Assembly (NCBI GenBank): GCA_903924955.1
Contig: CAIYDK010000613.1
Coordinates: forward strand, 1-35,526
Source: an uncultured beta proteobacterium
Lineage (GTDB): Bacteria > Pseudomonadota > Gammaproteobacteria > Burkholderiales > Burkholderiaceae_C
Direction of reading: 5' to 3'
DNA length: 35,526 nt
Part shown: in pieces, positions 1 to 35,526 of the stretch
Numbering within the stretch: the stretch's first letter is position 1
How the letters are laid out: each line of letters begins with the position of its first letter
Made by a program: the position numbers and the translations under genes
Notes under the pieces: model-generated
Databases searched by the model: none
What the model saw: the letters and a program-made list of their open reading frames with translations, nothing else
What the model was told of the DNA's origin: nothing

Positions 1-131
1 CGATTTTTGGCAACGTGGCGGATCTGACGGCCCGCCAGCCAAAATTTCAATAACAGGCTGGCGCAAAGGGCCAGAGCGAAGACTACCGTGGTGGTGAGCG
101 ATGCCGAAGGGTAAAAAAGAGAGTCTGTCAT
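1..131 (-). CDS. M48-type (Ste24-like) metallopeptidase, N-terminal fragment
   Basis: The reverse strand reads from an ATG at 131-129 without a stop to the left edge, giving 43 residues of a protein that continues outside the window. The visible part is one hydrophobic segment (about residues 12-30) followed by a basic stretch with the motif LAGRQIRHVAKNR. A membrane anchor followed by an RQIRHV-like stretch is what I associate with the membrane-bound M48 peptidases that sit divergently beside orn in Comamonadaceae. The catalytic HEXXH motif is not in the window. The start lies 37 bp from the start of orn, so the two promoters must be packed back to back or overlap the neighbouring coding sequence. 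The family assignment rests on context and a short N-terminus and is moderate only. Confidence 0.55.
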   Translation of the reverse strand, partial: MTDSLFYPSASLTTTVVFALALCASLLLKFWLAGRQIRHVAKN

Positions 132-168
132 GGCGCCCGAGTTTAGGCCATAGGCGACAATCACGGGC

Positions 169-741
169 ATGGCTGAACCTAACACCCCTTTACTAAGCAA
201 ATCTGATAAAAACCTCGTCTGGCTTGATTGCGAGATGACCGGACTGGACCCCGAGGCTGAGCGCATCATTGAAATTGCGGTGATTGTGACTGGCCCCAAC
301 CTGGAGTGCCGCATCGAAGGCCCTGTGTTGGTGATCCACCAAAGCGACGCACAATTGGACAAGATGGATGCGTGGAACAAGGGTACACACGGCAAGAGTG
401 GCTTGATAGCCAGGGTCAAGGCATCTACTACCACAGAGGAGCAGGCGCAAGATGAGCTGATTGCTTTTTTAAAGCAATACGTTCCTGCCAATGGATCACC
501 GATGTGTGGCAACTCCATTGGGCAGGACCGGCGTTTTCTGGTCAAGTACATGCCCAAGCTGGAAGCTTTTTTCCATTACCGCAATCTGGATGTCAGCACG
601 CTCAAAGAGCTTTCCAAGCGCTGGCGTCCAGAAGTCTATGCCTCGTTTAAGAAACAACAGCGGCATACCGCGCTGGCTGACGTGCACGAGTCCATAGATG
701 AACTGGAACACTACCGCCGGCACTTCCTCAAACTTGATTAA
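169..741 (+). CDS. orn: Oligoribonuclease (3'-5' exoribonuclease)
   Basis: This cytoplasmic exonuclease degrades 2-5 nt RNA oligomers to mononucleotides, finishing mRNA decay and, in c-di-GMP-using bacteria, hydrolysing pGpG. The 190-residue product has the family's usual length plus a short N-terminal extension. All DEDDh exonuclease residues can be placed: D20 and E22 in [12 protein letters not shown]120 in [10 protein letters not shown], and H166 and D171 in [18 protein letters not shown]. The ATG at 169 is the first in frame; the conserved core starts at about residue 14, so a slightly later start cannot be excluded. It is divergent from the M48-type peptidase. The role in pGpG clearance links it functionally to the c-di-GMP genes further along the window, but nothing suggests co-regulation. 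Confidence 0.95.
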
Positions 742-787
742 TCTTTGCTTGGCGTTAAAGAATTAGGTAGAAACCCGAATTCGTGGC

Positions 788-820
788 ATAATCGAAGGCT
801 GCGCTACAAACAGTAGCGCA
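788..820 (+). promoter_or_regulatory. Candidate promoter -10 and 5' stem-loop of the helicase leader
   Basis: A CATAAT hexamer at about 788-793 resembles a sigma-70 -10 element; no good -35 element was found. The predicted start of transcription then falls at about 800, exactly where an 8-bp perfect hairpin begins (TGCGCTAC at 800-807, 5-nt loop, GTAGCGCA at 813-820). A second inverted repeat, ATGGTT/AACCAT, lies at 901-906/917-922. The leader to the helicase ATG at 970 would be about 170 nt long. Long, structured leaders are known for cold-inducible RNA helicase genes, where they allow regulation of stability and translation. Confidence 0.45.
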
Positions 821-969
821 TTTGTACATCTCCCTTCATTCACCGGGCTCGCCGATATGGGCCCCAAGCGCTGAAAAAATTCAGCCGCAGGTTCCGTTTG
901 ATGGTTGATGTTTTTTAACCATTGACGGAGCAGTCGCACACTCTGCGGCTCTCGCGTGTGAGTAAAACC

Positions 970-2847
970 ATGACTGACGCTTTTGAAGTGGCAGGTGCCT
1001 TTGCGCCTGCCGAAACATTTACCGAACCCCAAACTGCTGTTCATGCAGCAGATACTGTGGCTGCAGGCCTCGCGGTAGAAATCAATACACCTGAAGAACC
1101 CGCCGCACCAAATGGCTTTGTGGTGATGGGCCTGGCACCCGAGCTGGTGCACGCGGTCAAGGACCTGGGCTACACCCAACCAACATCCGTTCAGCTCAAG
1201 ACTATTCCGCTGGCATTGCCTGGAGATAGCGATGGAAAGTCAGCTGCCAAGTACATCGACTTGATGGTTTCCAGCCAGACGGGTAGCGGTAAGACCGCGG
1301 CCTTTCTGTTACCAGTGCTCCACACCCTGTTGAAGCAGCAGGCGCAAGCTGAAGCCGATGAACGCGCTGCTTTCGAGCGCGAAGTGGCCGAAGCGACCGC
1401 CCGCGGCGAAGCTCCACCCAAGCGTTCCAAGCGCAAGGACCCCACCAATCCTCGCAACTTCAAGGCTCCGGCGCCCGGCGCTTTGATCGTTTGCCCGACC
1501 CGCGAACTGGCACAGCAAGTGGCCAACGATGCGATCGACTTGGTGCAGCACTGCCGCGGACTGCGGATTGCCAACATCGTGGGTGGCATGCCGTACCAGT
1601 TGCAAATCGCCAAACTGCAAAATGCCAACTTGGTGGTGGCCACGCCCGGCCGCCTGCTTGATCTGCAACGCTCGATGCAAATCAAGCTGGATCAGGTGCA
1701 ATTCCTGGTCGTCGACGAAGCCGACCGTATGTTGGACCTGGGCTTCTCCGATGATCTGGCCGAGATCAACCAGCTCACCATTGCCCGCAAGCAAACCATG
1801 ATGTTCAGCGCTACCTTTGCGCCGCGCATTCAGCAGTTGGCTGCCCGCGTGATGCGTGAACCCCAGCGAATAACCATCGACAGTCCACAGGAAAAGCATG
1901 CCAACATTAAGCAGGTTCTGTTTTGGGCTGACAACGCCCACCACAAACGCAAGCTGTTGGACCACTGGCTGCGTGACACCACGATCAACCAGGCCATCGT
2001 ATTTGCGAGCACCCAGATTGAGTGCGATGGTTTGGCCAATGACCTACAGCAAGACGGCTTTGATGCCGTGGCTTTACATGGTGCCTTGAGCCAAGGCTTG
2101 CGTAACCGCCGTTTGATGGCGTTGCGCCAAGGGCAAGTCCAGATTTTGGTGGCAACCGATGTGGCCGCACGCGGTATCGACGTGCCCACCATCACCCACG
2201 TGTTCAACTTTGGTTTGCCAATGAAGGCCGAGGACTACACCCACCGCATTGGTCGTACAGGCCGCGCCGGACGTGACGGGCTGGCTGTGACCTTTGCCGA
2301 AGTGCGCGACCGCCGCAAGATTTTTGACATCGAAGCGTATACCCGCCAGCATTTCAAATCCGAGACCATTCCAGGTCTGGAACCCCAGCAGCGCTTCCCT
2401 GAAGCGCGCCCTGGTACCGGGGCCAGCTTCGGTGGCCGTGGTAGCCACAATGCCGACCGCGCACCCCGTGACCGCAACTTTGGCGGTGGCGGTGGTCGCC
2501 CTGGCTTTGGCGGCAACCGTGGTGGCAACGCAGGCTTTGGTGAAAGAAATGACGCTAGCCCCCGTGGAATGGGCGCAGGCAGCTATCAAAATAATAGTGA
2601 TTTTGGTGGTGGTAACCGTGACAATGGCCCCCGTGACGGTGGTGATAACGGTGGTTTCAACTATGCACGAAAAGGTGGCTTCAACGACCGCTTTGCAGGA
2701 CGTCCTGATGCCGCAGCCCCTCGTGGTGGTGATTTTGCTGCACGCAAGCCCGCCTTTAGCAAGCCTATGGGCGTGAAACCCGGCAACGCCGGCAAAGTGT
2801 TTGTTCCACGCGACGCCAAGAAGCGTGCGGCTCGCACGTTCGACTAA
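970..2847 (+). CDS. DEAD-box ATP-dependent RNA helicase (RhlE-like)
   Basis: This ATP-dependent RNA-unwinding enzyme probably acts in ribosome assembly or mRNA turnover, as in the RhlE/CsdA group. The start is set at the ATG at 970, giving 625 aa; a TTG at 922 would add 16 residues unlike the family and lies inside a hairpin. Domains in order: Q-motif region (QPTSVQ); Walker A SQTGSGKT at 102-109; motif II DEAD at 249-252; SAT at 280-282; C-terminal RecA lobe ending in motif VI HRIGRTGRAGR at 425-435. From about residue 485 the protein becomes a low-complexity Gly/Arg/Asn tail with many RGG-like repeats, typical of RNA-binding tails. A charged insert of about 40 residues (about 124-166) separates motifs I and Ia and is larger than in E. 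coli RhlE. A terminator follows the stop codon. Confidence 0.93.
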   Translation: MTDAFEVAGAFAPAETFTEPQTAVHAADTVAAGLAVEINTPEEPAAPNGFVVMGLAPELVHAVKDLGYTQPTSVQLKTIPLALPGDSDGKSAAKYIDLMVSSQTGSGKTAAFLLPVLHTLLKQQAQAEADERAAFEREVAEATARGEAPPKRSKRKDPTNPRNFKAPAPGALIVCPTRELAQQVANDAIDLVQHCRGLRIANIVGGMPYQLQIAKLQNANLVVATPGRLLDLQRSMQIKLDQVQFLVVDEADRMLDLGFSDDLAEINQLTIARKQTMMFSATFAPRIQQLAARVMREPQRITIDSPQEKHANIKQVLFWADNAHHKRKLLDHWLRDTTINQAIVFASTQIECDGLANDLQQDGFDAVALHGALSQGLRNRRLMALRQGQVQILVATDVAARGIDVPTITHVFNFGLPMKAEDYTHRIGRTGRAGRDGLAVTFAEVRDRRKIFDIEAYTRQHFKSETIPGLEPQQRFPEARPGTGASFGGRGSHNADRAPRDRNFGGGGGRPGFGGNRGGNAGFGERNDASPRGMGAGSYQNNSDFGGGNRDNGPRDGGDNGGFNYARKGGFNDRFAGRPDAAAPRGGDFAARKPAFSKPMGVKPGNAGKVFVPRDAKKRAARTFD

Positions 2848-2867
2848 TAGCAGTTGGCGCCAAATTA

Positions 2868-2890
2868 GGACCCCTCGGGGTCCTTTTTTT
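2868..2890 (+). terminator. Rho-independent terminator of the helicase gene
   Basis: GGACCCC (2868-2874) pairs with GGGGTCC (2877-2883) around a 2-nt turn and is followed by seven T residues. It lies 20 bp after the helicase stop and just before the convergent dehydrogenase stop at 2903. Confidence 0.92.
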
Positions 2891-2902
2891 GTGGCCGGTT
2901 GT

Positions 2903-3775
2903 TCAAGACATGCCGTTCCGGCTAGCCAGTTCTACAAACAGTCCTGCTTGGTCAAGGTCGGCAAGTCCGTGTTCTATGCTCTGTGCATACAGCTGTTCAA
3001 ATAAGGCCGTGATGGGTGCTTCATACCCAATTTCATGTGCCGTTGACAAAGCGTTTCGCAGGTCCTTCAGCTGAACGGACATGCGCCCTCTCGGTGCGAA
3101 GTCGCGCTCTACCATGCGCTGACCGTGCACTTGTAAAACGCGACTGTCGGCAAAGCCACCGGTGATTGCTTCTTTAACCTTTGCCATGTTGGCGCCTCCG
3201 CGTTCGCACAACAAAAGGGCCTCCGCAACAATGCCTATGGTCCCCCCCACAATCATCTGGTTGGCGAGCTTTGCGAGTTGACCGGCCCCGATTGGCCCCA
3301 CATGCGTGGCACGGCCAAAGACAGTCAGCACGGGCAGCGCCTGTTCGAAACTGCTGATTTTTCCACCCGCCATGATGGCCAGAGTGCCACTTTCCGCGCC
3401 GATGGTGCCGCCGGAAACCGGCGCATCAAGGTAGGCAATGTGTAGTTCGTTGAGGCGAGCCGCGTGGTCGCGAGCCTCAGTCGGATTGATCGATGACATA
3501 TCGATTAGCAGCGCTCCGGGCTTCATGGCGGCTGCGGTGCCCAGGTCAAACAGTACCTGTCCTACCACGGCGCCATTGTCCAGCATGGTGATGGTGATGT
3601 CGGCGTCACGTACAGCATCGGTTGGCGCTTCATGCACGATGGCGCCCGCTGACGCCAGACGTTGCGCCTTTTTCAACGTTCGATTCCATACGTGGACGCA
3701 GTACCCTGCGTCACATAGCCGACGCCCCATCGGAAAGCCCATCAGGCCGATGCCCAATATCGCAATATTCATCAT
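2903..3775 (-). CDS. NAD(P)-dependent beta-hydroxyacid dehydrogenase (tartronate semialdehyde reductase/GlxR-like)
   Basis: This cytoplasmic dehydrogenase belongs to the 3-hydroxyisobutyrate/tartronate semialdehyde reductase family, which interconverts beta-hydroxyacids and semialdehydes. The 290-aa length is normal. The N-terminal Rossmann motif GIGLMG is at residues 8-13, the substrate-binding DAPVSGG at about 118-124, and the catalytic lysine K169 in GQLAKLANQM. The C-terminal helical domain follows without interruption. The start is at the ATG at 3775, or three bases further on, behind an AAGGA ribosome site. The closest functional guess is 2-hydroxy-3-oxopropionate reductase of glyoxylate metabolism, but the substrate cannot be read from the sequence; no glyoxylate carboligase or hydroxypyruvate isomerase gene is adjacent. 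It is divergent from nosZ, and the roughly 300-bp gap holds the nosZ regulatory sites. Confidence 0.85.
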   Translation of the reverse strand: MMNIAILGIGLMGFPMGRRLCDAGYCVHVWNRTLKKAQRLASAGAIVHEAPTDAVRDADITITMLDNGAVVGQVLFDLGTAAAMKPGALLIDMSSINPTEARDHAARLNELHIAYLDAPVSGGTIGAESGTLAIMAGGKISSFEQALPVLTVFGRATHVGPIGAGQLAKLANQMIVGGTIGIVAEALLLCERGGANMAKVKEAITGGFADSRVLQVHGQRMVERDFAPRGRMSVQLKDLRNALSTAHEIGYEAPITALFEQLYAQSIEHGLADLDQAGLFVELASRNGMS

Positions 3776-3898
3776 ATTTTCCTTGTTCGACCTCAGAATA
3801 CAGCGCGAAGGGTACTTTCACCAACCGTAGTCGTTGAATTGCTGACAGATGACTGACGGACTTCGCCGTTTTTCTGTCTGTAGTCCGCCGGAATGGAG

Positions 3899-3912
3899 TT
3901 GACAAATATCAA
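3899..3912 (+). promoter_or_regulatory. FNR/DNR(CRP-FNR family)-type binding site upstream of nosZ
   Basis: The palindrome TTGACAAATATCAA matches the FNR/DNR/NNR consensus TTGAT-N4-ATCAA at nine of ten specified positions. Its centre is at 3905.5. A weak -10 candidate (TATACG at 3932-3937) would place transcription start near 3944, about -39 to -41 relative to the site centre, which suits activation by a class II CRP/FNR-family regulator. It implies induction by oxygen limitation (FNR) or nitric oxide (DNR/NNR); the sequence alone cannot separate these. The site lies about 160 bp upstream of the nosZ ATG. Confidence 0.8.
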
Positions 3913-3946
3913 ACAGTGCTCAGTGCCGGGCTATACGCTTTTAAAC

Positions 3947-3970
3947 CTAATCTGGATTAGTTTTTTTTTT
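3947..3970 (+). terminator. Terminator-like hairpin in the nosZ leader (possible attenuator)
   Basis: CTAATC (3947-3952) and GATTAG (3955-3960) form a short AT-rich stem followed directly by ten T residues (3961-3970). The orientation is that of an intrinsic terminator for rightward transcription. It starts within a few bases of the transcription start predicted from the FNR-type box. It could be an attenuator, a relic terminator that isolates nosZ from upstream read-through, or simply a weak structure outside the transcript if the true start lies further downstream. Confidence 0.4.
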
Positions 3971-4073
3971 GATCACCTGGCCTACCATTCTGCTCGTTAA
4001 ACAACCCGGTCGTGCCTGTGCGGCGATTGTGGTGGGGGCCTTGTGGTGAGCATTTCAACTTGGAGATAAGCAT

Positions 4074-6362
4074 ATGAAACGATTGAACAGAACAGCTGTA
4101 TCGCTGGTGGTTGGCTGCATGGGCTTTGCTGCCTCGGCAGTGTGGTCCGCCGACACATTGCAGGACGTGTTGAAAGAGCGAGGACTGAGTCAGCAGGATT
4201 TGTTGGCCGCAGCCAAAACTTATGTACCTACTGGAAAACGTGACGAGTTTGTGGTCTTTAGTTCTGGCGGGCAGTCGGGCCAGGTCATCGTTTATGCAGT
4301 TCCATCGATGCGTATTTTGAAATACATCGGTGTGTTTACGCCCGAGCCATGGCAAGGTTATGGCTTTGATGAAAGCTCGAAGAAAGTACTGGCTGGCGGC
4401 AAGATTGATGGTAAGGACATCACATGGGGCGATACCCACCATCCCGCTATCTCAGAAACCAACGGCGAATATGATGGACAGTTTCTTTTCATCAACGACA
4501 AGGCAAACCCCCGCATTGCCGTGATCGATTTGCGTGATTTTGAGACCAAGCAGATTGTGGTCAACCCGATCTTCAAGTCTGAGCATGGTGGTACGTTTGT
4601 AACGACCAACACCGAATATGTGATTGAAGCAGCCCAGTATGCTGCTCCTTTGGAAAACAAGAAGTTTTACCCGCTGGAAGAGTTCAACGAGAAGTATCGT
4701 GGCGGTATTACCTACTGGAAGTTTGACCGCAAGGAAGGCCGCATTGACACGGCCAAATCTTTCTCTCTTGAACTGCCGCCCTATTCGCAAGACTTGTCCG
4801 ATGCTGGCAAGTTGGCGTCTGAGGGCTGGTCTTTCACAAATTCCTTCTGCTCCGAGCGCTATGTTGGCGGTATTGAAAAAGGTCGCCCACCCTATGAGGC
4901 TGGCTGTTCCGCCAAGGACACCGACTACATGCACGTGATCAACTGGAAGAAGGCCGCTGAACTGGTTGCAGCTGGCAAAGCCAAGAAGATCAATGGACAT
5001 GACGTTCTGATGATGGAAACTGCCATCAAAGAAGGCATTCTGTTCCTGATTCCTGAGCCAAAATCCCCTCACGGTGTGGACGTCACGCCAGACGGAAAGA
5101 GCATCATCGTTGCAGGCAAGCTGGACACGCACGTGTCGGTTTACAGTTTTGAGAAGATCCAAGCTGCGATCAAAGCCGGCAAGTTTGAGTCCAAAGATCC
5201 GTACGGCATTCCAGTCATTGCCATGAAGGATGCTATCGCCACGCAAGTTTCTCTAGGACTTGGCCCACTGCATACCCAGTACGACAGCAAGCCTTGTGTT
5301 GCCTATACATCGTTGTATGTGGACTCGCAAGTTGCCAAGTGGAACTACTGCGAAGGTAAAGTTCTCGACAAGATCAGCGTGCACTACAACATCGGTCACT
5401 TGATGACCATGGAAGGTGATTCAACCAAGCCGGCTGGCAAGTATTTGGTTGCGTTGAACAAGCTCGCCATTGACCGCTTTGTACCAGTTGGTCCATTGCA
5501 TCCTCAAAATCACCAACTGATCGACATCAGTGGTGACAAGATGCAGTTGCTCTACGACATGCCGCTTCCTTTGGGTGAGCCGCATTACGCGGTGGCCATT
5601 GCAGCCAACAAGCTCAAGCCAGCAGTACGCTACAAGGTTGGAACCGATAGCCGTACTGATCAGCCACATCCTGGCGCCGCCAAAGCCGGTGAAGAGCGCA
5701 TCGTGAAGAAGGGCAACAAGGTCGAAGTGTTCGGAACACTGATCCGCTCGCACATCACTCCGGAGACTATTGAAGTCGAAGTGGGCGATGAGGTCACCAT
5801 CAACCTGACCAACCTTGAGCGCGCTCAGGACGAGACCCATGGCTTCACCGTGAGCACGTTCAATGTGCACGCATCGGTTGAGCCAGGTAAGACGGTTGCT
5901 GTGAAGTTCAAGGCCGACAAGGAAGGCGTCTATCCGTACTATTGCACGGAATTCTGCTCTGCATTGCACCTTGAAATGCAAGGCTACTTGTTGGTGAAGC
6001 CAAAAGGCTGGAAGCCCACCAAGGTCGGCTTGGCTGCTCAGAACTACACGGAAGCTGACTACAAGGCCACATTGAAGAAAGTGGCCGATACGCAGGCGAT
6101 TATTGACTCGGTGGTGGCCTACATCACTAGCGTCAACTACAAAGACTTCCCTGAAGTTGTGGCCATGGTTGACGACGCCTTTGACCAATTGGGCAAGACC
6201 AAGGACATCAAGGTCAAGCACGAGGCAGCTTTCGCCAAGAAAGATTGGGAAAACGCCAACCTGTGGGCAGAGCAGGTATGGCAATACCAGGTCAAAACCG
6301 CTGACCTCGGTTTGCGGGCCAAGACATTCCTTGAGCAAAATGGCGCCAAGAAAGTCAAGTAA
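4074..6362 (+). CDS. nosZ: Nitrous oxide reductase, clade II (Sec-dependent, atypical)
   Basis: Periplasmic multicopper enzyme that reduces N2O to N2, the last step of denitrification. The 762-aa product starts with a plain Sec signal peptide (hydrophobic stretch 8-22, no twin arginine), as in clade II. The seven CuZ histidines can be placed: H122 and H123 in GDTHHPAISET, H171 in SEHGG, H333 in SPHGVDV, H400 in GPLHTQYD, H442 in NIGHLMT and H504 in GEPHYAV. The DTHHPA form (not DVHHVH) is also clade II. The CuA cupredoxin domain has H589, C624, C628, H632 and M635 in CTEFCSALHLEM. About 115 further residues after the CuA domain form a charged, helical tail with no CXXCH haem motif. GGAG at 4062-4065 is the ribosome site. 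It heads the nos cluster. Confidence 0.97.
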   Translation: MKRLNRTAVSLVVGCMGFAASAVWSADTLQDVLKERGLSQQDLLAAAKTYVPTGKRDEFVVFSSGGQSGQVIVYAVPSMRILKYIGVFTPEPWQGYGFDESSKKVLAGGKIDGKDITWGDTHHPAISETNGEYDGQFLFINDKANPRIAVIDLRDFETKQIVVNPIFKSEHGGTFVTTNTEYVIEAAQYAAPLENKKFYPLEEFNEKYRGGITYWKFDRKEGRIDTAKSFSLELPPYSQDLSDAGKLASEGWSFTNSFCSERYVGGIEKGRPPYEAGCSAKDTDYMHVINWKKAAELVAAGKAKKINGHDVLMMETAIKEGILFLIPEPKSPHGVDVTPDGKSIIVAGKLDTHVSVYSFEKIQAAIKAGKFESKDPYGIPVIAMKDAIATQVSLGLGPLHTQYDSKPCVAYTSLYVDSQVAKWNYCEGKVLDKISVHYNIGHLMTMEGDSTKPAGKYLVALNKLAIDRFVPVGPLHPQNHQLIDISGDKMQLLYDMPLPLGEPHYAVAIAANKLKPAVRYKVGTDSRTDQPHPGAAKAGEERIVKKGNKVEVFGTLIRSHITPETIEVEVGDEVTINLTNLERAQDETHGFTVSTFNVHASVEPGKTVAVKFKADKEGVYPYYCTEFCSALHLEMQGYLLVKPKGWKPTKVGLAAQNYTEADYKATLKKVADTQAIIDSVVAYITSVNYKDFPEVVAMVDDAFDQLGKTKDIKVKHEAAFAKKDWENANLWAEQVWQYQVKTADLGLRAKTFLEQNGAKKVK

Positions 6363-6390
6363 GACTAACTAAGGTAAGTGAGTTGTAAAT

Positions 6391-6417
6391 CGGGGGGGCG
6401 ATCAGATCGCTCCCCCG
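6391..6417 (+). promoter_or_regulatory. Strong intercistronic hairpin between nosZ and the first cytochrome c gene
   Basis: A 12-bp stem with one G-U pair and a 3-nt loop (5' arm 6391-6402, 3' arm 6406-6417) sits 28 bp after the nosZ stop. Only a poor T-rich stretch (TTCTTT) follows a few bases on, so it is not a classical terminator. The likely role is to protect the 3' end of nosZ mRNA after processing, or partial termination that keeps nosZ expression above that of the downstream genes. Confidence 0.75.
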
Positions 6418-6441
6418 AAGTTCTTTGAAAAAGGTAAAACC

Positions 6442-6768
6442 ATGAAGTTAAAGTTGTTTTTCGCCGCTGGGATCGCCGCATTGGCCTCCAGTGCTGCCAT
6501 GGCCGATGGTGCCGCGCTGTACGCTGAAAAAACGTGTATCGCCTGCCACGGCAAAGAGGGTAAGAAACCGATGATCCCGGCGTTCCCCAAAATAGCGGGA
6601 CAAAACGCCGCTTACATCGAACTACAAATGCGTGACATAAAGAGCGGCGCGCGGGCCAATGGCAGCAGCGCAGCGATGAAGGGTGTTATGGTCAACCCTG
6701 AAGGCGTGGAACTCGTGACGGACAAGGATATTAAAGACTTGGCGCTGTATCTTTCCAAGCTCAAGTAG
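6442..6768 (+). CDS. Small periplasmic monohaem cytochrome c (NosC1-like)
   Basis: A 108-aa class I cytochrome c with an N-terminal signal peptide (cleavage probably after the AMA at about residue 21), one haem-binding motif CIACH near residue 32, and a probable Met axial ligand in the SSAAMKGVM region. It is preceded by a good ribosome site (AAAAAGG) and the nosZ-nosC1 hairpin. In clade II nos clusters such as that of Wolinella, small c-type cytochromes next to nosZ are proposed to pass electrons from the membrane NosGH quinol dehydrogenase to N2O reductase. Position and size support the same role here. The label NosC1 is by position, not by demonstrated orthology. Confidence 0.88.
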   Translation: MKLKLFFAAGIAALASSAAMADGAALYAEKTCIACHGKEGKKPMIPAFPKIAGQNAAYIELQMRDIKSGARANGSSAAMKGVMVNPEGVELVTDKDIKDLALYLSKLK

Positions 6769-6804
6769 TCCGAATCCCAATTGCAAACATCCGGAGTTAC
6801 AAAT

Positions 6805-7548
6805 ATGAAAAAAATTCTTGTGCTGGCGCTGTCGCTGGTTTTAGCCCCCGTGATCGCCTTCGCTGGCGGCCCACCTGCCGCCACGCAGGCTGGTATTGAA
6901 TCCAAAGATTACAAATGGAACGCTCAGGAAGGCGAAAAAATTGAAGCCCTTAAGCTCAAGGGCAGCGCCAAAGAAGGTAAAGAGGGTTACGAGGTATGCG
7001 GTGCCTGCCATCTGCCTTCAGGGGCTGGGCGTACTGACGGCACGTTTCCACAACTTGCCGGTCAGCACACTACGGTCTTGATCAAGCAAATGGCGGATAT
7101 TCGTGCAGGCCTGCGCGACAACCCGACCATGTACCCCTTCGCCAAGGAGTTGACTGATGCGCAAGAGCTAGCCAACGTGTCCGCTTACATCGAGAGCCTG
7201 TGCATCCCTATTGACCATGGACGCTACGAAGGTGCTGATGCAGCCAAGCAAATTGCGGACGGCAAGACGATGTACGAGAAAGAGTGCATTGAGTGCCACA
7301 AGGCCAATGGTGAAGGCGTCAAGGACAAGTTCTATCCGGTGCTCGCCGGACAGCATTACAAGTACCTGTTGCGTCAGATGACCGAGATTCGCGATGGCAA
7401 ACGCCGCAACGCTAATCCGGACATGGTGACCATCATCAAGAAATACGACAATGCGCAACTTGTCGCCATTTCTGCCTATCAGTCCAGCCTGGTCATGCCC
7501 GGCTCGATGTGTAAAGCGGGTGCTGCAAAGCCTGCCAAGAAAAAGTAA
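6805..7548 (+). CDS. Periplasmic dihaem cytochrome c (NosC2-like)
   Basis: A 247-aa cytochrome c4-like protein with two class I haem domains: CGACH in the first half and CIECH in the second, each followed by a GQH...K/R-Q-M pattern (LAGQHTTVLIKQM and LAGQHYKYLLRQM). The start chosen is the ATG at 6805, which gives a clean signal peptide and a CCGGAG ribosome site; the upstream start at 6781 would place nine extra residues before the signal. It probably relays electrons to NosZ or to the smaller cytochrome. A second dihaem protein of similar design is encoded at 27435-28091 on the other strand, so this organism has at least two related electron carriers. Confidence 0.88.
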   Translation: MKKILVLALSLVLAPVIAFAGGPPAATQAGIESKDYKWNAQEGEKIEALKLKGSAKEGKEGYEVCGACHLPSGAGRTDGTFPQLAGQHTTVLIKQMADIRAGLRDNPTMYPFAKELTDAQELANVSAYIESLCIPIDHGRYEGADAAKQIADGKTMYEKECIECHKANGEGVKDKFYPVLAGQHYKYLLRQMTEIRDGKRRNANPDMVTIIKKYDNAQLVAISAYQSSLVMPGSMCKAGAAKPAKKK

Positions 7549-7557
7549 ACAGCCGAC

Positions 7558-8550
7558 ATGCAAGACCAGACCAAACAAAATCGCCTGATCACTATTCTTA
7601 CGTTGGTCGCCTTGGTGGCCATGATCAGCGCTTTTTTTGCCCCAATCTGGTGGGTATCACTCACCGCGCCTAACTATCCGAAGGATGCTTTTCCGGATGG
7701 CATTCGTATCCATTTTCATTTTGATGTGGTGAAAAACGGATGCAGCGCAGTGGGTGCCAGTACGCGTATGGGGTCAGAGACCATGCAGGCCGATATGGGA
7801 CCTGACTCCGAGCGCTACAACCCGATTCTGGATGCCAAGAAAGACGTCAACAAGGACGCGGCTGGACTGGACTGCGTTCACGAGATGAACACGATCAATC
7901 ACTATGTCGGGATGTTTCCCATTGCAACAGGTGCACCGGTCGAGAAGCCACTGGCAAAGTTTTTCTTTGGTTTTTTCGCTGTCATGCTGTTGGGCTTCAT
8001 CACGCCAGAGGGAAAGCGTCGTCAGCTCGTTTTGGGAAGTGGTTTTGCGGCAGTTGCAGTCTGGATGCTTGTGCACCAATTTGTCTTGGGCCACTTGGCT
8101 GAACACGTCAAGAACTATACGGCCGAGGCTGCAACGTTTTTCAACGAGCCAGCGCGTATCAAGGTATGGGGCGACAATGTCACCCTTTACAGTCAGATTG
8201 CCATGGGTGGCCTGATCGCCGCAATGTTGGTCGTATGGATTGGCGTTGCAAAGTTCCGACGGTTCGTGTTGTTGCTCGTTCTGGTCCCAAGTTTGCTGCC
8301 TCTGTATTTTGTGATCGAGTATGCCGGTTGGCTATGGTTCTTTGGTCACAATATGCATGCGTGGGGTGCTTTTACGGTCAAGCCGTTTATGCCGACCCTG
8401 TTTGGTGAGGGCAAGGTAGCTCAATTTTCTACGTATTCCTATCCATACTGGGGCTATGGATTGTTGATGGTGGTTTTCGTTTGTTTGACCCTGGCCATGC
8501 TGTTGCGTCGGCGCCAGTTACGCGAAACAGATCAAGGATTTGGGGCTTAG
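7558..8550 (+). CDS. nosB: NosB-type integral membrane protein of clade II nos clusters
   Basis: A 330-aa membrane protein with a TM helix near residues 12-32, a periplasmic loop of about 100 residues that includes LDCVHEMNTINHYVGM, then at least four more TM segments (about 134-150, 157-178, 213-228, 233-257) and one near the C-terminus (about 300-317). The order nosZ, cytochromes, then a polytopic protein directly before nosD, and the NHYVGM motif, are what is described for nosB, a gene of unknown biochemical role that marks clade II N2O reductase clusters. A role in assembly or electron transfer is presumed from its conservation only. It is separated by 1 bp from nosD. Confidence 0.8.
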   Translation: MQDQTKQNRLITILTLVALVAMISAFFAPIWWVSLTAPNYPKDAFPDGIRIHFHFDVVKNGCSAVGASTRMGSETMQADMGPDSERYNPILDAKKDVNKDAAGLDCVHEMNTINHYVGMFPIATGAPVEKPLAKFFFGFFAVMLLGFITPEGKRRQLVLGSGFAAVAVWMLVHQFVLGHLAEHVKNYTAEAATFFNEPARIKVWGDNVTLYSQIAMGGLIAAMLVVWIGVAKFRRFVLLLVLVPSLLPLYFVIEYAGWLWFFGHNMHAWGAFTVKPFMPTLFGEGKVAQFSTYSYPYWGYGLLMVVFVCLTLAMLLRRRQLRETDQGFGA

Positions 8551-8551
8551 C

Positions 8552-9928
8552 ATGGGTGTCAAGCGTTGGCTGATCGTGCCCACTTTGTTGTTGGGTATGA
8601 CCAGCCTGTTGGTGGCGCGCACGGCCGACACGGACGACGACACCAATCGTCCGCCTGCGTTGGGCGCGACTGCTGATCTGTCCACTGCACCCCGTGTAGG
8701 AGTGGATCGCCCAAAGCCGACATTTCCTTTGTACGAACGTGATAAGCGGGTGCATGGACTAAAGCCATTTCAGGCGTTGGTGGATGCAGCCAAACCTGGT
8801 GACGTTTTGCGTCCTCCTGCAGGGTCTTATGCAGGGCCTGTGGTGCTCACCAAGTCGCTCACGATTGAGGGTGGCGGTGTCGTTACGATTGATTCTGGCG
8901 ACCGTGGCACCGTATTCTCGGTTCAGACGGATGGCGCGGTGCTGCGCGGTCTGCATTTGACCGGTTCCGGCGACTCCCATGACACGGACGACTCGTGTCT
9001 GGATGTGCGGGGCCATCGCAATATTCTGGAGAACCTGGTCATTGATAACTGTCTCTTCGGGATCGACCTGAAGCAGTCGAACGACAACGTTCTTCGCAAA
9101 AATAAAGTCCGTTCCAAGCCTGTGGAACTGGGTGTGCGAGGTGACGGGTTGCGCCTGTGGTACAGCCACCGCAACTTGATTGAAGCGAACGAAATCTCCG
9201 ATTCTCGCGACATGGTGGCGTGGTACTCCAATGACAACATCTACCGCCGAAATGTAGGGACCCGCAGTCGCTACTCGATTCACTTCATGTTCGCCAAAGA
9301 CAACATCGTGGAGTACAACCGTTTTTACGACAATGCCGTAGGTGTTTATTTCATGTACACCGAAGGGGGGGTGTTGCGACACAACCTGATTTCGCACGCC
9401 ACGGGAGCTACGGGCATGGCGATAGGCTTCAAGGAAGCCAGCAACACGGTGATTGAAGGCAATGAGGTTATTTACTGTGCGATTGGGATAGGGTCCGATT
9501 TATCGCCCTTTCAACCCGATAGCAAGATATGGGTCAAGAACAACCGGTTTGCGTACAACGGAATTGCCGTGCAATTCACTAGCGAACTTGGTGGCAACGT
9601 GCTGAAGGACAATATTTTTGAAGGTAATCTGACCAACGTGGTGCAGGCGGGGCGAGGGAAGGCTGGTCTGAATGAATGGAATGGCAATTTCTGGGATGAC
9701 TACAAAGGGTTCGATCGGGATGGAAATGGCACTGGCGACACGCCTTACGAACTGTATGCCTACGCGGACCAGATCTGGATCGAACTACCGATCGCTCGGT
9801 TCTTCAAGACCGCTCCGGTGATGGAGTTGCTTGATTTTCTGGAGCGCTTGGCGCCTTTCTCATCACCTGAATTGACGCTGAAAGACGCCAACCCGAGATT
9901 TGTCAAACCAAATTGGGTTCTAGGATGA
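8552..9928 (+). CDS. nosD: NosD, periplasmic copper-centre maturation protein (parallel beta-helix)
   Basis: NosD works with the NosFY ABC transporter in building the CuZ centre of N2O reductase. The 458-aa protein has an N-terminal signal/anchor helix and a long run of right-handed beta-helix repeats visible as recurring N/D-rich turns (for example NILENLVIDNCLFGIDLK, NTVIEGNEVIYCAIGIG, NVLKDNIFEGNL). The C-terminus carries the conserved LDFLERLAPFSSP block. The ATG at 8552 is preferred over a TTG at 8540 inside nosB because it opens directly on the signal peptide. The stop overlaps the next gene by ATGA. A second, clearly related nosD is present at 17067-18287. Confidence 0.93.
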   Translation: MGVKRWLIVPTLLLGMTSLLVARTADTDDDTNRPPALGATADLSTAPRVGVDRPKPTFPLYERDKRVHGLKPFQALVDAAKPGDVLRPPAGSYAGPVVLTKSLTIEGGGVVTIDSGDRGTVFSVQTDGAVLRGLHLTGSGDSHDTDDSCLDVRGHRNILENLVIDNCLFGIDLKQSNDNVLRKNKVRSKPVELGVRGDGLRLWYSHRNLIEANEISDSRDMVAWYSNDNIYRRNVGTRSRYSIHFMFAKDNIVEYNRFYDNAVGVYFMYTEGGVLRHNLISHATGATGMAIGFKEASNTVIEGNEVIYCAIGIGSDLSPFQPDSKIWVKNNRFAYNGIAVQFTSELGGNVLKDNIFEGNLTNVVQAGRGKAGLNEWNGNFWDDYKGFDRDGNGTGDTPYELYAYADQIWIELPIARFFKTAPVMELLDFLERLAPFSSPELTLKDANPRFVKPNWVLG

Positions 9929-10779
9929 CTGATAGCGAAACTCCCAAGCCAGAACGTCCGGCAAAGGCTAGCAAGTCCAAGATGACGCGACAGGACCGCC
10001 GTCGCTGGATGCGCTCTGTTCTGCTGGCGGGCGGTGTTTTTGGTGCTGCACTGTCGGGCTATATGCCCCTGGCTTATGCGCAGCGAAAGCGTTTGCGACC
10101 ACCGGGTGCTCTAGACGAGAAAGACCTATTGGGTTCCTGCATTAAATGCGGTCAGTGTGTTCAGGTATGCCCCGTGCAAGCGATCAAACTGGCTGACTTG
10201 GTGGACGGGTTTGGCGTGGGCGTGCCTTATATCGACGCTCGTCAACAAGCGTGCGACTTTTCATGCGATGCGGTTCAATGCATTTTGGCTTGCCCAACCG
10301 GGTCACTGGCGTACCATAAGCCGGCGTTTTTGCCGGTGCGTGCAGGTGCTGTGCTGGCGGCTAAACCAATTTTGCTAGCCAAGGAGAAAGACCCGGAGCC
10401 AACCCTGAATCTGAAGGAGCGCATGGGCGTGGCGCATCTGGTTCGCCCCGAGTCGTGCCTAGCAGTTCAGGGCAAGGGATTCAAGGGTCAAACGCGCGGT
10501 CCTGCTTTCAAGGGGCGTATGCGCTACATGGATGTGGACCGATGGAAACCTATTGCTATAGCGGACCATCCGTATGACATACCCGAGTGCAACCTGTGCG
10601 TGTCCGAGTGTCCGGTTAAAGGTGCTATCTCCATTGAGACCTTTGTTGGCAGTGATGGGCGCCGCCGCAGTCAGCCCATCGTTCACGAACCTTGTGTGGG
10701 TTGCGGAGTCTGCGAGATGGTGTGCCCAACCGAGCAGCCTTGCATCGTGGTCGAAGCGCGAGAGGAGTGGAAAGTATGA
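9925..10779 (+). CDS. nosG: NosG/NapG-type iron-sulfur protein
   Basis: A 284-aa protein with an N-terminal twin-arginine-like segment (RQDRRRWMRS plus hydrophobic stretch) and four [4Fe-4S] cysteine sets: CIKCGQCVQVCP (72-83), CDFSC...CILACP (110-124), a set built from an upstream Cys at 178 and CNLCVSECP (222-230), and CVGCGVCEMVCP (257-268). This matches NapG and its nos-cluster homologue NosG, which with NosH form a membrane-bound quinol dehydrogenase that delivers electrons to periplasmic cytochromes c. The start at 9925 overlaps the nosD stop (ATGA), and the end overlaps nosH the same way. No nosR is present, as expected in clade II clusters, so NosGH is the best candidate for the quinol-side input. 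Confidence 0.9.
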   Translation: MTDSETPKPERPAKASKSKMTRQDRRRWMRSVLLAGGVFGAALSGYMPLAYAQRKRLRPPGALDEKDLLGSCIKCGQCVQVCPVQAIKLADLVDGFGVGVPYIDARQQACDFSCDAVQCILACPTGSLAYHKPAFLPVRAGAVLAAKPILLAKEKDPEPTLNLKERMGVAHLVRPESCLAVQGKGFKGQTRGPAFKGRMRYMDVDRWKPIAIADHPYDIPECNLCVSECPVKGAISIETFVGSDGRRRSQPIVHEPCVGCGVCEMVCPTEQPCIVVEAREEWKV

Positions 10780-11756
10780 GCGATCTGCACCGTCAGCGCT
10801 TCTTTGAACAAATCGGAATACTGTTCGGTCGCGAACCCAAGAAGCCCGTTGAATTTACTGAGCGTGTTCAACAAGTCCATGAGCTCAAGCGCATGGCCAA
10901 CAAGACCGATGTGCGGGCGGCCATCGTTCTGGCGCACAAAACGCCGCATGGCAACACGTGGCGCAATCGACGTTGGGCGGTTCTAATAGCCGTGAATTTG
11001 TTTTTTGCTGTTTCCTTCGGTTTTGATATCCAGATTCTGGAAGGCTCGTTGACGGCCTCGCGGTTGATTGGCTTTCACCTGATCGATTTGAATTCGGCAC
11101 TGCAGGTGATGCTGGCGCATAAGCACATCATTGTCAATTTGTTGATCGGCACCATGACTGTTTTGGTAATCTGGTTGCTGCTGGGTGGTCGTACATTTTG
11201 CTCCTGGGTTTGCCCTTATCACCTGGTGGCCGAGTGGGCTGAAAAGCTGCACTTATTTCTGGCACGCAAAAAATTTGTGACCGACCAGAACATGAACCGC
11301 AGGTTGCGTACCGCATTCTGGCTGATCTTTGCGCTAGCAACTTTTGGCTCTGGTTACACCGTCTTCGAGGCAATTTCACCTACTGGCATACTGTCGCGCG
11401 CATTGATTTATGGGCCTGGTGTGGCTCTCTTATGGGTTGCCGCGCTGCTATTGTTTGAGATCGTGATTTCACGGCGGGCATGGTGTCGCTATGCCTGCCC
11501 TATTGGTTTGACGTATGGAGTTGTGGGTATCCTGTCGCCGGTTCGTATCAAGTACAAAGTAGAGGGTTGTTTCCATGAAGGCGACTGTCGTAAAGTCTGC
11601 TTAGTGCCACATGTTCTCGAGACCGTCGTCAAAGGCCGCGCAGTTGACACCGAAGTGACCTTGGGTCCGGACTGCACTCGGTGTGGTTTGTGCGTGGACA
11701 CTTGTCCGACGGGGTCACTGACGTTTGACATCAAGGGACTGTCGAAACTGCTCTGA
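10776..11756 (+). CDS. nosH: NosH/NapH-type membrane quinol dehydrogenase subunit
   Basis: A 326-aa integral membrane ferredoxin. After a roughly 70-residue cytoplasmic N-terminus there are four TM helices with two cytoplasmic-side CX3CP motifs (CSWVCP after TM2 and CRYACP after TM4). A C-terminal ferredoxin domain follows with CFHEGDCRKVC and CTRCGLCVDTCP. This is the NapH/NosH layout. It is expected to oxidise menaquinol and pass electrons to NosG. The ATG at 10776 overlaps the nosG stop and has a strong AGAGGAG ribosome site. The next gene, nosF, starts about 45 bp downstream. Confidence 0.9.
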   Translation: MSDLHRQRFFEQIGILFGREPKKPVEFTERVQQVHELKRMANKTDVRAAIVLAHKTPHGNTWRNRRWAVLIAVNLFFAVSFGFDIQILEGSLTASRLIGFHLIDLNSALQVMLAHKHIIVNLLIGTMTVLVIWLLLGGRTFCSWVCPYHLVAEWAEKLHLFLARKKFVTDQNMNRRLRTAFWLIFALATFGSGYTVFEAISPTGILSRALIYGPGVALLWVAALLLFEIVISRRAWCRYACPIGLTYGVVGILSPVRIKYKVEGCFHEGDCRKVCLVPHVLETVVKGRAVDTEVTLGPDCTRCGLCVDTCPTGSLTFDIKGLSKLL

Positions 11757-11801
11757 GGCGTGCGATGCGCAGCTGTTATTCCACCTGAGATTATTGCCAT
11801 T

Positions 11802-12662
11802 GTGATTCGTTTTCAAAACCTTACCAAAACCTTCCGGCGCGCCCGGATTCTCGATGACGTCAACCTGCAAGTGGGGTTAGGAGAGCGGGTTGCACTGATC
11901 GGCTCCAATGGGGCCGGTAAAACCACCTTGATTCGCTGCCTGCTGGGCGAATATGTTCACGATGGGTTGGTCCATATCGATGGGCGTGATCCCCGCAAGC
12001 AGCGCACCGAGGTGCTGGGCATGATTGGCTTTGTGCCGCAATTGCCACCACCGCTCAAGATGCCTGTCGGTCAGTTGATCGAGTTTTCAGCCGCCTTGTG
12101 CGGTACCGCGCCACAACGTATCCATGAGATTGCAGATCGCCTGGGTCTGGATTTGAGTGGCATACTGGCCCGCCCCTTTGTCAAGCTCTCGGGTGGCATG
12201 AAGCAAAAGCTGTTGATTGCCATCGCACTGGGGCGCGATGCCAAGGTATTGGTTATGGATGAGCCAGCGGCCAACCTTGACCCCCAGGCCCGCAAGATAT
12301 TTTTTGAATTACTCGCCGAGCGCGCCAACAATGCCACCATGCTGATTTCCAGTCATCGGATCAATGAAGTTTCTTCGCTGGTCAATCGTGTGGTGGAGCT
12401 TGATATGGGCAAAGTGGTGTTGGATGAAACGGTGTCTGAGGATGTCGCGCTGAGCGGCATGCTGCGAGCAAAGGTTACCAGCAAGCGCCAGGAACCCGCT
12501 TTGAATAAGGCCCTTGGTCTGTGGGACTTTCAGGCTCTGGACGCTGACCTAACTGAATGGGAAGGACTGGTTGCAGGACCGGACCGCTTGCGCTTCTTGG
12601 GGATGGTGTCGCGCTATGTGTCGGTGGTCAACCACGTCTCCATGACTGAAATCGACTCATGA
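11802..12662 (+). CDS. nosF: NosF, ABC transporter ATP-binding subunit
   Basis: The cytoplasmic ATPase of the NosFY transporter that supports NosD in CuZ assembly; it is believed to export a sulfur species. Length 286 aa from a GTG at 11802, chosen because the ABC fold begins at once (IRFQNLTKTF) and because a GTG at 11760 would add 14 atypical residues. Walker A GSNGAGKTT is at 34-42, the signature LSGGMKQ at 129-135 and Walker B VLVMDEP at 149-155, followed by a D-loop (LDP) and an H-loop in SSHR. The last 90 residues are outside the core ATPase. It overlaps nosL by ATGA. Confidence 0.92.
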   Translation: MIRFQNLTKTFRRARILDDVNLQVGLGERVALIGSNGAGKTTLIRCLLGEYVHDGLVHIDGRDPRKQRTEVLGMIGFVPQLPPPLKMPVGQLIEFSAALCGTAPQRIHEIADRLGLDLSGILARPFVKLSGGMKQKLLIAIALGRDAKVLVMDEPAANLDPQARKIFFELLAERANNATMLISSHRINEVSSLVNRVVELDMGKVVLDETVSEDVALSGMLRAKVTSKRQEPALNKALGLWDFQALDADLTEWEGLVAGPDRLRFLGMVSRYVSVVNHVSMTEIDS

Positions 12663-13183
12663 GACGCCGTGCATTTTTGTTGGGTGGATTTTCGCTGACG
12701 TCCACTGCAGCCATGCTGCTTACAGCGTGTGGCGAGGACAAAGACCTGCCCAATGGCATGGCCGTTTTCAAATGGGACCGCGATGTCTGCACGCGTTGCC
12801 GGATGGCAATTTCTGACCACCGGTTTGCGAGTCAAATCCGTGGTGGCCCCAAAGACACTGTCTTCAAGTTTGACGATATCGGTTGTGCTGCCACTTGGTT
12901 GGCTGAAAAGGGCAAAGAATATCCGTGGATGGCCGACGTCGCCACCCGCATTTGGGTAGCGGAGTTCGCCAGCAACGGCAAGAACTGGTTGGATGCTACT
13001 GCCGCGCACTACGTTGGTGGCAAGACGTCGCCTATGGGCTACAACTACGCAGCTTACGCAAAGGCCCAGGGTGACAGTATTTCCTTTGACACCATGGGGC
13101 AGAAGACATCCTCGACTTGGCCAGCCAATTGCCATCCGGGCAGTGTGACGACGGCATCCGTGGGTTCTGCACTTTCGAAATGA
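12659..13183 (+). CDS. nosL: NosL, copper-binding lipoprotein chaperone
   Basis: NosL is an outer-membrane-facing lipoprotein that binds Cu(I) and supplies copper for N2O reductase. The 174-aa product starts with an arginine-rich N-terminus, a hydrophobic stretch and a lipobox ending at C24 (LLTAC). The Cu(I) site is visible as CTRCRM (C44, C47, M49), and the NosL fold continues to about residue 140 (DDIGC, WVAEF, PMGYNYAAYA). The C-terminal 25 residues are low in conserved features and contain a lone Cys. It lies between nosF and nosY, whereas the usual order is nosDFYL; the insertion of nosL between the ABC genes is a feature of this cluster type. Confidence 0.92.
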   Translation: MRRRAFLLGGFSLTSTAAMLLTACGEDKDLPNGMAVFKWDRDVCTRCRMAISDHRFASQIRGGPKDTVFKFDDIGCAATWLAEKGKEYPWMADVATRIWVAEFASNGKNWLDATAAHYVGGKTSPMGYNYAAYAKAQGDSISFDTMGQKTSSTWPANCHPGSVTTASVGSALSK

Positions 13184-13199
13184 ACAAAGATCTGACACG

Positions 13200-14027
13200 A
13201 TGAAACAACTCTGGCTCACGGCCAAACTCGATATGGCGGAATCCCTGCGGGCGCGCTGGTTCCTTATTTACACATTGGTTTTCGGCGGCATCGTTGCCTT
13301 GCTATTTCTGTTTGGCTTGACAGAGTCACGCGTGCTGGGCTTCATTGGTCTGTCGCGGTTGCTGGTGACCTATATTCAATTGACCATGGCCATCCTGCCG
13401 ATCTTTGTACTCATCACCACTGTGCGCTCTGTAGCGGGTGACCGGGAGGCCGGTGTCTTTGAGTACCTGCTGTCCCTGCCCGTGTCATTGGGCGCCTGGT
13501 TTTGGGGCAAAATTTTAGGGCGTTACCTCGTCATTTTTCTTCCCGTTTTCGGCGCGATGCTGATGGCGGTGGTGATTGCGCTGGTGCGCGGCATTCCAGT
13601 GCCGTGGGGCATTTTCGGGTACTACACCGCCTTGCTCGCTGTGATGGCTGCGTGCTTTCTGGGCATTGGTATGTTGATCTCGTCGCTGGCTCGCAGCACC
13701 GACATGGCTCAGGGCGCAGCCTTTATGGTCTGGCTCACATTTCTGTTGTTCCTCGACCTGATTCTGCTGGGCGTCATGATTCAGGGCAAAGTGGCCCCAG
13801 AGATTGCCGTCATGATGGCGCTAGCCAACCCGCTACAGGTGTTCCGCACCGCGGCCTTGGCACTGTTCGATCCGCAACTTATCGTACTGGGTCCGTCGGC
13901 CTTCGTGATTCTGGACACCTTCGGCGTGTTGGGGTACAAAATTTTTGCGTTGGCCTACCCGCTTGCTTTGGGCATAGCGTCCGCCGCCGTGGGGTTTGTG
14001 TTTTTCAGGCGAGGAGATTTGCCGTGA
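13200..14027 (+). CDS. nosY: NosY, ABC transporter permease
   Basis: The 275-aa membrane subunit partners NosF. Six hydrophobic helices can be seen (about 20-42, 52-75, 100-128, 138-160, 172-195, 245-268). Between the second and third helices is the coupling motif region RSVAGDREAGVFEYLLSLP, typical of ABC-2 type NosY permeases. The start is 16 bp after the nosL stop, and the stop overlaps the next gene as GTGA. Together with NosD and NosF it forms the machinery for the sulfur/copper centre CuZ. Confidence 0.92.
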   Translation: MKQLWLTAKLDMAESLRARWFLIYTLVFGGIVALLFLFGLTESRVLGFIGLSRLLVTYIQLTMAILPIFVLITTVRSVAGDREAGVFEYLLSLPVSLGAWFWGKILGRYLVIFLPVFGAMLMAVVIALVRGIPVPWGIFGYYTALLAVMAACFLGIGMLISSLARSTDMAQGAAFMVWLTFLLFLDLILLGVMIQGKVAPEIAVMMALANPLQVFRTAALALFDPQLIVLGPSAFVILDTFGVLGYKIFALAYPLALGIASAAVGFVFFRRGDLP

Positions 14028-14575
14028 CCGGTGCCGCCGCGCGGTGGCTACATGGCCCACGCCTGATGGGTCTGGTGGCTTTTTTGGTGAGCCATTTTGC
14101 AGTTGCAGCGGGCACCATTGCGCCTGCCGACAGCACCGCGTTGTTTGCAGCCGATTTGATTGACTTGGATAGCCAGGCCGTGACACTAGGCAAGTACCGT
14201 GGCAAACCGCTGATAGTGAATTTCTGGGCACGCTGGTGCGGGCCTTGCAAAGTTGAAATTCCGGAGCTGGTCAGCTTGCAAAAGCGCAACACCGGGGTGG
14301 AGGTGCTCGGGCTCAATCTGGAAAACAACGCACCCACCGTGCGTGACTTTGCGTTTGCATACGACGTCAACTACCCTGTCTTTTTGACTAAGGAATCAGG
14401 TCTGGCATTGATGCAGGCCCTGGGTAATAGCAAGTCAGTATTGCCCTTTACGGTTGTCATTAATCGCCACGGCAACATCGTCAGCACCCATGTGGGCGCT
14501 ATGACGCGTGAGAAGCTGGACGCTGCGGTTCAACTGGCTTTGAGATCGGTTCCCGAACCCAAGCAGTCGCCATGA
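14024..14575 (+). CDS. TlpA/ResA-like periplasmic thiol-disulfide oxidoreductase
   Basis: A 183-aa membrane-anchored thioredoxin. The GTG at 14024 overlaps the nosY stop and has GAGGAG eight bases upstream, so the much longer open frame to the left (inside nosY) is not used. Residues 13-29 form a signal anchor. The catalytic motif WCGPC is at 71-75 in a normal TlpA context (KPLIVNFWARWCGPC), and the cis-proline loop is in SVLPFTVVI. Inference: it keeps the cysteines of the SCO protein, NosL or the cytochromes c reduced, so that copper or haem can be inserted. TlpA-SCO partnership in CuA maturation is known from Bradyrhizobium. It ends in an ATGA overlap with the methyltransferase gene. Confidence 0.87.
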   Translation: MTGAAARWLHGPRLMGLVAFLVSHFAVAAGTIAPADSTALFAADLIDLDSQAVTLGKYRGKPLIVNFWARWCGPCKVEIPELVSLQKRNTGVEVLGLNLENNAPTVRDFAFAYDVNYPVFLTKESGLALMQALGNSKSVLPFTVVINRHGNIVSTHVGAMTREKLDAAVQLALRSVPEPKQSP

Positions 14576-15309
14576 CGGCCGAGCACGACATCAATCGCAG
14601 TTTTGGCAGCGAGGCAGTCAACCAGACGCAGCGCCGTGAGCGCATCCGTATTGTGTTCAACGCCGTGGCGCGGCGCTATGACTTGATGAATGACCTGATG
14701 AGCATGGGCATTCACCGACTGTGGAAACGCACGTTGGCCCGGCGCGTGGGGCATGTGCAGGGGCGGGTGGTCGATCTGGCCGGCGGCACCGGCGATGTTG
14801 CACGGCTACTGCTGCGGCCTGGGCGCGATGTCACAGTGTGTGACCCCAGCTTGGCCATGATGCAAGTGGGCCAGCAACGCAAAGGTGCCACGCAATTGCA
14901 ATGGTTGGCTGGCGAGGCCGAGAATTTGCCACTGGCCGATGGCACGGTCGATTTGTTGACCGTCTCCTTTGGCTTGCGCAATGCAACCCATCTGGAGAAA
15001 GCGTTGACCGAGGCTCTGCGTGTCCTCAAGCCTGGCGGCAGTTTTGTTTGTCTGGAATTTTCACAACCCGCGTTTTGGCTTGCACCTTTTTACAACCTGT
15101 ACTCATTTTTGGTAATTCCCCGCCTTGGGGCCGCAGTAGCGGGGGAACCCATGGCATACCAATACCTGGTTGAATCGATTCGGCGATTTCCTCCACAACA
15201 AGGTTTTGCTGATTTGATGCGTGCTGCCGGCTTCGCTGACGTGCGTTGGGAAAATTTGTCCTTTGGGATTGCCTGCCTGCATTTTGGTGTCCGCGCCCAT
15301 GAAAGCTGA
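14572..15309 (+). CDS. UbiE/MenG-family quinone C-methyltransferase
   Basis: A 245-aa SAM-dependent methyltransferase of the UbiE/COQ5/MenG family, which C-methylates demethylmenaquinone and/or the ubiquinone precursor. Family signatures are present: YDLMNDLMSMGIHRLWK (36-52), SAM-binding DLAGGTGD (68-75), SFGLRN (132-137), KPGGSFVCLEFS (153-164) and YQYLVESIRRFP (197-208). The gene overlaps both neighbours (ATGA with the thioredoxin, 11 bp with the MenA-like gene), so it is translated with the nos genes. Because its direct neighbour is MenA-like, I read it as a MenG dedicated to menaquinone, but UbiE enzymes can serve both quinones. Whether the genome has a second housekeeping ubiE is not visible here. 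Confidence 0.88.
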   Translation: MTAEHDINRSFGSEAVNQTQRRERIRIVFNAVARRYDLMNDLMSMGIHRLWKRTLARRVGHVQGRVVDLAGGTGDVARLLLRPGRDVTVCDPSLAMMQVGQQRKGATQLQWLAGEAENLPLADGTVDLLTVSFGLRNATHLEKALTEALRVLKPGGSFVCLEFSQPAFWLAPFYNLYSFLVIPRLGAAVAGEPMAYQYLVESIRRFPPQQGFADLMRAAGFADVRWENLSFGIACLHFGVRAHES

Positions 15310-16213
15310 TCGCCCGTCGGGCTTGATGTCCAGCCCCGGCCAAAGTCTGATGGTCTGGTGGACGGCCATTCGCCCACGCACCCTGAGTATTGCTGCAACA
15401 CCCGTAGTGCTGGGTTCCGCGCTGGCCTGGGCAGACGGCGCACCGATGCTGCTACCCGTTCTTCTGGCCACGCTTGCGTGCGCGCTGTTGATTCAAGTTG
15501 GCACCAATTTGCACAATGATGTTGCCGACTTTGAACGCGGAACCGACCGGCCTGACCGCGTTGGCCCCCTGCGCGTGACCGCTGCAGGCTGGGTGCGACC
15601 GGGCAGCGTGCGCACGGCAGCGCGATCCAGTTTTGCACTAGCGCTGGCTCTGGGCCTTTATCTGGTGCTACAGGGCGGCTGGCCCATTCTGTTGACGGGC
15701 GTTGCGTCGTTGGTGGCAGGCTGGTCTTACTCGGGGGGTGAGCGGCCCATTTCGCACACTGCGTGGGGTGAGGTGTTTGTGCTGGTGTTTTTTGGCCTCG
15801 TGGCCGTGGCTGGAAGCCACTGGTTGCAACATGGCGATGCCTTGGTCGATGCCCTGCTGTGCGGAACTGTCGTCGGTCTGCCTGCCGCTGCGGTCCTGCT
15901 GGTCAATAATTTCCGCGATGTCGAGAATGACCTGCGCAGTGGACGGCGCACCTTGGCTGCGCGCCTGGGAGATCTGGGTTCCAGGCGCGCTTATGCTGCC
16001 ATGGTGCTATTCCCGATTGCCTTGGCTGGCGTACTGGCCTTGCATGGGCGCACAGGAGTGTTGCTGGCCATCTTGGCAACGCCCTATGCCTGGGCACTGC
16101 TGCCGCGCCTGCAGCGCAGTGCAGGTGGCGCCGCCTTGAACGCGCTGCTGGGTGCCACTGCACGGCTGGGGTTGATATTGGGTGTCTTGTTGTCCGTGGG
16201 TGTTTTTCTATGA
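15299..16213 (+). CDS. menA: MenA-like naphthoate prenyltransferase (UbiA superfamily)
   Basis: A 304-aa integral membrane prenyltransferase with about nine helices. MenA joins a polyprenyl chain to 1,4-dihydroxy-2-naphthoate with decarboxylation. The two Asp-rich motifs are NLHNDVADFERGTD (70-83) and NNFRDVENDLRSGRRTLAARLG, which begins at residue 203; the middle loop reads YSGGERPISHTAWGE (144-158). The NNFRD...DxxxGRRTLAxRLG form is that of MenA rather than UbiA (4-hydroxybenzoate) enzymes. The ATG at 15299 gives an 11-bp overlap with the methyltransferase gene; an upstream start at 15221 would add residues from inside it. The stop overlaps the transporter start (ATGA). An MqnP-type enzyme of the futalosine pathway is an alternative. 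A menaquinone enzyme inside a nos operon is unexpected in a betaproteobacterium. Confidence 0.85.
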   Translation: MKADRPSGLMSSPGQSLMVWWTAIRPRTLSIAATPVVLGSALAWADGAPMLLPVLLATLACALLIQVGTNLHNDVADFERGTDRPDRVGPLRVTAAGWVRPGSVRTAARSSFALALALGLYLVLQGGWPILLTGVASLVAGWSYSGGERPISHTAWGEVFVLVFFGLVAVAGSHWLQHGDALVDALLCGTVVGLPAAAVLLVNNFRDVENDLRSGRRTLAARLGDLGSRRAYAAMVLFPIALAGVLALHGRTGVLLAILATPYAWALLPRLQRSAGGAALNALLGATARLGLILGVLLSVGVFL

Positions 16214-17070
16214 AGCCCGACGTGGTGCAAACGCTGTTGCCGCTGGCGCTGGCGTTCATCATGTTTTATCTGGGGTTGACGCTGGTTATTGGGGATTTTC
16301 GGCAAGTCGCCCAGCGTCCCAAGGCGCTTCTGGTGGGGTTGGTCGCTCAGGTGCTGCTGGTTCCCCTAGCCGGGTTTGCAGTGGCCAGTTGGAGTGGCTT
16401 GGTCCCGACGATGGCCGTAGGCCTCATGGTGCTGGCGGCTTGTCCCAGCGGGGTTAGCTCAGGCTTGTTGACCCATTTGGCCAGGGGCGATACTGCCCTG
16501 GCAATTTCACTCACGGCTGTTACCAGCATTGCTGCGGTGCTGACGCTGCCACTGGTGGTGGGCGCATCGTTTCAGTTTTTCATGGCCAGTCAACTGGCGG
16601 TGCAACTGCCGGTGGAAGCCATGGTCAAGGGCATTTTTATACTCACCACACTTCCGGTTTTTCTGGGCATGGTTTTGCGTTGGCGCTTTGCCCAGCGGGT
16701 GATGCGTGTGGAGCCCATGATTGGCAAAGTAACGACCACCCTGTTCGTGCTGATTGTGATCAACACTTTTTGGGATCAGCGCCAGGTGTTGCTCGATAAC
16801 CTGCCGCTCCTGGGGCCGGCTGTGCTGCTGCTCAATGTGCTCATACTGGCCGGTGCCTATTTGCTGTCGCTGGTGAATCGGTTGAATCGGCGTGATCGAA
16901 TCGCCGTTATCACCGAATGCGGTTTGAAAAACTCGGCACTTGGCATTGTGGTTTGCCTGCAGTGGCTGCAGCAACCGGCCATGAGTGCGCCCAGCGTAGT
17001 CTACGCACTGTCGATGAACGCCTTCGCCCTGACGTTTGTCGTCTTGATGCGCAAAACCACGAAGCTGTGA
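16210..17070 (+). CDS. Bile acid:sodium symporter (BASS) family transporter
   Basis: A 286-aa polytopic membrane protein with about nine to ten helices and no signal sequence. Family marks include LAACPSGVSSGLLTHLARGD (83-102) with its unwound-helix Pro-Ser region, ALAISLTAVTSI just after it, and ECGLKNSALGIVV near residue 236, matching the crossover helices of SLC10/BASS carriers. These carriers move organic anions, usually with sodium; bacterial members also transport small carboxylates. It is encoded between menA and nosD2 with start-stop overlaps on both sides, so its substrate is probably tied to that block. Candidates are an aromatic carboxylate such as the MenA substrate, or a sulfur or small carboxylate compound. 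The substrate cannot be read from the sequence. Confidence 0.85.
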   Translation: MKPDVVQTLLPLALAFIMFYLGLTLVIGDFRQVAQRPKALLVGLVAQVLLVPLAGFAVASWSGLVPTMAVGLMVLAACPSGVSSGLLTHLARGDTALAISLTAVTSIAAVLTLPLVVGASFQFFMASQLAVQLPVEAMVKGIFILTTLPVFLGMVLRWRFAQRVMRVEPMIGKVTTTLFVLIVINTFWDQRQVLLDNLPLLGPAVLLLNVLILAGAYLLSLVNRLNRRDRIAVITECGLKNSALGIVVCLQWLQQPAMSAPSVVYALSMNAFALTFVVLMRKTTKL

Positions 17071-18287
17071 CCGTGCTGCGCGCTGCCTTGTTTTGTGTGT
17101 TGATGGTGTGGACTGTAGCCATTTCATCCGCCACCCCCGGTATGCTTTCCTTGCAGACCTTGATTGATGCAACGCCCAAAGGCGCTACGCTGCGCCTGGC
17201 ACCCGGTGTGTACCAGGGGCCGGTTAACGTGCTGACGCCCATGGTGATAGAAGGCGGTCACGCAGCGGTTATTCAGGGCGACGGGCACAGTACCGTGCTC
17301 AGTGTGCAGACCAATGACGTCACGCTGCGCGGTCTTCGACTGCGGGGTAGTGGTGAGTCGCACGACCGTGTGGATGCCGGTTTGTTGCTGCAAGGCGAGG
17401 GCCACCGGGTCGAAGACAATGACATTGAAGACGTACTCTTTGGCATTCACTTAAAAGCAGTCAACTATTCAGTCATCAAGGGCAACCGCGTGACTGGCAA
17501 GCCCCTGGCGATAGGACTGCGAGGGGATGCGATTCGCATGTGGAACAGCCATGACAACCGCGTGGACAGCAATGATTTTTCACGCGCACGTGACATCACA
17601 TTGGCGAACTCCCCCAAAAATTTCATTGTGGGCAACCGCTTTACCGATGGCCGCTATGGCATGCACTTGATCTTTTCGCCTCATGTGCACATTGAGGGAA
17701 ACCATTTGACCCACACCGGCACCGGCATTGTGGGGCTGTACTCCCCCGAACTCACTATTGCCCGCAATCACATTGCCCACGCGTTGACCGATGGTGGTGC
17801 CGGTATCGTCATCAAGGAGAGCCCGCGCTCGGTGGTTGAAAACAACCAGATACTGCATTGTGCCGTGGGTCTAAAAGCGGATGCGTCACTGGACGTCGAC
17901 AGCGCGCTGGTGGTTCGCAGCAATCAGTTTGCACACAATATCATTGGCCTGTTTTTTTATGGCGAGGCGGGTGGCCACCAGTTCACAGGCAACCGGTTCG
18001 AAAGCAATTTGACTACGGTGGCCATCAGCGCGCCGGGCGCGGGCAGCGCCAATGTGTGGATGGGCAACACCTGGGATGAATACCAGGGCTTTGACCGCAA
18101 CAAGGACGGTATCGGCGACACTGCGCATGAGCTTTTTTTATTTGCCGACCGTATCTGGATGGAAACGCCCATGGCTACCTTTTTCCGCAATTCACCAGCG
18201 CTCGAAATGCTGGATTTTTTGGAACGCCTTGCGCCATTTTCTTCGCCCCACAAGATCTTGCATGACCCAAAACCCCGGATGCATTAA
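17067..18287 (+). CDS. Second NosD-like parallel beta-helix protein (NosD paralogue)
   Basis: A 406-aa paralogue of the upstream NosD. The GTG at 17067 overlaps the transporter stop (GTGA); a GTG at 17073 is equally possible, and both give the same signal peptide (ending near ISSATPG). Beta-helix turns recur throughout (LLQGEGHRVEDNDIEDVLFG, IAGNRFTDG-like turns, SVVENNQILHCAVGLK). The C-terminal block is almost the same as in NosD1: LDFLERLAPFSSP preceded by ADRIWMETPMATFF (ADQIWIELPIARFF in NosD1). It is shorter in the N-terminal third. Either it shares CuZ maturation, works with another ABC partner or client, or is a redundant duplicate. The cluster shows only one nosF and one nosY. Confidence 0.88.
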   Translation: MTVLRAALFCVLMVWTVAISSATPGMLSLQTLIDATPKGATLRLAPGVYQGPVNVLTPMVIEGGHAAVIQGDGHSTVLSVQTNDVTLRGLRLRGSGESHDRVDAGLLLQGEGHRVEDNDIEDVLFGIHLKAVNYSVIKGNRVTGKPLAIGLRGDAIRMWNSHDNRVDSNDFSRARDITLANSPKNFIVGNRFTDGRYGMHLIFSPHVHIEGNHLTHTGTGIVGLYSPELTIARNHIAHALTDGGAGIVIKESPRSVVENNQILHCAVGLKADASLDVDSALVVRSNQFAHNIIGLFFYGEAGGHQFTGNRFESNLTTVAISAPGAGSANVWMGNTWDEYQGFDRNKDGIGDTAHELFLFADRIWMETPMATFFRNSPALEMLDFLERLAPFSSPHKILHDPKPRMH

Positions 18288-18335
18288 TGCCAACTGTTTG
18301 AGACCCTACACTTTTCGATTCCAAGGAATACCGTT

Positions 18336-18701
18336 ATGAGATTGACCCTGTCTACACTTACCGCCCTGTGCCTGAGCACGTTGGCCATGCACAACCTGGT
18401 CCATGCAGCAGACACCGAGCGAGGCCTGACACTGGTTACCGAACTGGCACAAGTCAACGGGGTGGCCCTGGCCTGCCAGGACCTTGAGACTGTTGCAAAA
18501 GCGAAAAAACTGATGTTGACCCACGCGCCCAAAACGCCACGCTTTGGCAGTGCGTTTGAAGAAGCCACCAATGCCAGCTATCTGGCCCAAGTGCGTAGCG
18601 CGCCTGCTTGCCCGGACGTGGCTCAGACAGGCCGCAAACTCGACGCGCTGGCCAAGCGCTTGCAGGATGCTTTGCCCGCATCGCCGCCCGTTGCGCAATG
18701 A
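18336..18701 (+). CDS. Small periplasmic protein of unknown function
   Basis: I do not recognise the family. The 121-aa product has a clear Sec signal peptide (hydrophobic 3-17, cleavage probably after VHA at about residue 24-25), then a mature part of about 96 residues that is mostly helical and contains exactly two cysteines, C47 (VALACQDLE) and C92 (APACPDVA), which could form a disulfide. The C-terminus is proline- and alanine-rich. An AAGGA ribosome site precedes the ATG. It stands 48 bp after nosD2 and 1 bp before the SCO gene, so it belongs to the same operon. A role in copper handling or as a SCO/TlpA client is a guess from context only. Confidence 0.75.
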   Translation: MRLTLSTLTALCLSTLAMHNLVHAADTERGLTLVTELAQVNGVALACQDLETVAKAKKLMLTHAPKTPRFGSAFEEATNASYLAQVRSAPACPDVAQTGRKLDALAKRLQDALPASPPVAQ

Positions 18702-18702
18702 C

Positions 18703-19332
18703 ATGCGGCGCCCCAAAAGATCAGCTTTGACGATTGCCTGCATGACGCTTGTGCTAATGCCTGCGTCAGGCATCCCCGCCCATGCACAGAACCTCATTGC
18801 GCGGGATACGCAAGCTGCGACTGAGGTTGATGCCGCGCTTGCACCCCGCTACTTGCTGATGGGTGCAAACGGGCGGTCCGTCACATCGGAAGACTTTCGC
18901 GGGCGCTTGCAGCTGGTTGCATTTGGTTTCGTTTCGTGCCCGGATGTGTGCCCGACCACGCTGCTGGAAATGTCCCAAGTACTGGCTGCTCTGGACAAGC
19001 GGGCGCAGTATCTGCAGCCGATCTTCATCACCGTTGACCCCCAGCGCGACACGGCGCAGGTATTGGGTGCCTACACGCAGGCGTTTGATGCACGGATTGT
19101 GGGTTTGACCGGCCCGCTGGATTTGGTGCGGCGTGCGGCAGACAACTTCAAGGTTCAGTTTTCCAAGGTAATCGAGCCTGGCGCCCACCCCGACGTTTAC
19201 ACCATGGACCACACCGCTGGCATGTTCTTGCTAGGACCGGACGGTGTTCTGGTTGCCAAGTTTGGGTATGGCGCGGCGGTTGCCGAGATCACCGAGCGCA
19301 TCCAATACTGGCTCAATGTGACCGGAAAATGA
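18703..19332 (+). CDS. SCO1/SenC-family copper chaperone
   Basis: A 209-aa periplasmic protein with a signal peptide (about 8-28) and a thioredoxin-like SCO domain. The copper ligands are all present: C79 and C83 in SCPDVCP and H170 in MDHTAG; the redox neighbour region FITVDPQRD is also typical. SCO proteins insert copper into CuA sites; since NosZ has a CuA centre, it is the likely client here. The ATG at 18703, one base after the preceding stop, is chosen; the frame extends upstream only into the previous gene. It overlaps the flavoprotein gene by ATGA. The TlpA-like protein in the same operon is the likely reductant. Confidence 0.92.
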   Translation: MRRPKRSALTIACMTLVLMPASGIPAHAQNLIARDTQAATEVDAALAPRYLLMGANGRSVTSEDFRGRLQLVAFGFVSCPDVCPTTLLEMSQVLAALDKRAQYLQPIFITVDPQRDTAQVLGAYTQAFDARIVGLTGPLDLVRRAADNFKVQFSKVIEPGAHPDVYTMDHTAGMFLLGPDGVLVAKFGYGAAVAEITERIQYWLNVTGK

Positions 19333-20630
19333 AGCGCCGTGATCTCCTTGGACTGGTCGGTACCGGTGCAGGCTGGCTCGCTTTGTCGGGCTCAGCGAGG
19401 GCTGGATCAGCGACGGGTGGTGTTGCGGCTCAGCGGGTCGTCATCATTGGAGGGGCATGGGCGGGCCTGAGTGCCGCGCGCGAACTGCGACTGCGTGCAC
19501 CCGAACTGGATGTGCTGGTCATCGACCGTGAACCGACGCTGCGTTCACTGCCCCTGAGTAACCCATGGTTGGTGGGGCGCACGCCCGAGCGCCTGCCGCG
19601 TCTGGACCGGACAGCACTTGCCAACAAGCTCGGATACCGCTTTATTGCCGATGATGTGCAACGCATTGACCGGGCAGAGCGCCGCGTCCACACCGCGCAA
19701 GGGGTATTTGATTACGACTGGTTGCTGGTGGCAACCGGCCTCAGCTACGACTACAGCGCCTGGTATGGGACGGACTACAAGGCGGCCCAAGTGATGCAGG
19801 AACTATTCCCTGCGGGCTATGTTGCGAATGAGCTGGATGTGCTGAAGCAGCGGCTCCAAGCATTCAAGGGCGGCAACCTGGTGATCAACGTGCCAGCGCC
19901 TCCCAGTCGCTGTCCGCCAGCTCCCTACGAGCGGGCGATGCTGATCGCCTGGTGGATCAAGACTGAGGGCATCAAGGGCAAAGTGACCGTGCTGGACGCT
20001 GGTGGCGGTTTGCCCCGATTCACTCGCCTGTTTGCTGATCGGTACCACGGCCTGATCGATTTTCATCCCTACACGGTGATTCGCTCGGTAGACCCACTTA
20101 CGCGGCGCGTCACCACAGACGATGGAGACGTGCCGTTTGACCACGCCATGCTGTCGCCACCTATGCGTGCCAGCATGCTGATTGAGCAGGCGGGCTTGTG
20201 TAGCCTGGGCACGCAGGGCAAGTTGGCCCCCTGGGGTGCTGTTGACCCCTTGCGCTTGCACTCACTGGCGGACGAACGCGTGTTTTTGGCTGGTGATTTG
20301 CTGGGCCCGGTTTCTCCCCTTTTCGGCCACTACCCCAAAACGGCACATATGGCGACGCGGTTGGGCGTTAGTGCGGGGCGGCAAATTGCGGTGCGTAGCC
20401 GGTTCGGTAGTGATGAGTCCCTCGTGGATCTGCCAGCCAGCGTGTGTCATGTCTGGCTGGACGCAGACCCCGCTGAGCAGTTACGAATTGAGACTACTTA
20501 CCGTTTGCGTGGCGACGGCGTGATTGCACAGTCTGTGAGCCAGCACGACAACCCACAGCCCCGGGACGAAGACCTGCAATGGGGGCTTGGCTTGTATGCT
20601 CAGGCTTTGGGCGCGAGTCTGGAACGGTAA
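19329..20630 (+). CDS. Periplasmic FAD flavoprotein, flavocytochrome-c sulfide dehydrogenase (FCSD/SoxF)-like
   Basis: A 433-aa flavoprotein with a Tat-type leader (KRRDLLGLVG, cleavage near residue 25). The FAD-binding motif VVIIGGAWAG is at 37-46, ATGLSYD at 135-141, and the FCSD/SQR signature SRCPPAPYERA at 193-203 includes the first redox cysteine, C195. The second FAD contact is VFLAGDLLG (318-326), and the C-terminal FCSD domain (SVCHVWL onward) is present. In FccB the second redox cysteine lies in a GWCPV-like context; the matching place here reads APWGAVD, without Cys. The only nearby Cys is C291, about 12 residues earlier. A sulfur or thiol substrate is likely, with altered chemistry. 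No FccA-type cytochrome gene is adjacent, but nos cytochromes could accept electrons. It is the last gene of the cluster. Confidence 0.85.
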   Translation: MKRRDLLGLVGTGAGWLALSGSARAGSATGGVAAQRVVIIGGAWAGLSAARELRLRAPELDVLVIDREPTLRSLPLSNPWLVGRTPERLPRLDRTALANKLGYRFIADDVQRIDRAERRVHTAQGVFDYDWLLVATGLSYDYSAWYGTDYKAAQVMQELFPAGYVANELDVLKQRLQAFKGGNLVINVPAPPSRCPPAPYERAMLIAWWIKTEGIKGKVTVLDAGGGLPRFTRLFADRYHGLIDFHPYTVIRSVDPLTRRVTTDDGDVPFDHAMLSPPMRASMLIEQAGLCSLGTQGKLAPWGAVDPLRLHSLADERVFLAGDLLGPVSPLFGHYPKTAHMATRLGVSAGRQIAVRSRFGSDESLVDLPASVCHVWLDADPAEQLRIETTYRLRGDGVIAQSVSQHDNPQPRDEDLQWGLGLYAQALGASLER

Positions 20631-20653
20631 AGTCCCTGAATTTTCAGCAAGCC

Positions 20654-22258
20654 TCAACCAATCGTTGTCGTCTTTCCAAATCCGTCGGCAAATACCACCA
20701 CATGGTCAGTGGGATCGAGAGAAAAGGTTCCACTCGAAAACTCCCGACGCAGGCGGGTACCGTGGGAACTAAAAACGAAGTCGGCTGCACCCTCTACGGC
20801 CGCACTAACGCTGATTTTGGCAGTGAGACCGATTGCAATTTGTTGTTCCATCTCATTTTTTTCGGCCAACGATTGCCCCCACACCTGCACTGCATGTTGT
20901 CGGGACGCCTTAATGCGTGGCAGCAGACCCTTGGGATCTTTCATGGCTGTCACTTGTTTCATCAGTTTTTCAAGCGCTTCCTCATTGACTTTCTCTTGCT
21001 CAATGCGCTTTTGGAGATCTGCATAACGTGCCGAAAGTTCCGCATTGGTGCCGACCACAACCGTCGTCACGGATCCATTAGCCGAGCCGAGAACGGGAAC
21101 CCTGACTAGCATCATGGCAGTTGCGGTGCCTCCCACAAGGCGCCCGTGTCCAGGATTCTTGACGCCGATGACAATCTGGTTAAGGGACCGCAAATCGCAT
21201 TCCATCGCCATATCGCTTAACGCTAAAACCGTGCCAGCATGTATCTGAACGCCCTGTGCAAATCGGGCACTGACAGCGCCTTCGGCCCGAACCCTGGCAT
21301 TGGCAATCACGCCACCAGCGATGCGGATATCCCCCCCGGCCTCGAGGATTCCTCCGTCCACCATGCCAGAGACAACGATATCGCCGCTGGCCTGCACTTT
21401 CATACCTTGAAGTACATCGCCTTTGACTTCGACTGAACCGTCGAAGTGAATATTCCCGGTGGCCATGTTGACTTCAGCAACCTGAAGGACTTGCTCGACC
21501 ATGACCCCGTTGTCCACACGCACTGGTTGCCCAGTGACCGCTGCCTCCAGCAGACTGGGGTCATTTGCTGGATGTTGAGTACCGGGAAGTTGCGGCGCAA
21601 ATGGCTCATCACGTCCAGGGCGTGCAGGCAGAGGACGCCCGCGCACGGTATGGCCCTCCAAACCGGGGGTGGCGGGGTGACGGCGCATCAACACTGTGCC
21701 CGCCGTTACAACATCGATGGATCCATGTTCGCGGTAGTCAATCAACCCGTTTTCATCTAACTTTGGCGAGCGGTCTGCTGGGTGTGGAATCAACTCTTCA
21801 AAAACCGAGTCGGTACCGTCTTGTTGAACTGTACCGTGGGCAATGGGGACTGGGCAGGAACTCTCTGACTGATAGGCTTCAAGCAGCGCGGCTTCGTCGA
21901 TCCCAAACAAGACGCCAGCCGCTTTCAGCAGCTCAATAATCTCTGCAAAGCTGACCTCCTTTCCCCCTTGTGCACGCGCAAAGGTGACTTCGGCGCTCAT
22001 TTCGTCCTCTGCAATCACTACATCGACTCTAGCGTCCTTGCGGTCGCCAATTTGTACAAGAAACGGCTCTTGCTTGGTGTTGCAATATTCTGCTGCAGTT
22101 GCGATAGCTACGCCGTCAATCGCGCAGCTCTCATACCCAGACGCCTTCAGCAATGCGTGAATCACATCGGCATCCACGGCCGCCCTGTCGCCGTTGCGTT
22201 GACCCCGCATGAAAATTTGACCGTCAGCCTCAGTGATGGATATACCTGGTAGGACCAT
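20654..22258 (-). CDS. FapA/DUF342 family protein
   Basis: A 534-aa cytoplasmic protein of the FapA (flagellar assembly protein A, DUF342) family. The N-terminal third is a mixed alpha/beta region. The middle (about 200-370) is a beta-helix-like stretch with regular turns such as VEVKGDVLQGMKVQASGDIV and ILEAGGDIRIAGGVIA, diagnostic of the family. Residues about 405-460 form a charged coiled coil. The start at 22258 has a GGAGG ribosome site. FapA-type proteins influence flagellar placement or signalling in Vibrio and occur widely in other genomes beside two-component or c-di-GMP genes; the molecular function is unsettled. It is divergent from the HD-GYP gene and convergent with the nos cluster, with only 23 bp between stops and no evident terminator. 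Confidence 0.82.
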   Translation of the reverse strand: MVLPGISITEADGQIFMRGQRNGDRAAVDADVIHALLKASGYESCAIDGVAIATAAEYCNTKQEPFLVQIGDRKDARVDVVIAEDEMSAEVTFARAQGGKEVSFAEIIELLKAAGVLFGIDEAALLEAYQSESSCPVPIAHGTVQQDGTDSVFEELIPHPADRSPKLDENGLIDYREHGSIDVVTAGTVLMRRHPATPGLEGHTVRGRPLPARPGRDEPFAPQLPGTQHPANDPSLLEAAVTGQPVRVDNGVMVEQVLQVAEVNMATGNIHFDGSVEVKGDVLQGMKVQASGDIVVSGMVDGGILEAGGDIRIAGGVIANARVRAEGAVSARFAQGVQIHAGTVLALSDMAMECDLRSLNQIVIGVKNPGHGRLVGGTATAMMLVRVPVLGSANGSVTTVVVGTNAELSARYADLQKRIEQEKVNEEALEKLMKQVTAMKDPKGLLPRIKASRQHAVQVWGQSLAEKNEMEQQIAIGLTAKISVSAAVEGAADFVFSSHGTRLRREFSSGTFSLDPTDHVVVFADGFGKTTTIG

Positions 22259-22327
22259 GCGGCAGCCTCCGATGTGATCGTTGTTGATCGCGCTTCAACC
22301 TTAGCACCTCGGACGGTGTTTCTCAAG

Positions 22328-22351
22328 TCAAAACGTCAATCAAAACGTCAA
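22328..22351. repeat. Perfect 12-bp tandem repeat in the fapA/HD-GYP intergenic region
   Basis: TCAAAACGTCAA occurs twice without a gap (22328-22339 and 22340-22351) in the 204-bp divergent region. Each unit contains an ACGT core. It could be a pair of regulator sites serving one or both genes. No convincing sigma-70 promoter was found on either strand of this gap, although a TATATA stretch lies at 22372-22378. Confidence 0.6.
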
Positions 22352-22462
22352 TAAGCAAAAAGCGCTATTCAATATATAGCAATTTGACTAAACTACTTCC
22401 CAGTGTCGAGGTTGACACGATGGTCCCGCAGTCAGCCCGGAGTCCAAAGAAAGTGTTCATTT

Positions 22463-23638
22463 ATGAAACTGCTAAGGCTTCCTTCGTCCAAGGTTCGTCT
22501 GGGTATGACATTGCCGTGGAATGTTCGGGATGAACACTGCCAACTGTTGTTGTCAAAAGGGCATTTGGTTATTGATCAGCACTTGATGGATGAACTTCTG
22601 TCGCGCGGTGCGTTTGTCGACGAAGAGGAAGTGAGGTCCGCAGTGGCCGAAGCGGCCGCACAGAAATTATTGATATCCAGTGGCGACCCTGTCAAGTCGA
22701 TGGGTACGGTGACAAGTGTCTTCGAACTTTGGGATCAAACGACGGATGCATTGAAGGCATTGTTGAACGATCCTTCAAGCGAGCCAGATTTCCCAGCGCG
22801 GATGCATGCGTTTGCGTTGCATTTGGTGGAAATATTTGATATCAATCCCAATATCGGCATTTACCGGTCTGTTCGGCAGGATAACGCCCAGCATTTTTAC
22901 TACGGCTACACCCACGCGGTACTCACCGCCATGTTGTGCATCCTGGTCTCACGTCATTTAAATTGGCCAAAGGATTCAATCATGAGCTTGGTAAAGGCAG
23001 CATTGACCATGAATATGACGGTTTTCGAGTTGCAAGGTCAAATGGCCAGCCAGGACCATCCTGAAAGAGACAAGCAGCGTGCTGCATTGCAAATTCATCC
23101 GCAACAGGCGGTCGAAATGTTGGTAAAAAATGGGGTCACGGATGCCGATTGGTTGGAGGCTGTGGCCCAGCACCATGAACATCCGGATGGAACCGGTTAC
23201 CCAGCGGGTATCAAAGATATCTCAGAGATTGCCACTACCTTGCGAGTTGCGGACGTCTTTATGGCAAAAATCACACCCCGCACTCTGCATGCTGCAATTG
23301 CACCTAAAGAAGCAATTACCCAGCTGTATCGCGATGACAAGGGTGGGCCACTTTCGACCGCCTTGATAAAGGAATTTGGGATATACCCGCCGGGCGATTT
23401 TGTGCGCCTCGCTTCAGGAGAGTTGGGCCTTGTGGTTGAGCGAACCGATAACGCACGGGCCCCCATTGTTGCGTCGATTACCGACCGGATGGGCCACCCC
23501 ACACCCAAGACGGTGCGTCACGACACTGGGCACGCCGAGTTCGCGATCGTAGGCGAAGCTACGGACAAGGCCTTGCTCAAGCGTCTGGCACCAGAACGTC
23601 TTTACGGTTTTGCTTCAGCGCCGGCAGCGTCCGCATAA
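22463..23638 (+). CDS. Degenerate HD-GYP domain protein
   Basis: A 391-aa cytoplasmic protein. The ATG at 22463 (MKLLRLPSSK) is preferred to the open frame's GTG at 22403. The N-terminal 60-70 residues resemble the small domain common to betaproteobacterial HD-GYP proteins. The GYP half of the catalytic motif is intact (HHEHPDGTGYP at 237-247) and H151 may match the first metal ligand, but the HD pair is absent: where HDIGK-type residues are expected the sequence reads LTMNMTVFELQG (181-192). True c-di-GMP phosphodiesterase activity is therefore doubtful; it may be a c-di-GMP sensor or have residual activity. It faces a diguanylate cyclase gene convergently (8 bp between stops) and diverges from fapA. 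Confidence 0.85.
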   Translation: MKLLRLPSSKVRLGMTLPWNVRDEHCQLLLSKGHLVIDQHLMDELLSRGAFVDEEEVRSAVAEAAAQKLLISSGDPVKSMGTVTSVFELWDQTTDALKALLNDPSSEPDFPARMHAFALHLVEIFDINPNIGIYRSVRQDNAQHFYYGYTHAVLTAMLCILVSRHLNWPKDSIMSLVKAALTMNMTVFELQGQMASQDHPERDKQRAALQIHPQQAVEMLVKNGVTDADWLEAVAQHHEHPDGTGYPAGIKDISEIATTLRVADVFMAKITPRTLHAAIAPKEAITQLYRDDKGGPLSTALIKEFGIYPPGDFVRLASGELGLVVERTDNARAPIVASITDRMGHPTPKTVRHDTGHAEFAIVGEATDKALLKRLAPERLYGFASAPAASA

Positions 23639-23646
23639 AGGCAGTT

Positions 23647-26151
23647 TCAACCCTTTTCTTCATAAAACCGAATCTGATTTCGCCCGGCAGCTTTGGCCTC
23701 GTACATCGCAACATCGGCCCATCTCATAATATCGTCCTGGCTGCCTTCGGTGCCATTGAACACCATCACCCCAATACTGCCTGTGCAACGATGCTCTACC
23801 GTGGTGTCTGGTGGCGTTTCTTGCGTGATGGTAAATATATAAGGTTCCGATAAGGCAACGCGTATTTTTTCGGCAACAATTTTTGCATGTGTTGTAGAGA
23901 TGGTTTTATCTATATCCAATTCAGCCAACATTACGACGAATTCATCACCGCCAAAGCGGGCGACCGTATCCATTTCGCGCAAGCAGCTTTTTAAGCGGTT
24001 GGATGCTTCGATCAATAACATATCACCCACCACATGCCCGTGGGTATCATTGAGTGGCTTGAAATTATCTAAGTCAAGAAACATTAATGCGCCGTAACAC
24101 TTGCTACGTCTGGCAGCAGCGGTGGTTTGACTTAATCGGTCGTTGAGCATGCGCCGGTTTGGAAGTTTAGTCAACGTGTCGTAGTACGCTAACTGGCGAA
24201 CTTCCTCCTCCAACTTTTTCCGTTCTGAAATGTCCAGCTTAACCGCGACATAGTGGTTCACCGTGCCATCGTCCTCTTTAACAGGAGAAATATAGGCCTC
24301 TTCGAAATAGGTTTCACCATTTTTACGTTTATTAATAAACTCACCGACCCAAGATTGACCTTTGTTAAGTTTGTCCCATAACGCAACATGAATTGATTTA
24401 TCGGTCAACCCGGACTGCAGTACTCGCGGGTTTTGCCCGACAGCATCTTCCTGGCTGAAGCCGGTAACTTTAGTGAAACATGGGTTGATATATTCAATAT
24501 TGGCATTTATATCAGTGATAACGACTGAAGCTGGGCTTTGTTCAATCGCCGTAGATAGCAAGCGCACCTTCGTTTCAGTAGCTTTTCGTGTGGTGATGTC
24601 TGTAATAAAACCATGCCAAAGGGTCGCGCCATCGGCTTCCCGCTCAGGCATGGCATTACCTAACAACCATTTCACCGAGCCATCTTCAAACCTCACGCGA
24701 TATTCCTGATGCCATGGCGTCAAATTTTGCGCTGACGTTTGTATCGAAGCCACAAGCCTATCAAAATCGTCGGGGAAGATGGAAGAGAAAACTCTGCTTG
24801 CATCCTCAATGACTTCCTCCGGGCTTACATTGTAGATTTCACGAATGCCTTCGCTGGCAAAAGGGAAGCAACTACTCCCATCGGGCCGTTGACGGTATTG
24901 GTAAACGGCACCGGGCACCGAGTGCGCAATTTTTGTCAATAAATCCAGTGCCTTCTGCTTCTCTGAAATCAATTCAACGAGTTCATCTGCCATCGTGTTG
25001 AACCCGGCGCCAATCGCTGTCAGTTCATCGTGTGTACTTAGGTGTACGCGCCCTCGCATATCCCCCTGTACAAACCCTGATACCACGTTCGTCAGTATGT
25101 TGATGTTGCCCAAGGTGGCATAGTAAATGGCACCCATGAAGTAAATCATCGACAGTAATAGCAGGAATGCCAGGCTGCCAGACACTTGCAATTTAGTTTG
25201 ATTATTCTGAATGCGATTCAGAATTAGATTTTCAGCAGTTGGCAGCAGTGATTTGTACAGCACATCGTAACCACCATTTATAGATTTTGTTGCGATCGTA
25301 AAAAAATCGCCTGGCTGAATGGAAAAATGTCTATTTATAATGTTATGGGTAACTACAGATATAACTTGTTCAGAGGTATTTTCTACACTTTCATTAATTT
25401 CCAGTAGGCTTTTGCTTATTTCTGGGTTGTATGTTGCAGCTTTTTCGATGTTAAATTTGAGGGGATTTAGCGTGTGTTTAAGTAGTGTTATTAATGTATT
25501 TAGATGAATTAATTGCTGTTCAGATGCGGATTTTTCACCAAGTCTGCTCATGCCATATGCACGCATCTGGCCTAGATGTTCAAGCGCATTTAGCAGTTCA
25601 TCGCTTGCAGTAATGACCAGATAAAATGCGTCAAGATTAGATTCACCGGTTAATCCATAGTCATCAGCAATGACGGATTCAAACCGCAACAGTTCATCAA
25701 CTAAATGAGTGTGGATGGTAAAGTTTTCATCAGGAGTCCACTGCGAGCCCTGCGACTGAATTTTTTTCCATTCGGTTGAGATAATTCTCCAGGAGTCATT
25801 CTGTTTCGTATTAGCCGGAAAATGCGCATTTAATTCAGAAAATACTATTTCTACATCCGATGACTTTTCTGAAAGTGCCAATTCCAGCCCTCTGATGCCA
25901 CTCAGTGAGCCAGCGGAAAGCCCGCGGTGCTGTTGCACCAACTGCACTGCTTTAATGACGGGACGGATGATTTTCAGACCTTCGAGCTCTCTTTGGGAGC
26001 TGTTAATAGTCTGATTTAAATTTGAATACAGGCCATAAATTGTGATCAAAACCGCAGTTAGGGTAATTAATCCAAGCAGCAAAAACTTTTTAGAAAACGT
26101 CATCCGATTCATCAAGGTGATGGCTGGATTGAGCAGAATTCTGTGTGTCAT
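23647..26151 (-). CDS. Membrane PAS-PAS-GGDEF diguanylate cyclase
   Basis: Makes c-di-GMP in response to an extracytoplasmic signal. The product is 834 aa from the ATG at 26151; an ATG at 26112 is also possible. The order is: TM1 (about 20-42); periplasmic helical sensor of about 270 residues with QLVQQHRGLSAGSLSG, reminiscent of NIT-type sensors; TM2; HAMP; a PAS domain ending in DITTRK; a second PAS (ASVVITDINANIEYINP to KLDISERK); and the GGDEF domain. The active site RFGGDEF is complete (GGDEF at 734-738), and an inhibitory I-site RxxD (REMD) lies five residues before it. There is no EAL domain. The part encoding the sensor (about 25150-26100) is visibly more AT-rich than its surroundings, suggesting transfer or a domain swap. 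Confidence 0.9.
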   Translation of the reverse strand: MTHRILLNPAITLMNRMTFSKKFLLLGLITLTAVLITIYGLYSNLNQTINSSQRELEGLKIIRPVIKAVQLVQQHRGLSAGSLSGIRGLELALSEKSSDVEIVFSELNAHFPANTKQNDSWRIISTEWKKIQSQGSQWTPDENFTIHTHLVDELLRFESVIADDYGLTGESNLDAFYLVITASDELLNALEHLGQMRAYGMSRLGEKSASEQQLIHLNTLITLLKHTLNPLKFNIEKAATYNPEISKSLLEINESVENTSEQVISVVTHNIINRHFSIQPGDFFTIATKSINGGYDVLYKSLLPTAENLILNRIQNNQTKLQVSGSLAFLLLLSMIYFMGAIYYATLGNINILTNVVSGFVQGDMRGRVHLSTHDELTAIGAGFNTMADELVELISEKQKALDLLTKIAHSVPGAVYQYRQRPDGSSCFPFASEGIREIYNVSPEEVIEDASRVFSSIFPDDFDRLVASIQTSAQNLTPWHQEYRVRFEDGSVKWLLGNAMPEREADGATLWHGFITDITTRKATETKVRLLSTAIEQSPASVVITDINANIEYINPCFTKVTGFSQEDAVGQNPRVLQSGLTDKSIHVALWDKLNKGQSWVGEFINKRKNGETYFEEAYISPVKEDDGTVNHYVAVKLDISERKKLEEEVRQLAYYDTLTKLPNRRMLNDRLSQTTAAARRSKCYGALMFLDLDNFKPLNDTHGHVVGDMLLIEASNRLKSCLREMDTVARFGGDEFVVMLAELDIDKTISTTHAKIVAEKIRVALSEPYIFTITQETPPDTTVEHRCTGSIGVMVFNGTEGSQDDIMRWADVAMYEAKAAGRNQIRFYEEKG

Positions 26152-26345
26152 AGCGATTGACTCTAGAAATGGACAATTTTTGTTGCAGCGGTTCAGGCCT
26201 GGTTTGCCATTGCGTTGCTCCAAACCGCCTCACAAGGGCGTACAAAAGTGACGTGTCACCGGCCGCCATGCCTTTGGATTCTCCAACCACTGGCAGCGGA
26301 TTTTCTCAGTGTGCCGAATGGGTTTGGGCCCCCCCATGTAATCGG

Positions 26346-26861
26346 TCAGTGCCGGGCGTACACGCTACTTCGCCCATCTGGTCCAACGAGCATCGTGTTA
26401 AAGGCTTCGCGCCGGATTTCTTTGGGTTGCCCGCCGTTGTCCAGAATCGTACAGGCAGTGTCGCAAATGGGGTTGTAACTCTCGCGACCCGGTGCGCCGC
26501 CCGGTAGCCCTGGCACGGCGAGTCCTCGGGCATTGGGTTTCTCTTGCAGTAGCAGCAAAATGTCTGCCGCTGGTACATGGCCTTCTAGAAAATAGCGGCC
26601 CACTTTGGCGGTGTGCACCGATTCCAATGCAGTTGGCACGTTGAGCCAGCGTTTGATCCTTGGCATGTCGGATTGCAGTTTTTCTTCGATGATCACGGTG
26701 AAACCGTTTTGGCGCAAATGGTCGGCCCAGTCAATGCAGGCCAGACAGGGGCTGGGCGCGTAAACGACCACGCTTGGCAGCACGGCAGGTTCAGTCGCAC
26801 GCGCGGCGGTGAGGGACCAGGGCATAAGCAGCAGGGCTGCGACACAGACTATGGTGCGCAT
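26346..26861 (-). CDS. DUF411-family periplasmic metal-binding protein
   Basis: A 171-aa protein with a signal peptide (about 1-22). The DUF411 pattern is recognisable: CLACIDWADHLRQNGFTV (39-56), SVHTAKVGRYFLEGHVPAADI (starts at 81) and GLAVPGLPGGAPG (113-125). DUF411 proteins are often linked to copper resistance. Here the usual SCHTA motif is SVHTA, so one conserved cysteine is missing, while an extra pair, C133 and C137 (ICDTAC), appears in a longer C-terminal tail. The ATG overlaps the stop of the upstream ankyrin gene by one base (TGATG), so translation is coupled. The operon is cytochrome c, ankyrin protein, DUF411. Copper binding is inferred; it may support the copper enzymes of denitrification. 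Confidence 0.82.
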   Translation of the reverse strand: MRTIVCVAALLLMPWSLTAARATEPAVLPSVVVYAPSPCLACIDWADHLRQNGFTVIIEEKLQSDMPRIKRWLNVPTALESVHTAKVGRYFLEGHVPAADILLLLQEKPNARGLAVPGLPGGAPGRESYNPICDTACTILDNGGQPKEIRREAFNTMLVGPDGRSSVYARH

Positions 26862-27385
26862 CAGCAACCCTTGACAGGTTTCCCGGGTTTGCAGCCCTTG
26901 AGAATCCACAGAGAAATCTCGCCGGCCAGTTCGTCAGCCCGCACCTTGCGTGCCATGCTCAATACGTCGCGCCCGTCGTTGGTTTTGAGCAGCGGGTCAG
27001 CGCCTGCCTGCAAGAGCAGCATGGCGTTTGCGTTGCGTATGGCAAAGGCTGCCATGTGCAGGGGTGTGCGCCCATCAGCGTCTCGTGCATTGGGGTTGGC
27101 TCCGGCGGCGAGCAGGGCCTTGAGCGGCCCGCTGTCGCCGTTCATGGCTGCGTAGTGCAGGGGGCTGGCCCCTAACGGTGTGCGGGCGTCGCGGTTTTGC
27201 GCAGAGGTTTTCAGCAGACGTTCCACATCGGGGCGTGTGCCCATACGCGCAGCATCGTGGATCGGCCCCTCGTTCATGCCCGGCAACACGCCAGTGGGCT
27301 GCTCGGCCTGGGCCCAGACCATCGGGAGGGCTAGCGCAAACGCCAGCGCGATCAGCGCAGTCTTCAAAGAAAACAATCGATTCAT
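26861..27385 (-). CDS. Periplasmic ankyrin-repeat protein
   Basis: A 174-aa secreted ankyrin protein. The start at 27385 gives a signal peptide (hydrophobic 7-25, cleavage near WAQA); an ORF start at 27412 adds nine residues before it. Three to four ankyrin repeats are visible: EGPIHDAARMGTRPDVERLL, GASPLHYAAMNGDSGPLKAL, GRTPLHMAAFAIRNANAML and a final GRDVLSMAR half repeat. The C-terminus carries two cysteines (GCKPGKPVKGC). Periplasmic ankyrin proteins such as AnkB are tied to oxidative stress and catalase function in Pseudomonas. Here it sits between a dihaem cytochrome c and a DUF411 protein and probably acts as a protein-binding partner of one of them. Confidence 0.85.
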   Translation of the reverse strand: MNRLFSLKTALIALAFALALPMVWAQAEQPTGVLPGMNEGPIHDAARMGTRPDVERLLKTSAQNRDARTPLGASPLHYAAMNGDSGPLKALLAAGANPNARDADGRTPLHMAAFAIRNANAMLLLQAGADPLLKTNDGRDVLSMARKVRADELAGEISLWILKGCKPGKPVKGC

Positions 27386-27434
27386 GCAGCAACCACCATG
27401 CAATACCTCCAAATGAAGTGACCAATTTAACCGT

Positions 27435-28091
27435 TCAAGGTTGCCCCGTCTGTATTAGGGTCAAATAGGCTAGGATGTCTTGCAGGTCTTGTGCCTTGAG
27501 TTCATTCAAAATGCCACGCATCTCCACCTCGTCATGCGAACGCTCGCCTTTGAGGAAACTGGAAATTTGCTTCATCAGGTAACTGGTGTATTGCCCCACC
27601 AAGCGTGGAAATTTGCCGCGACCCATGCCGTCCTTGCCATGACAGGCAAAGCATTCTTTTTTGTATATTTTGCCGCCGTTGTCAATGTCACCGGGCGCGC
27701 GCGGAATGATCATGACCTTTTCCATTGCGGTCAGTCGGGTCAGGGCGTCGTCATCGGGCTTGAATTCGGGCCACTCAGTTGGTAGCTCAATGGACGCCAG
27801 GTAGGCCGACACATCTTCCACATCCTGATCTGACATTTCCCGTTCCTGCGTGTAGGGGAACATGGGCAGGTTCAGGCGGGTGCGGGCGCGAAATGCCTTG
27901 AGCTGGTCAGCGATATGGGCAGCACGCTGACCTCCGATGCGTGGGTATTCGCCCTTCTTGCCGCCCTGGCCGAACTCGCCGTGGCATCCGGCGCAGGTGG
28001 CGTTGATATCTTTGCCCTTCTCAAGATTTTGGGCGCTTGCCAGCGGCATAGCAAGCATCAGAAATACGCAGAGCAGCAGTGTTTTCATCAT
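27435..28091 (-). CDS. Dihaem cytochrome c (c4-type)
   Basis: A 218-aa periplasmic cytochrome with a signal peptide ending near LASA (residue 20) and two haem motifs, CAGCH (about 33-37) and CFACH in the C-terminal domain. Each domain has the R-I/L-x-GQ pattern and later methionines suited to axial ligation (for example LNLPMFPY and EVEMRGIL). Design and length match cytochrome c4 and resemble the nos-cluster dihaem protein at 6805-7548. It is the first gene of the minus-strand operon with the ankyrin and DUF411 genes (49 bp gap to the ankyrin start). It starts 98 bp after the guaC stop; no FNR-type box was seen in that gap. Confidence 0.9.
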   Translation of the reverse strand: MMKTLLLCVFLMLAMPLASAQNLEKGKDINATCAGCHGEFGQGGKKGEYPRIGGQRAAHIADQLKAFRARTRLNLPMFPYTQEREMSDQDVEDVSAYLASIELPTEWPEFKPDDDALTRLTAMEKVMIIPRAPGDIDNGGKIYKKECFACHGKDGMGRGKFPRLVGQYTSYLMKQISSFLKGERSHDEVEMRGILNELKAQDLQDILAYLTLIQTGQP

Positions 28092-28189
28092 TCGTTCGAA
28101 ACTATCCCGCCATGGGACATGGGCACGTGGATTGTGCCCGTGTTCATTTCTGAGCGAATTGATGAAGAATAAGTTTTTGGGCGGTCTTG

Positions 28190-29167
28190 CTACATTAGCA
28201 GGTGTTCACCCGCATTGTCTCCGCCTAGCGTGACGTAATTGACCTTGCGAATGTCCATGAGCTTCTTGCCGCCCGAGTAGCTAATGGAGCTTTGCACATC
28301 CTGCTCCATTTCAACCAGTGTGTTGGCCAGCTTGCCTTTGATGGGCTCCAGAATGCGCTTGCCTTCAACGTGCTTGTATTCGCCCTTGTTGAAGTCGCTG
28401 GCCGAACCGTAGTATTCCTTGTACAGCTTGCCATCAACTTCGACCGTTTGGCCCGGACTTTCTTCATGGCCCGCAAACAGTGAGCCAATCATCACCATGG
28501 TGGCGCCAAAGCGGATGCTTTTGGCAATGTCGCCGTGGTCACGAATGCCACCGTCCGCAATGATGGGCTTGGTGGCCACCCGCGCGCACCACTTGACGGC
28601 GGACAGTTGCCAGCCACCCGTGCCAAAGCCGGTCTTGAGCTTGGTGATGCACACCTTGCCAGGGCCAATGCCGACTTTGGTAGCGTCTGCGCCCCAGTTT
28701 TCCAGGTCAATTACCGCTTCGGGTGTAGCCACGTTGCCGGCGATGATGAAGGTATTGGGCATTTTGCCCTTGAGGTAGATGATCATGTCGCGCACGCTGT
28801 CAGCATGGCCGTGGGCGATGTCGATGGTCACGTACTCGGGTGTCAGGCCGAGTTCGGCGAGCTTGTCGACAGTCTCATAGTCTGGCTTTTTGACGCCCAG
28901 GGAGATGGATGCAAACAAGCCCCGGGCTTTCATGTCTTTCACGAACTGCACGTTGTCCAGGTCAAAGCGGTGCATCACATAAAAGTAGCTGTTTTGCGCC
29001 AGCCAGACGCAGATGGATTCGTCCACCACGGTTTTCATGTTGGCGGGAACGACGGGTAGGCGGAATTTGCGTCCACCCAGTTCTACACCGGCATCGCATT
29101 CGGAGCGGCTTTCCACGCGGCATTTGCGTGGCAGCAAGAGAATGTTGTCGTAGTCAAAAATTTCCAT
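28190..29167 (-). CDS. guaC: GMP reductase
   Basis: Reduces GMP to IMP with NADPH, releasing ammonia, in purine salvage. The 325-aa length and the sequence are of the IMPDH/GMPR TIM-barrel family without CBS domains. The catalytic loop [11 protein letters not shown] (167-177, with C173) is followed by [13 protein letters not shown] and the [14 protein letters not shown] phosphate site. The N-terminus ([16 protein letters not shown]) is that of the GuaC2 type found in Firmicutes and some proteobacteria, and supports the ATG at 29167. Upstream, a terminator hairpin lies only 20 bp before the start, which may control expression. It is divergent from uvrD. Confidence 0.93.
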
Positions 29168-29187
29168 GATTACCTAGCTCCAGACAT

Positions 29188-29220
29188 AAAAAAACCGGGT
29201 CGCAATTGCTTGGGCCCGGT
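29188..29220 (-). terminator. Intrinsic-terminator-like hairpin in the guaC leader
   Basis: Read leftward, ACCGGG (29220-29215) pairs with CCCGGT (29199-29194), with a 15-nt loop that holds a small GCAATTGC palindrome, and is followed by a run of T residues (29194-29188). It lies 20 bp before the guaC ATG. No gene to its right is on this strand, so it is not the end of an upstream operon visible here. It fits an attenuator or riboswitch expression platform. Confidence 0.7.
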
Positions 29221-29259
29221 GATTGATTCTACGCAGGTTGCTGATCGGGGTCAGATCTT

Positions 29260-29280
29260 CTTGGTGGATTCTTGGTGGAT
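29260..29280. repeat. 11-bp tandem repeat in the guaC/uvrD intergenic region
   Basis: CTTGGTGGATT (29260-29270) is followed directly by CTTGGTGGAT (29271-29280). It lies in the 230-bp divergent gap, upstream of the guaC leader hairpin. It could be a paired regulator site or part of a folded guaC leader. Confidence 0.55.
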
Positions 29281-29397
29281 CGTCATCGCCACCCTGATCT
29301 GGGCCTGCGTAAATGGTGTGCCTGCTGAATCCACAATACGAGTGTTCGCCGCTACACAGCAATATTCATCTTCCACAGGGCTTTCTACAATCAAGGT

Positions 29398-31722
29398 ATG
29401 CACCCAACCTTTGCCGCTTTTGACACGTCGCTGTCGCCCCTGCTCGCCACCCTCAACCCCGAACAGTGCGCCGCCGTCACCCTGCCCGCCGAGCACGCAC
29501 TGATCCTGGCGGGCGCCGGGTCGGGCAAGACCCGGGTGCTCACCACGCGCATTGCCTGGTTGTTGCAAAACGGGCATGTGTCGTCGGGCGGCATTTTGGC
29601 TGTTACGTTTACCAACAAGGCGGCCAAGGAGATGATGACGCGGCTCACAAGCATGCTGCCGGTCAACGTGCGTGGGATGTGGATTGGTACGTTCCACGGC
29701 TTGTGCAACCGGTTTTTGCGCTCGCATTTCAAGATGGCGAACCTGCCGCAGGCCTTTCAGATTCTGGACACGCAAGATCAACTCTCCGCGATCAAGCGTC
29801 TGTGCAAGCAGAACAATATTGACGACGAACGGTTTCCGGCCAAGCAGATGCAGTGGTTCATTGGTGGCTGCAAGGAAGACGGTTTGCGCCCCAATATGGT
29901 GGAGGTGCGTGATGAAGAAACCCGCCGCAAGGTGGAGATTTACCAACTCTACGAAGAGCAATGCCAGCGCGAAGGCGTGGTGGATTTTGGCGAGCTGATG
30001 CTGCGCTCATACGAACTTTTGCGCGACAACGACCCCATTCGCGAGCACTACCAGCGCCGCTTTCGCCACATTTTGATTGACGAGTTTCAAGATACGAACA
30101 AGCTCCAATATGCCTGGATCAAGATGCTGGCCGGGCAAGGGGCTGACGCCAGCCCCGACACCCCCGGCGGTGCGGTGATGGCGGTGGGTGACGATGACCA
30201 AAGCATCTATGCCTTCCGTGGCGCCCGTGTGGGCAACATGGCCGATTTTGTGCGCGAGTTCAATGTACAGCACCAGATCAAGCTGGAACAGAACTACCGC
30301 AGCTACAGCAACATTCTGGACTCGGCCAATGCGTTGATCAGCCACAATAGCAAACGCCTGGGCAAGAATCTGCGTACGCAGCAGGGCGCCGGTGAGCCGG
30401 TGCGGGTCTATGAGGCACCAACCGACTTTGCCGAGGCGCAGTGGATGGTCGAGGAGATGAAGCAGCTGGTGCGCGATAGCGGTACCGAGGCAGGTTATGA
30501 GCGCAAAGAGATTGCCGTGCTCTACCGCAGCAACGCGCAAAGCCGGGTGATTGAAACGGCACTCTTCAATGCGGCTATGCCCTACCGTGTGTACGGCGGG
30601 TTGCGCTTTTTTGAGCGGGCCGAAATCAAGCACGCGCTGGCCTACCTGCGCCTGTTGGAGAACCCCAATGACGACACCAGCTTTATGCGGGTAGTGAACT
30701 TTCCGGCGCGTGGCATCGGTGCACGAAGCCTGGAGCAACTGCAGGATGTGGCTCGTGCAAACGGTTGCTCTTTGCATGATGCAGTGAGTGCCTTGACCGG
30801 GCGTGCGGGGGCCGCCATCGCTGGGTTTGTCGCCAAGATTGATGTGTTGCGCGAGCAGACGGTAGGCATGAACTTGCGCGACATCATTGCGCTCATGTTG
30901 GATCAAAGTGGCCTGATTGATCATTACAAGGTGGACCGCGAGGGCGCAGACCGGCTGGAGAATCTGGACGAACTGGTCAACGCTGCCGAGAGCTTTGTCA
31001 TGCAGGAGGGTTTTGGTCGGGACGCTGCAGTGGCCACACCGAACCCAGATGCGTTTGGCGATACCGGAGAAACGCTTTCGCCCCTGGTTGCCTTTTTGAC
31101 CCATGCTGCACTGGAGGCGGGCGACAACATGGCGCAGGCCGGGCAGGACGCCATACAGCTCATGACGGTGCATTCCAGCAAAGGGCTGGAGTTTGACTGC
31201 GTGTTCATTACGGGCATGGAGGAGGGCTTGTTTCCGCACGAAAACTCCATGAGCGACCACGATGGCCTGGAGGAAGAGCGCCGCCTGATGTATGTGGCCA
31301 TTACCCGGGCGCGCAAACGCCTGTACCTGAGCCACTCGCAGTCGCGCATGCTGCACGGTCAGACGCGCTTCAACCTCAAGAGCCGATTTTTTGAAGAGTT
31401 GCCAGAGCCATGTCTGAAGTGGCTGACACCCAAACACCAGAATTTCAACCGCGGGTGGAACGCGGAAGCTGCTATGCATTCAGGAGCGTCTTACGCTGTT
31501 TCTACGGGGGCTGGAGGCTCATTGGGTCAAAAAGTCGCACGCAAGGATGAATCGCAGCACGGTTTGCGGTTGGGCATGCTGGTGTTTCACGCCAAGTTTG
31601 GTGAGGGCACGGTGCTGACGCTGGAAGGCAGCGGGGACGACGCCCGAGCCCAAATCAACTTCCCGCGCCACGGCACCAAGTGGCTGGCGCTCAGCGTGGC
31701 CAAGCTGACACCGGTTCCCTGA
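29398..31722 (+). CDS. uvrD: UvrD/Rep/PcrA-type superfamily 1 DNA helicase
   Basis: A 3'-5' DNA helicase for nucleotide excision and mismatch repair and for clearing replication-transcription conflicts. The 774-aa product has all SF1A motifs: LNPEQCAAV Q-motif, Walker A GAGSGKT (39-45), AVTFTNKAAKEM, GTFHGLCNRFLR, motif II DEFQDTN (228-234), GDDDQSIYAFRGA, EQNYRS, and motifs V-VI in TVHSSKGLEFD...VAITRARKRLYL. The C-terminus ends in a Tudor-like domain (MLVFHAKFGEGTVLTLEG to the end) as in UvrD/PcrA rather than Rep. The start at 29398 fits the family N-terminus; the ribosome site is AAGG at about 29394. A stretch at about 535-560 (GFGRDAAVATPNPDAFGDTG) is a species-specific loop. Confidence 0.95.
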   Translation: MHPTFAAFDTSLSPLLATLNPEQCAAVTLPAEHALILAGAGSGKTRVLTTRIAWLLQNGHVSSGGILAVTFTNKAAKEMMTRLTSMLPVNVRGMWIGTFHGLCNRFLRSHFKMANLPQAFQILDTQDQLSAIKRLCKQNNIDDERFPAKQMQWFIGGCKEDGLRPNMVEVRDEETRRKVEIYQLYEEQCQREGVVDFGELMLRSYELLRDNDPIREHYQRRFRHILIDEFQDTNKLQYAWIKMLAGQGADASPDTPGGAVMAVGDDDQSIYAFRGARVGNMADFVREFNVQHQIKLEQNYRSYSNILDSANALISHNSKRLGKNLRTQQGAGEPVRVYEAPTDFAEAQWMVEEMKQLVRDSGTEAGYERKEIAVLYRSNAQSRVIETALFNAAMPYRVYGGLRFFERAEIKHALAYLRLLENPNDDTSFMRVVNFPARGIGARSLEQLQDVARANGCSLHDAVSALTGRAGAAIAGFVAKIDVLREQTVGMNLRDIIALMLDQSGLIDHYKVDREGADRLENLDELVNAAESFVMQEGFGRDAAVATPNPDAFGDTGETLSPLVAFLTHAALEAGDNMAQAGQDAIQLMTVHSSKGLEFDCVFITGMEEGLFPHENSMSDHDGLEEERRLMYVAITRARKRLYLSHSQSRMLHGQTRFNLKSRFFEELPEPCLKWLTPKHQNFNRGWNAEAAMHSGASYAVSTGAGGSLGQKVARKDESQHGLRLGMLVFHAKFGEGTVLTLEGSGDDARAQINFPRHGTKWLALSVAKLTPVP

Positions 31723-31741
31723 ATTCAATTTCGTCCCGACG

Positions 31742-31767
31742 AAAAAAAGCCCGGATTAAACCGGGCT
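31742..31767 (-). terminator. Rho-independent terminator of the lipoprotein operon
   Basis: Read leftward, AGCCCGG (31767-31761) pairs with CCGGGCT (31754-31748) around a 6-nt loop and is followed by seven T residues (31748-31742). It ends the minus-strand operon whose last stop is at 31785. The plus strand lacks a T run, so it probably does not terminate uvrD efficiently. Confidence 0.9.
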
Positions 31768-31784
31768 TGATTGGGTCGCCGGAT

Positions 31785-32351
31785 TTACCGCGCGTTGGGC
31801 GCAGTCACCTGCAGCAGGCGGGTGACGTCCTTGTCGTTGGGCAAGGCGTAGTCATAGGCGCGAATGATGCGGCTGTCTTCGGTGCGCACAAACTTCAGGC
31901 TCACATAGGTGAAGTTAGCGGCGGCCGAGTAGGTGCCTACCAAAACCATGTTGGCGTTGTGACTGCGGGCAATGTCCTTGATCTCGCGTGACAGCAGCAA
32001 TTCACCGGTCTCTTCACGGATGAACACGTCGCCGCGCAACTTCATTTCCTTGACGTTAAAGCCTGCCGTTGCCAATTGGGAGGCATATTGTTCCGACAGC
32101 GTGCGACCCAACGGGGCAGAGCGGCGCATGTCGTTCACGTTGACGATGGTTGCCACCAGCACAGGCATATCACCGGAAGGTCCGCGGTCAAATTCGGCAA
32201 CCAGCTTATTGGCGGCGTCCTTGTTCAGGGCCACGAACTTGCTGGCAGCGGCTTCATCGTAAGTCGGGTCAACACGAACGCCAGAGGGGGCGCCGCAACC
32301 GGCCAGCAGTGCGATCGCGGTAGCAGCCGAGAGTATGAGTTTGGAGTTCAT
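31785..32351 (-). CDS. FlgO-like lipoprotein
   Basis: A 188-aa predicted outer-membrane lipoprotein with a lipobox ending in LLAGC (Cys near residue 19). The mature part matches the FlgO fold: LVAEFDRG, SEQYASQLATAGFNVKEMKL, DIARSHNANMVLVGTYSAA and a C-terminal strand pair VSLKFVRTEDSRIIRAYDY. FlgO in Vibrio belongs to a flagellar outer-membrane structure, but FlgO-domain lipoproteins occur outside flagellar loci, and no flagellar gene is adjacent here apart from the distant fapA-like gene. The ATG overlaps the stop of the upstream lipoprotein gene (ATGA), so the two are coupled and probably form a complex. A terminator follows. Confidence 0.82.
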   Translation of the reverse strand: MNSKLILSAATAIALLAGCGAPSGVRVDPTYDEAAASKFVALNKDAANKLVAEFDRGPSGDMPVLVATIVNVNDMRRSAPLGRTLSEQYASQLATAGFNVKEMKLRGDVFIREETGELLLSREIKDIARSHNANMVLVGTYSAAANFTYVSLKFVRTEDSRIIRAYDYALPNDKDVTRLLQVTAPNAR

Positions 32352-33034
32352 GGGCCGACCACCTTCATGACTTGGGGTGCTTTGTACTGCATCAAGACGG
32401 TATCGACTTCTTCAACGTAATACACATCGGTCTTGCGTACCAGGTAGCGCCCGCCGGAGGCGATGGTAGTGGTCAGAATCAGTTCGGTCGCCGTTGGACC
32501 GCCAGAGCTTTCGCTGGCAATGTAGTCGGCACCTGCGGCTGCGGCCAAACCGCCGGCCATTTTGTCACCAACCGGGTTGTAGCTCAGACCATATGCGGCG
32601 TACAAACCAGCAGTGATCATGGTGAAGCGGCCAGGCAGAAAATTGGGACGCGGGCTGTTGTGGCGCACCACCTGAGTCTGGTAGCTCACTTCAAGCGCCT
32701 GTTCAGGGCCTTGCTGCACCACACGTCCGGCTTTGACCAGATCGGTAATCAGGAACTGCTGGAAAGCTTTGTCAAAAGCGGTTGGGTTCGCCGGCAGGGC
32801 AACGTACAAATTGCCCGAAACGCCTGCTTTACCCAGCGACTCCAGTGTTTGCTTGACTACATCGTTGGACAACTGACCCCAATGCCCGGCAGAGCGAACC
32901 TTGGGCTCCACCGTAATGGGAAAGTTTGCAGAGACCGGAATAGGCGACGACGCACAACCAGCCAGCAGCAAAGCGCCAGCTCCAAGTGCCATCAGCTTCA
33001 GGGTATTGGGAATCAAGGTAGCCCCCTTATCCAT
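32348..33034 (-). CDS. Lipoprotein of unknown function, partner of the FlgO-like protein
   Basis: A 228-aa lipoprotein. The ATG at 33034 is chosen because it gives a normal leader (hydrophobic LKLMALGAGALLLAGC, lipobox Cys near residue 27) and lies 39 nt after the promoter proposed at 33080-33109; the ORF's upstream start at 33109 would overlap that promoter. I do not recognise a named domain. The mature part has an alpha/beta N-terminal half (NDVVKQTLESLGKAG, FLITDLVKAGRVVQ), a small Gly/Ala-rich segment (GDKMAGGLAAAAGADYIASE) that may be membrane-associated, and a C-terminal part with VRKTDVYYVEEVDT. It is first in a two-gene operon with the FlgO-like lipoprotein. Confidence 0.8.
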   Translation of the reverse strand: MDKGATLIPNTLKLMALGAGALLLAGCASSPIPVSANFPITVEPKVRSAGHWGQLSNDVVKQTLESLGKAGVSGNLYVALPANPTAFDKAFQQFLITDLVKAGRVVQQGPEQALEVSYQTQVVRHNSPRPNFLPGRFTMITAGLYAAYGLSYNPVGDKMAGGLAAAAGADYIASESSGGPTATELILTTTIASGGRYLVRKTDVYYVEEVDTVLMQYKAPQVMKVVGP

Positions 33035-33079
33035 AGTTAGTAAAAGAAAGGCGCCATAGTTGCGCCACAAACGTATTTC

Positions 33080-33109
33080 ATTATCAGCCGAGCAGAGCCA
33101 TAAAAACAA
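33080..33109 (-). promoter_or_regulatory. Sigma-70-type promoter of the lipoprotein operon
   Basis: Read leftward, TTGTTT (33109-33104) and GATAAT (33085-33080) are separated by 18 bp, giving a predicted start near 33073 and a leader of about 39 nt before the lipoprotein ATG. The -10 matches the consensus at five of six positions; the -35 is weak. Confidence 0.5.
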
Positions 33110-33196
33110 GACAAATCAATACCTTCTGCCGCTTTTTTCATGTTGTTTGGTGGATTTGTTGTGGCTTTGGCAACACCTTTGCCCCGACGGGACCCG

Positions 33197-33910
33197 TTAG
33201 TAGGAGCTACCGGTGTGGTTGCCCTTTTTCCCGGAAATCTGCCAGGCGGTGCGATCGCCGATCAGTCGCGCCAGGTTTTCCAGTTCTTCGTCGGTGTGGT
33301 TGATGAGCCGTGCCGGAGTGAGTGCAGAGCGTCCGTCCAGTGCGGCTTCACCCCACACCGCCTGGTGGTAAGTGGACTCTGACAATTCGCGCTCGCCACC
33401 CGCCGCAAGATCGACCACCCCATAACAGTTGCAGAAGTAGGTGCGCGCACCGTTTTGGTTGGCAAACATTTCGGTGTAAACGCCGGTTCCCCGGATGCCG
33501 GCCGTGAGGGTGGGGGTTGCGATTTGGCGGTTGCTCCCTCTGCCCCAGACGCTGACCACCGCTCCGGTTAATAGGCGCAACAGGCTGACCGCCGTGATGC
33601 TGGCGCCGCGCTCAACCACCATGCTGGTGTTCTGGCGCATATGAAAAGCCGAGTTGCCAATGGCGAAAATCAGCGTGGAGCGCGGTCCGGTAACGATTTC
33701 ATCGCCCGTTTGGAGCGATTGATCTGGCCGCAACTTTTGCCCATTGACGGTGGCGTCACCGCTCAATTCGACAATGTTGCTGCGCGACTGCGCTTGTGCT
33801 CCGGCCAGGCTACCTGCTGCAGTCCAGGCGGCTGCGGCCTGCAAAAAGCTGCGACGCTGGAACCAGAGTAATTCAACGTCTTCTCTTCCCTGCAGGTGGT
33901 GCCGAGTCAT
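33197..33910 (-). CDS. FecR-domain periplasmic protein with Tat leader
   Basis: A 237-aa protein with a twin-arginine segment (FQRRSFLQAAAAW, R19-R20) and cleavage near AGAQA (about residue 40), followed by a FecR-type domain: VNGQKLRPDQSLQTGDEIVT, then STLIFAIGNSAFHMRQNTSM and the ATPTLTAGIRGTGVY motif typical of FecR beta-sandwich proteins. After that come a CNC cysteine pair (TYFCNCYGVVDL) and a helical tail. There is no FecI sigma factor or TonB receptor gene nearby, so this is a stand-alone FecR-domain protein, not an iron-citrate regulator. The start overlaps the stop of the upstream membrane-protein gene (ATGA), making it the last gene of the thrB operon. Confidence 0.85.
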   Translation of the reverse strand: MTRHHLQGREDVELLWFQRRSFLQAAAAWTAAGSLAGAQAQSRSNIVELSGDATVNGQKLRPDQSLQTGDEIVTGPRSTLIFAIGNSAFHMRQNTSMVVERGASITAVSLLRLLTGAVVSVWGRGSNRQIATPTLTAGIRGTGVYTEMFANQNGARTYFCNCYGVVDLAAGGERELSESTYHQAVWGEAALDGRSALTPARLINHTDEELENLARLIGDRTAWQISGKKGNHTGSSY

Positions 33911-34686
33911 ATGTCTTCTCCTAAATCGAAAGCAAAGCTGTCAACAAACGTGAAATAGATGGACGTAAAAAACGTGGCGGCCATCAGCATCGCGGCAGGA
34001 TACAGTGTGGCTGCAACTGCCTCAGCACTGCCCAGCACACCTGCCAGAGCGGCAATGGTGATGCCAAAGACCAAGAATACCCCCATCCACACCACTCCGT
34101 ATACGGTAAAGGCCCAAAAGTTGCGCATGCAGGCCACAAAACTGAAAAACAGACTTTTAACGGGCGCAACACCGTGCCAGTGCACCAGCGCCGGTGCATG
34201 CCAGAACATCAGTGACAGTGGCATGTATAGGACCGATGCAGTCACCATGGCCAACTGAAAGTCGCCGTCTTGTAGCAGCTCAGCACTCATGGAGCCGCCC
34301 AGCAAATAGAGCTTTGCAAATTTTCCGCCATCAATCAGCGCCGAGAGGCCCAAAACCAGCACAAAGCCAAGCGCATACAGTCCACCCAAAATCAACATGG
34401 CGCGCAGTTGCTGGCGACCGGCGCGAAACGCCGTTACCAGAATGAGGGGCATGGGAAATTTACCGTCGGCCGCTTCACGGGTTGCCGCCATCAGCCCCAA
34501 GGTGGCACCGGGCAGCAAGGTCAGAGCCAGTACGCTGCCGATCAGCGGCAGGAAGCTGAGGACAGACATCATCGCCAGAAACATGAAGAACAGCCCGGCC
34601 AGCGCCAGGGGCTGCCTGAAAAAGGTCTTGATGCCCAACTTAACCCATTGAATGCCCCGGCGGGCCGGGACGATTTGAAGTTTCAT
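33907..34686 (-). CDS. BPSS1780-family membrane protein
   Basis: A 259-aa integral membrane protein with about six helices in pairs (about 22-60, 92-115, 145-165, 180-205, 210-240) and the N-terminal signature VPARRGIQWVKLGIKTFFRQP, which begins near residue 6. This family is common in Burkholderiales, and I recall it beside the homoserine kinase gene in related genomes; its function is unknown. The start overlaps the thrB stop and the end overlaps the FecR-domain gene, both as ATGA, so the three genes are translationally coupled. A link between a threonine-pathway kinase and a membrane protein is probably positional only. Confidence 0.85.
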   Translation of the reverse strand: MKLQIVPARRGIQWVKLGIKTFFRQPLALAGLFFMFLAMMSVLSFLPLIGSVLALTLLPGATLGLMAATREAADGKFPMPLILVTAFRAGRQQLRAMLILGGLYALGFVLVLGLSALIDGGKFAKLYLLGGSMSAELLQDGDFQLAMVTASVLYMPLSLMFWHAPALVHWHGVAPVKSLFFSFVACMRNFWAFTVYGVVWMGVFLVFGITIAALAGVLGSAEAVAATLYPAAMLMAATFFTSIYFTFVDSFAFDLGEDI

Positions 34687-35526
34687 GGGCTGATGTGGCT
34701 GGTAGTCAAGGGAGTGAGGATACGCTGACGCAGTACCCGGTGGAAATGTTCGGGGTCATGGGCCTGCAAAACTGCTGCTTCCCGTGGCAGGTGCAAATCC
34801 CATAACCGGCTGAGCCAGAAGCGCAGCGCACCCGCACGCGCCATCGCTGGCAACAGCCCGCGCTCCTGGGCCTCCAACGGACGCACCGCTTCGTAGGCCC
34901 GCATGAAGGCAAGGGTTTTCGCGGAATCAGCGACACCGGTTGCAAGTTCGATGCACCAATCATTCAGGCTCACAGCGATATCGAATAGCCAGGCGTCAAC
35001 ACCCGCAAAGTAAAAATCAAAGAAACCGGTCAGTGCCGGAGCGCCGGTAGCGTCAGACTCGAACATCACGTTGTCGCGGAACAGGTCTGCATGAATCGGC
35101 CCGCGCGGCAGCGCACCGTAGGCGGATAGCGTGGCGACATGGTTCTGATAGGCCAATTCACTTTGCAGCAAGGCCGCTTGTTCGGCGGGCACAAACGGCA
35201 AAACGACCGGTACGGTGTCGTTCCACCAGTCCAGGGCACGCAAGTTGGGCTGGCGCATGGCGAAGTCCCGCCCGGCCAAGTGCATACGGGCCAGCATGCC
35301 CCCAACAAGCGCGCAGTGCGCTGCCGTGGGAGCGAGCTCGCTTTTTCCGCGCAGGCGGTTGACGACGGCGGCGGGCTTGCCATTGAGTGCGTGCACCACA
35401 TCGCCGTCGCGGTTGGCGGCCGGGTCGGGAACCGGCACGCCATGGTGGGCCAGGTGCTTCATCAGTCGCAGATAAAACGGCAACTGCTCTGCGCTCAGGC
35501 GCTCGAACAGGGTCAACACATAGGGC
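34683..35526 (-). CDS. thrB: Homoserine kinase, APH-fold type (N-terminus beyond the window)
   Basis: Phosphorylates homoserine in threonine synthesis. The frame runs open to the right edge; the GTG at 35519 is internal, since the residues YVLTLFERLSAEQLPFYL correspond to about residue 50 onward of the family. So about 50 N-terminal residues are missing and 281 are seen. The kinase core is recognisable: catalytic loop HADLFRDNVMF, the metal site in GFFDFYFAGVDAWLFDIA, and the C-terminal helical part ending RQRILTPL. This is the aminoglycoside-phosphotransferase-like ThrB of beta- and gammaproteobacteria, not the GHMP-kinase ThrB of E. coli. Confidence 0.92.
   Translation of the reverse strand, partial: PYVLTLFERLSAEQLPFYLRLMKHLAHHGVPVPDPAANRDGDVVHALNGKPAAVVNRLRGKSELAPTAAHCALVGGMLARMHLAGRDFAMRQPNLRALDWWNDTVPVVLPFVPAEQAALLQSELAYQNHVATLSAYGALPRGPIHADLFRDNVMFESDATGAPALTGFFDFYFAGVDAWLFDIAVSLNDWCIELATGVADSAKTLAFMRAYEAVRPLEAQERGLLPAMARAGALRFWLSRLWDLHLPREAAVLQAHDPEHFHRVLRQRILTPLTTSHISP

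Follow-up and report, generated by a model that had tools for sequence, protein, structure and literature searches.

The menaquinone module linked to nos operons exists in two alternative forms, in which menA is followed either by menBCEFD or by a gene for a carrier of the BASS family. The window, a contig of 35,526 nucleotides from an uncultured betaproteobacterium, holds the second form: menG (14572-15309), menA (15299-16213) and the BASS-type carrier gene (bass, 16210-17070) lie inside a clade II nos operon. Since our profile searches of the genome turned up none of the genes sought for synthesis of the starting molecule of menaquinone (vitamin K2), the arrangement suggests that the bacterium takes this molecule from its neighbours in order to remove N2O. 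Betaproteobacteria mostly rely on ubiquinone.

A menG-menA-bass trio within a clade II nos operon

The following features, all on the plus strand, were assigned by profile matches, by homologs in related nos clusters or by position.

4074..6362, plus: nosZ, clade II (Sec-type) nitrous oxide reductase; TIGR04246 922 bits, cut-off 625
6442..6768, plus: cytochrome c of the nos operon; PF00034, homologs in related nos clusters
6781..7548, plus: second cytochrome c of the nos operon; cytochrome c families matched, none over cut-off
7558..8550, plus: membrane protein, presumably NosB from its expected position; no NCBIfam or Pfam match, homologs in related nos clusters
8540..9928, plus: nosD, first copy; TIGR04247 356 bits, cut-off 300
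9913..10779, plus: nosG, 4Fe-4S ferredoxin subunit; Fer4 families, name from position
10776..11756, plus: nosH, NapH-type membrane subunit; TIGR02163 232 bits, cut-off 213, scored on a longer ORF from 10692; name from position
11760..12662, plus: nosF, ABC ATPase; ABC-type families, none over cut-off, among the 25 listed of 182 NCBIfam matches; name from position
12659..13183, plus: lipoprotein, which we take to be NosL-like from its position; no NCBIfam match, homologs in related nos clusters
13200..14027, plus: ABC permease, presumably nosY from its position; no NCBIfam match, 82-99% identity in most related clusters
14024..14575, plus: TlpA-like thioredoxin; PF08534 84.8 bits
14572..15309, plus: menG, putative demethylmenaquinone methyltransferase of the UbiE family; TIGR01934 over cut-off
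15299..16213, plus: menA, putative 1,4-dihydroxy-2-naphthoate (DHNA) polyprenyltransferase; NF004751 and TIGR00751 both over cut-off
16210..17070, plus: BASS-type carrier, proposed DHNA importer; PF01758 over cut-off
17067..18287, plus: nosD, second copy; TIGR04247 332.6 bits, cut-off 300
18336..18701, plus: small protein without family match; homologs after the second nosD in many relatives
18544..19332, plus: SCO1/SenC copper chaperone; PF02630 151 bits, real start probably near 18700 (by eye)
19329..20630, plus: flavoprotein related to flavocytochrome c sulfide dehydrogenase; PF21706 65 bits, cut-off 27

The first-pass annotation had placed the trio between nosY/tlpA and a second nosD with overlaps at every junction, and the open reading frames, the protein families and a check of the junctions bear this out. 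The overlaps measure 4 nt between nosY and tlpA, 4 nt (ATGA) between tlpA and menG, 11 nt between menG and menA, 4 nt (ATGA) between menA and bass, and 4 nt (GTGA) between bass and the second nosD, and the reading frames of the trio are unbroken in the window. The assignment to clade II also stood, as the Sec-type NosZ is accompanied by the ferredoxin NosG and by a NapH-type NosH. In Wolinella succinogenes, NosG and NosH form the quinol-oxidising module of the clade II nos cluster (PMC3475470). Both proteins are present here as well; however, the available portions of that report mention no menaquinone genes for the Wolinella cluster, whereas here a quinone module lies inside the operon.

Two forms of the nos-linked menaquinone module

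We read 40 MenA loci of the order, each on a fetched stretch of up to 20 kb. Twelve of them carry menA and nos genes on the same stretch without BASS, and MenD is encoded in all 12 of these genomes, while it is missing from 21 of 22 genomes in which nos-linked menA is accompanied by BASS. In three of the twelve loci the nos genes are followed by menGABCEFD; the order in L038, L039 and L041 is nosY-tlpA-menG-menA-menB-menC-menE-menF-menD, although in L038 and L041 menC and menE are separated by other sequence. Their menG and menA are 65-73% and 51-59% identical, respectively, to those of the window. In the second form, BASS occupies the place after menA where these relatives have menB.

In the MenA tree the full-synthesis and BASS forms are interleaved, and with so few independent pairs the tree test is not significant (p 0.25; 0.125-0.625 in the reversed direction). 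Neither MenD nor a close BASS was found in 40 of 69 MenA-positive genomes (order plus family), so that the absence of MenD beside a MenA homolog does not imply the presence of this carrier. Among the rows of the tree, such cases make up 9 of 75 in the clade of the window and 33 of 101 overall.

Missing upstream genes and the carrier

The genome of the window is a metagenome-assembled genome (MAG) that is 91.5% complete. In genome-wide profile searches for MenA, MenB, MenD and MqnC, nothing exceeded the cut-off for MenD or MenB, MqnC gave no match, and the MenA of the window was the only one. Thus menA is kept while the upstream genes searched for are missing, and the complete pathway with its own menA elsewhere in the genome that would speak against scavenging did not emerge. 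Likewise, MenD scored over cut-off in only one of 45 BASS genomes, as opposed to all three full-set controls, and MqnC in none of the 45, while a MenA homolog was present in 42; the search for MenB covered the genome of the window only. MAG incompleteness was rejected as the whole explanation because MenD is also missing from 10 of the 11 BASS genomes that are not MAGs according to their record titles; MqnC is missing from all 11. The futalosine pathway was discarded as well, with MqnC over cut-off in 0 of 54 genomes and one weak partial match (G821). The one BASS genome with MenD is that of Magnetospirillum sulfuroxidans, where no further men gene was found on the contig concerned.

The carrier scores 109.9 bits on PF01758 (Pfam SBF; cut-off 24.3) and 161.2 bits on the narrower TIGR00841 bass subfamily (cut-off 326.3), which places it as a divergent BASS member outside that subfamily. 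Its predicted structure (pLDDT 85.7) has a bacterial bile acid transporter as first PDB match (6lh1, TM 0.84). With the bacterial BASS carriers ASBT-NM and the Yersinia frederiksenii symporter it shares the fold (TM 0.84 to 6lh1 and 0.86 to 4n7x) and the conserved E-x-G-x-x-N segment. In contrast to these, with which its identity is about 22%, it is encoded in an operon with MenA and MenG, and its K240, which two further rows share, stands at a position occupied by Q in 33 of the 37 aligned rows.

BASS loci of at least 44% identity contain menA in 34 of 43 cases and menB-F in none of the 43, whereas menA was found in 0 of 37 loci below 44% (Fisher p 2e-14, relatedness ignored). The linkage of menA and bass is therefore beyond chance, and a carrier that is merely an unrelated neighbour is unlikely. 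A plasmid-borne cassette was also considered and set aside, since all 16 plasmid records matching the carrier do so at less than 60% identity. In two loci (L149 and L153), a protein of 274-276 aa with, by eye, a signal peptide and a C-terminal Phe is encoded between menA and bass, and homologous fragments stop just ahead of bass in L141 and L151. The idea that this protein is an outer-membrane uptake channel remains a lead, since it has no Pfam match, chance-level matches to solved proteins and a poor model (pLDDT 37).

Could the bacterium make its own DHNA, through genes that are unrecognised or lost from the assembly, with BASS moving something else needed for N2O respiration or exporting a product? 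The incomplete assembly, the MenA-positive genomes lacking both MenD and a close BASS, and the presence of both in M. sulfuroxidans are in line with this, as is a bacterial BASS protein solved with pantoate (8oyg, by its entry title). Four Azonexus clusters even carry bass inside nos without menA or menG; however, these genomes encode MenA elsewhere and lack MenD. Together with the absence of MenD from 10 of the 11 non-MAG BASS genomes as well as from the MAGs and the position of BASS where relatives have menB, this makes the explanation unlikely, yet it is the strongest of the rivals.

The substrate of MenA and the product of the module

MenG scores 255.2 bits on TIGR01934 (cut-off 158.35) and 255.7 on NF001242, the bifunctional UbiE equivalog (cut-off 351); judged by these profiles it is a member of the UbiE family, not a standard UbiE. 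A second ubiE, which the first-pass annotation had recommended looking for, was found in the genome on C214, and its product is 43% identical to MenG. MenA (304 aa, ATG start at 15299) exceeds the cut-offs of two DHNA-prenyltransferase profiles, NF004751 (273.5 bits, cut-off 264) and TIGR00751 (163, cut-off 102), and falls below those of other MenA equivalogs, e.g. NF004749 and NF004750. Both Asp-rich motifs, which we take to be a hallmark of the UbiA superfamily, are intact (N70-N73-D74-D77 and N203-N204-R206-D207-D211), their residues being invariant across 26 aligned sequences. UBIAD1 was the only solved protein that MenA matched at an E threshold of 0.1. In relatives, the corresponding menG-menA pair precedes menBCEFD rather than BASS, and this linkage of the homologs indicates indirectly that MenA acts on DHNA, in agreement with the earlier reading of the genes as a menaquinone end-pathway module.

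MenA could conceivably prenylate another imported aromatic acid, with MenG methylating the product to a quinone other than menaquinone. MenG does reach 208 bits on the NCBIfam profile of MpqE, the methyl-plastoquinone methyltransferase, but remains under its cut-off of 335; given the MenA scores and the close relatives of the same clade in complete menaquinone clusters, we regard this as quite improbable. That the module, which resembles the full nos-menGABCEFD cluster minus menBCEFD, is a decaying remnant of it with no present function can hardly be true, since frames and overlaps are preserved in the window, a carrier was gained rather than genes merely lost, and the trio is retained in other gene contexts and across both beta- and alphaproteobacteria, with menA-bass reaching into gammaproteobacteria as well.

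We consider it probable that the three genes form a partial menaquinone pathway operating on scavenged DHNA, with menaquinol feeding NosGH. We infer that DHNA, or a carboxylate very similar to it, is brought through the inner membrane by the BASS carrier; MenA would prenylate it with the polyprenyl diphosphate already made for ubiquinone, and MenG would methylate the prenylated product to menaquinone. NosGH would then oxidise menaquinol, and the electrons would pass through the cytochromes of the operon to the clade II NosZ. Counted against this reading are the 40 MenA-positive genomes with neither MenD nor a close BASS, the tree test without significance, the BASS genome with MenD, the position of menA outside nos in Azonexus and the TIGR00841 score of the carrier; in addition, NosGH could run on ubiquinol.

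The proposal that the module is dedicated to N2O respiration does not apply everywhere, because the trio is also found stand-alone (in Rhodoferax, including Rhodoferax antarcticus) or upstream of napDA. A wider reading, which could equally prove right or wrong, is that this BASS clade is a dedicated DHNA importer and menG-menA-bass a portable quinone-scavenging cassette for different anaerobic reductases (Nos, once Nap), that many beta- and alphaproteobacteria need DHNA released by neighbours in order to remove N2O, and that full-synthesis and scavenging nos forms replace one another in evolution.

A comparable case is the cydAB-ndh-menA operon of Streptococcus agalactiae, which makes demethylmenaquinone from external DHNA (PMC6030563). 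There, too, a lone menA lies within a respiratory operon and the remaining men genes are absent; that organism's aerobic respiration needs an external quinone source, and the relevant parts of the report name no carrier. In contrast, the partner here is an N2O reductase, and a carrier and a methyltransferase are added. Lactobacillus plantarum and Porphyromonas gingivalis likewise use exogenous quinones or DHNA obtained from other bacteria (PMC10746273; PMC12502741), and the former report, in its available portions, expects quinone uptake through yet unidentified pathways and names no carrier. Among the matches listed from the open-licence PMC literature, we recognised no report of men genes in nos clusters or of a DHNA carrier.

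The sequence thus ties menaquinone genes to N2O respiration in two alternative ways and offers a candidate DHNA carrier. Named non-MAG hosts for tests are available in Azonexus hydrophilus and A. fungiphilus, which have bass in nos, and in R. antarcticus with its stand-alone trio. If the scavenging reading is true, how much of the strong greenhouse gas N2O a community can remove would depend on whether a vitamin K precursor is cross-fed among its members, and this capacity would be underrated in pure cultures grown without DHNA.

Organization of the trio in the nos operon

The menG-menA-bass trio lies between tlpA and the second nosD of the clade II nos operon in the window. The open reading frames, families and overlapping ends that the first-pass annotation had claimed for it are all present:

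14572-15309, + strand: menG
15299-16213, + strand: menA
16210-17070, + strand: bass, the BASS-type carrier gene

Each junction from nosY to the second nosD is a 4-nt overlap, with the exception of menG/menA (11 nt). In profile searches, the window MenA exceeded two curated cut-offs for prenyltransferases of 1,4-dihydroxy-2-naphthoate (DHNA), and both Asp-rich motifs are kept in the alignment. MenG scored above the MenG/UbiE subfamily cut-off and under those of the stricter UbiE equivalogs, while the carrier scored above the Pfam SBF cut-off and under that of TIGR00841; its predicted structure is a BASS fold.

Further features of the window were recorded:

8540-9928 and 17067-18287: two nosD copies, the second directly after the carrier gene
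19329-20630: FCSD-like flavoprotein gene, after SCO1
27435-28091, minus strand: two-haem-domain cytochrome c gene

A nosD pair is likewise found in many related clusters, as are flavoprotein homologs at the same position. Several relatives encode a homolog of this cytochrome close to their nos cluster (L108, L125-L127, L129, L142, L143, L146, L149, L153).

The MAG that contains the window is split into 627 contigs (completeness 91.5%, contamination 5.3%) and has four UbiA-family genes. No second MenA was found in it, the MenA protein query matching the window copy only. The check for DHNA synthesis genes, run with MenD, MenB and MqnC, found none over cut-off in this MAG: 3 MenD and 13 MenB matches were all far under cut-off, and MqnC of the futalosine route gave no match. 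The search for a second ubiE yielded one on contig C214, 43% identical to the window MenG. Four other genomes of the genus contained no MenA at E 1e-30, and the closest titled loci by carrier (85-89% identical) belong to Burkholderiales, uncultured betaproteobacterial and Rhodoferax MAGs, which makes the window's genome probably Rhodoferax-like.

bass in place of menBCEFD

MenA matched 116 of 399 genomes in the order at E 0.001, and 28 of 399 in the family at E 1e-30. Surroundings were read for 40 of the 42 matches in the order with E < 1e-40, the window's own left out, and nos genes were located in the same fetched stretch as menA at 12 of these 40 loci (L038-L044, L046, L047, L052, L054, L057). 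MenD was over cut-off in all 12 of the corresponding genomes, and none contained BASS at E 1e-20. The gene order at L038, L039 and L041 is nosY-tlpA-menG-menA-menB-menC-menE-menF-menD, with families checked on L039, and menC and menE are separated by other sequence at L038 and L041. In genome G067, a divergent menBCEFD lies upstream of nosZ and menG-menA downstream, while six loci of family f15 have menB, menA, tlpA and menC ahead of nosZ. Within the taxonomic order of the window's genome, the whole set (menGABCEFD) joins or flanks clade II nos clusters at L038, L039 and L041, and at L230 with L040.

The carrier form was analyzed by a carrier-alignment scan of titled genomes, in which the best 80 of 324 relatives were kept. 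Among the 43 of these loci with at least 44% identity, menA was found in 34 and menG in 29, and nosZ, nosY, nosH or nosD (by identity thresholds) in 26, a count that scores L136 as lacking nos despite its second nosD; none had menB, C, D, E or F. The 37 of the 80 loci below 44% identity included no menA and only two with nos genes. The 4-nt menA/bass overlap recurs in 26 of 38 rows (alignment ends extrapolated; three genomes counted twice under two locus names). The trio was found in Rhodoferax, Rhodocyclales, Sulfuritalea, Magnetospirillum and Paramagnetospirillum, and menA-bass without nearby menG in one Steroidobacteraceae, one Woeseiaceae and one Rhodospirillaceae genome.

At L149 and L153, ∼850 nt separate menA from bass. 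The protein encoded there (L153 9167-9991, L149 9153-9983), with a signal peptide and a C-terminal Phe by eye, matched no family and is possibly an outer-membrane channel; ends of homologs lie just 5' of bass at L141 and L151. In two nos clusters, from Rhodocyclaceae or Rhodocyclales MAGs, tlpA and menG are separated by an extra UbiA-family prenyltransferase gene (L142 7287-8240, L148 7215-8165).

At the whole-genome level, MenD was over cut-off in only one of the 45 genomes with the carrier, the window's included, compared with 3/3 full-set controls. The exception is M. sulfuroxidans (G829), where MenD (L223 8973-10997) adjoins a LysR-type regulator and no further men genes were found on the 54 kb contig. 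No MqnC over cut-off was found in these 45 genomes or in another 9 MenA genomes. MenA was detected in 42 of the 45 at E 1e-10, the remainder being G803, whose contig begins at bass, and two MAGs. Eleven carrier genomes are non-MAG by record title; 10 lack MenD and all have MenA. When nos-linked menA genomes were pooled, 21 had the carrier only, 12 MenD only, one both and none neither (Fisher p 2e-8, with relatedness ignored and the two sets drawn by different queries).

The count over 69 MenA-positive genomes of order and family is less clean than this nos-linked comparison: 4 had a close BASS (58% identity or more), 25 MenD, none both and 40 neither, with BASS homologs of 27-35% identity in 14 of the 69 scored as not the trio carrier. 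MenA of the 40 is mostly at most 46% identical to the window's, and higher in G142, G483 and G716 (48%) and G299 (47%). Seven loci of family f20 (L065, L066, L071-L075) carry MenA-like genes (37-43% identity) in genomes without MenD; MenB was over cut-off in all three f20-family genomes tested (G066, G019, G387).

The two forms interleave in a quick MenA tree of 101 rows. Carrier loci L149 and L153 group with full-set L038, L039 and L041, and the Azonexus and Dechloromonas carrier rows with L048-L051 and L053, which have MenD. The window's 75-row clade comprises 42 carrier-only, 23 MenD-only, one with both and 9 with neither. Of seven independent pairs differing in MenD, three went in the expected direction and four showed no BASS difference; among four differing in BASS, three or four were as expected, with one contrary in some pairings. 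Neither result was significant.

DHNA as the proposed cargo

Gene content and the replacement of menBCEFD by bass are shown by these comparisons, and the finding is real and wider than one genome. MenA and MenG suffice to convert DHNA to menaquinone where the cell supplies polyprenyl diphosphate. The carrier would import DHNA, and menaquinol may then feed NosGH, which resembles the quinone-oxidising NapGH (PMC3475470). Closest among described systems is S. agalactiae: its menA shares an operon with cydAB and ndh, the remaining men genes are absent, and DMK-10 is formed from DHNA or short-chain quinones (PMC6030563). We recognised no report of men genes in nos clusters or of a DHNA carrier among the top-ranked papers of the open PMC literature. 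The scavenging of DHNA suggested by the first-pass annotation, as predicted from the genes, passed the available genomic tests. The carrier substrate is its main gap, DHNA being the proposed cargo.

The trio outside the nos operon

MenA surroundings from 16 further genomes of the family contained the trio with bass in three: within nos in G635, alone in G733, and upstream of napDA in G723. A stand-alone trio also occurs in Rhodoferax (L130-L135), R. antarcticus included, where the upstream genes are common to some loci and different in others. The MAG G792 has both a stand-alone (L130) and a nos-linked copy (L231). In G723 the trio is directly upstream of napD and napA (L107 13269-17115, the same place as L137); NapD and the truncated NapA are called from best family matches that score under the cut-off. 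The cassette thus appears to pair with periplasmic nitrate reductase as well. In four Azonexus nos clusters, bass follows tlpA and menA lies elsewhere in the genome; here the unit is split, with MenA still present and MenD still absent.

The dedication to N2O proposed at first does not hold everywhere, since stand-alone and napDA-linked copies occur. Judged from gene neighborhoods, the stand-alone, double-copy and nap-linked contexts argue that the trio is a unit with its own function, linked to anaerobic respiration and not to N2O reduction alone.
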